Shown: positions 1 to 64,000 of the stretch, in pieces
Layout of the letters: every line of letters starts with the position of its first letter
How positions within the stretch are numbered: position 1 is the stretch's first letter
Source: Streptomyces sp. NBC_00490
GTDB lineage: Bacteria > Actinomycetota > Actinomycetes > Streptomycetales > Streptomycetaceae
DNA: 64,000 nucleotides
Reading direction: 5' to 3'
NCBI RefSeq assembly: GCF_036013645.1
Contig: NZ_CP107869.1
Span: 9,424,001-9,488,000, forward strand
Made by a program: the position numbers and the translations under genes
The notes under the pieces: generated by a model
Told to the model about the DNA's origin: nothing
What the model saw: the letters and a program-made list of their open reading frames with translations, nothing else
Databases searched by the model: none

Positions 1-1
1 A

Positions 2-550
2 CTCGTCGGCGAGAACCGGGTGACCGGCGTACGGCTGACGGACGGGCGAGTGCTGCCCGCCGACGTCGTCGTGGTGGGCGTGGGTGTCAGGCCCGCCACC
101 GACTGGCTCGCGGGATCCGGCGTGCGGGTGGACGACGGTGTGGTGTGCGACGCCGGCTGTGCGACCAGTGTCCCGGGCGTGGTCGCCGTAGGTGATGTCG
201 CCCGCTGTCCCAGCCCGTTCACCGGGCGCCATGCCCGCGTCGAGCACTGGAGCAACGCCACCGAGCAGGCGAGGACCGCCGCTCGGACACTGCTCCGCGG
301 AGAGTCGGCCCCGGCACCGCTCACCGCGCCGTACTTCTGGTCCGATCAGTATCAGGTGCGCATCCAGCTCGCCGGACACGTCGGCCCCGGAGCCGAGCCG
401 GAAGTCGTCGAAGGCGACGTCGACAGCCGTTCCTTCACTGCCGTCTACCGGCGCGAGGGCACCCCCGTCGCGGTGCTCTCCCTCAACCAGCCCAAGTTCT
501 TCAACCGGCTCCGCCGCACCCTCGTCCCCGCCGCCGCGGTCGCGCTCTGA
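2..550 (+). CDS. Ferredoxin reductase-type FAD/NAD(P) oxidoreductase, C-terminal part
   Basis: The gene enters from outside the window, so only the last 182 codons are seen. They hold the end of the FAD/NAD-binding fold: a [11 protein letters not shown] strand, then the second FAD motif [11 protein letters not shown], followed by a reductase C-terminal domain starting near [16 protein letters not shown]. This layout is that of reductases that pass electrons from NAD(P)H to a [2Fe-2S] ferredoxin serving a Rieske oxygenase or P450. The next gene, glyA, starts 28 bp downstream, so the two are probably cotranscribed. In actinomycetes such a neighbourhood often belongs to glycine betaine or sarcosine breakdown, which would link an oxygenase reductase to glycine and serine use; this is inference because the upstream genes are not in view. 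Confidence 0.85.
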
Positions 551-578
551 GGAGCGCCCACATCCAAGGAGACCGTCG

Positions 579-1835
579 ATGACCCTCTTCAACCAGCCCC
601 TGCACGAGGTGGACCCGGAGATCGCCGCGGCGGTCGATGCCGAGCTGGACCGTCAGCAGTCCACCCTGGAGATGATCGCCTCCGAGAACTTCGCGCCGGT
701 CGCGGTGATGGAGGCCCAGGGCTCGGTCCTGACCAACAAGTACGCCGAGGGCTACCCCGGCCGCCGCTACTACGGCGGCTGCGAGCACGTGGACGTCGCC
801 GAGCAGATCGCCATCGACCGGGTCAAGGCCCTGTTCGGCGCCGAGTACGCCAACGTCCAGCCGCACTCGGGTGCCTCCGCCAACCAGGCCGCCCTGTTCG
901 CGCTCGCCCAGCCCGGCGACACCATCCTGGGCCTGGACCTGGCGCACGGCGGCCACCTCACCCACGGCATGCGGCTGAACTTCTCCGGCAAGCAGTTCAA
1001 CGTGGTCGCCTACCACGTGGACGACGCCGGCCTGGTCGACATGGCCGAGGTCGAGCGCCTCGCCAAGGAGCACCGGCCGAAGGTGATCATCGCGGGCTGG
1101 TCCGCCTACCCGCGCCAGCTCGACTTCGCCGAGTTCCGCCGGATCGCGGATGAGGTCGAGGCGTTCCTGTGGGTGGACATGGCGCACTTCGCCGGACTGG
1201 TCGCGGCGGGCCTGCACCCCAACCCGGTCGAGTACGCCGATGTCGTCACCTCCACCACGCACAAGACCCTGGGCGGGCCGCGCGGCGGGATCATCCTGGC
1301 CAGGCAGGCGTTCGCGAAGAAGCTCAACTCCTCCGTCTTCCCCGGCTTCCAGGGCGGCCCGCTGGAGCATGTGATCGCGGCCAAGGCGGTCTCCTTCAAG
1401 GTCGCCGCGAGCGAGGAGTTCAAGGAGCGCCAGGCGCGTACGGTGGAGGGAGCGCGGATCCTCGCCGAGCGGCTGACCGCCCCGGACGCCCGCGAGGCCG
1501 GTGTCAACGTGCTGTCCGGCGGCACCGACGTCCACCTCATCCTGGTCGACCTGCGCGCCTCCGAGCTGGACGGGCAGCAGGCCGAGGACCGTCTCCACGA
1601 GGTCGGCATCACCGTCAACCGCAACGCCGTCCCCAACGACCCGCGTCCCCCGATGGTCACCTCGGGCCTGCGGATCGGCACCCCGGCCCTGGCCACCCGC
1701 GGCTTCACCGCCGACGACTTCACCGAGGTCGCCGACGTGATCGCCTCCGCGCTGAAGCCGTCCTACGACGTCGACGACCTCAAGGCCCGGGTCAAGACGC
1801 TCGCCGACAAGCACCCGCTGTACCCCGGCCTGTAA
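579..1835 (+). CDS. glyA: Serine hydroxymethyltransferase
   Basis: Cytoplasmic PLP enzyme that interconverts glycine plus methylene-tetrahydrofolate with serine. The 418-aa product has the usual family length. The PLP lysine is in [14 protein letters not shown] (K229), and [18 protein letters not shown] and HSGASANQ are all present. The ATG at 579 is preceded by AAGGAG seven bases upstream; the frame stays open much further upstream, but that part overlaps the previous gene and is not family sequence. The serine dehydratase gene follows after 53 bp. The pair would convert glycine to serine and then to pyruvate, pointing to a catabolic rather than purely biosynthetic role, perhaps as a second SHMT besides a housekeeping copy elsewhere. 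Confidence 0.95.
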
Positions 1836-1888
1836 CCGACCACCTCCCGCAGGGCACGCCCCTCGCCCTTCACCCCATGGAGTACAGC

Positions 1889-3271
1889 GTGGCAATCAGC
1901 GTCTTCGACCTGTTCTCCATAGGCATCGGCCCGTCCAGCTCGCACACCGTCGGACCGATGCGCGCCGCCGCGATGTTCGCCGCCCGGCTGAAGACGGACG
2001 GCCTGCTCGCCCCGGCCGCCGCGGTACGGGCGGAGCTGTTCGGCTCCCTCGGCGCCACCGGCCACGGCCACGGCACCCCCAAGGCGGTGCTGCTGGGCCT
2101 GGAGGGCAACAAACCCCACACGGTCGACGTCGCCCAGGCCGACCTGGACGTCGAGCGGATCCGTGCCAGCGGGCGCATCCGGCTGCTCGGTGCCGAGATC
2201 GGCGCGGCCCACGAGATCGACTTCGACGCCTCGACCCAGCTGGTCCTGCACCGCCGGCGTTCGCTGCCGTACCACGCCAACGGCATGACCCTCTTCGCGT
2301 ACGACGCCGACGGGGTCCCGCTGCTGGAGAAGACGTACTACTCGGTGGGCGGCGGCTTCGTGGTCGACGAGGACGCCGTCGGGACGGACCGGATCAAGGT
2401 CGACGACACCGCGCAGGCCCATCCGTTTCACACGGGTGACGAACTGCTGCGGCTGACCGGGGAGACGGGGCTGTCGATCTCCGCGCTGATGCTGGAGAAC
2501 GAGAAGGCCTGGCGCACCGAGGAGGAGATCCGCGCGGGCCTGCTGGCGATCTGGCGGGTGATGGAGGAGTGCGTGTCGCGCGGGATGGCCTGCGAAGGCA
2601 TCCTTCCCGGTGGTCTGAAGGTGCGTCGGCGGGCTGCTGCGGCGGCTCGTCAACTGCGCAGCGAGGGCGATCCGTTGGCGCGCGCAATGGAGTGGATCAC
2701 GCTCTACGCGATGGCGGTGAACGAGGAGAACGCGGCGGGCGGACGGGTCGTCACCGCGCCGACGAACGGCGCGGCGGGCATCATCCCCGCCGTTCTGCAC
2801 TACTACCTCAACTTCGTGCCGGGCGCCGACGAGGACGGCATCGTCCGCTTCATGCTGGCCGCCGGGGCGATCGGCATGCTCTTCAAGGAGAACGCCTCCA
2901 TCTCCGGCGCCGAGGTCGGCTGCCAGGGCGAGGTCGGTTCCGCCTGCTCGATGGCCGCGGGCGGTCTCGCCGAGGTGCTGGGCGGCTCCCCGGAACAGGT
3001 CGAGAACGCCGCCGAGATCGGCATGGAACACAACCTCGGGCTGACCTGCGACCCCGTCGGCGGCCTCGTCCAGATCCCCTGCATCGAACGCAACGGCATG
3101 GCCGCGGTCAAGGCCGTGACCGCCGCGCGGATGGCCCTGCGGGGCGACGGCCGGCACCACGTCTCCCTCGACAAGGTCATCAAGACCATGAAGGAGACCG
3201 GCGCCGACATGAAGGTCAAGTACAAGGAGACCGCCCGCGGCGGCCTCGCCGTCAACGTCATCGAGTGCTGA
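1889..3271 (+). CDS. sdaA: L-serine ammonia-lyase, single-chain iron-sulfur type
   Basis: Deaminates L-serine to pyruvate and ammonia with an oxygen-sensitive [4Fe-4S] cluster. The 460-aa chain carries the beta domain first ([18 protein letters not shown] at the N-terminus) and the alpha domain after about residue 190, as in the one-chain bacterial form. Cysteines suited to bind the cluster lie in [11 protein letters not shown] (345, 353) and near [13 protein letters not shown] (387, 398). I prefer the GTG at 1889 over the ATG at 1877: GGAG sits six bases before the GTG, and the family normally begins [11 protein letters not shown]. The ATG would add four residues (MEYS). The gene follows glyA and completes a glycine-serine-pyruvate route. 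Confidence 0.95.
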
Positions 3272-3292
3272 GGCCGGGGCAGGGGGCGGGGG

Positions 3293-4525
3293 TCACAGCC
3301 GTAGGACGATGAGCGCCGTGTCGTCCGTGTTGCCGGTGTGGGGGAGCAGGTCGGTGAGGAGGGCGTCGGCCAGGTCCTCGGGGGCGGCGTGCTGGTGGTG
3401 GGTGAGGGAGTCGGCGAGACGGGCCAGCCCGGCGTCGATGTCGTCGGTGCGGCGTTCGACCAGGCCGTCGGTGTAGAGGACCAGGGTGGCGCCCTCGGCG
3501 AAGGGCGTCTGGGCCTGGGGGCGCGGGGCGGAGCGGGGGCGGGCGGCCAGTGGCGGGTCGGTGGCCCCGTCGAGGAAGGACACGGTGCCGTCGGGGTGGA
3601 GCAGGGCGGGCGGCGGGTGCCCGGCGCAGCTGTAGGTGATGGTGTGGTCGTCCCAGTCGATGAAGGTCGTCGCCGCGGTGGTCGACTCGGCGCCGTCGAC
3701 GGAGCGGGCGTACATGTCGAGGGCCTCCAGCGCCTGTGCCGGGCCGTCGGCGACGCGCGTGGCCGCGCTCAGGGCGCTGCGCAGTTGTCCCATGGCGCAG
3801 GCGGCCGCCAGGCCGTGACCGACGACGTCACCCACCGCCACCGCGAGGCCCTCGCCGGGCAGCTCGACCACGTCGTACCAGTCGCCGCACACGTTCAGGG
3901 CGCCGATGGCGGGCCGGTAGCGGACAGCCGCTTTGCGGTGTGCGAGGGGTCTGGGGTCGGGCAGCATGGCCGCCTGCAGGGCCAGGGCGACCTCACGCTC
4001 ACGGTCGTGTGCCTGGCGCAGACGCTCGTTGACCTGCTGAAGTTCCCGCGCGCGGGTGTACAGCTCGGCCTCCAGCACCCGGGACCGCCGGTCGCCGCCC
4101 GGTCCGCCGAAGGCGTGGATGAGTTCGGTGACCTCCTCCACCCGGTGCACGATCAGCGTGACCTGCCCGTCGGGGCCGTGGACGGGGGCGTTGACCGGGC
4201 TCCAGTAGTGCTCCTCCCAGCGGCCGGGGTGTGCGGGGTCCTCGATGTCGTAGCGGAGCAGCGCCATGGTGTCGCGTTCGCCGGTGGCGGCGGTGCGCAG
4301 CATCGACTCCCGGGTCTCGCGCATACCGGCCGCGGCCGCGTCGTTCGGGTTCTCGGGGAAGACGTCGAAGATGTAGTGGCCCAGGAGCTGCTCGCGGGTG
4401 CGTCCGGCCAGCCGGAGGAAGTCCTCGTTGGCGTCCACGTACACCAGCTCGGGGGTGAGCAGTGCCACCATGCCGGGCAGAGCCCTGAATACCGCCGCAT
4501 AGTCGATCTGCGGTTCCTCCGCCAT
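3293..4525 (-). CDS. PAS-SpoIIE (PP2C-type) phosphatase
   Basis: Probably a soluble Ser/Thr phosphatase that acts on anti-anti-sigma factors, a family greatly expanded in Streptomyces. Residues about 8-130 form a PAS sensor (YAAVFRALPGMVALLTPE), residues 145-190 a short helical linker (ELQQVNERLRQAHDRE), and residues 190-410 the SpoIIE phosphatase domain with CGDWYDVVELP and VGDVVGHGLAAA, which carry the metal-binding aspartates. The ATG at 4525 is chosen because GAGG lies nearby upstream; an in-frame GTG at 4567 would add 14 Arg-rich residues without a clear ribosome site. Its gene is convergent with sdaA. There is no kinase-like HATPase domain, and its partner is not identifiable here. Confidence 0.85.
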   Translation of the reverse strand: MAEEPQIDYAAVFRALPGMVALLTPELVYVDANEDFLRLAGRTREQLLGHYIFDVFPENPNDAAAAGMRETRESMLRTAATGERDTMALLRYDIEDPAHPGRWEEHYWSPVNAPVHGPDGQVTLIVHRVEEVTELIHAFGGPGGDRRSRVLEAELYTRARELQQVNERLRQAHDREREVALALQAAMLPDPRPLAHRKAAVRYRPAIGALNVCGDWYDVVELPGEGLAVAVGDVVGHGLAAACAMGQLRSALSAATRVADGPAQALEALDMYARSVDGAESTTAATTFIDWDDHTITYSCAGHPPPALLHPDGTVSFLDGATDPPLAARPRSAPRPQAQTPFAEGATLVLYTDGLVERRTDDIDAGLARLADSLTHHQHAAPEDLADALLTDLLPHTGNTDDTALIVLRL

Positions 4526-4625
4526 TTGCTGCCTGCCTCGGCGCCGAGCGTCACTGTGCCGTTCCACGATAGGAGCGAACAGGCCACGGGGCCCGGGGAA
4601 TGGCCCACCCGGGCCGTGTCGGCGA

Positions 4626-5336
4626 TCAGATGGTGGTGTCGTCGCCCGGCGAAGGCGGGAGGTCCGGGCGTAGGACCATCAGGGAGTTTTCGAGGGCCGC
4701 CACCATGGCGAAGGGGAAGCGGTCGAGTTCGAGACAGAGTGCGACGTCATCGGGGTGGACCCCTTGACGCACCCCTTGCGTCAGTTCGGCTGCCGCGCGG
4801 GACTCGGCGGCACGGCGGAGGAACTCGGCGGCATCCGTTCCCGCCTCGGTGGCCCTCCGGGCGATGTACTGGGCACACGCCAGATCCTCGTCGGCCTGTC
4901 CACCCTCGCCGGTGACGACGAAGGTGACGCTGTCACTCCTGCGTGTCCGCAGGAGCCGAGCCGTTGCCTCCGCCACCACGAAGCTGGCGCACAGCACCAG
5001 CGACGCGTCCTTGACCGCGAGGGCGCCGACGGTCCCCGCCGTGGTCTTCTGTACGACGGTCCGGCCGCCGAGGTCCATGGCGCGCAGCATGCCCGGCGAG
5101 TTGACGGTGTCGAAGCCGGGCGCGGGCGGACCGTCCTTGAGCGCCACCCAGTCCGGGTGGCGGGCCTTGAGGGCCAGGGCCTCGTCCAGCGACTCGGCCA
5201 GAACGATCTTCTCCGCCCCTTGGCCAAAGGCCCAGGCGGCCACGGTGAAGGCCCGCATGACGTCGACCACGACCGCCACGGACGGTGTCTCGACCAGCTC
5301 GGTGATGCCAAGAAAGTGGGCGTCCATTCGGATCAT
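4626..5336 (-). CDS. ComB-family (2-phosphosulfolactate phosphatase-like) protein
   Basis: The 236-aa product looks like the ComB family, whose founding member removes phosphate from 2-phosphosulfolactate in methanogen coenzyme M synthesis. Supporting stretches are [16 protein letters not shown] near the start and [16 protein letters not shown] and [13 protein letters not shown] in the middle. No coenzyme M gene is nearby and actinomycetes are not known to make that cofactor by this route, so the real substrate is uncertain. The start is ambiguous: ATG at 5336 (MIRMDAHF) or ATG at 5327 (MDAHF). Neither has a strong ribosome site. The gene stands alone between the phosphatase and the mannosyltransferase, both also on the minus strand. 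Confidence 0.75.
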
Positions 5337-5388
5337 GATCGAGCACGCCCGACCCGCGGCACCCGGCGAGTGACCCACATCACGCGAC

Positions 5389-7116
5389 TCAGATCCAGCT
5401 GTCGAGCCACATCCTGGCGCGCCAGTCCGCGTACGGAATCGTCTGCCCGGTGTAGGCGGGGAAGAAGTAGGCGAAGTTCCAGACGATGAGCAGCACGAGC
5501 ACACCGGCGGCCACCGCCCCCAGTGTGCGGCGCTCGCCGGTCGCTCCCGGCGGACCCAGCAGGGCTCCCAGCATCATCGTGACGGCCAGACACAGGTACG
5601 GCACGAAGGCGACCGCGTAGAAGGAGAAGATCGTGCGGTCCTGGTACAGGAACCAGGGCAGATAACCGGCACCCACCGCGCACAGGACGGCACCGGAGCG
5701 CCAGTCGCGGCGCAGCGCCCATCGGTAGAGCAGGTACACCAGGGCGCAGCACGCCGACCACCACAGCAGGGGTGTCCCCAGGGCGAGGATGGTCTGCGTG
5801 CAGTCGGTGGCTGTGCGGCAGCCTTCCGTCCCGGGTTTCGGCGACTCGTAGTGGAACAGCACCGGGCGGCCGAGGACCAGCCAACTCCAGGGGTTCGACT
5901 CGAACTTGTGAGGCGTGTGCAGCCCCACGTTGAACTGGTACACCCCGTACTCGTAGTGCCACAGGCTGCGCAGCGGAGCCGGGATCCACGACCATGTGCC
6001 GCCGCGGCCGTCCGCCCAATGGCGTCCGTAGCCGTCGTCGGACAGGAACCATCCGGTCCATGTCACCAGATACGTCACGACGGCGACCGGCACGAGGGAC
6101 AGCACCGACCGGCCGAGGTCCTTGCGCAGCACCGCGCGATACGGGTGGCGCGCCCCGGCCACACGGCGGGCCCCGACGTCCCACAGCAGGGTGAGGACCA
6201 CGAAGAAGGCGAGGAAGTACAGGCCGTTCCATTTGGTGGAGGCCGCCAGTCCCAGGCAGAGGCCGGCCGCGATCCGCCAGGGACGCGCTCCCGTTCCGGC
6301 ATGGTCGCCGGTGTGTCCGTCCGGGCGCACCCGGCCGTCCTCGGGGACGGGCAGGGCCGCCGCGAGCCGGGCCCGTGCGTGGTCCCGGTCGATGAGCAGA
6401 CAGCCGAACGCCGCCAGGACGAAGAACATGACGACGAGGTCGAGCAGAGCGGTGCGGCTCATGACGTAGTGCAGACCGTCCACCGCCATCAGCGCCCCGG
6501 CCAGGCAGCCCAGCAGCGTCGAACGGAACAGCCGGCGCCCGATGCGGCACAGCATCAGCACCGACAGCGTGCCGAGGACCGCCGTCATGAAGCGCCAGCC
6601 GAACGGGGTGAGACCGAACATCCACTCGCCGAGGGCGATCACCCACTTGCCCGTCGGCGGGTGCGCGACGAAGGACCCGGTGTCGGAGAGCGATATCACC
6701 TGGGGATGGGCCAGGATGTGCGGGTCGGCGACCTTACGGTCGGGCCAGGTGCCCTCGTAGCCCAGCCGGAGCACGGACCAGGCGTCCTTGGCGTAGTACG
6801 TCTCGTCGAACACGACCGAGCGCGGGCTGCCCAGACGCCAAAAGCGCGGCAGTCCGGAAAGGAGCGCCACCAGCAGGGGCCCGCCCCAACCCGACCAGCG
6901 GGCCAGTCGGAACGCCGCCGTGGGAGACAGCCCCAGCATGCGCCACGGCCCTGACCCGGGTTCGGGAAAGGGCACGACCAGGCGGTCGCGCACGGACGTG
7001 TGCGGGCGTCCCGTGTATCCGAAGGCGCGCAGCCTCTGCTCCCAGGAGGCCGGCCGGAGATCGGCCTGGTCGATTCGGGGCATGCCGACAGACGTGGGCG
7101 CGTTCTTGGGGAACAC
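5389..7116 (-). CDS. pmt: Polyprenyl-phosphate-mannose-protein mannosyltransferase
   Basis: Integral membrane enzyme that moves mannose from polyprenyl-phosphate-mannose to Ser/Thr of secreted proteins as they cross the membrane. The 575-aa length and about ten or eleven hydrophobic segments fit the family. After the first membrane helix come the catalytic acidic pair in [15 protein letters not shown] (D104, E105); the loop with [17 protein letters not shown] and later [11 protein letters not shown] are also typical. The GTG start at 7116 has only a distant AAGG; an internal ATG 11 codons later is possible. Likely clients include Ser/Thr/Pro-rich wall proteins such as the one encoded at 21.1-23.1 kb. 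Confidence 0.92.
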
Positions 7117-7199
7117 CTGGTGAGCCTTCTGTTCGTGGAGAGCGGGACGAGCGGACGTCAGCCGCTCAGCGGGCGGTGGTGGTCACACCGGCTCGGCTC

Positions 7200-7526
7200 T
7201 CAGCGAGCGGGGCCGCTCGAAGCTGCCCCTACCTGGGCCGTGGAGGCGGGGAGGACCGTCGACGGTGTCGGGACCGACTCGGCGGAGGTGACGGGGCGGG
7301 GCTGCCTCGTGTGGGGTCCGCCCTGGGCGACGGAGCCCGCCAGGAGCAGCAGTCCGATGCCGAGTCCGGCGATGGTCAGCACGGATGCGGTGGCCATCCA
7401 GGCGGCCCGGGCCCGCTGCCGGGCGCGGACGCCGGCTTGCAGCCGGTAGCGGTGCCGGTCCTCGTAGGGCCTGTCCGTGTGGCCGTCACGCATCATGCGT
7501 GTCAGCTCCTGCTCGAAGTGATCCAC
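7200..7526 (-). CDS. Small single-pass membrane protein downstream of an ECF sigma factor
   Basis: This 108-aa protein has a charged N-terminal segment (about 40 residues), one membrane helix (ASVLTIAGLGIGLLLLAGSVA) and a short Pro/Ser-rich tail expected outside the cell. The GTG at 7526 is set by a perfect GGAGG four bases upstream, inside the end of the sigma gene, so the start lies only 10 bp beyond the sigma stop. Small membrane proteins in this place often hold the sigma factor inactive, but no ZAS zinc motif or clear anti-sigma domain is visible. A regulatory role is therefore inferred from position alone. Confidence 0.7.
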   Translation of the reverse strand: MDHFEQELTRMMRDGHTDRPYEDRHRYRLQAGVRARQRARAAWMATASVLTIAGLGIGLLLLAGSVAQGGPHTRQPRPVTSAESVPTPSTVLPASTAQVGAASSGPAR

Positions 7527-7536
7527 TGTTCCTCCT

Positions 7537-8046
7537 TCACTCGACCGGCTCGACCGCCTCGGCCAGAAGCCGCCGCAGCCGTGCGACACCGCGCGCCGTC
7601 AGTGAACGGGCGGTCCCCACCGGACACCCGAGCACTTCCGCGACGTCCCGCTCGGGCAGGTCCTGGTAGTAGCGCAGCACCACCGCGGCCCGCTGCCGTG
7701 CCGGCAGCAACGCCAACATGGCCTCCAGCCGGGTCCGTTCGTCCACCGCGGCCGTCTCGTCTCCCGCTCCGGGCGGGTCGGGCAGCTGGTCGACGGGGTG
7801 CTCGCCCCACCATCGACGCCGTGCCGAGCGTGCCGCGGCACGGGCCAGGACCTTGCGCACATAGGCCTCGGGCGCCTGGTGGGCCACCTTCGGCCAGGCG
7901 AACCACAGTTTGACCAGCGCGTCCTGCAGCAGGTCCTCGGCCCGGTACCGGTCTCCGCCGGTGAGCAGCCGCGCCAGGTGCAGCAAGGCCGACCACCGGG
8001 CAGCCACGAACCGGTCGAACTCAACGGCCCGCTGCTGCCCCGTCAA
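7537..8046 (-). CDS. SigE-family ECF RNA polymerase sigma factor
   Basis: The 169-aa product has region 2 (YRAEDLLQDALVKLWFAW) and region 4 (LPARQRAAVVLRYYQDLPERDVAEVLGCPVGTARS, a helix-turn-helix) and little else, as in compact ECF factors of the SigE-like group common in Streptomyces. The best start found is TTG at 8046 with a G-rich stretch before it; there is no ATG or GTG at the right place. A TTG start would keep expression low. The gene is followed directly by the small membrane protein at 7200-7526, forming a two-gene unit. The 283 bp up to the SWIM gene show no further coding sequence. Confidence 0.88.
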   Translation of the reverse strand: MTGQQRAVEFDRFVAARWSALLHLARLLTGGDRYRAEDLLQDALVKLWFAWPKVAHQAPEAYVRKVLARAAARSARRRWWGEHPVDQLPDPPGAGDETAAVDERTRLEAMLALLPARQRAAVVLRYYQDLPERDVAEVLGCPVGTARSLTARGVARLRRLLAEAVEPVE

Positions 8047-8329
8047 CGTCGCCCCCCAGCCCCCTGCCGAACACGCCGGCTTCCGCCGCTGTCACCCTTA
8101 ACAAGACGCTGGGCCCCGCCCCGCTATGCACTCCCACAGTGTGGCGTGGGTCACGTCCGCCGGTTCGCGGGGGCCTGCGCTCCGGCCGGAGTGAACGGCC
8201 TGGGGTGGCGTCCCGGCGAGTGGGTAGCCATACCGGCCGTGCGGCTTCGCTCCACACCGAGGTGGTGACCTGCGAATTCACGAAGCCGCGCCGCTGTACC
8301 ACTCCGCGGGACACCACCCCGCCTGGTGG

Positions 8330-10204
8330 TCATGCGGCAGCCGGTGGCCGCCAAGTCGCCTCGACCAGGGCCCGTTCGGTGCCGGACAGGTAGACGGCCG
8401 CGGCGAGCCACACCCGTGCGTATCCGCCCGGATCGGCCTGCCGGGTCCGGCCGAACACGTCGCGGCCACGGCGGTCGGCTTCCGCCGCGAGCGCGTCCGC
8501 CAGGTCGGCCGCTGCCCGGAAGCCGCTACGCCGAAGGGCCGCGGTTCCTGACGCCCGGTCGCCGTCGCGTGCGGGCTCGGCGGCGGTTCGCCGGCCCCCG
8601 GAGACGGCGACCTCGACCAGTCGTCGCAGCCGCCACAGAGGTGCTTCGGCCACCGGATCCGGTGGGAACGCGGACAGGGTCTCCACCGACGGCAGTTCGT
8701 CGGCCGACGGGAAATGCGCGCCCTCGAGGCGGTCGTAGCCCAGATCGGCGTGTCCCGCCCACTCGGTCGGCAGACGCAGGGTCGCCGTGCCGTCCGGCAC
8801 AGGGCCGACCGCCAGTGGCCGCAGTGTCGCGGCGCGGGCCGGGTCGAGACGCCCGACGACGCGCAACCGCAAACCGGGCCGCGAGGCCAGTTTGCGGAAG
8901 TTGGCCGTATGCGCCAGGTCGGGGTGGCTGTTGGACGGCACCAGCCGGATCAGCAGACCCTCGCCGTCCGCTTCCTGTGCGGGCAACTCCCGGGCGAACA
9001 GCTGGTCTTCGGCCGCTCCTACGATGACCACGTCACAGCCGATGAGTTCGTCGGCCGTCTGTCCGACCTGTTCCGGCTCGCTCGTCCCGGCGCCGTTGAA
9101 CCGTGCCGCCACGGCCTCGGTCAACGGGCGGGAGAACAGCCGGGCGAGCGGGCCGGACGTCCACGACAGGCCCGTGACCGGGGTGGCGCGTACCCCCTTC
9201 CCGGCGCCGAGGCGGCCGTCCGGTGAGAGCGTCGCACCGGAGATCAGCAACCCGCCCCGGGAGAGCTGCGCGTGATCGAGGCTGCCGGAGCCGAGCGCCA
9301 CGGTGGCCGTGGCGGCACCCCGCGCCCGGGCCGGGCCACCGGGTCTGACGTCGGCCACGGAGAACCAGCGGCCCTCGTCGGACAGGACGTGCGTGACGAC
9401 CCCGCCGTAGCCGGTGGCGGAGATCACCGGCTCCCGGCACACTCCGTGGACACGCAGGCCGCCCCCCGGACGGTAGCCGCGCCGGGCCGTGCCGACCAGG
9501 GCCGGGTCGGGGTCGGACGCCGCCAACAGGCCGCTGGTGAGGAGCAGTTCACGCAGGGCGGCCACCAGGTCGGCCAGCCGGTGACCGTCGTGACGGGCGC
9601 GGGCCGCACGCAGGGCGCGCACCACCCTCAGGGCGGCCGCCTCGGGACGGTGCAGTCCCGCGAGCCGGGCCGTGTGCGCGGCCCGCAGCAACTCGGCCTG
9701 CGGTACGGCACCCGCGCCGGGCACCCCCGCGGCGAGCACAGCGGCGGCGGCGTCCCAAAGGCCTGTCGCGGCTGACACCTGGGCGTCCGTCGGTCCCACC
9801 GGCGGCGCATCCGCCGCACGGGTGTCCGGTGTCCCGGCACTTTCGTCAGGCGGGATCGTCTTGACGTCGGCCCCGTCGGACACCGGTTCCGCCGTCTCGG
9901 ACACCGTGTCCGCGTCGGCCACCGGAGCGGCGCCGAGCACGGCCGCGCGATGCAGACACCGGGGCGCGAGCAGACAGCTGCACTGCGCCTGACCGTCCTC
10001 CGTGACCGCACCGGACGGCCCGGGCGCGAGGGTGACCTCGGCGTCCTCACCGCATCGCACCCGCCGTACGGAGCCCTCGACGGTGACCGGCAGCGTCGCG
10101 CAGGTCTCGATCGCGGCGTCCAGCTTCTTGCGCAGCCGGGACGTGAGGTGTTCGACGGCGGCGGCGACCACCTCGGGTGCCACGGGGGGCAGTTCGGTGT
10201 TCAT
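8330..10204 (-). CDS. SWIM zinc-finger protein, YehQ-like
   Basis: This 624-aa cytoplasmic protein has a SWIM zinc motif near its N-terminus: C75, C77, C83 and H85 in CSCLLAPRCLH. SWIM motifs bind DNA or protein in other families. The rest is an alpha/beta region with no catalytic motif I recognise. Its ATG overlaps the stop of the VWA gene by 4 bp (ATGA), so it is the last gene of the cluster and translationally coupled. E. coli YehQ is also a SWIM protein at the end of a MoxR-VWA cluster, which is the main reason for the name. A weak 6-bp inverted repeat (8313-8330) overlaps its stop codon and could help end transcription. Confidence 0.85.
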   Translation of the reverse strand: MNTELPPVAPEVVAAAVEHLTSRLRKKLDAAIETCATLPVTVEGSVRRVRCGEDAEVTLAPGPSGAVTEDGQAQCSCLLAPRCLHRAAVLGAAPVADADTVSETAEPVSDGADVKTIPPDESAGTPDTRAADAPPVGPTDAQVSAATGLWDAAAAVLAAGVPGAGAVPQAELLRAAHTARLAGLHRPEAAALRVVRALRAARARHDGHRLADLVAALRELLLTSGLLAASDPDPALVGTARRGYRPGGGLRVHGVCREPVISATGYGGVVTHVLSDEGRWFSVADVRPGGPARARGAATATVALGSGSLDHAQLSRGGLLISGATLSPDGRLGAGKGVRATPVTGLSWTSGPLARLFSRPLTEAVAARFNGAGTSEPEQVGQTADELIGCDVVIVGAAEDQLFARELPAQEADGEGLLIRLVPSNSHPDLAHTANFRKLASRPGLRLRVVGRLDPARAATLRPLAVGPVPDGTATLRLPTEWAGHADLGYDRLEGAHFPSADELPSVETLSAFPPDPVAEAPLWRLRRLVEVAVSGGRRTAAEPARDGDRASGTAALRRSGFRAAADLADALAAEADRRGRDVFGRTRQADPGGYARVWLAAAVYLSGTERALVEATWRPPAAA

Positions 10205-13200
10205 CGGGTCTCTCCGCGGAGGCGGTCGCCCACCCAGCGGGCGAGGGCGAGGGGACTGAGGGCGGCGACCGGCATCCCGGCCGCGACGAGCTGCTGCGCC
10301 ACGGGGACCGAGTAGCGCGGGCTGCCGGAGTCGTCCAGGGCGGCGCAGCCCATCAGATGGACGCCGGAGCTCGCGAGGTCGCGTACCTCGCCGAGGAGGC
10401 CGCCGAGCGGATAGCCCTCCTCGAAGTCGCTGACCACCACCACGAGGGTGCGGCTGGGGACGGTCACCAGGGAACGTGCCTGGGCCAGTCCCGCCGCGAT
10501 GTGCGTGCCGCCGCCGACCCGCACTTCCAGGAGCAGCGACAGCGGATCGTCGACGCGCTCGGTCAGGTCGATCACCTCCGTGGAGAAGGCGAGGAAGTGC
10601 GTGCTGAGCGTGGGTACTCCGCCCAGCACGGCCGCGGTCAGCGCCGACCAGATGACGGACGCCTCCATCGACCCGGACACGTCGACCACCAGGATCAGCC
10701 GCCAGTCCGCCTCCCTGCGCGAGCGGGTGCTGAACACCGGCCGCTCCGGGACGACCAGGGTGCGGCCGTCGTCGGTCCTGCGGGTGTGGGCGAGGTTGGC
10801 CCGCAGGGTGCGCGGCAGGTCGATCCGGCCTCCGGGCCGGTGGGTCGGGCGTGGTGTGGCCAGTCCGGTCAGCGCGGGACGCAGCCGGGTGGCCAACTCC
10901 TTGGCCAGTTCGTCGACCAGACGGCGCACCAGCGGGCGCAGCCGGGCCAGTTGCTGCTCCGGCATCCCGCCGGCCAGAGACAGCACGGACGACAGCAGAT
11001 CGACCGAGGGGCGGACCGCCTTCGGGTCGAGCTCGGCCAGGACATCGCTGCGACCCTGGTCGGCGGCCCGGGCCAGCACCTCCTCACGGACGTCGGCGCC
11101 GAACAGCGCGTCGAGTTCCTCGGCCCACTCACGGGCGGTCGGGAAGGAGGCCTCCCGACCGCCGCCGGGACCGCCCTCGCGGCCGAGGTCGGCGGAGCCC
11201 TCGCCACGGCCGGTGCCGTACAACTCGTCGAGCGCGTGCGCGTAACGGCGGGCGCCCCGCGGCAGCTTGTCGCTCTCCCGGCCCAGGAGCAGTCGCCAGC
11301 GGTCGGTCGGCGTGAGGTGGAGGGCGGAGCTGCCCTGTCGTGCTTCACCGCGGGGCGCGGGCGTGTCGGGGGCCTTGTCGGTGTCCGCGGCGTTCGGGGG
11401 CGGGGTGCTGTCGGCCGGGGCGAGTGCCGTCCTCAGGGGTGGCCGGAGCGCGTCGACCGCCGCCCGGCCCGCCGCGTCCGCGGCCGTCCACAGCGCGAGG
11501 AGCTGTGGCGAGGCGCCGAGCGACAGGTCGAGCCGGTCGCCGAGGCGCTCGGTCACCGTGTCCAGCAGCCGGCCGCGGCCTGCCGGGCTGAGCGCGTCGA
11601 AGCCGCCGCGCAGGGCGGGCAGCCGGTCGAGGAACCCCTGGTCGGTGAGTGCGTCGATGCGGTCGAGGAGCGGGTCCAGCGCGGTCGGCGCCGACTGAAG
11701 GAGGGGAGCGGCCCCGCTGAGCAGACCGGTGAGGCGGCGGCTCAGCGCATGCCGCTCGTCGGGCCCGGTGGCGGTGTCGATCCAGCCCGCGGCACGGGCG
11801 CCGAGGGTGTCGGTGTCGTCGAGGTCGAGCATGACCCGGGCGGCGAGCGCGGCGCCCTGGACGAGCGGGGAGGCGGTGCGCGCGAGGTCGTCCAGCGCGC
11901 CGTCCATCCGCAGTCCGAGGCGGTGTTCGCCCGCTCGGGAGGCGAGCGCCACGAGCGCGTCCGCGTCCTGGGGGTCGTCGCTGCCCGCCAGTCCCGGCAG
12001 GGACCGTACCGCCGACTCCAGCAGTTCGGCGGCGAGTTCGGCGGCCGCCTCTCGGCTCTCAGGCGTGGTGCCGGGCAGATGGCCCCGTCGCAGCGCCTCC
12101 AACAGGTCGAGAGCGCTGAGGAGTTCGGGGAGGGTGGCGCAGGCGGGGAGCACCTCGGCGGCGTCGGCGAGCCGCTCGGCGACCAGTTCCGGCAGATCGC
12201 ACCGGGCGGCGCCGCGGAGTGCCGCCAGGACGAGGGCGCTGGTGGGCCCGCCGTCCGCCGACTCCCTGCGGAAGGTCTCCCGCAGGGTGCCTTCGGCGGC
12301 CAGCGCCGCCGTGACGCCCCGGACGCCGGCCAGATCGAGCCGGACCGGCACGGCCGGGGTCCACGACAGGCGCCACCGCGTGGTGAGCGCGGCCGCATCC
12401 CCCGTACCCGCCACCTGGACCGGCTCCCCGTACCCCGCTCCGCACACGGCGAGGCGCTGCAGCAGGATCTCGCGGCGGCCGTCGAGCGCCGAGCGCAGCG
12501 GGTCGAGCCGCAGTTCACGCCCGGCGGGATCGTCGGGTCCCGGCAGCCGCAGCGCGGCGAGCTCCGCCTCGACGGACGGGCCGAGCCCGGAGCGGGGCGT
12601 GCCCGGGGCGATGCGGCCGCGGTCGGTGCCGACCAGGACGACCTCCAGAGCCCGCGCCAGGGCCCGACCGCGCCCGAGCGGCTCACCCTGGCCCATCACG
12701 GTCGTCAGCGCCTCCAGCACCTCGCCGCGCCCGGGAGCCGACAGACCGCGCAGCCGCGCCAGGTCGCACGCCACCCGCAGCGTCTCGCGGGCCTCGCCGG
12801 TACCGGCGACGTGTCCGGCCGCCCGCAGCTCACGGCAGGCGTCGGTGATCGCCCGTGCCGCGGCCTCGTGCAGCCGCTCGGGATCGCCCCCAGCGGTGAA
12901 CACCGCCTGCTGCCAGCGCGGGTCGCGGATCCCGGCCGGATAACCGGAACGGGAGTCCAGCAGATCGAAGGCGTACGGCACGAGGGAGGTGACGACGGCC
13001 GGTTGCTCGCCCGAGGACACCGGCGCCGCAGTGGTCGGCGCCGCCCCTTCGGTCAACGCCGGTGCGTGGAAGGCTCCGACGACGGCCGCGACGCGGCGTC
13101 CGCCGGCCGTGGCGCGGCCGATCGCCTCCCGCATGTGCGCCTCGCGCGCCAGATCCACCGCGGGAACCCCGCCCGCCGACTCGGCATCGCGGCGCAGCGC

Positions 13201-13740
13201 CCAACCGACCCCGAGGGCGGCCCGGCGTACGGCCTCGGGGGCGCAGCCCGGGGCGAGGACCTCGACACTGCGGTCCCACATGTCGTCGCCGTCGCGGCCC
13301 GTGCCGGCCGCGGTGAGCGCGGCCGCGAACGCCGTGGGCGCCTCGGCCGCCGGCACACGAGAGTCCCCGGCTTCGGCGCTCCAGCGCGGGTCGGACATCG
13401 GCAGGTCGCAGCAGACGACCTCGGCGCCGCGCTCGCGTGCCCAGCGGATGGCGGCGAGTTCGGGCGAGAAGTCGGCGAAGGGGTAGAAGCCGAGCCGGTC
13501 GCCCTCGCCGGCCCCGGCCAGGGCGACCGGGGCGAGGGTGCCCGGCGCGCCGAGATGGGGCAGCCAGGGCTGGAAGTCGGTGGGCAGCTCCACGCAGACG
13601 ACGTCGGCGCCGGAGGCGTCCAGCAGGGCGGGGACGGCGGCGGCGAGCGCCGGGCTGTGGTGCCGTACGCCCAGCAGGTACGGCACCACGGAGTCGGCGA
13701 GGGCGGCGAGGGCCGCCCTCGGTTCCTGAACGAGGGTCAC
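10201..13740 (-). CDS. DUF5682-VWA fusion protein (YehM-YehP-like)
   Basis: The 1179-aa protein combines two parts. The first few hundred residues resemble DUF5682/TraB-like proteins (YLLGVRHHSPALAAAVP, then VVCVELPTDFQPWL). The last 165 residues are a von Willebrand A domain with a full metal site: DVSGS (1020-1024), the threonine of GGGTH (1079) and the aspartate of SDFEEG (about 1105). Between them lies a long helical, Leu/Ala/Arg-rich region. The start is the GTG at 13740, whose bases overlap the MoxR stop as GTGA; an ATG 24 bp upstream would lie inside the MoxR gene. In E. coli the two parts are separate genes, yehM and yehP. MIDAS proteins paired with MoxR ATPases usually act as substrate adaptors in metal or complex assembly. 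Confidence 0.85.
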   Translation of the reverse strand: MTLVQEPRAALAALADSVVPYLLGVRHHSPALAAAVPALLDASGADVVCVELPTDFQPWLPHLGAPGTLAPVALAGAGEGDRLGFYPFADFSPELAAIRWARERGAEVVCCDLPMSDPRWSAEAGDSRVPAAEAPTAFAAALTAAGTGRDGDDMWDRSVEVLAPGCAPEAVRRAALGVGWALRRDAESAGGVPAVDLAREAHMREAIGRATAGGRRVAAVVGAFHAPALTEGAAPTTAAPVSSGEQPAVVTSLVPYAFDLLDSRSGYPAGIRDPRWQQAVFTAGGDPERLHEAAARAITDACRELRAAGHVAGTGEARETLRVACDLARLRGLSAPGRGEVLEALTTVMGQGEPLGRGRALARALEVVLVGTDRGRIAPGTPRSGLGPSVEAELAALRLPGPDDPAGRELRLDPLRSALDGRREILLQRLAVCGAGYGEPVQVAGTGDAAALTTRWRLSWTPAVPVRLDLAGVRGVTAALAAEGTLRETFRRESADGGPTSALVLAALRGAARCDLPELVAERLADAAEVLPACATLPELLSALDLLEALRRGHLPGTTPESREAAAELAAELLESAVRSLPGLAGSDDPQDADALVALASRAGEHRLGLRMDGALDDLARTASPLVQGAALAARVMLDLDDTDTLGARAAGWIDTATGPDERHALSRRLTGLLSGAAPLLQSAPTALDPLLDRIDALTDQGFLDRLPALRGGFDALSPAGRGRLLDTVTERLGDRLDLSLGASPQLLALWTAADAAGRAAVDALRPPLRTALAPADSTPPPNAADTDKAPDTPAPRGEARQGSSALHLTPTDRWRLLLGRESDKLPRGARRYAHALDELYGTGRGEGSADLGREGGPGGGREASFPTAREWAEELDALFGADVREEVLARAADQGRSDVLAELDPKAVRPSVDLLSSVLSLAGGMPEQQLARLRPLVRRLVDELAKELATRLRPALTGLATPRPTHRPGGRIDLPRTLRANLAHTRRTDDGRTLVVPERPVFSTRSRREADWRLILVVDVSGSMEASVIWSALTAAVLGGVPTLSTHFLAFSTEVIDLTERVDDPLSLLLEVRVGGGTHIAAGLAQARSLVTVPSRTLVVVVSDFEEGYPLGGLLGEVRDLASSGVHLMGCAALDDSGSPRYSVPVAQQLVAAGMPVAALSPLALARWVGDRLRGETR

Positions 13741-14897
13741 CGCAGGTTCTCCCGCAGGTCCCACAGGCGGCGCCAGGTCGCCGAACCGTCCTCGGCGCGG
13801 CGGCGCACCGGGCCGTCCCAGTAGCCGAGGAGACGCGCGTGGTCGGCCGGGTCGTCCTTGCGGACCACGCCCAGCAGATGGCCGGGGACCAGGTCCAGCG
13901 AGTCGCCGCCGGGGAGGTAGGCGGCGGCGACCCCCAGGGAGACGGCGACCTGAACCGCCTCGGCGGTGGACATCACCGTCCCCGGGCGCTCCACGTCCCA
14001 GCCCTCGGCCGAGCGTCCGGCCCGCAGGTCGCGAAAGACGGTCAGCAGGACGTCGAGGACCGCGTCGTCGACGCCGAAGGCCGCGCCCGCCCGCTCGACG
14101 GCCGCCGTGGCCTGCCGTTTGACGAGGGCGGTCTCGGCCTCGACGTCGGCGATCGGGTGCACGGTCTCGAAGTTGAAGCGGCGCTTGAGCGCGGCGGACA
14201 TCTCCGACACCCCGCGGTCACGGAGGTTGGCGGTGGCGATGACGGTGAACCCGGGCGCGGCGGCGACCTGGGCGTCGTCGGTACCGGACAGTTCGGGCAC
14301 GCTCATCCGCCGGTCGGACAGGAGCGACACCAGGGCGTCCTGCACCTCGGGCAGACAGCGGGTGATCTCCTCGATACGGGCCACCCTCCCGGCGCGCATC
14401 GCGGCGAGGACCGGTGAGTCCACCAGGGCCTGCGGGGAGGGGCCCTGGGCGAGGAGGAGGGCGTAGTTCCAGCCGTAGCGCAGGGCGTCCTCGGTGGTGC
14501 CCGCGGTGCCCTGCACGGTGAGGGCGCTGGTGCCGCAGACGGCCGCCGACAGCAGCTCGGACAGCATCGACTTGGCGGTGCCCGGTTCGCCGACGAGCAG
14601 CAGTCCGCGTTCTCCGGCGAGGGTGACCACGCACCGCTCCACCAGGGCGCGTTCGCCGACGAACTTGGGGGCGATGACCAGTTCGTCCGGCAGCTCCCCG
14701 GGCGGCTCGGGCAGCTTGAGCGCCTCGCCGCCGCTGCCGCAGACGAAGGTGATCACGGCGCGGGGTGTCAGCAGCCAGCCGGGCGGACGGGGGCCGTCGT
14801 CGTGGGCGGCGAGAAAGGCGAGTTCGGTGGCGAAGCGCTCTTCGGCGGGCAGGGTCTGCCGGGCCGGGAGGGCCGACACCGTGTCGGTCAGGGGCAT
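13737..14897 (-). CDS. MoxR-type AAA+ ATPase, YehL-like
   Basis: This 386-aa protein is a single AAA+ module. The Walker A motif is GEPGTAKSML (103-112), the Walker B-like stretch is VARIEEITRC near 172-181, sensor 1 is VIATANLRDRG with N224, and arginines follow in LKRRFNFE (239-240). MoxR proteins form hexamers that remodel partner proteins together with VWA proteins. Here the VWA partner is encoded directly downstream with a 4-bp GTGA overlap, so the two are made in step. The start ATG at 14897 lies 102 bp after the stop of the 1634-aa gene, the only gap in the cluster and a possible internal promoter or leader. Confidence 0.92.
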   Translation of the reverse strand: MPLTDTVSALPARQTLPAEERFATELAFLAAHDDGPRPPGWLLTPRAVITFVCGSGGEALKLPEPPGELPDELVIAPKFVGERALVERCVVTLAGERGLLLVGEPGTAKSMLSELLSAAVCGTSALTVQGTAGTTEDALRYGWNYALLLAQGPSPQALVDSPVLAAMRAGRVARIEEITRCLPEVQDALVSLLSDRRMSVPELSGTDDAQVAAAPGFTVIATANLRDRGVSEMSAALKRRFNFETVHPIADVEAETALVKRQATAAVERAGAAFGVDDAVLDVLLTVFRDLRAGRSAEGWDVERPGTVMSTAEAVQVAVSLGVAAAYLPGGDSLDLVPGHLLGVVRKDDPADHARLLGYWDGPVRRRAEDGSATWRRLWDLRENLR

Positions 14898-14999
14898 GGA
14901 TGTCCTTGCTCGGTGGATCGGTCTGTGTCGGGGCGTGGGGGAGACAGAGGTGGGGGGATCGGAGCGCCGCCGCTCGGCGGCGCCCCGGGCCTCGTCACG

Positions 15000-17900
15000 T
15001 CAGCGGCGGCGGGCCCGCCGTACCTTCAGCTCCTCGAACCGGGGAGCGTCGCCCTCCCGCACGCGCTGCCACGCCCTGCGGTAGAGCTCCGAGGCCGGCT
15101 CGAAGGGCACGATCACGCCGAACGGCGCGTGGTCGTCGGTCACGTCGGCGAACAGCGGCAGCTTCCAGCGCTCCAGCGGCACGCGCGGCGACGACTGCGA
15201 GACCCAGCCGCCCGGCAGGAAGAGCGAGCGTCCGGCGCGGGTCCTGCTGGCCTCGACCACGAGGTCGGTGGCGGCCAGTTCGGCGCGTGCCGCCTTGAGC
15301 CGGGCCGGCTTCCAGCCCGTCCACCGGGCCGTCAGACGGTCGGTCGGGTCGGGCATGGCGAGCAGCATCAGATACAGCGTGGCGGCGTCCTCGCCGAGGC
15401 CGTACTCCTTGGCCGCCTCGGTCACCAGGTCGGGCACCGAACGGCTCGGGTCCTGCGGCCACCAGGTGCCGTCCTTGCCCCGGTCGCCCGCGAGCGGCTC
15501 CCCGGGGTCCGCGAGCAATGCCGCGAACCGCTGGTCGCGGACCAGACGCAGGGCCACTTCGGCGGTGTAGGGCCGCTGGTTGTCGACGCGCACGGCGGGC
15601 AGGTACGGGTCCTGGCCCGCCTCGTCGAGGAGAGCGACCCGCACACCCGGAGCGGGCTGGTCGTCATGGGTTGCCAGGACGACGGCGCCGTACCGTTCGA
15701 AGCCAGGGCCGGTCTCCGTGGGGGCTCCGGCGGTCTTCCGGAAGTCGGGGAGGCTGATGTAGCGCCCCAGGTCGAGCATCAGCCCGGGGTGGGCGAGGCG
15801 TTCCCGCACGGCGGTGAGGACCGGCGGCAGCGCGGCCCGCACCGGGTCGCCGGCCGGCAGCCGGTGGGCCAGCCAGGCCGTGAGACCGACCGCGCCGACC
15901 AGCGTCTCCGCCGTGAACCCGTCCGCGTCGTCACCGACGGGCCGGACCCGGTCGCCCTTGACCGCCCACTCCAGATCCCGGCTGAGCCGGGGAGAGCCGG
16001 CCGGGTCCAGCAGTTCGGGCAGCGCCCGCCGGACCGGCCAGGACGCGTGTCTGAAGGTGCGGCCCGCGTCGCCGAGCAGTTCCTCGGGCACGGCGACCCG
16101 CTTGCCGACCCTGGCGTTCCACACCGCGGCGGCCGCGGCCACGTCCGGGCCCTCGGTCCACAGCCGGGCGGGTTCGGCGGGCACGAGCGCGCCCACGACC
16201 GCGGCACGCACCGTGCCGTCGACGGCGCTCAGCTCGTCCTTGGCGACCGCCGCCGGGGCGACCTTCACCCCGATGAGGGTGCGTGCCTCGGTGCTCAGGA
16301 AGCTCCGCTCGTAGACGTCGATGCCCGGCAGACCGGCCACGATCAGCCGGGCCATCGTCTCGGTCACCCCGGTGAGGCGGGCGAACTCCTCGGCGGCCTC
16401 CGGGAACCAGGGGGCCGGTCCGCGCTCGGCCAGCTCGGCGAGGAACCTGCCCAGCCGTCCCGTGTCGGGGTCCTCGCCGAGCGGCTCCGACGTCAGCACC
16501 TTGTACGGCTGCGGCGTCTCGAACCGTCCGGACGGGTCGTGGAAGTAGCCGGTGAACGTACCGCCGTCGTCCTCCAGCAGACGGCGTCCGGTGACGGCGA
16601 GGAACGCGCCGTCGGCCAGCGGGAGCAGCCCGTTCCACGAGCCGTCGCGCCATTGGCCCGCGGAAGTGCGCAGCGGGGCCGCGGGCACGTGCAGGCTCAT
16701 CTTGCGCCAGCGGTCGGACGCGGCGGGGCCCAGCCCGAGGCGGTCGAACTCGGCGAGCAGCGTGCGCAGCACCTCGCGGTGCTCCTCGGTGGTGGTGCCG
16801 GACGCCGCGCGGTAGGCCAGTGCGGCCGCTCGATCGAGCAGCGACTCCAGGTCCGGCTGTCCGACGGGCAGCGGGTGACCGTCGAGGTGGAGCCGGACGT
16901 CCGGCCGGTCGGGCAGGGCTGTCCCGGAGAGTCCGGCGGCCCGGGCGAGGACACGCAGGGAGCGGAAGACGGTGTCGGCCTCGTCGTCGCCGTTCCACCA
17001 GTAACCCCTGGAGGTGCCGAGTCCGCTCGTCGCCGCAGAGAGGATGCTGTCCGCCGGTCCGGCGGGTCCCTCGTCCTCCAGGTCGCCTTCGAGGGCGCGG
17101 GTGAGCCGAGCGGCCGCGGCGTCCAGCACGGCCTGCTGCGCCGCGGCGTAGCGGGCGACTCCGGCGATGCCCGTCACGAGGGCTTCGTGGGTGACCGGAA
17201 GGAGGGTGCCGATCGCGTCGGGCAGCGCCTTCTTGTCGGCGCTCGCCGCGGCGGCCAGCAGCGCCGCGGCCGTGTCCCGGTCGATGTTCCGCAGCGCCTT
17301 GGACCCTTCCGGGTCGCGCGGTGTCAGGCACTCCCAGTACTGCACGGGCGGCAGCAGCAGGGTGCCCTCGCCGAAGTCGCCGGGGGCGCGGTCGGTCTTG
17401 GCCCAGGAGGTGACGGTGCCGTCCGCGTCGACCAGTTCGAGTTGCCAGTTGTTGCGGACGACGGCGGTGGCCCGCTCGGCGCCCGGGAAGACGAGGAGCG
17501 CGCTCGGATTGCCGGCCTCGGCGGGCAGGGTGACGGTGTGTCCGGCGAGGTTTTCGGCGCGCCGTGAGCCGTCGGGCAGTTCCACGACCCGCAGGCCGAC
17601 GAGGCCGCCCACGGGAGCGCAGGCCGAGGTGGGGTCGGCGGTGGGGGAGGGGCGCAGCCGGCCGCCCGCGAAGCTGCTGCCCTCGGGGGCGTCGCGCAGG
17701 GCGTCGGCCAGGAAGGCGGGGCGGCTCATGCGACCGCGCTCGTTCGTGGCCGGGTCGTACTCGTACCAGCCGTGCGCCTCGCGGTCCTCGGAGTCCGCGT
17801 GCCACACCCAGTAGGAGGAGCCGTCGAAGAGCAGCGGCCGCTCCTCGGGCAGGGTGGTGTCCCCGGCGTGCAGGACGCCGCGTCCGGTGGTCCGGCCGCC

Positions 17901-19904
17901 GTCCGGCAGGGGCAGGGTGATCGGGAAGTCGGCCCGGTACCAGTCCATCTCGGTGCCCCGGGTGGCGTGCGGTCCCTTGAGGGACTCGACGCGGTCGGCA
18001 CGGGGGTGCCAGTAGCCGCGCAGGCCGTCCTTGCGGGAGTTCCAGTAGACGAGCAGTTCGCCGTCCACGTGATGGAACCCCGGGTCGCCCGACACGTCGT
18101 TCGCGGGCAGTCGCAGGTCGTGGGTGAGCAGGGTGCCGTCGGCGCCGATGACCCGCGCCTGGGCGTTGCCGGCGACGACGAGGTGGGGCCAGGCGTCGGC
18201 GACGATGATGTCCTCGACCCGGTCCTTGGGGACCAGGGCGGCGGTCGCCTCCTCCCAGGCCGGCCAGCCCAGTTCGTCGAAGAGCCCGGCGCGCAGGGTG
18301 CGCGCCAGCACGGGTGCGAGGTCGGTGCCGACCGCGGCGCGGACGTCGTCCTCGGCCAGCGCCAGGGCCTCGGCGGGGAGCCAGCCGAGCCGGGTCAGCG
18401 CGTTGGGCAGGCCGGGCAGCCCGACCGCGGTGAACCGTCGCACGACCGTGCCGACCCACTCCGCCAGCCAGGGGCGGGCGCCGGGCGACACCGACAGCAG
18501 ACGGATGGCCCGCAGCCCCTGGTCGTTGTTGTGGAAGCGCTCCGCGCCCCGCAGGAAGGCGTCCCGGAAACGGGAGTCGGCACCGAACAGCACCAGGTCC
18601 CGCTGGCCCTCGCCCACGGCCCACGCCGTCAGCGGCAGGGCCTCGTCCTTGTCCGGGGTGGCCACCGGCACGTCCAGGGACAGCAGCAGATCGATCAGGT
18701 CGATGTCGTGCAGCACCTTCAACGCGCCGCCGGAGGCCGCGAGTTCGGCACGAAGGCCGGGCGCCATCCGCTCCACCAGCGGGTACAGCTCCGGCATCCG
18801 GGTGGAGGCGCGCCAGGAGCGGGCCCGCTCCCGGAACGTCAGGAAGCGCTCCAGCCAGCCCGCCGTGCCGTTGCCCGGGCGCTCCTCCGCGGGCAGGGAG
18901 TCGTCCCACAGCCCCGCCGTCGCGCCGGACGACTCCAGCACCTCCAGCCACATCGCGGGCATCGCGCTGTCGGCACTGGCGGGGAGCATGTCCAGGAGGA
19001 TGCCGCGCACACGTCGGTCCCGTTCGGCCAGCGCCACCAGGGCGGCATGGTGGCCCTTCCACCAGCCGGCCGCGGCACGCAGCGTCGCCGGCAGGCCGAG
19101 CAGCTCGGCCAGATAGTCCTGCTCGGCACGGTCGGCGTCCTGGTCCGCGGCACGGGCGAGCTTGCGCAGGTCGTTCGCCATCTGCGCGGACGGCGGCAGA
19201 CCGCCCGCGGTGCGGCGCAGGCACAGCCGGGTGAAGCGGCGCAGCGCCTCATCGGCCGGTACCCGGGCGGCCAGCTCCTTGCCGTACGCCGACAGCACCT
19301 TGACCGGAAGGGCTCCGGCCAGCGCGAACTCCAGGAACACCGCGTCCAGACGCTCCTCCTCCACCGTCAGCCCGTGCTCCGCCTCGGCCTTGCGGGCCCG
19401 GGTGAACAACTGGGCGGCGTAGGTGGCGTTCTCCTCGGCCAGGAACACCCGTCCTGCCTGCTCGTAGAACGTCGGCAGGAAATGCGGGACCGACGCGGCC
19501 AGCCGCTGACCGAGTTCCAGATAGGCGTCCAGGGCGGCCTTCGGACGGGACTTCGCCTGTCGAGCCGCCCGCTCCAGATCCGGTACGACCCCCAAAGCGT
19601 GGTGGCCGTCCTCGGGGTGATGCACCAGCACCCACTCGGGAAAGCCCAACGACTGACGCAGCCCCAGCCCCACGACGGCAGGCTCGCCGTCCGGCTCCAG
19701 GCCGAGGAACCCGGCGGCGAGATCCTCGGCCGTCCCGAGTTCACCGGCGACCAGCCGCACCACCACACGGTCGTCGAGGCCCGGATGGCGGTAGGCGCGC
19801 GCCGTCAGCGGCACCGCGCGCTCGCCGCCCCCCTCGGTGTCCGGCGGCAGCACCGCGCCCGCCGTCAGCAGTTCCTCGTACGACACCTGCGTCCCCCCGC
19901 TCAT
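15000..19904 (-). CDS. Large cytoplasmic protein of unknown function in the MoxR/VWA/SWIM cluster
   Basis: I do not recognise a named domain in this 1634-aa protein. It has no signal peptide or membrane segment. Residues about 100-400 look alpha-helical and repeat-like (AALDAYLELGQRLAASVPHF; TYAAQLFTRARKAEAEHG), possibly TPR-like. Residues about 550-800 contain Trp- and Tyr-rich beta segments such as YWNSRKDGLRGYWHP and SSYWVWHADSEDREAHGWYE that read like propeller blades. Its ATG overlaps the stop of the upstream DUF4132 gene by 4 bp (ATGA), tying it to the cluster. It is probably a scaffold or a sensor for the ATPase system, but that is a guess from size and context. Confidence 0.85.
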   Translation of the reverse strand: MSGGTQVSYEELLTAGAVLPPDTEGGGERAVPLTARAYRHPGLDDRVVVRLVAGELGTAEDLAAGFLGLEPDGEPAVVGLGLRQSLGFPEWVLVHHPEDGHHALGVVPDLERAARQAKSRPKAALDAYLELGQRLAASVPHFLPTFYEQAGRVFLAEENATYAAQLFTRARKAEAEHGLTVEEERLDAVFLEFALAGALPVKVLSAYGKELAARVPADEALRRFTRLCLRRTAGGLPPSAQMANDLRKLARAADQDADRAEQDYLAELLGLPATLRAAAGWWKGHHAALVALAERDRRVRGILLDMLPASADSAMPAMWLEVLESSGATAGLWDDSLPAEERPGNGTAGWLERFLTFRERARSWRASTRMPELYPLVERMAPGLRAELAASGGALKVLHDIDLIDLLLSLDVPVATPDKDEALPLTAWAVGEGQRDLVLFGADSRFRDAFLRGAERFHNNDQGLRAIRLLSVSPGARPWLAEWVGTVVRRFTAVGLPGLPNALTRLGWLPAEALALAEDDVRAAVGTDLAPVLARTLRAGLFDELGWPAWEEATAALVPKDRVEDIIVADAWPHLVVAGNAQARVIGADGTLLTHDLRLPANDVSGDPGFHHVDGELLVYWNSRKDGLRGYWHPRADRVESLKGPHATRGTEMDWYRADFPITLPLPDGGRTTGRGVLHAGDTTLPEERPLLFDGSSYWVWHADSEDREAHGWYEYDPATNERGRMSRPAFLADALRDAPEGSSFAGGRLRPSPTADPTSACAPVGGLVGLRVVELPDGSRRAENLAGHTVTLPAEAGNPSALLVFPGAERATAVVRNNWQLELVDADGTVTSWAKTDRAPGDFGEGTLLLPPVQYWECLTPRDPEGSKALRNIDRDTAAALLAAAASADKKALPDAIGTLLPVTHEALVTGIAGVARYAAAQQAVLDAAAARLTRALEGDLEDEGPAGPADSILSAATSGLGTSRGYWWNGDDEADTVFRSLRVLARAAGLSGTALPDRPDVRLHLDGHPLPVGQPDLESLLDRAAALAYRAASGTTTEEHREVLRTLLAEFDRLGLGPAASDRWRKMSLHVPAAPLRTSAGQWRDGSWNGLLPLADGAFLAVTGRRLLEDDGGTFTGYFHDPSGRFETPQPYKVLTSEPLGEDPDTGRLGRFLAELAERGPAPWFPEAAEEFARLTGVTETMARLIVAGLPGIDVYERSFLSTEARTLIGVKVAPAAVAKDELSAVDGTVRAAVVGALVPAEPARLWTEGPDVAAAAAVWNARVGKRVAVPEELLGDAGRTFRHASWPVRRALPELLDPAGSPRLSRDLEWAVKGDRVRPVGDDADGFTAETLVGAVGLTAWLAHRLPAGDPVRAALPPVLTAVRERLAHPGLMLDLGRYISLPDFRKTAGAPTETGPGFERYGAVVLATHDDQPAPGVRVALLDEAGQDPYLPAVRVDNQRPYTAEVALRLVRDQRFAALLADPGEPLAGDRGKDGTWWPQDPSRSVPDLVTEAAKEYGLGEDAATLYLMLLAMPDPTDRLTARWTGWKPARLKAARAELAATDLVVEASRTRAGRSLFLPGGWVSQSSPRVPLERWKLPLFADVTDDHAPFGVIVPFEPASELYRRAWQRVREGDAPRFEELKVRRARRR

Positions 19905-20767
19905 GCGTTCTTGCCTTCCTCGATCACGCGCCCGGCATAGAGAGCCGCGGCCATCCGCATCCCCTCGGACCAGGCCACCGGTCCCACCTCCCGCAGCGGC
20001 AGGGCACGCCCGTCCTGGTCCTGCCAGGTGAGGCTGCCGGTCTCCACCGTGTCCTCCCAGTACGGCTCACCGATCCACACGCAGGCCTCCACGGTGCGCC
20101 CGCCGTCGCGGACCCGAGCGGTGGAGTAGCCCCCGGAGACGCGGTAGCCCAGCGAACTCGCCCGAGCGGCGAGGGCGAAGCGGGAACGGAACGAGCCGCC
20201 CGTGAACTCCCGTATCTCGGTGGCCTTGGGGTCGAGGTCGTCGGGTTGCCGCCAGGTCGCCCGGTGGATCTGCTCGACGCGCTGGACAATGCCCAGCTCC
20301 GCCGCGAACTCCCGGATGTCGTCGAGGTCCGGGAGCAGCACCGGGTGCGGCAGGGTGACCGTGCGCGGCGACAGCCGTACCGTCTCGCCGTCCAGGTTCA
20401 CCACCCGCAGCTCGCCGTCCTCGGTGGCCCCCCGCAGGAATCCGACCTCCTCCGGGTCGTCGCCCACCACGGCCATGTCACGCAGCGCGGACTGCCAGGC
20501 CTCGTCCGGCCACACCCGGGCCAGCAGGCCGGTGGGCACGGGCAGCGACGACACCATCCAGGAGTCGACCTGTGCGACACATGCCGCGGCGTGCCGATCC
20601 AGCCATTCGGCGAAGCGCCGCAGCCGGTCCACCTCCGGGTGGTCGCGCAGCGCACGCGGCAGTGATTTCAACTGCCGCCCCGCCGACCGGCCCGAGGTGG
20701 CACGCGCTGCCACCCGTCCTTCCACCAGGGCGACTTCATACCCGTCACCCGCCGAGAGCCAACCCAC
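19901..20767 (-). CDS. DUF4132-domain protein (YehI/MolR-like)
   Basis: The 288-aa protein consists mainly of a DUF4132 region. Marks are the sequence GELRVVNLDGETVRLSPRTV, then LPHPVLLPDLDDIREFAAEL and IVQRVEQIHRATWRQP, as in the C-terminal half of E. coli YehI. The E. coli protein is about 1200 aa with a WGR domain; this one is far shorter and lacks WGR. The start is taken as the GTG at 20767, with GGAAGG about ten bases upstream and the typical N-terminus VGWLSAGDGYEVALVEG; the open frame runs on upstream to 20875 without a convincing start. It is the first gene of the cluster, and its stop overlaps the next start by 4 bp. Confidence 0.75.
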   Translation of the reverse strand: MGWLSAGDGYEVALVEGRVAARATSGRSAGRQLKSLPRALRDHPEVDRLRRFAEWLDRHAAACVAQVDSWMVSSLPVPTGLLARVWPDEAWQSALRDMAVVGDDPEEVGFLRGATEDGELRVVNLDGETVRLSPRTVTLPHPVLLPDLDDIREFAAELGIVQRVEQIHRATWRQPDDLDPKATEIREFTGGSFRSRFALAARASSLGYRVSGGYSTARVRDGGRTVEACVWIGEPYWEDTVETGSLTWQDQDGRALPLREVGPVAWSEGMRMAAALYAGRVIEEGKNA

Positions 20768-21099
20768 GAGTCCCCGCCTTCCGCACCAAGACAGCAAGAA
20801 GAAAGCACAGTTCAGCCGGGGATTTCCCGGCGCCAGTGCGACGATGTGAGGAACGTTAGCGGCGATCACTGACAATCGGCCCCCCGAGCCGATGCCTGGA
20901 CTCGGGGGGCGTCTGCGGAAAGGGCGGCGACCGCCTACGTCAGAGGTCCGCGCGCTGGGCGCTGAGCTGCACCGTCGCGGACGGGAGCGCGCTGTTTCAG
21001 CCAGTTCGCACGTGCATGAAGGTGCGTCTGAAGTGCTGTGCGGGCGGGGCCGGTTCGTGACGGCGTGTCATGCCGCCACGAACCGACCGGGCCGCGGTG
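20768..21099. other. Noncoding stretch upstream of the yeh-like cluster
   Basis: This 332-bp stretch should hold the promoter of the minus-strand cluster, but I see no convincing -35/-10 pair. It contains a short 6-bp hairpin (20815-20831) in what would be the leader and a longer terminator-like repeat at 20879-20910, listed separately. No protein-coding segment is visible. Confidence 0.6.
20879..20910 (-). terminator. Terminator-like inverted repeat after the DUF1996 gene
   Basis: A perfect 10-bp inverted repeat (GCCCCCCGAG and CTCGGGGGGC) flanks a 12-base loop. On the minus strand it lies about 190 bp past the stop of the DUF1996 gene and just before the yeh-like cluster, where it would separate the two transcription units. 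There is no U tract, as is common for actinomycete terminators. Confidence 0.5.
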
Positions 21100-23112
21100 T
21101 CACATGTAACGGCGCCTGGTGCGGCGCAGGAGAACGAAACCGGAGATGAGCAGGACCGCTCCGGCAGCGGCCGGCCACAACTGCGTTCCGGTCTCGGCGA
21201 GACTGCCGTTGCCGCCCTGCGGAGCGGGCTGGGCATCGGCCGGAGGCTGCGCCTCGACGCCGGTCGAGTTGCTCTCGGACGCGCTCGGCGTGCTGTCGTT
21301 GCGGGGGTACGACGTCGCCTCGGGGGACTGCGTGACGGGCTTCTCGGCGGTCGAGGGCGAGGTGTACGTCTTGGGCTCGTCCTCCGCGGGTGCGGTGCTC
21401 GCGTCACCGCTCGGTGCGTCGGCGGTCGGCGTCGGCTCTTCCTGCGGCTCGTCGTCGGATCCGCCGGGCTTCTCGGAACCGTTGTCGGAACCCGACCCCG
21501 GTTCCTGGCTCGCCCCGTTGTCGGAACCGTTGTCAGAGCCGTCGTCCGAGCCGTTGCCGTTGTCGCCGCCGTTGTCACCACCGTCGCCGTTGCCGGGCTC
21601 TTCGTCCGCGCCCGCTCCGCACTGGCGGCCGTCGTTGATGCAGCCGACCATCTCCCGCATCAGGCCCTCGTCGAAGACGTTGATGAAGTCACCGTGGTCA
21701 GTGACGGGCTTGTGCAGCTGCTCCGGGAACGAGTCCACGGCGAAGAGTGGAACGGTGCGGCCGCCATCCTGCAGGCTCGGCGCGTCGACGTCGTAGACGA
21801 TGCGCTGGACCAGCTGCGGGATGGCCTGGAAACCGGCCGGGCAGGAGCCGTCGGCCTGGGCGAACGCCACATGGGTGCGGTGGTTGGCGCTGTCGATGTT
21901 GCGACCGTCCCAGCAGCTCTGGAACTTGAAGGTGCGGACCACGTCACTGCCCTGGGGACAGACCGGGTACTTGTCCTTCAACTGGCGGTCCTCGAAACCG
22001 GTGCAGCTCCAGGACGCGTTGGCGTTGGTGGTGCCGTTGACGAACGCCTTGGCGTCGCCGGTGATGATGCGCAGCAGCCGCGGCATGGCCGTGACCTTGC
22101 TGCTCGGGCTGCCGACGAAGGTGAGGGTGACGTCCTTGGGCGTGACGATCTCACCCGCGTTGCCCTCGGTGCCGCCGCCGGGAGCGCCCGCGTCCTGCTC
22201 CTGCGTGCCGTTCTGCAGACGCAGGACCGGCCAGTAGTAGGAGGACTTGTCGCCCTGGTCGACGCAGCTGGTGCCGCCGTCGGCCAGTTCGTTGTCGTCG
22301 GCGAAGGCGTTGTTGGCCTGGTTGCCGATGTAGTCGTGGAAGTGGTGGGCGCCGTTGGACACGCCGGGCGCCACGATCACGTTGTCCGAGTTGAACAGGC
22401 CGTTCGCGTTCACGCCGCAGCTCGTGGCGAAGGTGCCACGGGAGGCGTCGGCTCCGGCGTTCGGGGCCTGTGCGGCGGGCGGTGCGGTGGTGATGTCGGC
22501 GAAGTCGGCGGCGACGGGGCCGTTGCCGGACTGGCCGCCGTTGCCCTGCTGCTGGCCGCCCTGGTCCTGACCGTCCTGCTCCTGGCCGCCTTCTTGACCC
22601 TGGTCGCCCTCGCCGTTCTGGCCGTCCTGGGATCCGTCCTGCCCGTCGGCCTGGTCGTCGGACTGGCGCAGCGTGCACGCCGCCAGCTCGTCGAGGCCCT
22701 CGGGGCGCTCCCCGGCGCGTTCGAGAGCGGCGGCGATGCGCTCGATCGTCGCGGCCCGGTTCTCCGCCAGCGGATCCATGATCCCGCTCGCGGCGGCCTC
22801 GTCACCCCGCACCGCGGGGTCCTGCACCTTCTGGTACGCCTCGGCTATCTGCTGATCCAGCTGGGCGAGCTCTTTGTCGACCTCTTCCCTCGCGTCGTCC
22901 GGCACGTTCGTCAAGGTGTCGCCCACGTCGGGGCAGTCGATCGTGCCCGCCTGCCAACCACCGTCGGTCGTCTGGCTCGTGTCGGGGCTGCCTTCGGTCG
23001 CGGAGGCGTACACATTCACCGCCACCAGGCCACCACCCCCCAACATCAGAGCTACGGCTGCGAAGGTCGCACGTCGTGCACCTGTTGGGCGTCTGCGATT
23101 ACTGCGTCCCAC
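21100..23112 (-). CDS. Secreted DUF1996 protein with sortase-type wall anchor
   Basis: The 670-aa product has an N-terminal Arg-rich signal segment (ATFAAVALMLGGGGLVAVNV), a helical region, a Gln/Gly/Asp-rich linker (about 165-215), a DUF1996 domain from about residue 240 to 490 starting near GVSNGAHHFHDYIGNQ, then a long Asp/Gly/Ser/Pro/Thr-rich stalk and a C-terminal LAETG motif (638-642), a hydrophobic helix and an Arg tail. LAxTG is the motif cut by class E sortases in Streptomyces, so the protein should be joined to the cell wall. The GTG at 23112 is preferred because GGAG lies eight bases before it; the open frame continues to 23199. The Ser/Thr/Pro stalk is a plausible target for O-mannosylation. 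Confidence 0.88.
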   Translation of the reverse strand: MGRSNRRRPTGARRATFAAVALMLGGGGLVAVNVYASATEGSPDTSQTTDGGWQAGTIDCPDVGDTLTNVPDDAREEVDKELAQLDQQIAEAYQKVQDPAVRGDEAAASGIMDPLAENRAATIERIAAALERAGERPEGLDELAACTLRQSDDQADGQDGSQDGQNGEGDQGQEGGQEQDGQDQGGQQQGNGGQSGNGPVAADFADITTAPPAAQAPNAGADASRGTFATSCGVNANGLFNSDNVIVAPGVSNGAHHFHDYIGNQANNAFADDNELADGGTSCVDQGDKSSYYWPVLRLQNGTQEQDAGAPGGGTEGNAGEIVTPKDVTLTFVGSPSSKVTAMPRLLRIITGDAKAFVNGTTNANASWSCTGFEDRQLKDKYPVCPQGSDVVRTFKFQSCWDGRNIDSANHRTHVAFAQADGSCPAGFQAIPQLVQRIVYDVDAPSLQDGGRTVPLFAVDSFPEQLHKPVTDHGDFINVFDEGLMREMVGCINDGRQCGAGADEEPGNGDGGDNGGDNGNGSDDGSDNGSDNGASQEPGSGSDNGSEKPGGSDDEPQEEPTPTADAPSGDASTAPAEDEPKTYTSPSTAEKPVTQSPEATSYPRNDSTPSASESNSTGVEAQPPADAQPAPQGGNGSLAETGTQLWPAAAGAVLLISGFVLLRRTRRRYM

Positions 23113-23274
23113 GGAAGTACTCCTGCGCCTGTCGTCCGTCCCGGCATATAAAGCCCCCCGGCCCCATACGGATGGTGAGTCCCGTCTGTTCAATCGCATC
23201 GGAAACTCACAGCACTTTGACAGGTGACGGGGGCGGCGGGGATGTCGGAGGCGCCGTCGTGGTGCCTTCGCGCG

Positions 23275-24084
23275 TCAGTCCCAGTCGGAGGAGGGTTGAT
23301 CGACACGGCCCCCCTTGTGGGGTGCGCGAACGTAGCCCTCGGCGCCATCGGGCAGGGCGGCCACACACGCGGACGAGCAGGCATTGACCAGGAGAGGCAG
23401 CACGTCCGTGGCCACCCGGAGCGAGATCCAGACCTGATGGAGGCCGCGCTGCCCGACCGGCCGTTCGCAGACACTGCAGTGGTGCACGGCGGTCGCTCCC
23501 CACCGCTTGGGGTCGAGGTCGGCCGTATCGGGCTCCGTGACGGAGTCCTGGGACGGCTGCAGACGGGGGAAAGGCGGCCGCAGCTTGTAGTTGCCGAACA
23601 GGGCGCGGGTGCTGACCGTGCTGGAGACGAGCCTGCGGCACCGGGTGATCTCGTACGGGAACCAGTGCAGCCGGTAAGAGGTGTACGGGGTGAACTCCTC
23701 CAGGCTGGTCATGGCCCCGATCTCGGGTGGAATCCGCACCAGGTTGCTGCCGTAGAGCATGAGGTGCCTGACCTCGGTGAGCGTGGCGATGCTCGGCGGC
23801 AGGGTGACGACCTGCCGTCGCTCCTCGGGGCTGAGTTCGACCAGGGGGCGGAACTCTTCGCGGCCGTCCGCGGCGGCCTCGTCGATGAGCTCCAGCAGGC
23901 GCTGCCAGCCCGGGGCGGAGGTGTCCTGACGTTCGCTGTGGAACCCGACCCTGGCGCGTGGGTGAGGCTTGGAGCCGTCGAAGCACGAGCAGCTGTCCGT
24001 GGAGGGCCCCGGCCCGCCTCGGCCCGGCGTCGACGTGTCGCCCCAGCGGTTCACATAGAGCGTCGGCTCTCTCTCGTCCGTCAT
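23275..24084 (-). CDS. Leucine-rich-repeat protein
   Basis: This 269-aa protein has two or three leucine-rich repeats at about residues 90-145, for example LPPSIATLTEVRHLMLYGSN and IPPEIGAMTSLEEF. The C-terminal part has Cys-containing motifs (HHCSVCERPVGQRG and later NACSSACVAALP) that could bind zinc. No signal peptide or membrane segment is seen. I chose the ATG at 24084 (MTDEREPTLYVNRWG) because the upstream in-frame residues look unlike protein. LRR proteins of this kind usually mediate protein contacts; no partner is evident. Confidence 0.8.
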   Translation of the reverse strand: MTDEREPTLYVNRWGDTSTPGRGGPGPSTDSCSCFDGSKPHPRARVGFHSERQDTSAPGWQRLLELIDEAAADGREEFRPLVELSPEERRQVVTLPPSIATLTEVRHLMLYGSNLVRIPPEIGAMTSLEEFTPYTSYRLHWFPYEITRCRRLVSSTVSTRALFGNYKLRPPFPRLQPSQDSVTEPDTADLDPKRWGATAVHHCSVCERPVGQRGLHQVWISLRVATDVLPLLVNACSSACVAALPDGAEGYVRAPHKGGRVDQPSSDWD

Positions 24085-24141
24085 GGCGCCAACATACGAG
24101 GGACCCCGCGGGCCCACCCAACGATTACCGGGCCCGTACGG

Positions 24142-24636
24142 TCAGCAGGTGCCCTGGCGCGGGCCTTCGACCGACTCACGCCACGGGCCCTCCGGCATCA
24201 AGTCGCCGAGCACGGACAACAATTGCGGCGGCTCGACCGGCTCCGGCTGCGAGTCCAGATCCGACCATGCGATCCAGGCATGAGTGTCCAGACTGGCCGC
24301 CTCGTCGGGGAGCAGACCGGTCCGTACGAGTGGTGGCCGCTCCTCGGCGTACTGCGCGAGAAAGAAGAGTTCCGTGCCGGTGTACCGCTTGCCGTTCCAC
24401 CGCACATCACGGTCGACCGGCAACGACCGGTCAAGCACGGCAGCCGGGTCGAGGCCGGTTTCCTCGGCCAGTTCGCGACGCGCAGCCGCCAGTGGGGTCT
24501 CGCCCGGCTCGATGCCGCCACCGGGCGGCTCCCAGAGAAGTCTCCCGTCGAACGGATCACGCCAGCGCAGAAGAAGCACGCGATGGGCGGCGTCAAGACA
24601 GATGACCCGGGCGGCGGATCGATGTGATGTCCCCAC
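24142..24636 (-). CDS. Nudix hydrolase
   Basis: The 164-aa protein has a complete Nudix box, GGIEPGETPLAAARRELAEE followed by TGL, matching GX5EX7REUXEEXGU, with the glutamates that bind magnesium. Nudix enzymes cleave nucleoside diphosphates linked to another group. The substrate cannot be told from the sequence. The start is the GTG at 24636, which has only a weak AGGG upstream. The gene is 58 bp upstream-facing of the LRR gene on the same strand and may be cotranscribed with it. Confidence 0.9.
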   Translation of the reverse strand: MGTSHRSAARVICLDAAHRVLLLRWRDPFDGRLLWEPPGGGIEPGETPLAAARRELAEETGLDPAAVLDRSLPVDRDVRWNGKRYTGTELFFLAQYAEERPPLVRTGLLPDEAASLDTHAWIAWSDLDSQPEPVEPPQLLSVLGDLMPEGPWRESVEGPRQGTC

Positions 24637-24730
24637 CGCCCTGACGTTATGCGGTGCTCGAAACGCCGTTCAAGGCCTGGGCCACCCGTCACCACCCGCT
24701 CCGCCTCGACCGCGACTCACGGGTATGGGC

Positions 24731-25309
24731 TCAGACATGCAAGGTGGGCCGGTAGACGAGCTCCTGGATGTGGCTGTCGAGCGTCCGGTGCTCGATGAGT
24801 TCGAGGTCGAAGTCGGCCGCCCCCTGGAAGATCGCGTCCGCCCCGGTCTGACCGGTGATCACGGGGAAGAGGGTCACCTGGACCCGGTCGACGAGACCGG
24901 CGGCCATCAGTGCCCGGTTCATCGACAGGCTGCCGTGCGAGCGCAACGGCACCTCGGACTCTTCCTTGAGCCGGGCGACGACGTCGACGGCGTCACCGCT
25001 CGCGACATTCGCGTCCGGCCAGTCGAGGGGGCCTTCCAGGGTGGTCGACACCACCGTGGCGGGCAGGTTCCTCATGCGCGTCACCCATGGGTCACGCACG
25101 TCGGACTCCTCGGTGCTCGCGGCCAGCATGCGCGCGAACGCCTGATACGTGTTCGCTCCGAACACCATCCGCTGCTCCTCGCTGTACAGGGCGAGGCGGT
25201 GGTCGAGGAGTTCGGGGCCCTGCTTGCCCCAGTAGCCGGTCCAGTTGCCGCCGGCGGCGCCGTAGCCGTCGAGGCTGGAGAAGACGTCGAAGGTGTAGGT
25301 AGCGGTCAC
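24731..25309 (-). CDS. DHFR/RibD-fold reductase family protein
   Basis: A 192-aa protein of the dihydrofolate reductase-like (RibD C-terminal) family, which binds NADPH. Marks are the N-terminal TFDVFSSLDGYGA, the segment RMVFGANTYQAFARM, and SHGSLSMNRALMAAGLVDRV ahead of LFPVITGQTG. Such proteins rarely have a proven substrate. The GTG at 25309 is set by AAGGAG seven bases upstream; the frame runs open to 25417 but without a better start. The MFS gene ends 71 bp upstream on the same strand, so the two may form an operon. Confidence 0.85.
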   Translation of the reverse strand: MTATYTFDVFSSLDGYGAAGGNWTGYWGKQGPELLDHRLALYSEEQRMVFGANTYQAFARMLAASTEESDVRDPWVTRMRNLPATVVSTTLEGPLDWPDANVASGDAVDVVARLKEESEVPLRSHGSLSMNRALMAAGLVDRVQVTLFPVITGQTGADAIFQGAADFDLELIEHRTLDSHIQELVYRPTLHV

Positions 25310-25379
25310 GATGCTCTCCTTGAGGACGGGGTGCGATTGATCGTGTGTCGGGGATGGAGACCGGAGATCACGGCGAGAC

Positions 25380-26609
25380 TCATCGCTCTTGAACCGTTCC
25401 CCTGCCCTGGGCGCCACCCTTGGCCTGATCGAGTGATCGAGGCAAGGTGTTCCGGCCGGCCGCGATCACCCCGCGCAAGGGGAACGCGATCAGCAGCGCG
25501 ACAGCGACCATGAGTCCGCTCGACCACGGCGGTCCGAGAACCCCGGCCGGACTGCTGAGCGTGGATGCGGCGATGAGGGGTCCGACGGTGGCGCCGACGT
25601 TGAGTGCCGCCGTCGCGTACGAGCCGGCCATGGTGGGGGCTCCCGCAGCCTCGTAGAGGACCCGTGTGATCAGAGTGCTGCCCAGCGCGAACGACAAGGC
25701 GCCCTGTACGAACACGAGGGTGAGCAGGGCGACCGGCTCGTCGGCCAGTACCGCCAGGGCAGGCCAGCCGATGAGCAGCAGCGGACCACCGACCGCGATG
25801 ACCGAGCCGGGCTGCCGGTCGGACAGACGGCCGGCGACCGTGACCCCGGCGAAGGAGCCGAGGCCGAAGAGGACCAGGGCGACGGACACCCACAGGTCAC
25901 TCAGCCCGGCGGAGTCGGTCACGACGGGTGCCAGGAAGGTGAAGCCGGCGAAGGTCGCCGCGTTCACCAGTGCGCCGAGCAGCATCACCAGAATCAACCT
26001 CGGCTGTGCGAGGAGGGCGAGTTCCGTACGCAAGGCTGGGCCGCCGCTCGCCCCACCATTCTCTCGTCCCCTCGGGGTCCCTTTCAGGATGCCGATGGCT
26101 GCGGGCAGGCAGAGGGCGGCGACCGCCCAGAACGTGGCTCGCCAGCCGAGCAGCGTGCCGAGTACCGACCCACCGGGGACACCGGCGATCGTGGCCACCG
26201 TCGTGCCCGACAGCAGCACGGCCAGTGCGCGTCCCTTCTTGTCGGGTGGGACGAGCGTGGCGGCGGTCGTCAGCGCGACGGCGAGGAACCCTGCGTTCGC
26301 GAGCGCGGCGACGACCCGGGTGGTGAACAGGACCGGGAAGCTCGTGGTGACGGCGCCCACGGCGTGAGCTGCCGCGAAGGTGAGGACGAAACTGAGAAGA
26401 GTGGAGCGCCTGGGCCAGGTGCGGGCAAGCGTGGCGACAAGAGGGGCGCCGACGACCATGCCGATGGCGAAGGCGGAGGTGAGTACGCCTGCCGTGGCGA
26501 CGCTGATATCGAGATCCGACGCGATGTCCGGCAAGAGGCCGGCGAGCATGAACTCCGAGGTGCCCATGGCGAAGACCGCCACGGCAAGCAGATACAGGGG
26601 GAGTGGCAT
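25380..26609 (-). CDS. MFS drug-efflux permease (DHA1 type)
   Basis: The 409-aa membrane protein has twelve hydrophobic segments. The N-terminus (LYLLAVAVFAMGTSEFMLAG, then LLPDIASDLDISVATAGVL) and the motif GRALAVLLSGTTVATIAGVP are typical of the chloramphenicol-efflux and sugar-efflux branch of the 12-helix MFS. It is likely a proton-coupled exporter, and a role against phenicol-type drugs is possible but unproven. ATG 26609 is chosen since GGAG precedes it at a good distance; the extra 13 residues up to 26648 would add a charged start. The reductase gene follows after 71 bp. Confidence 0.88.
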   Translation of the reverse strand: MPLPLYLLAVAVFAMGTSEFMLAGLLPDIASDLDISVATAGVLTSAFAIGMVVGAPLVATLARTWPRRSTLLSFVLTFAAAHAVGAVTTSFPVLFTTRVVAALANAGFLAVALTTAATLVPPDKKGRALAVLLSGTTVATIAGVPGGSVLGTLLGWRATFWAVAALCLPAAIGILKGTPRGRENGGASGGPALRTELALLAQPRLILVMLLGALVNAATFAGFTFLAPVVTDSAGLSDLWVSVALVLFGLGSFAGVTVAGRLSDRQPGSVIAVGGPLLLIGWPALAVLADEPVALLTLVFVQGALSFALGSTLITRVLYEAAGAPTMAGSYATAALNVGATVGPLIAASTLSSPAGVLGPPWSSGLMVAVALLIAFPLRGVIAAGRNTLPRSLDQAKGGAQGRGTVQER

Positions 26610-26816
26610 CGAGTGGCTCCGAGGTGAGGACAAGCACGAGAGGGGCATCTCGTCACCGCGGCCGGCCCTCAGGAGCGCTCGCGTCCCACCGCGGGACGCG
26701 GTGCGACGGCAGGGCTATGAGCTCAGTGGTTCAGGGGGCTGACGGCGTGACCGAAAGCCCCCACCGTGTCTGACTCAGGACTCGACATGGCCCGCACGCT
26801 ACTCGACCGATGCCGG

Positions 26817-28472
26817 TCAGGGCACCTCGGTTTCAGCGGAAGCGGACCCAGTCGCACGCGGCAGGATCTGGACGGTGTCGCCGACGGCTCGCTCGCCGGT
26901 CGCGTCCGACGGCACGTTGACCAGGGCTCCGTCGACGGCCATCGCGCTGGAGCCGCCGCCGTCGAGGTTGAGGGCCTGGACGGCGCCTAGGGTGCGCATG
27001 AACCGCGCGGCCTCGGCGAGTGTGAAACCTTCGCTGACGCCGGGCTGCCGTCCGTCGACGGTCACCAGCAGCAGCCTGCCCTGCCGGTCGACGCCGGCCA
27101 GCGTGCGGGGCTGGCGGACGTTGGACCAGGCGAACCCGAAGGAGAGGTCGAGCGGGTCCAGCGTGCCCTCGGTAGCGGCGTCGATGTGGATGCGGCCGTT
27201 CTCGACGAGGGTGGGTGCCGCGCTGACGACGTCGTCGTCGGGACCGAGGCGCAACTGCCGTCCCGCGGCGTCCCGCACGAGCTCGCGCAGGTGCAGCCGT
27301 CGGCCCACCTCGGCGTTCTCGGTCAGCCAGGCGGCCGCTGCCCCGGTGCCCTGGAGGACGGAGCCCTCGGCGGGCACGGAACCGCCCCGGTCGCCACGGG
27401 AGACGACGACATCGTGCTCGTCCAACACGACCTGGACACCGGCGCCCGTGGGCAGCGGCGCCCCGAACGACTCGGTGAACTTCACCAGGTCGTCCGGCAG
27501 GGAACACGTGAGGTCCTGCCGGGGCAGTTCGGTGGGTACGGCGCCGGGACGGCCGCAGTTGCGCACCTTGCCCGGCACCCGATTGATGCCCTGCACCGCG
27601 TGGACGGCGGAACCGGCGCGCACGGTGACGGTGGTGGACAGATCCGCGACACGCACGTGCCGACCTCCGTCCTCGAGAACCAGCGCGGCGCGCGAGCCGA
27701 CCGCCATCGACTGCAACTCGCCGTCCACCACCGACAGTCCGGCGGTCGTGCCCTGTACGCCGTCTGCATCGGAAGTGACGAAGAATCCGCCGTTGACACC
27801 CACCAGGGACCCCAGCCGAGCGGCCACTGCCGAGGTCTTCTCGCGGTCGGCCGTATTGCCGCCGTCACTGACCTCGACGGTGCCCCGCAGCCGGCCCGGA
27901 TCGATCACGGCCACGTGGATGCGCTCCGCGTCGGCGCGCTGCCGCCCGTCGTACCCCGTCCACTCCACGGACGTACGGAAACCAGCCGCCGACACCGCCG
28001 AGTTGAGCGTACGGGCCTCGGCCTGGGTGCCGTACTGACCGACCCTGACCTGCCACCCCATCGTGCCGCGCGGGGTGTCCGCATACGCGTCCCAGGTCAC
28101 CCGCTCCAGGCGCGGCGCGAATCCGTCCGCCCGCAACTTCTCGGCGGTGGTGTCGGCCCAGGACCGGTCACCGAGCGGCGCCCATGTGGCCGCCCCGGTC
28201 AGGCGGTTGACCGCGGGCGCCTGAACCGTGACCGTCCAGACGCCGACGGCCTCCGGGGCGCTCAACACCCCGGTACGGACCTCGACTCCGGGCGCCACGT
28301 ACTGCGTGGTCCACGAGATGGCACCATCGCCGACCGAACTGTCCCGCTCGCTTGCGGCCGCCGGTGGAGCGAACGCGATCAGGGCGAGCGCGGTCCCCAG
28401 CGCGAAGCTGCGTACGGTCCTGTGTTGTCCACGGTGTGCTGTGCGTCCGGGTGTCTCGGCAATCACAGACAT
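26817..28472 (-). CDS. Secreted phosphodiester glycosidase (NAGPA-domain) protein with SPOR-like segment
   Basis: This 551-aa protein has a signal peptide (SFALGTALALIAFAPPAAAS), a SPOR-like repeat at about residues 125-175 (MGWQVRVGQYGTQAEARTL), and a phosphodiester glycosidase domain over the remainder, with VGVNGGFFVTSDADGVQGTT, and near the end LNLDGGGSSAMAVDG. NAGPA-like enzymes remove N-acetylglucosamine from phosphodiester links; bacterial ones are thought to act on exopolysaccharide or teichoic acid. The ATG at 28472 is supported by AGGAGAGGT just upstream. It stands alone with no obvious operon partner. Confidence 0.85.
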   Translation of the reverse strand: MSVIAETPGRTAHRGQHRTVRSFALGTALALIAFAPPAAASERDSSVGDGAISWTTQYVAPGVEVRTGVLSAPEAVGVWTVTVQAPAVNRLTGAATWAPLGDRSWADTTAEKLRADGFAPRLERVTWDAYADTPRGTMGWQVRVGQYGTQAEARTLNSAVSAAGFRTSVEWTGYDGRQRADAERIHVAVIDPGRLRGTVEVSDGGNTADREKTSAVAARLGSLVGVNGGFFVTSDADGVQGTTAGLSVVDGELQSMAVGSRAALVLEDGGRHVRVADLSTTVTVRAGSAVHAVQGINRVPGKVRNCGRPGAVPTELPRQDLTCSLPDDLVKFTESFGAPLPTGAGVQVVLDEHDVVVSRGDRGGSVPAEGSVLQGTGAAAAWLTENAEVGRRLHLRELVRDAAGRQLRLGPDDDVVSAAPTLVENGRIHIDAATEGTLDPLDLSFGFAWSNVRQPRTLAGVDRQGRLLLVTVDGRQPGVSEGFTLAEAARFMRTLGAVQALNLDGGGSSAMAVDGALVNVPSDATGERAVGDTVQILPRATGSASAETEVP

Positions 28473-28716
28473 ACCTCTCCTGACCTCTGGCCCGTGCGGT
28501 GGGCGACGGCACCTGGGCACCGCACCCGTCATCACAGTTCCGCGCGAAGGCCGTTGCGTGAAGACGCGGGCATGAGCAGGGAAAGCCTCGCTGATATCCG
28601 GGAGACCGAGAAGGACCGGATCGAGACGTCTCGCGTGCCTCGAGACAGGCCCCGGACGCAGGGTGTCGAGGGGTCACCTGTGGCGTCTCGGAGACGGTGC
28701 GGGCAGGGTGGGCGCC

Positions 28717-29028
28717 ATGAAAGAAGCTTCCGACCCCGGTCCTGCCGATGTGGGTCAGACATGGCCGACCGGTGCATTGCCGCCCGGCAGCCGGGTCACG
28801 GTGGTTCGCGCCTCGGACTGGGACGGCCCCTGGCAGGCCGAGTTTCCCGGAACGATCGACACCACCTGCGCGCCCGAGCCCAACGAACATGCCCAGGCGC
28901 TCAGTGGCGAGTTGCTGTACTGGGTCACCTTCGACACCCCGCAGTACGACAGCGACGGAGACGGCCCCTACCGCAAGGCCCAGATCTGGGGCCGGTATCT
29001 GAGGACCGGGCCCGCTGCCGACGCGTAG
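28717..29028 (+). CDS. Conserved small actinobacterial protein
   Basis: A 103-aa acidic, soluble protein with many Trp, Asp and Pro residues (VVRASDWDGPWQAEFPGTID and TFDTPQYDSDGDGPYRKAQI). I do not know its function; similar short proteins occur in many streptomycetes, sometimes labelled loosely after iron transport proteins, a label I cannot support. ATG 28717 follows GGGTGGG. It is the first gene on this side after a run of minus-strand genes. Confidence 0.65.
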   Translation: MKEASDPGPADVGQTWPTGALPPGSRVTVVRASDWDGPWQAEFPGTIDTTCAPEPNEHAQALSGELLYWVTFDTPQYDSDGDGPYRKAQIWGRYLRTGPAADA

Positions 29029-29412
29029 GGACTTCCCAGCCGCTGACAACCACTGCGTAGGCGACCGCTGCTCGAAGGCATGAGAGCCGATGGAGCCTCG
29101 GTCGCGGAGTGCATGGGCAGAGCCTGCTCAGGCTGCGAGAGGCCGGCCTTTCCGTACCATTTTGAACAATCCCGCACCGTGGAATGCGGCAGAACGAAGC
29201 TCTTGAGACATTTTTCCAACCAGCTTGGTGTGGTTCGCCGTTGTTGCTCTCTGGTGATCGTCCTTTCCGCGGTGTAGCGTCACTGTCAGCTGTCGTGGTT
29301 CGCAGTACCTGCCCGCGCTTAGGCGCGGGCGCTTTGCTGTGCAGTACCGGACCAGGGCGAGCACCTTCAGGACCGCGAGGTGCGGTTCTGACGTCTATTG
29401 AGAGGTACCAGC
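29029..29412 (+). promoter_or_regulatory. Noncoding region and probable long leader of the cold-shock gene
   Basis: No gene is seen in these 384 bp. The part nearest the cold-shock gene is likely its 5' leader. It contains a perfect 8-bp hairpin with a TTAG loop (29311-29330), flanked by two copies of GCAGTACC (29302-29309 and 29341-29348). Long structured leaders are usual for cold-shock mRNAs, where they control stability and translation. A possible -10 element, TAGCGT, is at 29275-29280, without a good -35. Confidence 0.5.
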
Positions 29413-29616
29413 ATGGCCAGCGGAACCGTCAAGTGGTTCAACGCGGAGAAGGGCTTCGGCTTCATCGCCCAGGACGGCGGCGGACCGGACGTCTTCGCTC
29501 ACTACTCCAACATCAACGCCTCCGGCTTCCGTGAGCTCCAGGAAGGCCAGGCGGTGACCTTCGACATCACCCAGGGCCAGAAGGGCCCGCAGGCGGAGAA
29601 CATCACCCCCGCCTAG
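29413..29616 (+). CDS. Cold-shock domain protein
   Basis: The 67-aa protein is a single cold-shock domain that binds single-stranded RNA and DNA. RNP1 is KGFGFI and RNP2 is VFAHY, with the start [14 protein letters not shown] typical of the family. Such proteins melt RNA structure during growth or cold. The ATG at 29413 has a GAGG a few bases upstream. A strong hairpin terminator lies 16 bp after its stop, so the gene is monocistronic. The leader upstream may regulate it by temperature. Confidence 0.95.
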
Positions 29617-29631
29617 TTCTGAAGGCAGCGT

Positions 29632-29664
29632 TTCGGGCCCGCGAGTCGAACTCGCGGGCCCGAA
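29632..29664 (+). terminator. Strong hairpin terminator after the cold-shock gene
   Basis: A perfect 14-bp inverted repeat with a 5-base loop starts 16 bases after the cold-shock stop codon and is followed by CCGTTTC. It also lies ahead of the stop of the convergent deacetylase gene, so it probably works in both directions. Confidence 0.85.
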
Positions 29665-29685
29665 CCGTTTCACGGCTGCCGGGGT

Positions 29686-30456
29686 TCAGCGCACCGGGAA
29701 GCCGAAGGAGTAGCCCTGGGTCTTGAGCCAGGGCAGGACCCGGCGCAGCGCCTCGACGGTCTGGGAGCGGTCGCCGCCCGCGTCGTGGAAGAGGAGCGTC
29801 GGTCCGTTGGGCAGCTCCCGCTGGACGGTGGCGACGATGGCGTCGGCGCCCGGCCGTTCGAAGTCCTTGGTGTCCACGTTCCAGCCCAGCGGGCGCATGC
29901 CCCGGGAGGCGGCGAGCTTGCGGCTGTAGGGCGTGAACGCGCCACCGGGAGCCCGGTAGTACATCGGCCGTACGCCCCCGGACGCCTCGGTGATCATCCG
30001 TTGGGCGTCGAGGATCTGCTGCGACTGGTACGCCTGGGGCTTGGTGTCCATGGCGGTGTCGTGCGCCACCGAGTGGTCGCACAGCCGGTGCCCGGCCGCG
30101 ACCACCTGCTTCACGAGGTCCGGGTGGGCCTGCGCCTGGGTACCGACCATGCAGAAGGTGGCCTTCACCCCGTACTCCCGCAGTACGTCGAGCATCTGGG
30201 GCGTCCACACGGGGTCGGGACCGTCGTCGATGGTGATGTTGACGCCGCGCGCGCCCTTGTCCGAGGCATGCGCGATGGTCACCGACACGGGCTTGGCACT
30301 GCCCGGCGTGGCGGAACTCTCCGCCCGCGGCGACGAGCCGTCCACGGCGCCGGCTTGCGCCGACCACGCCGAGGCACCGGCGGCCAGCACCGTCACACCG
30401 AGAGCGGCCCCGACGACCTTGCCGTACCAGCCCCGCCCGCCGCCGTGCTGCGCCAT
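29686..30456 (-). CDS. Secreted polysaccharide deacetylase (NodB fold)
   Basis: This 256-aa protein has a signal or anchor segment near residues 15-35 (VVGAALGVTVLAAGASAWSA) and a NodB domain after residue 70. The catalytic and metal motifs are all there: TIDDGPD (motif 1), DHSVAHD (motif 2, metal histidines) and RAPGG (motif 3). Such enzymes remove acetyl groups from chitin-like or peptidoglycan sugars outside the cell. ATG 30456 has GGAAGG upstream; the frame is open to 30564 but that part reads unlike protein. It is convergent with the cold-shock gene and stands alone. Confidence 0.9.
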   Translation of the reverse strand: MAQHGGGRGWYGKVVGAALGVTVLAAGASAWSAQAGAVDGSSPRAESSATPGSAKPVSVTIAHASDKGARGVNITIDDGPDPVWTPQMLDVLREYGVKATFCMVGTQAQAHPDLVKQVVAAGHRLCDHSVAHDTAMDTKPQAYQSQQILDAQRMITEASGGVRPMYYRAPGGAFTPYSRKLAASRGMRPLGWNVDTKDFERPGADAIVATVQRELPNGPTLLFHDAGGDRSQTVEALRRVLPWLKTQGYSFGFPVR

Positions 30457-30624
30457 GTCCGCCCCGCCTTCCAACAGTTCCTCGCTGATCCCGCGTCGCC
30501 ATGCGACACCAAGCAGGACGATGGCCGGCGCCCCCGGGATGCGTCTGTTACCGATCAAGGACAATTCCGGGGGAGTTCACGGACAACACGGCGAGCAGCA
30601 GCCGGAACCAGACGCAGGGAGACG

Positions 30625-31190
30625 TCACATCGCGGCACCTCTCACGACGTGGATCAGAGAGCCGCCCAGGGGCAGACCATGGCAGGCCGTCACCTCGAAG
30701 CCCGCTTCCGCCGGCAGCCGCTCGTAGTGTTCCTCGGTCCGCTTCCTGCCGCCCACGTCGCACAACATATGGAAGTCCCAGGCCACCGCAAGCGACGGCA
30801 CCCCCTCGTCCTGGGGCAACACCCGCTCCACGACCAGCAGTTCGGTTCCGGCCCGCATCGCCCGCGCGCACCGCCGGAGAAACCCTCCAGATGCCCGTGT
30901 GTCCGCAGGACTCGCGTGAGCAGGGCGCCGTTTCCGCCGCCGACGTCGACGACGCGCCGCGCACCGGAGAAGTCCACCAGTGCCGGAACCGGCATGAACA
31001 TCTCCGCGCGCGGCCATCGCCCGGTTGCCCGTGCGCACCGGGCGCGAGGCCTTGGCCCACCGGTACGGGCAGGAGTACGTCAGTCCGGCGAAGGAGTCGT
31101 AGAACGGGCCGCCGTAGAGCTGGGCCAGCGGCCGCAGCGAGAACTCGGTTGTGGTGCGCGGGGGTTGGGAGTGGTGCTGGTGTTGCGGTG
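30625..31190 (-). pseudogene. Decayed SAM-dependent O-methyltransferase
   Basis: Pieces of an O-methyltransferase lie in two frames. One frame gives the substrate-side segment LRPLAQLYGGPFYDSFAGL, the other gives the SAM-binding motif VPALVDFSGARRVVDVGGGN (codons within 30690-31001), and the first frame resumes with RCARAMRAGTELLVVERVLP and the C-terminal DVGGRKRTEEHYERLPAEAG. The part normally lying between the SAM site and the later segment, about 60-70 residues, is missing, and the N-terminal dimer domain is absent. Two frameshifts plus deletions argue against sequencing error. It was probably once part of a natural-product pathway, but no other such gene remains here. Confidence 0.7.
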
Positions 31191-31359
31191 CATGGATGAT
31201 TCCCTGCGCCGATGGATTGGCGGTCACAGAAGGGTTCGTAGCGGACATTCGGTCGGCTTGCTCTCGGCCGAGTCAGCAGTGGCGCAGGCCGTGCCGGACA
31301 CCTGGAACTGATCGACTCCCGGGGGCGTCCTGGCGTGTATGGCACAGGGTGGGAGCACG

Positions 31360-31524
31360 ATGGGCGAGGAGCCGACCTGGGCGGAGCTTCTGCTGAACTT
31401 CGCTCTGATAGCCGCCGTCCCCATGGTCATCGGAGGGGCGTTGATCGTTTCCCTCGTCGGGCTGACGGTGTGGGGGACAGCACCGCTGCGGCGACGCAGA
31501 CGTTCACGCGCCGCCGACCGCTGA
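31360..31524 (+). CDS. Small membrane protein
   Basis: A 54-aa peptide with one long hydrophobic helix (LLLNFALIAAVPMVIGGALI and on) and an Arg-rich tail (RRRRRSRAADR). The ATG at 31360 follows GGGAG at a good distance. There are no known domains. It is short, so the call depends on the ribosome site and the membrane-like composition. Confidence 0.5.
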   Translation: MGEEPTWAELLLNFALIAAVPMVIGGALIVSLVGLTVWGTAPLRRRRRSRAADR

Positions 31525-31601
31525 GCGGTTTCGTATCGAGGGTCCGCTCCGCAATGCTCGTAGTTCGTACGACGTTCAACGCCCGACCAACCACACCGCC
31601 G

Positions 31602-33020
31602 TCAGCGGCTCTTGCGCACCCGGGCCGCCGCGCGGGCTTCCGCGGCCTTGCGGGCATCGGCGGCTTTGCGGGACTCCTTCGCGGGGCGGCCCGTACGGTC
31701 GCCGATGCCGCGGAAGGGGATGTTGCCGGTGGTGGACTTCGTCGCCGTCGGCGGGCGCTTCGCACCGGTGATGGCGGTCAGTTGCGCCTCGCCGGAGCGC
31801 ACCTGGGTGACCGTCGGCCGGATCCCGGCCTCGGACATCATCCGGTTCACATCACGTCGTTGGTTGGGTGTGACCAGGGTGACCACGGTCCCGGACTCGC
31901 CGGCGCGTGCCGTACGCCCGCCGCGGTGCAGGTAGTCCTTGCCGTCGGCGGGCGGATCGACGTTGACGACGAGGTCGAGCGTGTCGATGTGAATGCCTCG
32001 CGCGGCGACATTGGTGGCCACCAGGACGGTGATCTCGCCGCTCCTGAACTGGCTCAGGGTGTGCATGCGCTGAGGCTGCGACTTTCCGCTGTGCAGGGCC
32101 CCGGCCCGTACGCCGCTGGCCCGGAGATGACGGGTGAACTGGTCCACTGCGGCCTTGGTGTCCAGGAACATCAGGACCCGGCCGTCCCGCGCGGCGATCT
32201 CGGTCGCGGTCGCGTACTTGTCGGCGGGGTGGATGTTGAGCTGGTGGTGTTCCATCGTGGTGACCGAGGCCGCCGCCGGGTCGACGGATGCGAGGACCGG
32301 GTCGTGGAGGTAGTCGCGCACCAGCTGGTCGACGTTGCGGTCGAGTGTGGCGGAGAAGAGCAGGCGCTGCCCGTCGGTGGGCATCTGGTCCAGGATTTCC
32401 GTGACCTGCGGCAGGAAGCCCAGGTCGCACATCTGGTCCGCCTCGTCCAGCACGGTGATCCGCACATGATTCAGGAGGCAGTCCCGGCGTGACACGAGGT
32501 CGGCCAGTCGCCCCGGCGTCGCGACGACCACCTCGGCTCCGTCCCGCAGAGCGGCCTGCTGCCGGTTGATCGACAGCCCGCCGACCGCCGTCGTCAGTCG
32601 CACCTTGAGGGTCTGCGCGTACGGCGTCAGCGCGTCGCTCACCTGTTGCGCGAGTTCCCGGGTCGGCACCAGGACCAGCGCGAGCGGGCGCTTCGACTCA
32701 GCTCGCAGGCCCGCGGTTCGGACGAGGAGCGCCAGCCCGAAGGCCAGCGTCTTGCCGGAGCCGGTTTGTGCCCGGCCGAGGACATCGCGGCCGGCCAGCG
32801 CGTTGGGCAAAGTGGCTGCCTGGATCGGGAACGGTTCCGTCACCCCGAGACCCGTCATCGCCTTCCTCAGCTCCGACGGCAGCTCGAGTGCCTCGAAGGA
32901 CGCGGCCGCGGGCAGGCCCGGCGACACCGTCTTCGGCGTCGAAAGGTCGCCCTGCACCCCTGTCGCCCGCTGCGGTGTACCAGCACGGGAACGTCCACGG
33001 GTCGACGGCTTCGCGTTCAT
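31602..33020 (-). CDS. DEAD-box RNA helicase
   Basis: The 472-aa protein has all helicase motifs: Q motif FPIQ (65), motif I AQTGSGKT (84-91), Ia PTRELA, motif II DEAD in VLDEADQM, motif III SAT, motif V ATNVAARGIHI and motif VI HRGGRTAR. The C-terminal tail is basic, with Lys/Ala/Arg repeats suited to RNA binding. Such enzymes unwind RNA in ribosome assembly or mRNA decay, often under cold stress; the cold-shock gene lies 2 kb away but is not in the same unit. ATG 33020 is taken as the start, with AGGAAGG upstream. A possible LexA box lies 165 bp upstream. Confidence 0.93.
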   Translation of the reverse strand: MNAKPSTRGRSRAGTPQRATGVQGDLSTPKTVSPGLPAAASFEALELPSELRKAMTGLGVTEPFPIQAATLPNALAGRDVLGRAQTGSGKTLAFGLALLVRTAGLRAESKRPLALVLVPTRELAQQVSDALTPYAQTLKVRLTTAVGGLSINRQQAALRDGAEVVVATPGRLADLVSRRDCLLNHVRITVLDEADQMCDLGFLPQVTEILDQMPTDGQRLLFSATLDRNVDQLVRDYLHDPVLASVDPAAASVTTMEHHQLNIHPADKYATATEIAARDGRVLMFLDTKAAVDQFTRHLRASGVRAGALHSGKSQPQRMHTLSQFRSGEITVLVATNVAARGIHIDTLDLVVNVDPPADGKDYLHRGGRTARAGESGTVVTLVTPNQRRDVNRMMSEAGIRPTVTQVRSGEAQLTAITGAKRPPTATKSTTGNIPFRGIGDRTGRPAKESRKAADARKAAEARAAARVRKSR

Positions 33021-33184
33021 GAGGGGAACCTTCCTGAAGTGGCGCCCCGGAACGGTCCGGGGCCCGTACCCCTTGGCACGGGCCCCGGCGATGTCGAAGC
33101 GTGCCCCCATTTTACCAGCGGACGTCCAGCGGCCCGCTGGTCCGGGCCCCGGGCATCACGGCGGTCGCTTTCAGCGGCGAGGGG

Positions 33185-33196
33185 GAACAAGTGTTC
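33185..33196 (-). promoter_or_regulatory. Possible LexA (SOS) box upstream of the helicase gene
   Basis: The palindrome GAACAAGTGTTC fits the actinobacterial SOS-box form GAAC-N4-GTTC. It lies 165 bp before the helicase start and just after the stop of the upstream gene, a place fit for promoter control. A single 12-bp match in a 64-kb window could be chance. Confidence 0.35.
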
Positions 33197-33222
33197 GTTT
33201 AATCTGTTCGCCGATGTGGCAC

Positions 33223-33621
33223 TCAGCCGTGGCCTGTGTGGGGGCGCACGGGACGTGGCATCGGCTGACGCCAGTCGCCCAGCGCCGTGAGGAGGAACTG
33301 GCGGGCGAGAAGACGTATCTCGCCCCACGCCGGATCCGCAGCTGTCAGGGCGTCGGTCCAGAGGCCGGTGCGGGAGGCGGCATCGATCTCGCCGAGGCGA
33401 CGGCCGACGGCGCGAAGATCGCGCAGCTCCTGGGGTTCGAAGACTCCGCGCTCTGCCAGCCCTTCGGCGACGCGGCAGAAGAGCTCCAACTCTTCGACGA
33501 TGGACTCCGTCTCCAGCTCACGCTCGCCCAGCCAGGAAAGCTGATCGTGGGCGTCGGCTGCGACGAGAGTCATCAACCGCACCGTCAAAGTGCGTAGGTG
33601 CGCGTCACCGAGATCGTTCAT
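33223..33621 (-). CDS. Conserved hypothetical helical protein
   Basis: The 132-aa protein is rich in Leu, Ala and Glu and looks all-helical (LVAADAHDQLSWLGERELET; ELELFCRVAEGLAERGVFEP). There is no signal peptide or membrane helix. I do not recognise the family. The ATG at 33621 has a weak ribosome site. The next minus-strand gene upstream ends 60 bp away, so they may be cotranscribed. Confidence 0.6.
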   Translation of the reverse strand: MNDLGDAHLRTLTVRLMTLVAADAHDQLSWLGERELETESIVEELELFCRVAEGLAERGVFEPQELRDLRAVGRRLGEIDAASRTGLWTDALTAADPAWGEIRLLARQFLLTALGDWRQPMPRPVRPHTGHG

Positions 33622-33681
33622 ACCGGCAGGATCGCACCCGGCTTCCGCCGGACCGTGTTCGAGGGCGAGGGCGAGGGCGCC

Positions 33682-34185
33682 TCACTGATCATCGAGGGAT
33701 GCCTGTCGGGCAAGGAACTCCTCGAACGCCGCCTTCTGCTTCGGATCCATGAACCCTTGGCGGACGTTACGGACCTTCTCCTGGAGCCAATGCGCCTCGT
33801 CGGGGTCCAGAAGCTCGGCGACCACCACGCCCTTACGGGCAACCGCCGTACGCCCGCCCACGCGACGACGAAAAAGAGTGAACGCACCGAACTCCGCCGG
33901 GTGGGCCAGCTCCGGCTCCTCCGCCACAGCCTGGTCCGCTTCCCCAGCGCCGCTCGGCGTGTACGCCGTAGGGGCCCAGTGCTCCCAGAGCGCCAGCTTG
34001 GCCGCGGGCACCAGCACCACGCGTTCCGCCTTTTCGTGCCCCTCCCACATGAACGTGACGGTGATGGGTTCATCGACAGCCTCGGCCAACCCGAGCACCC
34101 GCTCCACCTCGTCGTTGATCGGGTAACCCACCACTACGTCGATCTCAATGCCCATGATTCGCAGGCTACTTGCCGCCTCTGACAT
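33682..34185 (-). CDS. Conserved hypothetical protein
   Basis: A 167-aa soluble protein with a beta-rich N-terminal half (IEIDVVVGYPINDEVERVLG; ITVTFMWEGHEKAERVVLVP) and a helical C-terminus (WLQEKVRNVRQGFMDPKQKA). No known domain is evident. Two starts are possible, ATG 34185 or the ATG ten codons later (MGIEID); I give the longer. It lies just downstream of the ligase gene on the same strand. Confidence 0.6.
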   Translation of the reverse strand: MSEAASSLRIMGIEIDVVVGYPINDEVERVLGLAEAVDEPITVTFMWEGHEKAERVVLVPAAKLALWEHWAPTAYTPSGAGEADQAVAEEPELAHPAEFGAFTLFRRRVGGRTAVARKGVVVAELLDPDEAHWLQEKVRNVRQGFMDPKQKAAFEEFLARQASLDDQ

Positions 34186-34292
34186 GTCGGTACGACGGCA
34201 CCTGGTACAGGCCCGGCTCCGGCAGCGCGCCCTGTATTTGGGGGCGGCGCCGCGGCTGGACGGGGGAGGCCGGCCGCGGCTCCAGGTGTCGG

Positions 34293-36380
34293 TCAGTTGA
34301 GGAAGTCGGCGATGAGCGTGGCGAATTCGTCTGGGCTGGCCAGGCGGATGCCGAGGTCTTCGGCTTTGGCTCGCTTGGAGCCGGCGCCGTCTCCGGCGAC
34401 GACCAGGGAGGTCTTCTTGGAGACGCTGGAGGAGGCACGGCCGCCGGCGCGTTCGATGAGCTCGTTCATCTCGTTGCGGGAGAGCTTCTCCAGCGCGCCG
34501 GTCATGGATCCGGTGACCACGACGGCCATCCCGGCCAGCGGCAACTCAGCTCCTTCGACCTCGCCGTCGGCCCCAGCGCTGTTCTCGTCCACCGGGACGG
34601 GCGGGGTGGCGCCCGGTTCGGTCATGTTCACCCCGGCCGCGGCGAGCTTGTCGATGAGCGGGGCGAGCTCGGCGAGTTCGGCGACGATGGAGGGGGCTTT
34701 CTCGGTGCCGATACCGTCGACCCGCTGCATCGCTTCGGCGTCGGCGGCCCGGATGTTGTCCATGGTGGCGAAGTAGCGGGCGATACGGCGGGACATGGAC
34801 CGGCCGGTGCCGCGTACCCCGAGCGCGCAGAGCACTCGCGACAGCGGCTGGCTCTTGGCCGTGGTCAGCGCGGCAAGGAGGTTGTCGGTGCTCGTGTCGC
34901 CCATCCGTTCAAGGGCCAGGAGTTGGTCTCGGGTGAGGGTGAACAGGTCGGCGAGGTCGGCGACCAGGCCGGCGTCGACGAGCTGGACGACGCGGGTGTG
35001 GCCGAGGCCTTCGATGTCGAGCTGGTCGCGGCCGGCGGCGTAGGACAGGGATGCGACGAGGTGGCAGTTGCGGCCGTTCTCGCAGCGCCAGCGCTGTTCG
35101 CTGGTGTCGATGGCGGAGCCGCAGCGCGGACAGACCTCGGGGAAGACGATCGGCTGTTCGTCGCCGGTGCGCAGGTGGGCGACGGGGGCTTCGATGCGGG
35201 GGATGACGTCGCCGGCGCGGTAGACCATGACGTGGTCGCCCAGGCGCAGGTCGCGGCGGGTGATGTCGGCGGGGTTGTGCAGGGTGGCGTAGGTGATGGT
35301 GGAGCCGTCGATCTCCACCGGTTCCAGGACCGCGCGGGGCGCGATGATGCCGGTGCGGCCCACGTTCCACTCGACTTCGAGCAGCCGGGTGACCTTCTCC
35401 ACGGCGGGGAGCTTGTAGGCGATCGCCCAGCGCGGGGCGCGCGTCCCGGATCCGGCGGTCCGCTGGTCGATGGCCAGGTCGGCCTTGATGACGACCCCGT
35501 CGATCCCGAAGGGCAGCTCCGCCCGGAGTGCCGCGATCTCCTGCACGCGCGCCAGGACCTCCTCGACGGTGTCGGCGGTGCTGCCGGGCACGGCGGTCGT
35601 CGCGGTGGTGTTCACGCCAAGCCCGCCGGCCTGTGCCATCAGGTCGCTGTGGGCGCTCTCGCCGAGCTGTTCCGCCAAGGCCGGCGGGGTGTCGGGCAGG
35701 GGGAGCAGACCGTAGCCGAAGAAGGTCATCGGCACGGTGTAGGCACGCTCCTTGGCACGCAGAGTGCCCGCCGCGGCATTGCGCGGATTGGCGAACGGCT
35801 GCCCGCCGTGCGCGGTGCGCACCTCGTTGGCGTGCTCGAACTGCGCCGTGGTCATGAGGACCTCGCCGCGCACCTCCACGGTGACCGGCTCGGACAGCTC
35901 CTCCGGGAGCCCCTCGATGGTGCCGATCGCGTGCGAGACGTCCTCCCCGGCGGTCCCGTCCCCGCGCGTGATCAGCTGTCTCAGACGGCCGTGGGTGTAG
36001 CGAGCGGCGATCGCCAGCCCGTCGAGCTTCGGCTCGACGCTGAAGCAGGTGACGTCATGGCCGATGCGCCGGGCCAGCGAGGCCGTCCAGGTGGTGAACT
36101 CCTCCGGCGAGAACACGTTGTCCAGACTCAGCATCGCCACCGTGTGCGGTACATCCCCCTCCACGGCCCCGCCGGCGACCTTCCCCGTCGGAGAGTCGGA
36201 CAGCACCTCATCGGGATGCTCCGCCTCCCACGCCGCGATACCGCGCACCAGCCGGTCGTAGGTGTCGTCGTCCAGGGCTGAGGTGCCGCCCTCGTAGTAG
36301 GCGGCCGCGGCCTTCACCGCATCCTCGACCGCCTGCGCGTAGGCGGCGGCATCCACGATCTGTGCAACGGGTGTCGTCAT
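34293..36380 (-). CDS. NAD-dependent DNA ligase, second-copy type
   Basis: This 695-aa protein seals nicks using NAD. It has the Ia segment ([19 protein letters not shown]), the adenylation domain with the lysine in EPKLDG (K118), the OB fold ([19 protein letters not shown]), a four-cysteine zinc finger ([17 protein letters not shown] and NC), the helix-hairpin-helix repeats ([10 protein letters not shown]) and a C-terminal BRCT domain ([20 protein letters not shown]). Compared with the usual streptomycete LigA it is shorter, the OB and HhH parts diverge, and it is not next to the usual LigA neighbours. That suggests a second ligase, as many streptomycetes carry. I take ATG 36380 ([10 protein letters not shown]). 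Confidence 0.9.
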
Positions 36381-36790
36381 ACCCATCATCCTGCCTGCCA
36401 CCACTGACAATGCCCTCGCGACCCGGCTCCGGGTGGAAGATCATCGGGGTCGGTGAGCGGACGGCGGGACGGCGGTCACGCCGGCCGGCACCACGCTGCG
36501 CCGAACGATCACGAGGCGATGCGGCCTGGGGTGCCAGCGCGCCGCCACCTTCCGGAGGGCCGCACCTGGAGGCGGCGAGGCTTTGCCTCAACTGGCGGCT
36601 GTCGAGGGCCCATGAGCAGTCTTTGATCGGCTGGTACACCTTCACGCTGTACGTCGGCGAGGTCAGCGGCGACCTGAGCCGGGCTGGCCAGGCCTGCACC
36701 TCGGCAGTTGAAGGCGCCTGCGAAGCTGATGACGCATGCGCCGCGATATCCAGTGTCGGCACCGGCTGATCTGTTGCGAAACTTCGCGTC
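36381..36790. other. Noncoding stretch between ligase and the next gene
   Basis: This 410-bp stretch has no coding sequence I can support on either strand. It must hold the ligase promoter on one side and that of the following plus-strand gene on the other. I see no clear operator or terminator. Confidence 0.5.
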
Positions 36791-37351
36791 ATGACCTCAC
36801 CCGAGCTGAGCGAGTTGGACTATCTCCGGGAGATCGAGCGCCTCGCCAATCGCGTCAGAGTGGAGGCATCCGACGAAGGATGGCTTTCGTTCCAGGCAGA
36901 CCCGGCAGAGTCCACACCGCTGCAGCGCAGCGTGAACGCGCTCGCTCGGACACTGCGCAGTTACCACTTCGAGGGCGATGGCTGTACGGAGGAGGACCGG
37001 CCCCTGGTCCGACTCGTCGGAGCCTCGGTGCTGAAGCCCGGGGTCCTGCCGGCAGGGGTGGAGGAGGAGTACGACGAGGTGTGCGCTCGGATCGGTGTGG
37101 AGCCGAGGCCTGAGGGCTGGGCCCTGTGGAACACCTGGAGCGACGGCGGGGAGTCGAAGGTGACCATGGTGGTGTCCGCCGTCGAGACGACAGAGGGACT
37201 GCTGGAGAACTGGTCACGAGGACGGGCGATCGATCCGGTCTCCCCTCTGCCGTCCCAGATCGTCCTCGTCCGCCACGGCTGGAGAGGACCCATCACGTTC
37301 TCACCACGGGGCGTCCGCCGGACGGGCCTGTCCGGGCACCCACTGTCATAG
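36791..37351 (+). CDS. Hypothetical protein
   Basis: The 186-aa product is soluble and acidic in its first half (ELDYLREIERLANRVRVEAS; LARTLRSYHFEGDGCTEEDR). I do not recognise a family. The ATG at 36791 has no clear ribosome site, and the codon use is a little less GC-biased than its neighbours. It is convergent with the pentapeptide-repeat gene. The gene call is supported by its open frame and composition only. Confidence 0.55.
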   Translation: MTSPELSELDYLREIERLANRVRVEASDEGWLSFQADPAESTPLQRSVNALARTLRSYHFEGDGCTEEDRPLVRLVGASVLKPGVLPAGVEEEYDEVCARIGVEPRPEGWALWNTWSDGGESKVTMVVSAVETTEGLLENWSRGRAIDPVSPLPSQIVLVRHGWRGPITFSPRGVRRTGLSGHPLS

Positions 37352-37439
37352 ATCACTGCACCCCGTCCCGCCAGGTCCAGCAGGGGCAATCAGATGGCGC
37401 GTGTGCGCGTCGGCATGCGGAGCATCGCCCAAGAGACTG

Positions 37440-39254
37440 TCACCGCTTGACGCGGCCACGGGCGGCAAGAGCCGCCAAGCCGAGCAAGGCGGGCTCGACA
37501 AGACGGGACAGCATCTCGGCGTACGTTCCAACGGTGGTGAGGTCCTGGCTCGATGACCGGAACACCGCCGAGTTGATCACCACGCGCATGGACTTCTCGA
37601 ATCGCTGAGACGTCAGACGCCGGCCGAGAGGCCCGTCGGGAGCGACGGGATCGGTCGTGCTGTTCGTCATCAAGATGTTTTGGCCTACCAGCCGACCCCT
37701 GCTCTCGGATGGCGCCACCTCCTTCGGCACACCCCACAGCATCATCACGAGCACAGTCGCGGCCATGGACCCGAGCAGCCAGCCAAAAGCGCGAGAAGCA
37801 CGTAGGCCATAGCCCGAAACCGCCCAGTAGACGGAAAGCAGCGAACGCTCGGCGCGGGGCCGTTTGGTGTCGTGTCGCCGCATTTCCATCTCACCGTAGT
37901 AAAAGTCGCTGGCGTCAGGCTCGTTCTTGCTGTCTTCGAAGGCCTTGCGAAGCTGCCGGTACGCGGCGGCCAACCCTGCGGGTCCTACAACTTCCACGCC
38001 GGTCGGCGCCGCTGTCCACGCATTCCAGCCCTGGGCGGCTCGCCAGTGCTGCTCTTCGGCCAGCGTTCGCCGTGTGGTCCAACGCACAGGCAAAAGGCCG
38101 CGTCGACGCAAGCCCGCGGGCGGCAGCGCGAGAAGGTATTCGCCCTCCAGACGTAGTTGGTCCAGATGCACGGCATCGGACAGCAAGCAGGGCGTCATGT
38201 CAACGTCTTGGAGCACTAGATGGGCTGCGTCCACACCTTGCAGGGAAGCGATGCGCACTCCAGAGTCGCCGCCATCCAAGGGCCCCTCTTCCAGAACTTC
38301 TTCAGGCCCCTCGACCCCGGTCCGCTCGGTAAATGGAGTCGCCCGGATCGTGATGATCAAGGGATAGGCGAGGACCGCATCGCTGAGGTCCACGGTGGCG
38401 TACCGCAATCGCAGGCTTGCTCTTGCGGCCCATTCTGTCCGTATGCACCACAGCCTTCTCGTAGCCGCCTCGATGACGACCGGAGCGGCGAATATCGCTG
38501 CTGACAGATCCACTGCCTCTTCGCACACCAAGGGACCCAGCCGCGACGCGCTCTCAAACCTCGCTCCGTCAAACCAGGCGCAGCCGACGAATCGGGCGCC
38601 CTGAAAGTCGACACTTCCCGAGAACTGCACGCCGTCGAACGCAGCGTTGCCGAAGTGAGTGTGCCGGAACCTGACATGTCCAGAAAAGCGTGCGCCATCA
38701 AATCGAACGTCGTCAGTGAACCGTGCTTCGCCAAACCACGCGCTCTTCTCGAACACCGCTCCGCGGAACTGGGCCCCACAAAAGCGCGCCCGTTCAAACG
38801 AAGCGTCTCCTTTCAATTCTGATCCCACGAACCGCGCGGTCCCCAGGAAGACGGCCTGCTCAAAGCCAACCTCGTTCCCGAAGCACACACCGTTGAAGTC
38901 GGCGTCGCCGAAGAACCGCGCTTCTTCGAAACGGGCTGTACCGACGAGGGCTTGCCGGGTGTCGGGATCCCGCACGGCATCAAGGAGCGCGCCGAGGAGG
39001 CTCTCGGTGATCGAGGTGCCTCGGTGATCGAGATCGCTCCCGGGACCCAACTGTGCCAGGTAGGAGCCAAGCTGACTGTCGGCCAGGTGTTCCAGGCATG
39101 CGTCGTACGGATCGACGCGGCGTCCCCGGCAACCGGCAGCGGCGTCCGTCGAGTTGGAGCGGTGTCGGCAGTACGGCCAGGGCGGCGCGGTCACGGGAAG
39201 CTGATGTGTCACATCAGAAGGGGACGGCCGGGGGCGGGCCAGAGTTCCGGGCAT
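37440..39254 (-). CDS. Pentapeptide-repeat membrane protein
   Basis: The 604-aa protein begins with a Cys/His segment (WPYCRHRSNSTDAAAGCRGR, then YDACLEHL). Next come many pentapeptide repeats at about residues 105-245 (ARFEEARFFGDADFNGVCFG is typical), which fold into a right-handed beta helix. A middle globular part follows, and then one or two membrane helices (FGWLLGSMAATVLVMMLWGV and the C-terminal PALLGLAALAA). Its role is unknown; such proteins are often grouped with channel-like or sensor families. The ATG at 39254 is kept, though a GTG at codon 15 may be the true start since the GAGGA before the ATG is too close. Confidence 0.8.
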   Translation of the reverse strand: MPGTLARPRPSPSDVTHQLPVTAPPWPYCRHRSNSTDAAAGCRGRRVDPYDACLEHLADSQLGSYLAQLGPGSDLDHRGTSITESLLGALLDAVRDPDTRQALVGTARFEEARFFGDADFNGVCFGNEVGFEQAVFLGTARFVGSELKGDASFERARFCGAQFRGAVFEKSAWFGEARFTDDVRFDGARFSGHVRFRHTHFGNAAFDGVQFSGSVDFQGARFVGCAWFDGARFESASRLGPLVCEEAVDLSAAIFAAPVVIEAATRRLWCIRTEWAARASLRLRYATVDLSDAVLAYPLIITIRATPFTERTGVEGPEEVLEEGPLDGGDSGVRIASLQGVDAAHLVLQDVDMTPCLLSDAVHLDQLRLEGEYLLALPPAGLRRRGLLPVRWTTRRTLAEEQHWRAAQGWNAWTAAPTGVEVVGPAGLAAAYRQLRKAFEDSKNEPDASDFYYGEMEMRRHDTKRPRAERSLLSVYWAVSGYGLRASRAFGWLLGSMAATVLVMMLWGVPKEVAPSESRGRLVGQNILMTNSTTDPVAPDGPLGRRLTSQRFEKSMRVVINSAVFRSSSQDLTTVGTYAEMLSRLVEPALLGLAALAARGRVKR

Positions 39255-39489
39255 TCCTCGACGGGGGCGTCCGGTCCAGGGGACTTCTGGCGTCGCCCGG
39301 GCCTACGGCCACGCACATGATCCCCCGGCGACCAATAGCGAGAGGCCAACGGCATTGACGGCAACGAGTTCGGACGGCTACCGCACGCGACAGCTCATCG
39401 CGACAGTGACACGAAGCTGTCGGCCAGTCTCTCGGGGCACCCGCATCTTCTGAGCGCTGACCTGCTGTGAGGACCACGCGGTCCGATGA

Positions 39490-40020
39490 CTAGTAGACGC
39501 CTATCCGGCTGTCGTCGAGGACATCAGAGGCCGCCGCCCGGAGGCCTTTCACGGCCTGGTACAGCAGGTCTTCCCGCTCGGCGGCGAGCGCGGTGTTCGC
39601 GGTCTTGCGGGAGTCATCCCCGGCGTGGGCGTCACGCACCATGCGTCGGATGACATCGGCGAGGTCGTCGGCCGCGTGGACCACACGGTAGAGCGCTTCC
39701 ACCACCGACGGCGGACCTTCGAGGATGACGAACTCGGCAGCCCGGTGGACGCCGCGGACCTGGGTGGCGAAGCGCTCCATCTTCTCGTCGACGTCCCGCA
39801 GGTCCGGCCGGGCTGCCGACAGCGCGTCGCGCACGGCATCCAGGGCGACATCACGGTCGTAGACAGCGCCCAGATAGTTCGCGTAGGCGTCCCGGCGGTG
39901 CTGGCGGCGCCACTGATCGAACTGCGACCGCGCCGCCGCGCGTCCTGTGACCATCGCGGAGCCGAGGGTGGCGAGTGAACCCACGGCGGCGCCGAGCAGT
40001 GCGGTGAGTCCAGCGTCCAT
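39490..40020 (-). CDS. Membrane-anchored helical protein of unknown function
   Basis: This 176-aa protein starts with one hydrophobic helix (LTALLGAAVGSLATLGSAMV) that likely anchors it to the membrane, followed by a long helical cytoplasmic part (RSQFDQWRRQHRRDAYANYL; LDAVRDALSAARPDLRDVDE). No domain is recognised. It stands alone between the pentapeptide-repeat gene and the next small gene on the same strand. Confidence 0.65.
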   Translation of the reverse strand: MDAGLTALLGAAVGSLATLGSAMVTGRAAARSQFDQWRRQHRRDAYANYLGAVYDRDVALDAVRDALSAARPDLRDVDEKMERFATQVRGVHRAAEFVILEGPPSVVEALYRVVHAADDLADVIRRMVRDAHAGDDSRKTANTALAAEREDLLYQAVKGLRAAASDVLDDSRIGVY

Positions 40021-40050
40021 GGAGTCATTCTGCCTGCGGCAGGGCCGGCG

Positions 40051-40413
40051 TCATTCCTCGCGATGCTGAGCGAACACCTGCTGCTGCTCGTCCCGCCAGC
40101 TCCAGTTGGCCGGCCGGGAGAACGGCAGGGTTCGGGCCAGGCCGGAGAACTGCTCAGACGGCTCCTGGCTGGCCTTGTTCACCACGATCGCCGAGAGCAT
40201 GGGTGCGCGTCCGTCGGCGTTGCGGTGGAGACAGACGTCCTTGAGCAAGTACGTCATGATTCCGCGGTGAGGCGGGATGGAGTCGAAGCCTTGTGTCGCC
40301 AACTCCGCGCTCAGTTCCCCATATGTGGTGGTCTGGCCTTGCCGGGCGTGGTTCCGCAGGATCGCCACGGCTGCTTCGATCGCTGCCGGATACTCCGGGT
40401 CTTTGGTCCTCAT
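40051..40413 (-). CDS. Conserved small protein, possible winged-helix
   Basis: A 120-aa protein with a helical N-terminus (IEAAVAILRNHARQGQTTTY), then GELSAELATQGFDSIPPHRG and IMTYLLKDVCLHRNADGRAP. The TTYGELSAEL part and the following segment recall the winged helix of alkyltransferase-like proteins, but the order of later motifs differs and the PCHR site is replaced by PPHRG, so I give no function. GGGGGA ends eight bases before the ATG at 40413 and decides the start. It precedes the membrane-anchored protein on the same strand by 31 bp. Confidence 0.65.
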   Translation of the reverse strand: MRTKDPEYPAAIEAAVAILRNHARQGQTTTYGELSAELATQGFDSIPPHRGIMTYLLKDVCLHRNADGRAPMLSAIVVNKASQEPSEQFSGLARTLPFSRPANWSWRDEQQQVFAQHREE

Positions 40414-40663
40414 CGCGCTTCCCCCAATGCGTGGACAGTGCCCAGCCTGCGCATCGTATCGGCCGGACACCGGCCCCCGTACCGATAGCAGGCAAGACAG
40501 CAACTCTCCTGAACTCAGCCGAGCACCTGTGCCAGCCGACCATCCCCTGAGCAAGCCCAAGTTGCCCTTAACTTCCCAAGCTGAGAGTCAGGCACCTCTA
40601 CATGGCACCCGCTCCCGGGCAACGTCAGCACACCCACGGAGCCGGATCACTAGGCTCGCCCCC

Positions 40664-41077
40664 GTGAGCCAAGACGCCCGCCTCATCGCGAACCACCGAG
40701 TCCACGTCGTACCCGTCGTCCTGGCTCTGGCCAACCCCCCTTGGCAGCGGGACGTATGGCTCGCCCCTTCTACGTTTGAGAACCTGGACCACGTCTTCCA
40801 CACGCTGTTCGACGACTTCTGCGACGCGGACGAGCCCGAGCGGTACCTCGGCGTCAGTCTGAGGACAGAGGAAGAGGTCGCTCTCATGCGTGAGTTGGGT
40901 GTCGCGCTCAACGCCGTTGGAGAAGAGGCGCCCGGCGATACCGACGAGGAGTATCTCCGGGCGCCCTCCTGGCCGGACGTGGTCGCCGTCGCAGGTCGCC
41001 TCGCTCAGGTCATGGTCGCGAATGACCTCCAGGAACTCGCCGCTCTGCATAACGCCGAGCCCAGCACCTGTCCTTGA
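40664..41077 (+). CDS. SCO4402-like conserved protein
   Basis: A 137-aa acidic soluble protein. The pattern NPPWQRDVWLAPSTFENLDH, VFHTLFDDFCDADEPERYLG and RAPSWPDVVAVAGRLAQVMV resembles a widespread actinobacterial family named after S. coelicolor SCO4402, whose function is unknown. Start is GTG 40664; no strong ribosome site precedes it, so a leaderless or weakly translated message is possible. The gene sits alone. Confidence 0.6.
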   Translation: MSQDARLIANHRVHVVPVVLALANPPWQRDVWLAPSTFENLDHVFHTLFDDFCDADEPERYLGVSLRTEEEVALMRELGVALNAVGEEAPGDTDEEYLRAPSWPDVVAVAGRLAQVMVANDLQELAALHNAEPSTCP

Positions 41078-41326
41078 AAAGGGGCCCAGGAGTGAGTGTC
41101 CAATCACGTGACAGCGCCCACGCGCACCGGCGGACAAGTACGGCGGTGGCCCTACGCGGCACCCGACGTCAACCCCGACCCCAGCCCCAACCCCAAACCG
41201 CATCAGTCGGCATCAGCAGGACGATCCGGTCCCGTGCTGCATCGCCTCATCGCCGCATCAGCGATGCCTCACCGGGCGCCCCAGCCGTCTCCGATCAACC
41301 GGCCACCCGTCCAAGAAGACCAGTTT

Positions 41327-43249
41327 CTAGCCGCCCGAGCCGTTCGCGCTGACCCGTGCTTCCGCCGCGCTCGTGGCAGCACTGCCCGCGTAGGCGATAT
41401 TCGGCCGAGGCGCCGGTGACATGTCGGCTCCGAGGAAGTAGTCGACGTGGTGGGACTGCATGTAGCCCTTGAAGGTCATGGCGTTGCGGTAGGCGGGGTT
41501 GTGGGCTGGGGTGTAGAGGCGGGTGGTGGTCGGTTGGTTCGTGGTGAAGATGATCAGTTCGTTGTAGGAGGCGTTGGTGTAGACGGCCTCCTCGCGCCAG
41601 TCGCCGAGGATGTCACCGACGAGGGTGGGGCCGCCCTGGGCGGCTGTGACGGCGCCGTAGTTCCAGGTGCTGACCAGGCGGGGGAGGCTGCCGGTCGACG
41701 TCGGGTTGAGCGGGTTCCATTTTTCGATCTTGCCGTCGTTGAGGAGCTCCGTGGTGAGGTCGCCGTCCCACCACAGGCCCAGTTGCGGCCAGGGCCGTAG
41801 TGAGGTGTTCGGTTCGGTGAGCTGGTTGGAGGGGGCGTTGTACAGGCCCGAGAAGGACCAGACCTCCATGCCGGGGAAGCGTGCGTCGACGTCGGCGGCC
41901 ATGCCGCGCCCGACATCGGCGGGACCGCCGTTGTGCTTCCAGATGATGGAGCCGGTCGAGGCGTCGTAGTAGTACTCGAGGAGGCCGCTGGGGTTGTCCT
42001 GCTGGACGCCGTAGCCCTCGAGGCCCGGGCGGCCGGGGTCCATGTCGGCGATGTGGAATCGGTCGCCGTGAATGATGCCCTGGGGGCCCATGGTGTAGCG
42101 CAGGGTGCCGTCGCCGTTGAGGACGAACCCGATCTCGGCGACCTCGTCCGTCCCGTCGCCGTTGACGTCGAGGGCGCGGGAGTTGTGTCCGTCGGGTGCG
42201 TTCTGGCTGCCGCGCAGCCACGTCCATTCCTGCCTGAGCGCGCTGCCGGTGAATTTCCAGGCGGCCATCATCAGGTTGAACGCGCCGTCGTCGCGCCGGT
42301 TCTTCATGTAGGCGACCAGACTCGGCGTGGTGCCGTTGAGGTACGCCACGCCCAGACGCGCCCCCATCGGGCCGTCGCTCAGGTAAGTGGTCGGTACGGC
42401 GGCCCAGTTGCGCAGTGCTCCGGTCCGGCCGTCGAGTATGGCCATGAACTGCCGGGCGTCGTCCGCGTGCGTCCAGGTCGCTCCGTCGCCGAACCTGACA
42501 CCGTCGGCGATCTTGAGGGCGACCTCCGCTCGGCCGTCGCTGTCGAAGTCGTAGACCGTGACGCCGTCCCAGTGGCCTACGTCGATCGCGGACGACCCCG
42601 GTTCGATGTTGTCCTGGTTCTGGCTGTTCGGCCCCATGTCGACGTCCCAGAGGAAGTCGCCGTCGCTGCTGTACGCCTCGAGCTTCTGGGGCGAGGTCTG
42701 CCGGTCCACCAGGTAGTCGTACTCGCCGTCGCCGTCGAGGTCGCCGACCCAGACGAACTTCACCGGACCGCCGGAGCGCAGCGGCACGCGGACCACGGGT
42801 TCCGTCGCGTGATTGGCCGTCAATGTGAAGGCCCCGCTGGGCGCCTGCTCCTGACCGCCCACGACCGCGGCCACGCGATAGCTGTTGGACCGCGTCAAGT
42901 CGGCCGTCGAGTCCGTGTAGTTGGTCCCGCCCGTCAGGACGGCGGCATTGACCTTGGCGTACGCGCCGCCACCGGTGGACCGGTACACATTGAAGCCGAT
43001 GCCCTGCGGGTCCAGGCCCAGCAGCCGCCAGGAGACCAGGACCTGGCTGCTGCCGGAGCGCACCGCCACGACCCCGCGTCCGAGGTTCTCCATCACGCGC
43101 GCGGCCTGGATCGTCACGTCCCCGGCCGCGGCCGGGTTGGGCGAGGCGACGCTTCCCGGGGCGGCGGCCAGGGTGGCGCAGACGGCCAGGACCGCTGAGA
43201 CGGTGACGGGGAGCCGGTGGGCGGCTCGCCACCGATGCGTTAACTGCAC
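41327..43249 (-). CDS. Secreted rhamnogalacturonan lyase (family PL11)
   Basis: The 640-aa protein has a signal peptide (LPVTVSAVLAVCATLAAAPG, cleaved near ASPNPA), then a lyase fold of eight-bladed propeller type with calcium-binding Asp loops: WVGDLDGDGEYDYLVDRQTS, VYDFDSDGRAEVALKIADGV and DVNGDGTDEVAEIG. Active-site type stretches such as GHWDGVTVYD and the end LYTPAHNPAYRNAMTFKGYM are conserved in PL11 enzymes that cut the RG-I backbone of pectin. There is no cellulose-binding domain. The GTG at 43249 follows AAGGAG. The upstream region holds two LacI-type operators, so expression is likely repressed until pectin sugars appear. Confidence 0.93.
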   Translation of the reverse strand: MQLTHRWRAAHRLPVTVSAVLAVCATLAAAPGSVASPNPAAAGDVTIQAARVMENLGRGVVAVRSGSSQVLVSWRLLGLDPQGIGFNVYRSTGGGAYAKVNAAVLTGGTNYTDSTADLTRSNSYRVAAVVGGQEQAPSGAFTLTANHATEPVVRVPLRSGGPVKFVWVGDLDGDGEYDYLVDRQTSPQKLEAYSSDGDFLWDVDMGPNSQNQDNIEPGSSAIDVGHWDGVTVYDFDSDGRAEVALKIADGVRFGDGATWTHADDARQFMAILDGRTGALRNWAAVPTTYLSDGPMGARLGVAYLNGTTPSLVAYMKNRRDDGAFNLMMAAWKFTGSALRQEWTWLRGSQNAPDGHNSRALDVNGDGTDEVAEIGFVLNGDGTLRYTMGPQGIIHGDRFHIADMDPGRPGLEGYGVQQDNPSGLLEYYYDASTGSIIWKHNGGPADVGRGMAADVDARFPGMEVWSFSGLYNAPSNQLTEPNTSLRPWPQLGLWWDGDLTTELLNDGKIEKWNPLNPTSTGSLPRLVSTWNYGAVTAAQGGPTLVGDILGDWREEAVYTNASYNELIIFTTNQPTTTRLYTPAHNPAYRNAMTFKGYMQSHHVDYFLGADMSPAPRPNIAYAGSAATSAAEARVSANGSGG

Positions 43250-43375
43250 GACGGTCTCCTTGGGTTGCTCGCGTTGCCGTTTGTGGCGCGGTGCATCGGA
43301 CCTGGCTCGGCTGCGCTCGTGACCGCTCGTCGGCGTGACCTTCGCGTCGGTCGATCGCCAACGGGCCGTCCGGAG

Positions 43376-43389
43376 TTGAAGCGTTTACA
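43376..43389. promoter_or_regulatory. LacI-type operator 1 upstream of the RG lyase
   Basis: TTGAAGCGTTTACA is centred on CG like LacI-family operators. It lies just past a possible promoter on the minus strand: TTGACG at 43421-43426, a 17-base gap and a weak TTCCAT at 43398-43403. Repressor binding here would block lyase transcription. Confidence 0.5.
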
Positions 43390-43499
43390 CGGTGGCGATG
43401 GAAGCATCGTGATGCGTACGCGTCAAGGTAAAGTGCATGGTTACGGTCCATAGAGTTCAGGGCGGTCGTCTCCTCCTGATCGTCTGCTCGCCCTGTAAG

Positions 43500-43513
43500 T
43501 GAAAACGCTTGCA
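43500..43513. promoter_or_regulatory. LacI-type operator 2 in the same intergenic region
   Basis: TGAAAACGCTTGCA is a nearly symmetric LacI-family site (also close to the cre pattern), 124 bp from the first. Two sites at this spacing could allow looping, and this one may also serve the plus-strand gene at 43684. No other gene lies in this 434-bp region. Confidence 0.55.
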
Positions 43514-43683
43514 ACTCCGCACGGAAAGCAGGAAGTAGGACCCCGTCCGACGAACCGTGCTCGTGACTCCAGAAGCCCCGCGACACGGACGTCCTCCAGA
43601 GGGAACCGTGATGGCCGAATGCCGTCTGTTCCCGGTGGGTGAACGCCAATACCGTGTGCGACCGTCGCGTACTGGGGGGTCTC

Positions 43684-44751
43684 GTGAACGGTCTCCGCAC
43701 AGTCATCGTCTGCCTTGTGATCGCGTGCGCCACGGTCGTGTCACCGGCCACGGCCGCGCCGCCCGCCGCCGCTGCGAAACCGAGCTGGTCGGCGCTGCCG
43801 GTGCCGGCGGCGGCCCCGCCGGTGACCGTGTCCGATCTCGCCGCCCGCGGGCCGGGCGAGGCATGGGCCACCGGGTACGAGCACGCCGCCGACGGGCTGC
43901 GGCCGATGCTGTACCGCTGGGACGGCACGGCATGGAACCGGGACACCACCTTCCCCGGCGCCGACGAGCTGGGCTGGCTCGGCAAGGTGCAGTTCGTCGG
44001 CGAGGAGGTGTGGATCTTCCACAACCGCGCGGGGGCGGGGGAGATCCTGCGCCGGTCGGCGACGGGATGGAGTGCCGTACCACTGCCGCGGACCCTGTGG
44101 ACCTACCAGGACTTCACCGCCGTACCGGGTGCCGCGTGGGTCGTCGGCGAAGACGACACCGGGCTGAAGGTGTTGCACTACGACGGCTCCCGCTGGACCA
44201 CGCAGTCCACCCCGGACGGCGTGATCTACCTGATGGGCGTCACCGCGCGTACGGCCACCGACGCCTGGGCCTGGGCGGACACCAACACCGGGACCACCGT
44301 GCTGCGTTGGGACGGCACGGTGTGGCGGGACGCCGAGGTACCGCTGCCGCCGAACAGCAACGTGCACACGATCCTGCTCGAACCGTCCGGCCGGGCCACG
44401 ATCGGCGGCAGCCAGTACATCGACGGCGTGCCCCGCACCTACCTGATGACCTTCAACGGGCATACCTGGCGCACCACTTACCCCTCGCTGGGCGACACGT
44501 ACACCGAGGGCATGACGCGCGGACCGGACGGCGCCCTGTGGCTGCCGGTGCGCAGCGACCGGGCGTTCCAGTCGAAGTACGCACGGGTGGACGGCAGCCG
44601 CACCACCTTCTCCTATGGTCCGGAGCGCACGAACGCGATCGACGTCAAGCCGCGTGAACTGACGAGGGCCGGGTCCTCACTGCTGTCCTTCGGGACCGTC
44701 GAGATCTACGGCTCCAAACCGAACCTGATGAGCGAGCGGCTGGGAGGCTGA
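43684..44751 (+). CDS. Secreted propeller-like protein 1
   Basis: The 355-aa product has a signal peptide (VIVCLVIACATVVSPATAAP) and repeated blades of the form hydrophobic-x-WDGTxW: YRWDGTAWNRDTTF, LHYDGSRWTTQ, LRWDGTVWRDAEV and TFNGHTWRTT, spaced about 45-50 residues. This suggests a six- or seven-bladed beta-propeller outside the cell. No catalytic motif is seen. The GTG at 43684 is set by GGGGGG a few bases before it. The next gene, its paralog, begins two bases after the stop, so both are cotranscribed, away from the lyase and near the second operator. Confidence 0.78.
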   Translation: MNGLRTVIVCLVIACATVVSPATAAPPAAAAKPSWSALPVPAAAPPVTVSDLAARGPGEAWATGYEHAADGLRPMLYRWDGTAWNRDTTFPGADELGWLGKVQFVGEEVWIFHNRAGAGEILRRSATGWSAVPLPRTLWTYQDFTAVPGAAWVVGEDDTGLKVLHYDGSRWTTQSTPDGVIYLMGVTARTATDAWAWADTNTGTTVLRWDGTVWRDAEVPLPPNSNVHTILLEPSGRATIGGSQYIDGVPRTYLMTFNGHTWRTTYPSLGDTYTEGMTRGPDGALWLPVRSDRAFQSKYARVDGSRTTFSYGPERTNAIDVKPRELTRAGSSLLSFGTVEIYGSKPNLMSERLGG

Positions 44752-44753
44752 CC

Positions 44754-45863
44754 ATGGCACGCAGACTTCTCGTCGCGGCCCTCGCCGTCGCCCTGACCAT
44801 CATCACCTTCATGACCACGGCCGCGGCGGAGACCCAGTCCTGGCAGCACTTTTCCGTCCCGGCGCAGGTACGCCCACAGGCCGGACTCAACGAGGCCGTG
44901 GCGCTCGGGCCGGACCGGGCCTGGGTGGTCGGAGCCGACGCCGTGGGCCGCGAGGCGCCGGGCTTCCCGCTGGTGCTGCGCTGGGACGGAACCACCTGGC
45001 AGCGCCAGAATCTGCCCGGGATCGGCTGGCAGGGAGAACTGCTGTCCGTCGCCGCGACCTCACCCACCACCGTCTGGGCGGTCGGCCGCGACTCGGCGGG
45101 CGGCGCGCACCTGCTGCGCTACGACGGCACTGCCTGGCGCGAGACCCGTTCGCCGAGCGGGGTCCAGCTGACCCGAGTCGTCTCCGGTGGCGGCGAGACC
45201 TGGCTGATCGGCTCACGGGACGGAGCCCAGGTACTGCTGCGCTGGGACGGCCGCGGCTGGCGGGACGTGCCGGCGCCGTCGGGGGCCGTGTACGGCCTGC
45301 ACATCCTGGCGGCCGACAACGTCTGGGCCGCGGGCGAGACCGTCTCGGGCGCGGCGGTGTCGCACTGGGACGGGCAGACGTGGGAGCAGACCGTCGTGGA
45401 CGGGTTCCCGCGCTCGGCCGTGGGCAGCGTGCTGGCGGTCTCGCCCACGGAGGTGTGGGCGGGTGGCACGGCCGGGTTCGTCGGAGGTCCGGTGGGCCGG
45501 CCGATCCCGCCGCTGCTCGTCCGCTTCGACGGACACGAGTGGACCCACGTGACCGTGCCCACCGACTTCGGCGGCATCACGTCACTGGCGCCCACCACGT
45601 CCGGCGAGCTGGGCTGGGTCGCGGTGGCCCGCTCACAGAAGTGGGGCCCGCCGGGCAGCACTCCACCGTTGGTCCCCGGACCGGACTTCCTCGCCTGGAA
45701 CGGGCAGTCGTTCACCGAGTACAGCGAACCGGCGGTGGCCGGGGAGGGAGACTCCAGGACGCTACGGCTGGCACCGGTGCCGGGCACGTCGACGGTGTGG
45801 TCGGTCGGCCGCGCCGACGGGCCCGAGGGCACCTTCGCCCCGCGCATCCTGCGGTTCGGCTGA
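44754..45863 (+). CDS. Secreted propeller-like protein 2 (paralog)
   Basis: A 369-aa paralog of the protein before it, with signal peptide (LLVAALAVALTIITFMTTAA) and six WDG-type blades: LRWDGTTWQRQ, LRYDGTAWRET, LRWDGRGWRDV, SHWDGQTWEQT, VRFDGHEWTHV and LAWNGQSFTEY. The two genes clearly arose by tandem duplication and share an operon. A binding role, for example for a carbohydrate or a partner protein, is a reasonable guess but not shown. Confidence 0.78.
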   Translation: MARRLLVAALAVALTIITFMTTAAAETQSWQHFSVPAQVRPQAGLNEAVALGPDRAWVVGADAVGREAPGFPLVLRWDGTTWQRQNLPGIGWQGELLSVAATSPTTVWAVGRDSAGGAHLLRYDGTAWRETRSPSGVQLTRVVSGGGETWLIGSRDGAQVLLRWDGRGWRDVPAPSGAVYGLHILAADNVWAAGETVSGAAVSHWDGQTWEQTVVDGFPRSAVGSVLAVSPTEVWAGGTAGFVGGPVGRPIPPLLVRFDGHEWTHVTVPTDFGGITSLAPTTSGELGWVAVARSQKWGPPGSTPPLVPGPDFLAWNGQSFTEYSEPAVAGEGDSRTLRLAPVPGTSTVWSVGRADGPEGTFAPRILRFG

Positions 45864-45975
45864 AAGACCAGCAGGGCCCTGTCCGAAGGCCGTTGGGCAC
45901 GGTGATCGCACAGCACCGGACCGACGGCTCGGGGGCCGTCGAACGATGTCGGTGGCTCCAACTAAGCTCCCGCCC

Positions 45976-47691
45976 ATGAACGAGGCAGACGGAGGTCCCG
46001 GCAGACGAGTTGTCGACGGGCGCTTCGAGTTGGAGGGCCGCCTCGGCGGCGGCGGGATGGGCATGGTCTGGCAGGCCAGAGACCTGGTCCTGCACAGGCT
46101 GGTGGCGATCAAGGAGGTCCGCCCGCCGGACCGCGATCTCGCCGAGTACGACCCCGAGGCCGCACGCATGCTGCGTGAGCGCGTGCTGCGCGAAGCCAGG
46201 GCCCTGGCCCGGATCGACCACCCCAACGTCGTCACCATCCACCACATCGTCGACGGCGGCGAGGGCACCTACCCGTGGATCGTGATGGAGCTGGTCAGCG
46301 GCGGCTCGCTCGCCGACCGGCTCGCCCAGGGGCCGATGCCCCCGGCCGAGGCGGCACGGATCGGCCGCGGGGTACTGGCCGCACTGACCGCCGCGCACGA
46401 CGCCGGAATCCAGCACCGGGACGTCAAGCCCGCCAATGTGCTGCTACGGCCGGACGGGCGCCCCGTCCTCACCGACTTCGGCATCGCCGCGATCCGCGAG
46501 ACGACCAGCCTCACCGCCACCGGTTCCATCATCGGCACACCCGACTTCATGGCGCCGGAACGCATCTCGGGCCACGAGGGCGGACCCGCTTCCGACCTGT
46601 GGTCCCTGGCGATGATGCTCTACAACGCGGTGGAGGGCCACCACCCGCTGCGCCGGGGCAGCACCCTGGCCACCCTCGCCGCCGTCCTCCACGACGACGT
46701 GCCCCCACCGGTACGCGCCGGCCTTCTCGGCGACGTCCTGATGAGCGTGCTGGTACGGGACCCCGCAGCGCGCGCATCCGCCGCTGTCCTGGACCGCAGA
46801 CTCGCCGTGATCGAGTCGGAGCCGACGACCGGCCCGACGCCCCCACGCGACGAACCCACCTCGTACCCCCTGGCGGCACCGTCCACGCCCACGGACCCTT
46901 GGTACCCCGGCGCACCTGCGACTCCCGCAGCATTCGGCCCTCCATCGGCCAACCCGATCCCAGGGCCGACAGGACCGACAGCACCCCAATCGGTGACCGC
47001 CCCTACCCGAGCGCCACGCCGACGCACCCTGGGCCGCCCCCTGCTGCTGAGCCTGTCGGGAACCTCGCTCGTCGGTGCCGTAGCCCTGCTGTGGTGGCTG
47101 CTGCCCCTGGACGACGGCTCCGCCGACCTGAACACGGGAGGCCCCTCGGCGTCCACGTCGTCCTCGGCACCCACGTCCGTCTCGACACCGACGTCGGGCT
47201 CGCCCTCCGCCGGCTCGGATCCGCAGGAGACCGCGACGGGGAGCATGCTCACCCCCGCCAACATCCGCACCGCCATCAAGGCGTTGGAGAAGGAGAGCGG
47301 CCGGAAGAGGTTCGGCAGCTTCTCCGTGTACGACGACTACGTGCTGGCCCAGATGATGGTCAACGGCAGTGACACCGCGTACGAGTCGTACGACTACCGT
47401 CCGGGCACGGGCGCGAAGAAGGGCATCATAGACAGCACCCTGCCGAGTGGCTACAAGCCTTTCGCTGCCGAAGACTTCAACTGGGACAGGATCCCCGCTC
47501 TCTTGGCAGAGGCGGAGAAGAAGCTGAACGTCAAGGATGTCGAGACCCGTTATGTGCTGGTGAGCCAGCCCAACGCTTTCAACCCTTCGTTCGGACTGTC
47601 GGTCTACCTCTCGGACAAGTACGGCCGTAGCGGTTTCCTGCGGACCGACACCGAGGGCAAGGTGACGGACGTGAACCCGGCGGAGGACTGA
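45976..47691 (+). CDS. Membrane Ser/Thr protein kinase with extracellular sensor
   Basis: The 571-aa protein has an N-terminal Hanks kinase domain (about 14-280): GRLGGGGMGMVW loop, K46 in VAIKEV, HRDVKPANVLL with catalytic D149, DFG at 167-169 and APER. A Pro/Ser-rich linker, one membrane helix (about 354-377) and an extracellular region follow. The last 125 residues (SMLTPANIRTAIKALEKESG, then FGSFSVYDDYVLAQMMVNGS) form a compact sensor-like domain with no PASTA repeats. The start ATG 45976 has little ribosome site, so it may be leaderless; an upstream GTG at 45946 would add ten residues. Confidence 0.88.
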   Translation: MNEADGGPGRRVVDGRFELEGRLGGGGMGMVWQARDLVLHRLVAIKEVRPPDRDLAEYDPEAARMLRERVLREARALARIDHPNVVTIHHIVDGGEGTYPWIVMELVSGGSLADRLAQGPMPPAEAARIGRGVLAALTAAHDAGIQHRDVKPANVLLRPDGRPVLTDFGIAAIRETTSLTATGSIIGTPDFMAPERISGHEGGPASDLWSLAMMLYNAVEGHHPLRRGSTLATLAAVLHDDVPPPVRAGLLGDVLMSVLVRDPAARASAAVLDRRLAVIESEPTTGPTPPRDEPTSYPLAAPSTPTDPWYPGAPATPAAFGPPSANPIPGPTGPTAPQSVTAPTRAPRRRTLGRPLLLSLSGTSLVGAVALLWWLLPLDDGSADLNTGGPSASTSSSAPTSVSTPTSGSPSAGSDPQETATGSMLTPANIRTAIKALEKESGRKRFGSFSVYDDYVLAQMMVNGSDTAYESYDYRPGTGAKKGIIDSTLPSGYKPFAAEDFNWDRIPALLAEAEKKLNVKDVETRYVLVSQPNAFNPSFGLSVYLSDKYGRSGFLRTDTEGKVTDVNPAED

Positions 47692-47736
47692 CCGTTTCGC
47701 GCGGTCGTCCGTGTCTGTCGGCCGTCGGGCATCCGG

Positions 47737-47742
47737 TATGCT
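47737..47742 (+). promoter_or_regulatory. -10 box of the tRNA-like unit
   Basis: TATGCT is close to the vegetative -10 sequence and lies 41 bases before the cloverleaf, so transcription should start near 47749. A -35 at the right distance (TCTGTC, 47714-47719) is weak. Confidence 0.4.
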
Positions 47743-47783
47743 TGATCTTGAGCTGGTCGCCAGAACTCCTGGTGTCCGGTCGC

Positions 47784-47853
47784 GCGTTGGTGGTCCAAGG
47801 AAAGACGCCCCGCTTCCTGCGGGGAGATGCAGGTGCAAGGCCTGCCCGGCGCT
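47784..47853 (+). tRNA. Atypical tRNA-Gly(UCC)-like cloverleaf
   Basis: The 70 bases fold as a full cloverleaf. The acceptor stem GCGTTGG pairs with CCGGCGC (two G-U pairs), the D arm is short with 3 bp and a GG in the loop, the anticodon stem is CCCCG with CGGGG, and the T stem is GCAGG with CCTGC. The anticodon is UCC (47815-47817), and the bases bacterial glycyl-tRNA synthetase reads (G1-C72, C2-G71, G3-C70, C35, C36, U73) are all present. It is odd in three ways: the T-loop is TGCAAGG instead of TTCRANY, positions 37-38 are U and G, and no CCA is encoded. A noncanonical or nonprotein role is possible; a decayed tRNA is the main alternative. Confidence 0.55.
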
Positions 47854-47860
47854 CAGAAGC

Positions 47861-47904
47861 AGAGCCTGTCCCGTCGTACATGCGGGACAGGCTCTGTGTG
47901 TTTC
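47861..47904 (+). terminator. Hairpin terminator of the tRNA-like unit
   Basis: A perfect 13-bp stem (AGAGCCTGTCCCG and its complement) with a 9-base loop begins eight bases after the cloverleaf and is followed by GTGTGTTT. It ends a transcript of about 155 bases. Confidence 0.8.
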
Positions 47905-48202
47905 CGGCCATCGGGCCACCTCGAGCCGCGCGGCTTTCCCGTGACGCCACACATCTCGTGCGCGGCTGTGGCACTGTGGAGATGCTGGCCCGTCGCTCTC
48001 CCCCGTAGCGGCGGGCCAGACCTGTGTGCGGCTGTCGGACCAGCGGTGCCCCTGTGGCCTCTTGTCGGGCGGCCGAGCCGTGGTGTCGGGCGGTTGTCGG
48101 GGGCTGTTGGTGCGATGTCGGTCGCTTGTCGGCAGGCGTTGGGATCTTTCGGGAGGAGGCCGGCCGGAGACCACCGGGCGGCCCGATCCCCAAGGAGCCA
48201 CC

Positions 48203-49351
48203 ATGCGCACACCCGTCACGATCATCGGCGCCGGACTCGGCGGACTCACGCTGGCCCGCGTCCTGCACGTCCACGGCATCCCGGTCTCGGTCTACGAGGC
48301 GGAGCCCTCCCCGTCGGCCCGTACGCAGGGCGGGATGCTCGACATCCACGACTACAACGGGCAACTCGCCCTGGAGGCGGCCGGTCTGATGGACGAGTTC
48401 CGGGCCATCATCCTGGAGGGACGCCAGGCGATGCGCGTGCTCGACCGGGACGGGACCGTTCTGTTCGAGGAGGGCGACGACGGCACCGGCGGACGCCCCG
48501 AGGTGCAGCGCAGCGCACTGCGGCAGATCCTGCTCGACTCGCTCCCGGCCGGCACCGTCCGGTGGGGGCACAAGGCCAGCGGTACCCGTGCCCTCGGCGA
48601 GGGACGCTACGAGGTGTCGTTCGCCGACGGCACCAGCGTCGTCACCAGTCTGCTGGTCGGCGCGGACGGGGCGTGGTCGCGGGTGAGGCCCCTGCTCTCC
48701 AGTGCCACACCCGAGTACGTCGGGACGTCGTTCGTCGAGACCTATCTGTTCGACGCCGACACCCGGCACCCCGCCTGCGCGAAAGCGGTCGGTGGTGGTT
48801 CGATGATGGCGCCTTCGCCGGGCAAGGAGATCTTCGGCCATCGGGAAAGCGGCGACACTCTGCACACCTATGTGGCGCTGAGCAGGTCGCAGGAGTGGTT
48901 TGCCGGCATCGACTTCACCGATGCCACCGCGGCCGCCGCACGGATCGCCCAGGAGTTCGGCGGCTGGGCGCCCGAGCTGACCGCGCTGATCACCGACGGC
49001 GACACCGCACCGGTCGTGCGCCCCCACTACACCCTGCCGGCCGAGCACCGGTGGGACCGCGTGCCGGGGGTGACCCTCCTCGGCGACGCCGCCCACCTCG
49101 CGGCCCCGAACGGCGAAGGAGCCAACCTGGCCATGCTCGACGGCGCCGAACTCGGCAAGGCAATCGCCGCGCACCCCGACGACATCGAGGCCGCGCTCAG
49201 CGAGTACGAACAGGCCATGTTCGTACGGAGCGCCGAGGTGGCCATGTTCGAAGGAGCCGAACTCCACCACATCGACTCCGAGAACAACACGGCCCAGGGA
49301 CTGATCGCCGCGTTCACCCAGCACCAGAACCAGCACCAGCAGACCCCGTGA
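48203..49351 (+). CDS. FAD-dependent monooxygenase, TetX-like
   Basis: The 382-aa protein is a class A flavin monooxygenase. It starts with the FAD-binding TIIGAGLGGLTLARVL, has the DG motif in LVGADGAWSRVR and the second FAD motif GVTLLGDAAHLAAPNGEGAN. The first strands and the segment RTQGGMLDIHDYNGQLALEA resemble TetX-type tetracycline hydroxylases and related enzymes. Real substrate unknown. The ATG at 48203 follows AAGGAG. The gene lies alone next to the tRNA-like unit, with its terminal codons close to a convergent gene. Confidence 0.88.
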   Translation: MRTPVTIIGAGLGGLTLARVLHVHGIPVSVYEAEPSPSARTQGGMLDIHDYNGQLALEAAGLMDEFRAIILEGRQAMRVLDRDGTVLFEEGDDGTGGRPEVQRSALRQILLDSLPAGTVRWGHKASGTRALGEGRYEVSFADGTSVVTSLLVGADGAWSRVRPLLSSATPEYVGTSFVETYLFDADTRHPACAKAVGGGSMMAPSPGKEIFGHRESGDTLHTYVALSRSQEWFAGIDFTDATAAAARIAQEFGGWAPELTALITDGDTAPVVRPHYTLPAEHRWDRVPGVTLLGDAAHLAAPNGEGANLAMLDGAELGKAIAAHPDDIEAALSEYEQAMFVRSAEVAMFEGAELHHIDSENNTAQGLIAAFTQHQNQHQQTP

Positions 49352-49444
49352 GCCGCCTGCCGAGGTCGCCACGGTGACTGTCCCCTGCCCAAGTGCCGTC
49401 CCGCTGCGTGACGTGTGCCGCTCCGCTTTCTCCGGGGCTGCCCG

Positions 49445-50983
49445 TCAGTCGCCTGGCGGGGCCGGAGTCTTGGCGCAGAGGTAGGGGCGGGCGAGCAGTA
49501 GGCCGGTGCTGGTCAGGGCGATGCCGATGTAGACCGGTACGAGGTGGGTGAAGTCGGTGTAGTGGATCACTCCGTGGACCACGATCGCGGGCAGGAAGCC
49601 GGCGGTCGCCGCCGCGGCCAGGGTCCAGAACACCCAGGCCTCACCGCGCCGCCAGCCCCACGCGCTGAGCAGGAGAATCGCCACGGCCGCGGACATCAGG
49701 GCGCCGCCGAACCCCGCGCGGTCGTGGGCGATGAACGGCACGAGCCGCGGATTGACGGCTTCCAGCGTCTGCGCGCTGGTGCTCAGGAAGGTCAGGTCGC
49801 TCGGCACGAAGACGTCGGTCAGGCCGACCACGGAGATCACCGCTCCGCCGACGAACAGCCCGGCTCCCGTGACGATCAGGAGAAGCTGTCCGGTCAGCGC
49901 CCTCCGGCGCTCCGGCTCCGGTCCCTCGGGGACCAGGCGCCAGCGGGGTGCGTGCGGGGTGGGGCGGATCCCGGCGACGAACATCGGGAACAGGACGAGG
50001 GCGGTGGCCGTGTGCAGGGGTTCCACGAAGCCGGTGACCAGGAAGTAGAACAGGGTGGGGAAGCCGATCGCGCCCGAGAGCAGATACACCTCGCGGGCCC
50101 AGGGCCAGCCGCGTCTGATGCCGCCCAGGGCGAGGCCGGTGTAGAGGGCGCCGATCGCCACCATCGTGCCGGCCATGGTGATCCGGTCGTGCTGGAGGAA
50201 GTGCACGAGGTGGTGGTTGGCGGCATGCAGGTCGTGCAACGTCATGCCGAGGTAGTCGCGGTCGTACCAGAGCAGTACCGGCCCGAGGGTGATCGCCGCG
50301 GCCCCGAGTCCGGCGCCCGTCATCCCGAGCCCGACGAGCAGCGCCCACCACCAGGCGGGCCAGCGCCGGGGATCGAGGCCGACGTCCCGTAGCCGTGGGG
50401 CGGGCGCGGTCGGTGTGGCCGCCTCGGTGACCCGGGCGAACCAGCCGGGCCCGGACTCGACGAGCACCCCGGGCCGGGCGAGCACGACGGTGCCCGGCTC
50501 CTCGAGCGCGGCGGCCGCGGCGGTGACCGACGGGTCGGACACGTGGACCAGGTGCGGATCGTCGTCGCGGGTGAACCCGTCGACGTGGGGCTTGAGGGCG
50601 GCCTCGACCTCGGGGTCGGGGGCGCGGACGACCAGCGGGATCGTGCGGCCCGCAGCGGCTTTGCGGACCGTCTCCACGTCGGCCGTAGAGACGGGCCCCA
50701 CCTCGATGACACCGGCCCCGAGCGGGGGCATGGCGTGTATCGCTTCGCGGGCGAGTGAGGGCGGAACGGATATGCCGAGGCGGACGGCCAGGGGTACGCC
50801 GACGATGTCGCCGGCGAGCTGGTGCGGTGGATGGCGGTGGCCGAACCCGCGGGCGATGAGTCGCGCGCCGGCGGGGCGGGAGCCGATCCGGGCGAGCAGT
50901 CCCAGTGCGGTGCGCTGTGAACGGCGTCGGCCGAGCACGGCGGCGGCCGCGTGGCGCAGTGGGTGATACGTCCAGTCCGGCAT
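49445..50983 (-). CDS. PyrD-like domain fused to a membrane domain
   Basis: The 512-aa protein has two unlike halves. Residues about 30-190 resemble dihydroorotate dehydrogenase beta-alpha units (GDIVGVPLAVRLGISVPPSL, PPLGAGVIEVGPVSTADVET, TIPLVVRAPDPEVEAALKPH), but most of the FMN and catalytic residues of a working enzyme are missing. The rest has at least six membrane helices, from WPAWWWALLVGLGMTGAGLG on, with His-rich loops (HDLHAANHHLVHFLQHDR and IVVHGVIHYTDFTHLVPVYI) that could bind metal. The ATG shares one base with the stop of the upstream flavin gene (TGATG), so the two are coupled. Function unknown. Confidence 0.8.
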   Translation of the reverse strand: MPDWTYHPLRHAAAAVLGRRRSQRTALGLLARIGSRPAGARLIARGFGHRHPPHQLAGDIVGVPLAVRLGISVPPSLAREAIHAMPPLGAGVIEVGPVSTADVETVRKAAAGRTIPLVVRAPDPEVEAALKPHVDGFTRDDDPHLVHVSDPSVTAAAAALEEPGTVVLARPGVLVESGPGWFARVTEAATPTAPAPRLRDVGLDPRRWPAWWWALLVGLGMTGAGLGAAAITLGPVLLWYDRDYLGMTLHDLHAANHHLVHFLQHDRITMAGTMVAIGALYTGLALGGIRRGWPWAREVYLLSGAIGFPTLFYFLVTGFVEPLHTATALVLFPMFVAGIRPTPHAPRWRLVPEGPEPERRRALTGQLLLIVTGAGLFVGGAVISVVGLTDVFVPSDLTFLSTSAQTLEAVNPRLVPFIAHDRAGFGGALMSAAVAILLLSAWGWRRGEAWVFWTLAAAATAGFLPAIVVHGVIHYTDFTHLVPVYIGIALTSTGLLLARPYLCAKTPAPPGD

Positions 50984-52164
50984 CAGTGGGTCTCGCTCTG
51001 TGTCGCGGTCATCGGGCCATCGGGTGCGGTCCAGCCGAGCACCGGCGTCATGGAACGCAGGGTCGCTCGCGTCGGTGTCAGCCGGGCGGCGGTGTCGCGC
51101 AGCAACACCGCGGGCGGCCACGACAGTTGGCCGACAACGCCGAGTCGGGCGGAGCGGCGGGTGATGGCCTGGGTGCGCGGGCGGCGCAGCAGATCGTACG
51201 AGCGGAGCGCGGCGGTGATGTCCGGTGTGCTGTCGAGGCAGTGGGCGAGGGTGACCGCGTCCTCCAGTGCCTGGCAGGCGCCCTGGCCCAGATTGGGGGT
51301 CATCGCATGGGCCGCGTCGCCCAGCAGCGCGGTGCGGCCGTGGACGAAGGAGGGCAGGGGCGGCAGGTCGTACAGGTCGTGGCGGAGCACCGCGTCCGGG
51401 GGGACGGCGGCCAGCAGGGCGGGGACGGGATCCGGCCAGGAGCCGAACCGGCGTAGCAGTTCGGTGTACTCGGAGGAGGGGGAGGCCGCTCCGGCCGGGA
51501 GCGACGCGGTCGCGAAGCAGTACATCCGTCCGTCCGGCAGCGCGGTGTAGCCGAACCTCTCCCCGCGGCCCCAGGTCGCCGCGCCTTCGGCGGGCGGCTG
51601 GGGGAGGGGCTCGGTGACCATGCGCCAGGCGGTGTAACCGGCGTACCTGGGGCCGGCCGCGTCGGGCCACAGGGCGCGCCGGACCACACTGCGCAGGCCG
51701 TCGGCGCCGATGACGAGGTCGGGCCGGGACTGGCCCCCGCCGTGATCCACGACCGGGCGGTGGCCGTCGTCATGGACCGCGGACACCTCGCTGCCCGGCC
51801 GCAGACTGTCGGCGGGCAGCGCCTGGGTGAGCGCCCGCAACAGGTCGGCGCGGTGCAGAACCGTCAGGGGGTGGCCGAAGCGGCGTGCCAGTTCCGCGTT
51901 GTCCGTACGGGAGAGCCACCGGCCCCGGCGGTCGCGTACGCCGCCCGCGGCCTCTACGGCGCCCAGCGCCCGGACGGCGTCGGCCAGCCCGAGCGCCTCG
52001 AGTGCGCGCAGCGCGTTCGGCCACAGGGAGATGCCGGCGCCGATCTCGGCGAACTCCGGAGCCCGTTCCAGCACCTCGACACGCCAGCCCCGGCGATGCA
52101 GGGCGATGGCTGCCGCGAGCCCGCCGATGCCGCCGCCGACGATGGTCGCAGCGCGCTGCGGCAT
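50983..52164 (-). CDS. FAD-dependent monooxygenase
   Basis: A 393-aa class A flavin monooxygenase: TIVGGGIGGLAAAIALHRRG at the start, IGADGLRSVVRRAL in the middle and TALLGDAAHAMTPNLGQGAC near the end. It resembles salicylate and 3-hydroxybenzoate hydroxylase-like enzymes that use NAD(P)H and oxygen on an aromatic ring. The substrate is not clear. ATG 52164 has GAGG upstream. Its stop overlaps the start of the PyrD-like membrane gene by one base, an uncommon partner for such an enzyme; the two probably act on the same process. Confidence 0.88.
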   Translation of the reverse strand: MPQRAATIVGGGIGGLAAAIALHRRGWRVEVLERAPEFAEIGAGISLWPNALRALEALGLADAVRALGAVEAAGGVRDRRGRWLSRTDNAELARRFGHPLTVLHRADLLRALTQALPADSLRPGSEVSAVHDDGHRPVVDHGGGQSRPDLVIGADGLRSVVRRALWPDAAGPRYAGYTAWRMVTEPLPQPPAEGAATWGRGERFGYTALPDGRMYCFATASLPAGAASPSSEYTELLRRFGSWPDPVPALLAAVPPDAVLRHDLYDLPPLPSFVHGRTALLGDAAHAMTPNLGQGACQALEDAVTLAHCLDSTPDITAALRSYDLLRRPRTQAITRRSARLGVVGQLSWPPAVLLRDTAARLTPTRATLRSMTPVLGWTAPDGPMTATQSETH

Positions 52165-52346
52165 GGTTCCTCGCTCTGTACTTAAGGGGCACTGCCCCCG
52201 CTCTGTTGTCCGTCGATCCGGTGCCCGAGCGGTGTGCGCCGCGACGCAGATCCGGCTGAGCAGCGCCTCATAGCAACATGTCGACAGACGCCTGTCAACG
52301 TGCCTCCCGCACCCCTGACGCAGGTCCGAGAGCTGATGCTTCGGCA

Positions 52347-53672
52347 TCATCCCGAGTCGCCCTTTCCATGGCCAGCTGTCAGCGGCGCGTTCTGTGGGGC
52401 CGGGAGGGTCCGTCCAAGACGTGCGAGCGGGGACGGAGCCATCACCACCGGGGACAGCAGCATGCCCGCGACCGTCGCCAGGAGGCTGGTGCGCAGCCCC
52501 CACGCCTCGGCGAGGAATCCGCCGAGCAGCGAGCCGAGCGGGGAGAGGCCCATGCCGACGAACGTGATCGTCGCGGCGGCGCGGCCTTGCATCCCGTCCG
52601 GCGTGACCGTCTGCCGGACGGCCATGATCGCGACATTCACCAACTGGCTGCCGACCCCGAACACGAAGTTGACCGCGAGGAGCGCGGCAACGGTCACCGT
52701 GGGGGAGCCGTGCAGCGCGGGTACGCACAAGAAGACGCCGTCGCCGAGTGCCGCCGCGGCCACGAGTACCGGGCCGTATCCGAACCGGTTCGGCAGCCGG
52801 GCGGCCAGGACGGAGTCCAGAAGCGCGCCCGGTCCTGTCGCCGCGAGGGCCAGCCCGACGGCGGCGCCGGACAGGTGCAGTTCCCGCGGCAGGAAGAGCA
52901 GATAGACGGTCATCACGGCGGCGAACGAGAACTGGAAGGCGGCCGAGGCCAGGCACACGGTTCGCAGTGCGCTGTCGTTGACGACAAAACGTAGACCTTC
53001 GTGGATCCTCCGCCGGACCCGCGAGGGACGGTCCCGGTGCTCCGGGGCCGATTCGACTCGACGGATTCGCCGGATGGACAGGAACGAGAGCGCGAAGAAC
53101 AGCGCGCTGGAGACGGCGGCGACCGGCGCCGACAGCAGCGACACCAACGCACCACCCAGGGCCGGACCGCCGATCTGCGCCGCGGACCGGCTGCCCTCAA
53201 GGGCACTGTTCCCGCGCACCAGTTGATCGCGTCGCACCAGCCGTACGAGACACGCCTGGTACGCCACGTCGAAGAACACGGACAGCGCCCCGACGGTGAA
53301 AGCGATCACGAACAGCGCGGGCAGGCCGAGCCAGCCCAAGAGGCCGGCCACGGCGGCGGCACCCAGGGCAAGGGTCCGGCCCGCGTCCGTCAGCGCCATC
53401 ACCGTGCGCGTGCGCCACCGGTCCACCCAGGCGCCGACGAACAGCGAGAGCAACAGGACCGGCGCCTGACCCACGGCACGCAGGACGCCCAGCTCGGTCG
53501 CACCGGCATGCAGGGTCAGGACGGCGAAGAGCGGAAGGACCACCAGGCCTGTTTGTTCCCCGAGTTGGGAGGCGGTCTGTCCCACCCAGAGTCTGCGGAA
53601 GTCGCTGTCCCGCCACAGGCTGGACGGCACGGGTCGACCGGAATCGGATGCAGCGGAGGAGGCGGACGGCAC
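52347..53672 (-). CDS. MFS exporter (MFS_3 type)
   Basis: The 441-aa membrane protein has about 11-12 helices. The N-terminus SSLWRDSDFRRLWVGQTASQ, and the loop GAWVDRWRTRTVMALTDAGR, are typical of the MFS_3 (enterobactin or macrolide exporter-like) group. A role in export of a small molecule is likely. The start is uncertain: GTG 53672 has GAGGGG upstream; TTG 53696 would add eight residues. The gene is followed by the flavin gene after about 180 bp, but no regulator of the TetR or MarR kind is found near it. Confidence 0.85.
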   Translation of the reverse strand: MPSASSAASDSGRPVPSSLWRDSDFRRLWVGQTASQLGEQTGLVVLPLFAVLTLHAGATELGVLRAVGQAPVLLLSLFVGAWVDRWRTRTVMALTDAGRTLALGAAAVAGLLGWLGLPALFVIAFTVGALSVFFDVAYQACLVRLVRRDQLVRGNSALEGSRSAAQIGGPALGGALVSLLSAPVAAVSSALFFALSFLSIRRIRRVESAPEHRDRPSRVRRRIHEGLRFVVNDSALRTVCLASAAFQFSFAAVMTVYLLFLPRELHLSGAAVGLALAATGPGALLDSVLAARLPNRFGYGPVLVAAAALGDGVFLCVPALHGSPTVTVAALLAVNFVFGVGSQLVNVAIMAVRQTVTPDGMQGRAAATITFVGMGLSPLGSLLGGFLAEAWGLRTSLLATVAGMLLSPVVMAPSPLARLGRTLPAPQNAPLTAGHGKGDSG

Positions 53673-53942
53673 GGGGACCCCTCGGGTTGCCGACAACGAG
53701 GCCTGCCGCCGGGCGCCCGACAGGTGCGCCGACGGTCCAGGCAGGAGAAGGCTCGCTGTGCCGCAACATGAAGGGCAGCACGCGATGACGGGCCGGTCAC
53801 GGCCTACGACGTCAACGCGCGCTCGGACGACCGACCATCTCTCAACTCCTCGTGGGCGACTCGCTGCACCCAGACGCTAGCTGTCGCCGGACCGGTGCGA
53901 AAGGCGGTTTTCGCCTGCCTCGCGCGCCGGGCCGGCGGTGGC

Positions 53943-55748
53943 CTACGGGACGAGCTCCCAGTCCTGCGAGCCGTCCGTGGTCGCGTTCTGCAAGGTCAGA
54001 GGTGCTCCGTCGGAGGCGCCGGTCAGGTAGAGGCTCGTGTTCTTGACCGACTGCAGTTTGTAGAAGCCGTCGCTGGTCTTGATCAGGTTCCAGCTGCCGG
54101 TGGCGCTGTCGTCGACCCATTGGCCGATCCGTTGGCCGGCCGTCGCGTTGCCCGTCCAGATGGCCGCCGCACGGCCGCCCGACTTGTTGAGCAGGGTCGT
54201 GCCGCCGTTCGGTTCGGTCACCACGTGCCAGTACTGGGTGTCCGGGTTCGCCGCGGCGCCGGGCTCCTCCAGGGCGACATCGGGGACGTCGGCGTTGCCG
54301 AGGTTCGCGTCGTTGGTGTTGTTCCCGGTACCGATCACCTGGTCGGTCCTGCGGTTGACCAACTGGTAGTACGCCCCTGCTGATTGGCCGAGGTCGACGT
54401 CGGAGTAGGCGATCGTCGAGGTGCCCTGGTTGTTGAGGATCGCGATGCGGCCGGTGCCGTCGACGTACTGCAGGTTGCGGCTGTAAGCGGCCGGTGAGGT
54501 GGTCTGGTACTCCTTCCACGTGCCGTCGCTGCGTCCGCTCTCGTTGACCCAGACGCTGCCGCTCGCCGCCGCGTTGTAGACCAGGCGCCCACCGGGCAGC
54601 CTGACGATCACCGGACTGCCGTTTCCGGCGAGCGGACGGGAGCGGGAGTCGACCGGCAGGGAGGCGACGTCCGTGCCGGTGGCCGAACCGCGGTAGAACT
54701 GCAACGGGTTGTCGGCGACCACGTACCTGGTGTTGGCTCCGCCGCCCCAGTACTCGAAGGGGAGCATCCACTTGCCGTCCGTGGTGCGCACGACGTTCGC
54801 CATGCCCGGCCGCCCGCCGCCGATCTCCGTCTTGCCGCCTCCCATGTTCTGGGTCAGTCCGGCGACGTCGACGACGGGGGCGCTCCACTGCGCGCTACGT
54901 CCGTCCCAGGTCTTGTGCGCGAGGATCTGGCCCAGCGAGTCCGTGGCGGTGTCGTTGGCGGGGTCCAGCGTCGGGACTCCGGTGCTCGCGTTGAAGCCGG
55001 TGTAGTCGTTCTCGTCGGAGTAGTAGCAGACGAGTTGGCCCTTGTAGACCATCAGGTACGGCTCCCACAGGGGATCCACCTGCTTGTTCGTGTTCGCGGC
55101 GGCGATGTTCTTCCCGGTCGCGCCCGCGCTGCCACCCTGCCAGCCGCCGGTCGCGACGATGTTGAGGACCTTCCACGTCGCACCCTCGTCGGTGCTGGAG
55201 TACAGGGCTATCGCCAGGTCCTTGCGGTCCCCGTCGTTGGACGGCGTCCAGTTCGGGTCGGCCGCCTTGTGCTCCTTGTAGTAGTAGTCGTCGCCCGAGA
55301 CGACACTCGCGAGGAGCAGCGTGCCCTGCTTCAGGTTCCCGACGTCCTGCGGCAGCGTGTAGAGGTACGGGTTCGTCCAATTGCTCGTGTACTTCGCGTA
55401 CTTGGGGTCGCTGGAGAGGTACGCGGGAGCCTTGACCTCCGACAGCGGCTGCCACGACGTACCGCGGTCGTCGCTCTTGTACACGGGGAGGGTCTGTCTG
55501 TCGGCGCTGCCCGTCGCCGACACGACCGTGGACTTCTCGAACGACGCGACCAGACGCCCGCTCGGCAGCTGCGCCGACTTCGGGTAGACCGCGCAGTTGC
55601 CCCGCCCCTTCAGACACGGTTCGCTGCCGAGCTGGTAGAGGATCCCGCCCGTCGGGTTGTACGCCTGCGCACTGGAGGCGGGTATCGCCAGCATCGCTGA
55701 TGCCGCGACGAAGGTTCCCAGCGCTTTTCCTGCTCTTCTTGTGTGCAT
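53943..55748 (-). CDS. Secreted Asp-box glycosidase-like protein with ricin-type lectin domain
   Basis: The 601-aa protein has a signal peptide (ALGTFVAASAMLAIPASSAQ), a propeller with Asp-box repeats (SDDRGTSW and STDEGATW) over residues 35-430, and a C-terminal ricin B-like domain of about 150 residues (YYQLVNRRTDQVIGTGNN, ending LYLTGASDGAPLTLQNATTD). The propeller could belong to the exo-arabinanase (GH93) or sialidase clans. With the beta-galactosidase gene 46 bp upstream it may trim arabinan or galactan side chains. The ATG at 55748 follows AGGAGG. It is the last gene of the sugar operon. Confidence 0.8.
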   Translation of the reverse strand: MHTRRAGKALGTFVAASAMLAIPASSAQAYNPTGGILYQLGSEPCLKGRGNCAVYPKSAQLPSGRLVASFEKSTVVSATGSADRQTLPVYKSDDRGTSWQPLSEVKAPAYLSSDPKYAKYTSNWTNPYLYTLPQDVGNLKQGTLLLASVVSGDDYYYKEHKAADPNWTPSNDGDRKDLAIALYSSTDEGATWKVLNIVATGGWQGGSAGATGKNIAAANTNKQVDPLWEPYLMVYKGQLVCYYSDENDYTGFNASTGVPTLDPANDTATDSLGQILAHKTWDGRSAQWSAPVVDVAGLTQNMGGGKTEIGGGRPGMANVVRTTDGKWMLPFEYWGGGANTRYVVADNPLQFYRGSATGTDVASLPVDSRSRPLAGNGSPVIVRLPGGRLVYNAAASGSVWVNESGRSDGTWKEYQTTSPAAYSRNLQYVDGTGRIAILNNQGTSTIAYSDVDLGQSAGAYYQLVNRRTDQVIGTGNNTNDANLGNADVPDVALEEPGAAANPDTQYWHVVTEPNGGTTLLNKSGGRAAAIWTGNATAGQRIGQWVDDSATGSWNLIKTSDGFYKLQSVKNTSLYLTGASDGAPLTLQNATTDGSQDWELVP

Positions 55749-55794
55749 TGCCCCTCCTGGGGGATGGCCACGGTGGTGCCGGTAAGGGGTCGGG

Positions 55795-57921
55795 TCAGGC
55801 GACGAGTACGCGGACGTCCCAGGCGCCGAGCTCCAGCGCCGTGCCCGCGGGGACGGAGGCGCCGGTCAGCGCGTCGGAGAGGTCCACCGGTGTCTGGACG
55901 CGGGTGGGCTCCCAGCTCCAGTTGTGGACGATGTGGACGCGCCGTCCGTCGGGTGAGGTGCCGGTCGTGGCGGTGACGGATTCCGGGAGGTCCGGCCACG
56001 CGCCGCGGGAGGCCGGCGTCATCCAGGACGCCAGTGCCCGGGCGAGGTCGCGGCCGGGGACGGTACCGACGGTGGTGACGCGGCCGGCGCCGTGGCGGCG
56101 GGTGGTGACGGCGGGCCAGCGGCCGAAGTGCGGGTGGTCGTACTCGACGAGGACGTCGGCGTCGGTGACGGTCAGGCCCTCCGCCCAGTGGGTCGCCGTC
56201 GCGCCCTCGGGCAGGTCGAGCGGTCCGCCGGACGCCGAGCGCAGGGGGACCTCCTGTACGAGGTTGCTGAACTCGTCGTACTGGACGCCCGCGGCGTTGA
56301 CCAGCCGTCCGGGCGCCGGCTCGTGCCGGGCCCGCGCCTCGTGGTCGGCGTAGCCGGTGCGCGGGCCGAGGACCAGGTGGCCGCCGGCCTCCGCGTAGGC
56401 GGCCAGCCAGTCGAGGGTCGAGTCGGCGGCGATGTACAGCGCCGGGACCACGAGGACGGGATGGCGCCGGGCGGCGTCCTGCGGCGTCATTCCCTCCCGG
56501 TCGCCGCGCGGGTCGTGCAGCTGGCGGGCGTGGACCATGCGGACCTGGCGGCCGGCGTCGAAGGCGCCGCGGTAGAAGGGGTCGAAGATGCGGTGGTAGG
56601 CGGTCGGGTCGGGTTCGCCGTCCGGCTTGGCCAGCGGCGGGTACTTCTCCATCAGCCACTTGCTCGGCGTCGAGTACACCATCGTGATGTCGGCGTCCGG
56701 TTCGAGCCCGGCCACCAGCGGACCCGCGGCCTCGAACTCCGCGCCCAGTCTGGCCAGTTCCGCGTAGGTGCGGCCGGGCTGCCCGGTGTGGGGCAGGATG
56801 CCGCCCCAGTAGGTCTCCGCGCCGAAGTGCAGCGTGTGCCAGTGCCAGTACTCGATCATCCGGGCCCCGCGTCCGACCAGCGCCCAGGCGGCCTGGCGCC
56901 ACTGGCCGTCGTAGGCGGGGCGGTTGTCCCACGGCATGCCGATCGAGCCGGCGTTGGTCTCGGTGACCAGGAAGGGCTCCTGGCGGGAGGAGAACATCCA
57001 GTCCGCGGTCTGGTACAGCGCCCAGACGCCGGTGGTCTGCCAGCCCTGCTCGAGACCGTCGGGCGTGGGGTCGGGCAGCAGCAGGTCGTCCTGCATGCCG
57101 TAGTACGCGTTGCCGGTGGCGATGTCGAGCCGGTCGGTCAGCTCGTCGTCCTCCACCCCGGGGCGCTTGTAGGAGATGCAGGTGGTGACGAACTGCTCGG
57201 GCCGGGCGTACTCGCGGACGAGGTCGGCCTGCCAGCCGATGAACTCGGTGACCTGCCGGGCCTGGAACTCCCGCCAGGCGACGTCGTACTGGGGCTGGGC
57301 GTTGCCGTCCGGGGTCCACAGGTCGGCCCAGGTCGACAGCCGGTGCGACCAATAGACCAGTCCCCACTCGCGGTTGAGGGTCTCGACGTCGCCGTACTTG
57401 GCGCGCAGGTGGTCGGTGAAGCGCTGGAAGACGCCGTGGTTGTGGAACAGCTCCAGGCCGGGTTCGTTGTCGACCTGGAAGCCGATGACGGCGGGGTGGT
57501 CGACGTACCGGGCGACGATCTTGCGGATGATCCGCTCGGCGTGGAAGCGGAACGCGGGGTGGGTGAAGTCGACCTCTTGGCGGGCACCCCAGCCGATGCG
57601 CTCGCCGGTGCGACGCTCGCCGGTGATCTCGGGGTACTGGCGGGCGAGCCACGGCGGGACGGCGTACGTCGGGGTGCCGAGGACGACCGAGATGCCCCGC
57701 TCGTGAGCGCCGTCGAGGACCGGCTGGAGCCAGTCGAGGTCGAACCGTCCGTTCTCCGGTTCCCAGGTCGACCACACCGACTCACCGACCCGGATGACGG
57801 TGACATGGGCCTCGGACATCAGGTCCAGGTCGGTCTTGAGACGTTCGTCGGGGCGCTCGTACGGCTGGTACTCGTGGTAGTAAGCGGCGCCGAAGAGGAC
57901 GCGGGCAGGCAGAGCCGCCAT
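55795..57921 (-). CDS. Beta-galactosidase, family GH42
   Basis: The 708-aa protein has no signal peptide, so it works inside on imported oligosaccharides. It begins FGAAYYHEYQPYERP, as in the family. The acid/base is E153 in FQVDNEPGLE and the nucleophile E321 in FLVTETNAGS. The trimerisation domain follows (about 400-600), then a small beta domain. GH42 enzymes often release galactose from galactan or arabinogalactan pieces. The ATG at 57921 is set by GGAGG. The gene follows the ABC permease genes and precedes the secreted Asp-box gene. Confidence 0.95.
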   Translation of the reverse strand: MAALPARVLFGAAYYHEYQPYERPDERLKTDLDLMSEAHVTVIRVGESVWSTWEPENGRFDLDWLQPVLDGAHERGISVVLGTPTYAVPPWLARQYPEITGERRTGERIGWGARQEVDFTHPAFRFHAERIIRKIVARYVDHPAVIGFQVDNEPGLELFHNHGVFQRFTDHLRAKYGDVETLNREWGLVYWSHRLSTWADLWTPDGNAQPQYDVAWREFQARQVTEFIGWQADLVREYARPEQFVTTCISYKRPGVEDDELTDRLDIATGNAYYGMQDDLLLPDPTPDGLEQGWQTTGVWALYQTADWMFSSRQEPFLVTETNAGSIGMPWDNRPAYDGQWRQAAWALVGRGARMIEYWHWHTLHFGAETYWGGILPHTGQPGRTYAELARLGAEFEAAGPLVAGLEPDADITMVYSTPSKWLMEKYPPLAKPDGEPDPTAYHRIFDPFYRGAFDAGRQVRMVHARQLHDPRGDREGMTPQDAARRHPVLVVPALYIAADSTLDWLAAYAEAGGHLVLGPRTGYADHEARARHEPAPGRLVNAAGVQYDEFSNLVQEVPLRSASGGPLDLPEGATATHWAEGLTVTDADVLVEYDHPHFGRWPAVTTRRHGAGRVTTVGTVPGRDLARALASWMTPASRGAWPDLPESVTATTGTSPDGRRVHIVHNWSWEPTRVQTPVDLSDALTGASVPAGTALELGAWDVRVLVA

Positions 57922-57967
57922 GAAGGAAACCTCCGGGGAAGGGGGAGTGGTACGAGGGCTGCGTGCC

Positions 57968-58909
57968 CTACTGCTTGACGCCGCCGGCGGCAAGGCCGCT
58001 CTGCCAGTACCGCTGCAGGAGCAGGAAGGCCACGACGAGGGGCAGGATCGAGATCAGGGAGCCGGTCACGACGAGCGCGAGCATGTCGCTGCTGGAGCCG
58101 GCCCCGCCGTTCTGGGCCTGGGCGGCCCAGGAGGACAGGCCGACCGTGATCGGGTACAGGTCCGGGTCATTCAGCATGATCAGCGGCAGGAAGTAGTTGT
58201 TCCAGGTCGCCACCAGCGTGAACAGCAGCACGGTCACCAGGCCGGGTGCGAGCAGCCGCAGGGCGATGGTGAAGAAGATCCGGGCTTCCCCGGCGCCGTC
58301 GATGCGGGCGGCCTCCAGGATGCTGTCCGGCACGGCGTCCTGGGCGTAGACCCGCATGAGGTAGAGGCCGAACGGGTTGACCAGGGAGGGCAGGATGATC
58401 GCCCAGGGGGTGTTGACCAGGCCCGCCTCCGCGAAGAGCAGGTAGGTCGGGATCGCGAGGGCGGTGGTCGGGACCATAACGGCGCCGAGGACCAGGTTGA
58501 AGCCCAACCGGTCGCCGCGGAAACGGAACTTGGCGAAGCCGTACCCGGCCGCGGCCGCGAGCAGGGCGGCACCGACGGAGCTCACCACGGCGTACATCAC
58601 CGTGTTGAGGAGCCAGTGCACGAAGACCCCGTCGTCCTGGGTGAAGGTCGCCTTGACGTTCGCCAGCAGCTGTGGGGCGTCCGAGAACCACAGGCCAAAG
58701 CTGTTGAACAGATCCTGGGTGCTCTTGGTCGAGGCGATCAGCAGCCAGAACAGGGGGAGGAGGAAGTAGGCCAGGGCGGCCAGCATGGCGATCGTCAGCG
58801 GGGTGCTGCGGCGCCCGGAGGACGGCGCGCGCCGGCCGCGCGTCGCGGGCTTCCGGCCCTTCACCGGGGTGCTCGTGGTCCCCGGGGGCGGGGCTGTGGT
58901 GGTCGTCAC
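57968..58909 (-). CDS. Sugar ABC transporter permease, MalG type
   Basis: A 313-aa permease with six membrane helices and the EAA loop (EAARIDGAGEARIFFTIALR), as in the carbohydrate uptake CUT1 class. The N-terminal 40 residues are Pro/Thr/Arg-rich and cytoplasmic. The GTG at 58909 overlaps the stop of the first permease by 4 bp (GTGA), with AGGAGG before it. As is usual, the ATPase is not in the operon and is probably the shared MsiK. Confidence 0.93.
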   Translation of the reverse strand: MTTTTAPPPGTTSTPVKGRKPATRGRRAPSSGRRSTPLTIAMLAALAYFLLPLFWLLIASTKSTQDLFNSFGLWFSDAPQLLANVKATFTQDDGVFVHWLLNTVMYAVVSSVGAALLAAAAGYGFAKFRFRGDRLGFNLVLGAVMVPTTALAIPTYLLFAEAGLVNTPWAIILPSLVNPFGLYLMRVYAQDAVPDSILEAARIDGAGEARIFFTIALRLLAPGLVTVLLFTLVATWNNYFLPLIMLNDPDLYPITVGLSSWAAQAQNGGAGSSSDMLALVVTGSLISILPLVVAFLLLQRYWQSGLAAGGVKQ

Positions 58910-59802
58910 GGGGTCCTCCTGCGGTTCGCGGTGAGCAGGATGGCGTAGGAGGCGATCACGATGACGAGGCCGAGGAGGAAGGACACCGTGGCCGCGTAGT
59001 TGACCTGCTGGCCGGTGAAGGCGAGGGAGTAGGCGTAGAGGTTGGCGGTGTAGGAGCTGCTGATGACGTCCGGGGCGACCTTCATCAGCAGGTTCGGTTC
59101 GTTGAAGAGCTGGAAGCTGCCGATGACGGAGAACAGCAGGGTGAGCATCAACGCCGGCTTGAGCGCGGGGAGTTTGACGGACCAGGCGATGCGCCAGGCG
59201 CCGGCGCCGTCCATGGCCGCCGCTTCGTAGAGCTCGGTGGGGATGGTGCGCAGGGCGGCGTACAGGATGATCATGTTGTAGCCGACGAACTCCCAGGTCA
59301 CGATGTTCGCGAGGCTGCCGAGCATCCAGCCCTCGCTGAGGAATCGCGGGACCGGCAGGTCCAGGTCCCGGCTCAGCTGGGCGAACGGGCCGAAGTCCGG
59401 GCCGTACAGATAGCCCCACATGAGGGCCGCGACCACGCTGGGCACGGCGTACGGCACGAAGATGCCCAGCCGGATCACCCGGGCCAGCCGCAGCAGCCCG
59501 CTGTCCAACGCGAGGGCGAACAGCAGGGCGAGCAGCAGCATCACCGGGACCTGGATCACGAAGAACAGCGCGACACGTCCGACGCCATGGATGAGCTGCG
59601 GGTCCTGGACGGCCTTGACGTAGTTGTCCAGTCCGACGAAGGCCGTGCCGCCGATGAGGCGTTCCTGGAAGAGGCTGAGGTAGGCGGCGTAGCCGAGCGG
59701 GGCGAGGAAGAGCAGGAGGAAGAGCACCATGAACGGTGCGACGAACAGCGGTCCTGCCGCACGGCGCTTGCCCTTGGCGGGGGCCGCGGTGGTGGCAGCC
59801 AT
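58906..59802 (-). CDS. Sugar ABC transporter permease, MalF type
   Basis: A 298-aa permease with six helices (GPLFVAPFMVLFLLLFLAPL first) and the EAA loop EAAAMDGAGAWRIAWSVKLP. It forms the channel with the second permease. The start ATG at 59802 directly follows the stop of the binding protein gene, and its own stop overlaps the next start by 4 bp. Confidence 0.93.
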   Translation of the reverse strand: MAATTAAPAKGKRRAAGPLFVAPFMVLFLLLFLAPLGYAAYLSLFQERLIGGTAFVGLDNYVKAVQDPQLIHGVGRVALFFVIQVPVMLLLALLFALALDSGLLRLARVIRLGIFVPYAVPSVVAALMWGYLYGPDFGPFAQLSRDLDLPVPRFLSEGWMLGSLANIVTWEFVGYNMIILYAALRTIPTELYEAAAMDGAGAWRIAWSVKLPALKPALMLTLLFSVIGSFQLFNEPNLLMKVAPDVISSSYTANLYAYSLAFTGQQVNYAATVSFLLGLVIVIASYAILLTANRRRTP

Positions 59803-59803
59803 C

Positions 59804-61195
59804 TCAGCTCCCCTTGACGGTGAAGCCCTGGCCCTTGGCGTACGTCGTCAGTCGCGACTGCCACGTGCCGAGCGCGCGGACGGTGTCGGTCTTGTCGGCG
59901 AGGGACTTGCCGACCGTCTCTGTCCAGTCGGTGGCCGCCTGGTCGAGGAACGGCGGCCACTGGAAGGAGGAGTTGACCGTGGAACTGATGTCGGCGAACA
60001 GCTGGTTGACCTTCTGGCCGCCGTAGAACGACGGTGCCTGGCCGACGAACTCGGCGTCCGTGAGCAGGGCCTTGGTCGCCGGGAAGAAGAACTGCTCGGT
60101 GGCGAACATCCGGGCGCTGGCCGGGTCGGAGTTGAGGAACTTCGCGAACTCGGCCGCCGCGATGGGGTTCTTGGTCGAGCGGATGACCGCGGTGGTCGAG
60201 CCGCCCCAGTTGCCCGAACTGGGCTTGGCGGCGTCCCACTGCGGCAGCGGGGCCGCCCGCCACTTGCCCGCGGTGGCCTTGGCGGAGCCGGAGAGGAAGA
60301 CGGGTCCCCAGGCCGCGGTGAGCCAGGTGGCGTACTTGCCCTTGTTGAGGGCCGCGTACCAGCCGTCGGTGAAGTCGGGCTCGACGCCGATGACGCCCTC
60401 CTTGGCGAGCCCGCCCCAGTACTCGCCGAGCTTGCGGGAGACGGCGTCGTCGACACTGATGGCGATGTCGCTCTTGCCGGAGGTGATATAGGGCTTGGCG
60501 CCCGCCTGCCACTGCAGGCCGTGCCAGGCGGCGGGCTGGTTCGCCGCGAGGTTGGTGAGGTAGACGTCCGGGTCGGCCTTGTGGAGCTTGCGTGCCGCCG
60601 CGGCGAACTCGTCCCAGGTCCCGGGGACGTCGATGCCGTGCTTGTCGAAGATGTCCTTGCGGTACAGCATGCCCATCGGGCCGGTGTCCTGGGGGATCGC
60701 CCAGACCTCGCCGTCGCTGCCGCTGACCTGGCCCCAGGTCCAGTCCACGAACTGGTTCTTGAGGGCGGAGGCGCCGTAAGGACGCAGGTCCAGGAGGCTG
60801 TTGGTGATCGTGAAGGTCGGGATGGCCTGGTACTCGATCTGCACCATGTCCGGAGCGCCGCTTCCGGCCTTCAGCGCGGTACGCAACTTGGTGTACTGCG
60901 GGGTGCCCTGACCGGCGTTGACGATCTTGATCTTGACGGCCGGGTACTTCTTCTCGAAGAGGGCGACCTCCTTGGCGATGTTCGGGACCCAGGTCCAGAA
61001 CGTCAGCTCGGTCGGAGTCTTCATCGCCTTGTCGATGTCGGCCTGACTGACCGGCTTCGCGGCCGACGAGGAACCGCCGGAGTCACCGCCGCCGCACGCC
61101 GTCAGGGCGGCGCCTAGCGACAGGGCGCCCGTCGCGGTGAGGAACAGACGACGGTTCATGGAGGAGGGGCTGACGAAGGATCCGGATGTGGGCAT
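59804..61195 (-). CDS. Sugar-binding lipoprotein of an ABC importer
   Basis: The 463-aa protein has a Tat-like signal (NRRLFLTATGAL) and lipobox LTAC with the lipid cysteine at C34, so it is anchored to the membrane outside. The family 1 binding fold follows, with TELTFWTWVPN and ANAGQGT-like sugar segments. It should bind an oligosaccharide for the permeases downstream. The ATG at 61195 follows GGGAG; an internal ATG 12 codons later (MNRRLF) would also keep the signal. Confidence 0.93.
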   Translation of the reverse strand: MPTSGSFVSPSSMNRRLFLTATGALSLGAALTACGGGDSGGSSSAAKPVSQADIDKAMKTPTELTFWTWVPNIAKEVALFEKKYPAVKIKIVNAGQGTPQYTKLRTALKAGSGAPDMVQIEYQAIPTFTITNSLLDLRPYGASALKNQFVDWTWGQVSGSDGEVWAIPQDTGPMGMLYRKDIFDKHGIDVPGTWDEFAAAARKLHKADPDVYLTNLAANQPAAWHGLQWQAGAKPYITSGKSDIAISVDDAVSRKLGEYWGGLAKEGVIGVEPDFTDGWYAALNKGKYATWLTAAWGPVFLSGSAKATAGKWRAAPLPQWDAAKPSSGNWGGSTTAVIRSTKNPIAAAEFAKFLNSDPASARMFATEQFFFPATKALLTDAEFVGQAPSFYGGQKVNQLFADISSTVNSSFQWPPFLDQAATDWTETVGKSLADKTDTVRALGTWQSRLTTYAKGQGFTVKGS

Positions 61196-61517
61196 GGTGA
61201 ACTCCCGCCGATGGCGAAGGGACGGCACGCCGGGGGAGGGCGTGCGGAAAGGTGGATGGCGAAGGGGAGAGCGTGCGTGGCGCGACGATCTGGACGTCGA
61301 AGCCGACGGGTTCGGTAAAGCGCGGTGGCGCGGGCCGCCAAACGGCTCGGGAGCCGCTGGGCGAAGGGAACGCGTACGTCGTCCGGGTGGCGGGGTCGTC
61401 CGCTGTGGCGGGGACGCGGTCGGGCTGGGCAGGGGCTGAGCTGCGGCCGGTGCGGCCGCCAGACCCTGGGCTCACGGGCCGGGTCCGGGCTCTGGAGCCC
61501 GAACTGGTCGGCGCCGT
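61196..61517. promoter_or_regulatory. Promoter region of the sugar ABC operon
   Basis: These 322 bp lie between the lacI stop and the binding-protein gene and should hold the operon promoter. I see no clear -10/-35 and no good LacI-type palindrome. A 7-bp inverted repeat (61225-61245) lies in the leader, 30-50 bases before the start. Confidence 0.4.
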
Positions 61518-62660
61518 TCAGCGGCGGGTGGACGGGTCTTTCTCAGGGAGCCGGTGAGGGGACACCTCTCCAGGGGATCGGGAGGCGCTATGTCGTCGGC
61601 GTCCCGGCGGTGTCCGGGGCGGCGGGGGCTGGGTCGAGGCGCGCACGATGAGGTCGACCGGCGGATCGCTCGCCGGCAGAGCCTGTGCCTGCGGGTTGTC
61701 GATGGCGTGCACGAGTCGCTTGAGGCCCTCCTGCGCCACCGTGTCGAACGGCTGTCGCACCGTGGTCAGGGGAGGGGTCACATAGGCGGCGACCGGGATG
61801 TCGTCGAAGCCGACGACGCTGACGTCCTGCGGCACCCTCCGCCCGGCTTCCGCCAGCGCCCGGATCAGGCCGATGGCCATGTCGTCGTTGGCGGCGAACA
61901 CCGCCGTCACCTCGGGGTCGGCGGCCAGTTCCCGGCCCGCCGCGTAGCCGGAGGCGGCCGACCAGTCGCCCTCGATGACCGGCGGCACGTCCCTGTCGTG
62001 TGCGGCCAGTGCCGACCGCCATCCCTCGAGACGGTCCTTGGCGGCGTACCACCGCTGGGGGCCGGCGAGGTGATGGACCGTCGCGTGTCCCAGGTCCAGC
62101 AGATGCTCGACGACCGCCCGTGCCATCCGGTCGGCGCCCCGTCCCCCGAACAGCACCGTGGAGGCCGTGAAGGGCTGCGGTGCGCCGAGAACCAGCACCG
62201 GCACGTCGACGCGGAGGGGTTCGGCTTCGCCGCCGCCCGGCTCGTCGATCGGCTCGGAGATGACGATGCCGTCCACGCCCTGATCGAGGAGCGAGCCGAC
62301 GGCGCCGGCGAGGCCCGCCGGGTCGCCCTCCATCGTGTTGACCACGCGCAGCGCGTAGCCCGTGTCCCGGACGACCCGCTCCACACCCATGAGCAGTGAG
62401 GCGGGACCGTACAGGGCCGTGCCCAGTGTCACCACGCCGATCGAGCGGGTCCGCCCGGAGGCCAGCGCCCGGGCGGCGTTGTTGCGCCGGTAGCCGAGCT
62501 GTTCGGCGGCGTCGAGGACGCGCCGGCGTACGTCGGCGGAGACGTACGGCTCGTCGTTGAAGACCCTCGACACCGTCTTCTGGGAGACCCCGGCCACCCG
62601 GGCCACATCCACACTGCGCGGTGCGCCGGGGCTTTTGTCCCGTCCAGTACCTCGCGTCAT
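61518..62660 (-). CDS. LacI-family regulator of the sugar operon
   Basis: The 380-aa repressor has the helix-turn-helix near residues 15-40 (SVDVARVAGVSQKTVSRVFN), the hinge RRNNAARALASGR, and a periplasmic-binding-like sugar-sensing core (TRSIGVVTLGTALYGPA; EVTAVFAANDDMAIGLIRAL; DVSVVGFDDIPVAAYVTPPL). The C-terminal 40 residues are Pro/Arg-rich and disordered. ATG 62660 is set by GGGAG. It is transcribed in the same direction as the ABC, GH42 and Asp-box genes and most likely controls them in response to galactose- or arabinose-containing sugars. Its promoter region has an unusual inverted repeat. Confidence 0.93.
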   Translation of the reverse strand: MTRGTGRDKSPGAPRSVDVARVAGVSQKTVSRVFNDEPYVSADVRRRVLDAAEQLGYRRNNAARALASGRTRSIGVVTLGTALYGPASLLMGVERVVRDTGYALRVVNTMEGDPAGLAGAVGSLLDQGVDGIVISEPIDEPGGGEAEPLRVDVPVLVLGAPQPFTASTVLFGGRGADRMARAVVEHLLDLGHATVHHLAGPQRWYAAKDRLEGWRSALAAHDRDVPPVIEGDWSAASGYAAGRELAADPEVTAVFAANDDMAIGLIRALAEAGRRVPQDVSVVGFDDIPVAAYVTPPLTTVRQPFDTVAQEGLKRLVHAIDNPQAQALPASDPPVDLIVRASTQPPPPRTPPGRRRHSASRSPGEVSPHRLPEKDPSTRR

Positions 62661-62705
62661 GACGTCTCCCGATGGCCGCACGATCAAGCCCGCTCCCGTC
62701 AGACG

Positions 62706-62757
62706 CCGTATGTCTGACTGCGCGGTCATGTCTACGCAGTCATACGGTGGCCGTCAA
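62706..62757 (-). promoter_or_regulatory. Promoter of lacI with overlapping inverted repeat
   Basis: On the minus strand TTGACG (62752-62757) and TAGACA (62729-62734) are spaced by 17 bases, a good vegetative promoter about 70 bp before the lacI start. The arms CCGTATG plus ACTGCG (62706-62722, with four extra bases) and CGCAGT plus CATACGG (62735-62747) form an inverted repeat that straddles the -10 box. This could be an operator for autoregulation. A second imperfect repeat is at 62763-62785. Confidence 0.5.
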
Positions 62758-62950
62758 GAGCTCGGAACGTATCCGTAACGTTCGGTCGGTCCTGGGCCGC
62801 CGACAGGACCGGCGCCGTGGCGGCGAACAACCGGCGCCGACAGCGGCGCGGCGGGCGTCTCGCACCCTGGAACGCGGCCTTCCTGCACGGCTCGGTCTGC
62901 CGGGAGACGGGGGCTCTGACCAGGCGCGACGCTCAGGGAGGACCGGCGCG

Positions 62951-64000
62951 TCAGTGCGCTGGAGCGTCACCTGTCAGGGTGCCGGGAGACCGGGGCAGTT
63001 CCACGCTGACGCTGATCCCGCCCGCGGAGCGAGGGGTGAGGGTCAGGGTGCCGTCGTGTGCCTGCGTGATGGTGTTGACGATGGCCAGGCCGAGGCCGAC
63101 GCCCGCGTGGTCGGTGTGGATGCGCTCGGTGCCGCGCTGGAACGGTGCGGTGAGCGTGGAGATCACCTCTGGGGTGAGTTTCTCGCCGGTGTTCTCGACC
63201 GTGAGCACCACGGTCTCGGTGCGGACGCCGGTGTTCACCGACACGGTGCCCTGTCCCGGCAGGTTGTGGACGATCGCGTTGTGGACGAGGTTCATGCTCA
63301 GCTGGAGCAGCAGCGCGTGTGAGCCGTCGGTGGGGGCGATGTCGCCGGAGGTCTCGATGGTGACGCCGAGCTTTTCCGCCAGGGAGAGGAGTGTCTCGGT
63401 GGCTTCTTCCGCCAGGAGGGACAGGTCGACTCGTTCGCGGGTGAAGGAGCGCTGGCCGGCGCGGCTGAGCAGGAGCAGCGCCTCGGTGAGGTCGATCGCC
63501 CGGGTGTTGACGGCGTGGAGGCGCTCGATGATCTCGCCGGTGTCGTGGGTCGGATCGGTGCGGGCCACGTCGAGAAGCGACTTCGAGATAGCGAGCGGGG
63601 TGCGCAGCTCGTGAGAGGCGTTGGCCGCGAACCGGCGCTGTTCGGCGACGTGTTCCTCCAGGCGGGCGAGCATGGTGTCGAAGGCGTCGGCGAGCTCGCG
63701 GAACTCGTCCCTGCGGCCCGGCAGCCGGACCCGGTGGGCGAGCGAGCCGGTCGAGGCCAGGCGGGTCGCTTCGGTGATGCGGGTCAGCGGGGCGAGCATC
63801 CGGCCGGCGAGCAGCCACCCTCCCACGAGGCCGAACACCAGCAGGAACGCCAGCACCGCGACCGCCCTCGGCGCGAAGACGTGCAGAAGGACCGACCGGA
63901 TGGGAAAGACACCCGTGGGCCGGTCGTCGGGGTTGATGAGCATCGCGCGGTCGGGAACGTAGCGGAGGAGGAAGACCCACACCGCCGCGAGCAGCAGGGC
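62951..64000 (-). CDS. Sensor histidine kinase, N-terminus outside the window
   Basis: The frame is open to the window end, so the gene is cut short. Seen are one membrane helix (VAVLAFLLVFGLVGGWLLAG), a HAMP domain (about 50 residues), the HisKA box HELRTPL with the phosphorylated histidine, and the ATPase domain with N-box NLVHNAIVHN and G-boxes (HAGVGLGLAI). It should phosphorylate a response regulator encoded upstream, outside the window. The type is close to VanS- and CutS-like streptomycete kinases. It is not linked to the lacI operon. Confidence 0.9.
   Translation of the reverse strand, partial: ALLLAAVWVFLLRYVPDRAMLINPDDRPTGVFPIRSVLLHVFAPRAVAVLAFLLVFGLVGGWLLAGRMLAPLTRITEATRLASTGSLAHRVRLPGRRDEFRELADAFDTMLARLEEHVAEQRRFAANASHELRTPLAISKSLLDVARTDPTHDTGEIIERLHAVNTRAIDLTEALLLLSRAGQRSFTRERVDLSLLAEEATETLLSLAEKLGVTIETSGDIAPTDGSHALLLQLSMNLVHNAIVHNLPGQGTVSVNTGVRTETVVLTVENTGEKLTPEVISTLTAPFQRGTERIHTDHAGVGLGLAIVNTITQAHDGTLTLTPRSAGGISVSVELPRSPGTLTGDAPAH

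Follow-up and report, generated by a model that had tools for sequence, protein, structure and literature searches.

What is the five-gene cluster at positions 8330-20767 of this 64,000-nucleotide stretch of the Streptomyces sp. NBC_00490 genome (the window), and what might its products do together? The window lies at 9.42-9.49 Mb of a 10.57-Mb contig, in a genome of 10.8 Mb. An earlier note on this DNA had taken the five genes to be equivalent to five yeh genes of Escherichia coli and had proposed that they encode a machine for remodelling or for conflict defense.

Organization and distribution of the five-gene unit

The cluster itself is real. All five genes are ORFs on the minus strand, Pfam recognizes the DUF4132, AAA_5, DUF5682, and VWA_CoxE domains in W1, W3, and W4, and the genes are transcribed from 20767 to 8330 in the order W1 (DUF4132), W2 (1634 aa), W3 (MoxR), W4 (DUF5682-VWA), and W5 (SWIM). 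Coordinates are given in Table 1. The start initially proposed for W1 (GTG at 20767, 288 aa) agrees better with its relatives than does a longer ORF reaching 20875: in nine of ten complete loci, the match begins at residue 31-37 of that longer ORF.

The claim that the genes are joined by short overlaps stands for three of the four junctions. Four-base overlaps link W1 to W2 (ATGA), W3 to W4 (GTGA, given a W4 start at 13740), and W4 to W5 (ATGA), whereas a 102-base gap separates W2 from W3. Among the 59 complete relatives described below, in-frame NTGA overlaps are present in 57 loci for W1/W2, in 59 for W3/W4, and in 56 for W4/W5, and at the W2/MoxR junction in one. Given this regularity across diverged loci, we judge that the recurrence of the three overlaps exceeds chance. 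The gap in the window contains a strong hairpin, but a conserved hairpin serving as an attenuator could not be secured: stems of at least 10 pairs occur in 27 of the 59 loci versus 12 at a control site, and no stem is present in 20 versus 19.

Table 1. Coordinates of the genes and subgenic features of the cluster within the window.
Feature	Positions	Strand	Basis or remark
W1, 288-aa DUF4132 protein, YehI C-terminal domain type as a separate gene	19901..20767	-	Pfam PF13569
W2, 1634-aa protein	15000..19904	-	no yeh counterpart found
Divergent beta-propeller (predicted), W2 residues about 567-839	17388..18206	-	predicted model
Winged-helix-like C-terminal part (predicted), W2 residues about 1505-1569	15198..15392	-	model secondary structure
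Gap between W2 and MoxR, with strong hairpin	14898..14999	-	102 bases
W3, MoxR AAA+ ATPase of YehL kind	13737..14897	-	YehL identity, motifs
W4, DUF5682 fused to CoxE-type VWA (YehM and YehP in one chain)	10201..13740	-	Pfam, yeh comparison
DUF5682 N-terminal alpha/beta domain, possibly TraB/TIKI-like	13030..13692	-	GxxH...E...R...GxxH: H35, E59, R207, H233 (1187-aa numbering)
VWA domain, MIDAS motif DVSGSM, GGTHI, VSDF	10231..10896	-	Pfam, motif
W5, SWIM-type protein of 624 aa, distantly related to YehQ	8330..10204	-	hhalign
SWIM motif CSCLLAPRCLH	9950..9982	-	C75, C77, C83, H85 invariant in 10 aligned sequences

Searching species genomes with the W2 alignment yielded at least 571 stretches that were confirmed as relatives, of which 80 were kept, giving 78 distinct loci. 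Ten genera are represented (Streptomyces, Kitasatospora, Wenjunlia, Streptosporangium, Nonomuraea, Acrocarpospora, Sphaerisporangium, Thermocatellispora, Actinocorallia, and Catenulispora), and the closest among the named W2 relatives is that of S. canus V4I20 (97%). With W2 as the query, so that the counts tell how often W2 has the other genes and not the reverse, 59 of the 78 loci carry W1-W2-MoxR-DUF5682/VWA-SWIM in one order and on one strand with the fusion kept (in L088 and L101, one component is split over two frames). Fourteen loci are cut by the end of the sequence examined, one of which (L122) proved complete on extension, and five are true exceptions. Among these, L090 has a shortened W4 and no SWIM gene was found there, L117 has a deletion across W4 and SWIM, and L155 has W1-W2 only, with no MoxR of this type found in its genome. 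The remaining two are a lone W2 (L142) in Streptomyces sp. BR123, which has the cluster on another contig (L130), and a locus missing MoxR (L150) in a genome with a second, complete cluster elsewhere (L186).

The surroundings of the complete loci are rarely alike. By blastp (E 1e-15, >35% identity) over about 8.6 kb upstream and often no more than 2-3 kb downstream, a flanking ORF of at least 150 aa is shared in 91 of 1711 pairs of the 59 loci, and the commonest such ORF is present in seven. The conservation of content and order that had been claimed for the cluster is thereby upheld: the five genes are kept as a unit in varying genomic places.

The unit is also unevenly distributed. In a sample of 396 genomes from the phylum, which overlaps in part with the 78 loci so that the two sets of counts are not independent, W2 finds a match in 13 genomes, the window's own included. 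Within the genus, 11 of 20 genomes match: nine have the whole cluster (the window, L024, L025, and L028-L033), one has a decayed cluster in which DUF4132, W2, VWA, and SWIM are in pieces and MoxR and DUF5682 were not detected (L035), and one has a stand-alone W2 (L036). An intact window-type cluster is absent in 11 of the 20. Other genera with the cluster are represented by L026 and by L027, whose SWIM gene runs off its contig. MoxR matches of 83-84% are present in five Streptomyces plasmid records, and the two of these plasmids that were examined, both linear, carry the complete cluster with a transposase gene nearby. On these two plasmids, the RefSeq names are DUF4132 protein, DNA-binding protein (the label given to W2), AAA ATPase, DUF5682 protein, and hypothetical protein. 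A phage search returned one record with a MoxR match (42%).

A pattern of this kind might be expected if the cluster were a conflict or anti-phage system, in which W2 would recognize an invader or DNA that is damaged, whereupon the machine would release the hydrolase activity of DUF5682. The scattered distribution and the decay at L035 are consistent with this idea, as are the occurrence on plasmids, the copying and divergence of W2, and a yeh-type cluster in Iodobacter that lies near restriction genes. Moreover, passages of PMC7159879 propose other MoxR-vWA three-part systems as conflict systems. However, PADLOC gave a single match, no better than chance (E 0.051), and we consider a conflict or anti-phage system of this kind unlikely.

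The protein products compared with the Yeh proteins

For the MoxR, DUF5682, and VWA parts, the expected similarity to YehL, YehM, and YehP is confirmed by direct comparison. W3 matches Pfam AAA_5 (2.7e-38) and is 46% identical to YehL (3.5e-98), which represents one of seven MoxR subfamilies according to passages of PMC3893208. It carries the motifs GEPGTAKS, ATANLRD, and ALKRRF (Walker A, sensor, and arginine). A Walker B pattern search gave a match in neither W3 nor YehL; an EE pair (ARIEEI) is visible by eye in W3. W4 combines DUF5682 (2.6e-212) and VWA_CoxE (1.9e-65) in one chain, with matches to YehM (27%, 1.6e-26) and to YehP (38%, 2.2e-62).

The N-terminal domain of DUF5682 is possibly TraB/TIKI-like and shows a residue pattern, chosen by eye, that recurs in TraB. 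In 28 DUF5682 sequences, G32 is nearly invariant and H35, E59, R207, and G230-H233 are invariant; the corresponding TraB residues, in seven sequences of which some are closely related, are G38-H41, E67, R228, and G249-H252. Because TraB had a single match in 149 actinobacterial genomes, E. coli and plasmid records served as the source of these TraB sequences. The Pfam TraB model stays below cut-off on DUF5682 (best E 0.063, 5 of 28 members), and ChaN weakly matches 2 of 28 members. Against solved structures, the whole DUF5682 sequence gave no match, and the TraB profile gave five chance-level rows, none of them a TraB protein. Designed PPR proteins, the best of 16 rows for the N-terminal part of DUF5682, were dismissed as chance, with an E value of 6e-8 summed over many repeats in a low-information stretch. 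An apparent loss of DUF5682 from the Actinocorallia cluster proved to be an artefact of BLAST composition correction; a profile search and BLAST run without the correction both recover the domain, in a single open frame.

These parts bring to mind the maturation of a metalloenzyme, for which MoxR and VWA would insert a metal or cofactor and the TraB/ChaN-like domain would handle metal or heme. The VWA is of the CoxE type, and in Oligotropha, coxE mutants are reported to have altered assembly of the CO dehydrogenase metal site (PMC4240915). Solved relatives of W3 include midasin and then NorQ, which forms a MoxR ring with a VWA partner, NorD; according to PMC13036017 and PMC9976466, metal insertion depends on a NorD linker that NorQD remodel. 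The weak ChaN matches, to a heme-binding family, point the same way. NorD is about 70 kDa with a different N-terminal domain and a known target enzyme (PMC9976466 and PMC13036017). However, no constant enzyme gene is present in the flanks of our loci over the distances given above, although the target might be unlinked, and we know of no giant variable partner and no SWIM protein in NorQD or CoxDE systems. We regard such a role, the chief alternative of a different kind, as quite unlikely.

The two smaller matches required profile comparison. For W5, the Pfam SWIM match (0.004, 17.1 bits) falls under the cut-off of 19.6, and pairwise comparison with the yeh proteins revealed nothing convincing. 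Its relation to YehQ, as earlier suspected, was recovered by hhalign, with a probability of 96% across 142 columns that lie outside the SWIM motif. W5 has one CxC...CxH motif and YehQ has two. W1 has a clear DUF4132 match (1.4e-28), and Pfam places the same domain at residues 954-1138 of YehI. Pairwise searches of W1 against the yeh proteins gave nothing convincing, and the hhalign match to YehI residues 934-1201 depends on the YehI relatives chosen, being 80% with one choice and dropping to 0.6% once the divergent L070 is removed from them. The supposed similarity of W1 to YehI is carried by Pfam in both proteins and varies by hhalign. Moreover, YehI is a 1210-aa protein that ends in DUF4132, whereas the window has only the 288-aa DUF4132 gene.

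W2 is the protein that sets the cluster apart. A Pfam scan gave no match above cut-off; comparison with YehF, YehI, YehK, YehL, YehM, YehP, and YehQ gave no match; and four rows against solved structures were all at chance level. The idea that W2 is an enlarged YehI was rejected on a profile comparison without any match (hhalign <1%). In a structural model of the region beyond residue 540, W2 is predicted to include a divergent beta-propeller and an end that we read as winged-helix-like. Structure matches listed by VIA-align for the W2 and DUF5682 models are filled by single domains (helical repeats and propellers). The winged-helix-like part sits in the most conserved stretch of the protein (residues 1521-1560, conservation 0.88). 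AlkZ is a winged-helix family, and an AlkZ-like match is present in 2 of 29 W2 relatives (best 1.1e-4), the window's own W2 having none.

The presence of MoxR, VWA, and a propeller in one operon recalls the MoxR-vWA-beta-propeller ternary systems. However, passages of Kaur and others 2020 (PMC7159879) describe a propeller fused to the C terminus of the VWA, whereas in the window it would reside in the separate W2 and the VWA ends W4. Furthermore, the MoxR model of those systems (bpMoxR) reaches 20.6 bits on W3, below its cut-off of 27 bits. The main text of PMC7159879 has no occurrence of DUF5682, SWIM, DUF4132, or Yeh.

W2 and the SWIM protein are the least conserved members of the cluster. 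Because the middle part of W2 varies strongly and the gene has been copied (Actinocorallia has four tandem copies), W2 is likely the part that picks the target of the machine. The SWIM protein, however, is about equally variable.

Three kinds of DUF5682 cluster

Is the window then simply the yeh cluster of a distant bacterium? In E. coli K-12 the order is yehI, yehK, yehL, yehM, yehP, yehQ, and the two clusters share the order DUF4132-MoxR-DUF5682-VWA-SWIM and a CoxE-type VWA. The window differs in its DUF5682-VWA fusion, its lone DUF4132 domain accompanied by W2, and its separate MoxR clade. The equation made in the earlier note is sound for four homologies (MoxR, DUF5682/VWA, SWIM, and DUF4132) and fails for the genes themselves: YehM and YehP are one gene, W2 is unmatched, and the long N-terminal part of YehI is absent.

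DUF5682 occurs at 56 places in 39 of the 396 genomes. Besides the window-type loci, we examined 17 DUF5682 loci (L004 and L067-L082) chosen to cover the kinds seen, and MoxR, DUF5682, and VWA are together in every one. Four are yeh-like: in L067, L068, and L069, a YehI-type protein is accompanied by MoxR, DUF5682, VWA, and YehQ, and L070 is a weaker case. Another eleven belong to a type in which all eleven loci have a different SWIM protein and five have a detected DUF5691, and the last two, L071 and L072, have the order VWA-MoxR-DUF5682. Named examples of the SWIM-DUF5691 type come from Deinococcus, Rhizobium, and Hymenobacter, and the Iodobacter cluster exemplifies the yeh type. Two rhizobial plasmids carry MoxR-DUF5682-DUF4132-VWA-SWIM.

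The SWIM-DUF5691-MoxR-DUF5682-VWA clusters resemble the window in having MoxR, DUF5682, VWA, and a SWIM protein, but DUF5691 replaces DUF4132 and W2, and the SWIM protein is another one. At two Streptomyces loci of this type, the SWIM and DUF5691 genes are divergent from MoxR, and the Hymenobacter record has DUF5682 annotated in pieces and no VWA gene annotated. A second DUF5682 locus in the window's own genome belongs to the SWIM-DUF5691 type and lies some 4 kb from a gene resembling succinyl-CoA ligase. A DUF5682 gene in this score class (947-1007 bits) is present in each of the 20 same-genus genomes, with neighbors examined in L004 and L080.

In a tree of 35 MoxR sequences, the window type forms one clade that adjoins the main yeh clade (support 0.81) and is apart from the SWIM-DUF5691 type; the yeh clade does not include the yeh-like L070. 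Perhaps the cluster could still be the actinobacterial yeh operon, a single housekeeping machine in which YehI has been split and enlarged, as the shared core genes, their similar order, and the YehI-type domain of W1 would suggest. Yet W2 is unlike YehI, two yeh-type clusters (L067 and L068) belong to the window's own genus and are separate in the MoxR tree, and more than half of the same-genus genomes examined (11 of 20) do without an intact window-type cluster. This makes a housekeeping yeh operon highly improbable. Judged by gene content and sequence, the window cluster is instead a separate, third type of YehL-family machine with its partner exchanged, because yeh-type clusters exist in the same genus.

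A possible mechanism

By sequence, the products are a MoxR-class ATPase, a VWA adaptor that carries a metal-site motif and is fused to DUF5682, a SWIM protein, a DUF4132 protein of one domain, and the giant W2. Our best explanation, to which we assign a probability of roughly 45%, is that they form a third-type YehL-family ATP-driven remodeller with W1 and W2 as the partner, W2 selecting the target, and an accessory role in stress or conflict. Of the two roles put forward in the earlier note, remodelling is the natural reading of the MoxR/VWA pair, and conflict is possible, with the chance-level match as the only PADLOC hit.

By analogy with NorQ and NorD, W3 would drive W4, with the MoxR hexamer gripping the VWA domain and imposing an ATP-driven twist. 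The force might then pass from the VWA to the attached DUF5682, whose N-terminal domain could act like a TraB/TIKI-type hydrolase while its helical repeats hold the partner. W1 and W2 would fill the partner slot that YehI or DUF5691 would occupy in the other types. The propeller and the variable middle part of W2 might determine which target is chosen, and the winged-helix-like end of W2 might bring the target to nucleic acid or sense it there, perhaps assisted by the SWIM protein. Such a machine would be an accessory one for stress or conflict rather than a housekeeping one; the accessory distribution, the decay, the plasmids, and the W2 copies would suit a role of this kind.

It is also tempting to speculate that all types share an invariable engine, made up of MoxR, VWA, SWIM, and a DUF5682 whose TraB/TIKI-type domain is a hydrolase, to which an exchangeable target-choosing subunit is added (YehI, DUF5691, or, in Actinobacteria, the DUF4132/W2 pair), and that copying and recombination of genes have diversified W2 in the manner of recognition components of bacterial immune or conflict systems. 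We regard this as somewhat unlikely, the near-equal variability of the SWIM protein having lowered its odds slightly. Comparison of the types separates a fixed engine from an exchangeable partner. Comparison also locates where variation is concentrated, DUF5682 gains a proposed fold and candidate active-site residues, and the function of a machine found from E. coli to Streptomyces is opened to experiment.

In the mostly open-licence literature covered, we found no study of the function of a YehL-type cluster. DUF5682 is named in no paper found, subscription journals being largely outside this scope, and at least two of the names yehL, yehM, yehP, yehQ, and yehI appear jointly in six papers, which by listing are genome reports and chance matches. 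DUF4132 is named in three papers, one of which (PMC8533742) describes a Deinococcus operon with a DUF4132 gene whose expression rises strongly when the repressor DdrO is depleted.

The W2/MoxR intergenic gap

In 27 of the 59 loci, the gap that separates the gene for W2, the 1634-aa protein with a modelled beta-propeller, from the MoxR ATPase gene contains long stems; a control site does so in 12 of the 59. The window carries a strong hairpin in this gap, which is listed below with the genes that flank the cluster.

Coordinates of features in the window and at three relative loci
Sequence	Coordinates	Feature	Location
Window	3293-7116	Protein mannosyltransferase-like, 2-phosphosulpholactate-phosphatase-like and PAS-SpoIIE protein genes	Downstream of cluster
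Window	14898-14999	Strong GC hairpin	W2/MoxR intergenic
Window	21100-23199	DUF1996 protein of 699 aa	Upstream of cluster
L034	4933-9183	1416-aa protein: W1-like start plus W2 parts	Stand-alone
L035	6356-14951	Cluster copy in decay: DUF4132, W2, VWA and SWIM fragments	
L036	10002-15479	W2 relative	Stand-alone

Duplicated, decayed and rearranged clusters

Within the operon of Actinocorallia populi (L184/L185), the W2 gene occurs four times in tandem, and two of these copies are 97% identical at their C-terminal end. The gene for W1, the DUF4132 protein, is also present there as a second copy. Neither MoxR nor DUF5682 was detected in the decayed L035 copy. A further arrangement, VWA-MoxR-DUF5682, occurs at L071 and L072, where the MoxR proteins form a divergent clade and profiles made in this analysis detected no SWIM or DUF4132 proteins. 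The yeh-type cluster on an Iodobacter plasmid (L166) includes two DUF4132 genes and lies close to a type I restriction-modification gene.

Stand-alone relatives of W2

The propeller region is absent from the L034 protein. An R2K-type ATP-grasp gene is located ~1.7 kb downstream of the L036 relative.
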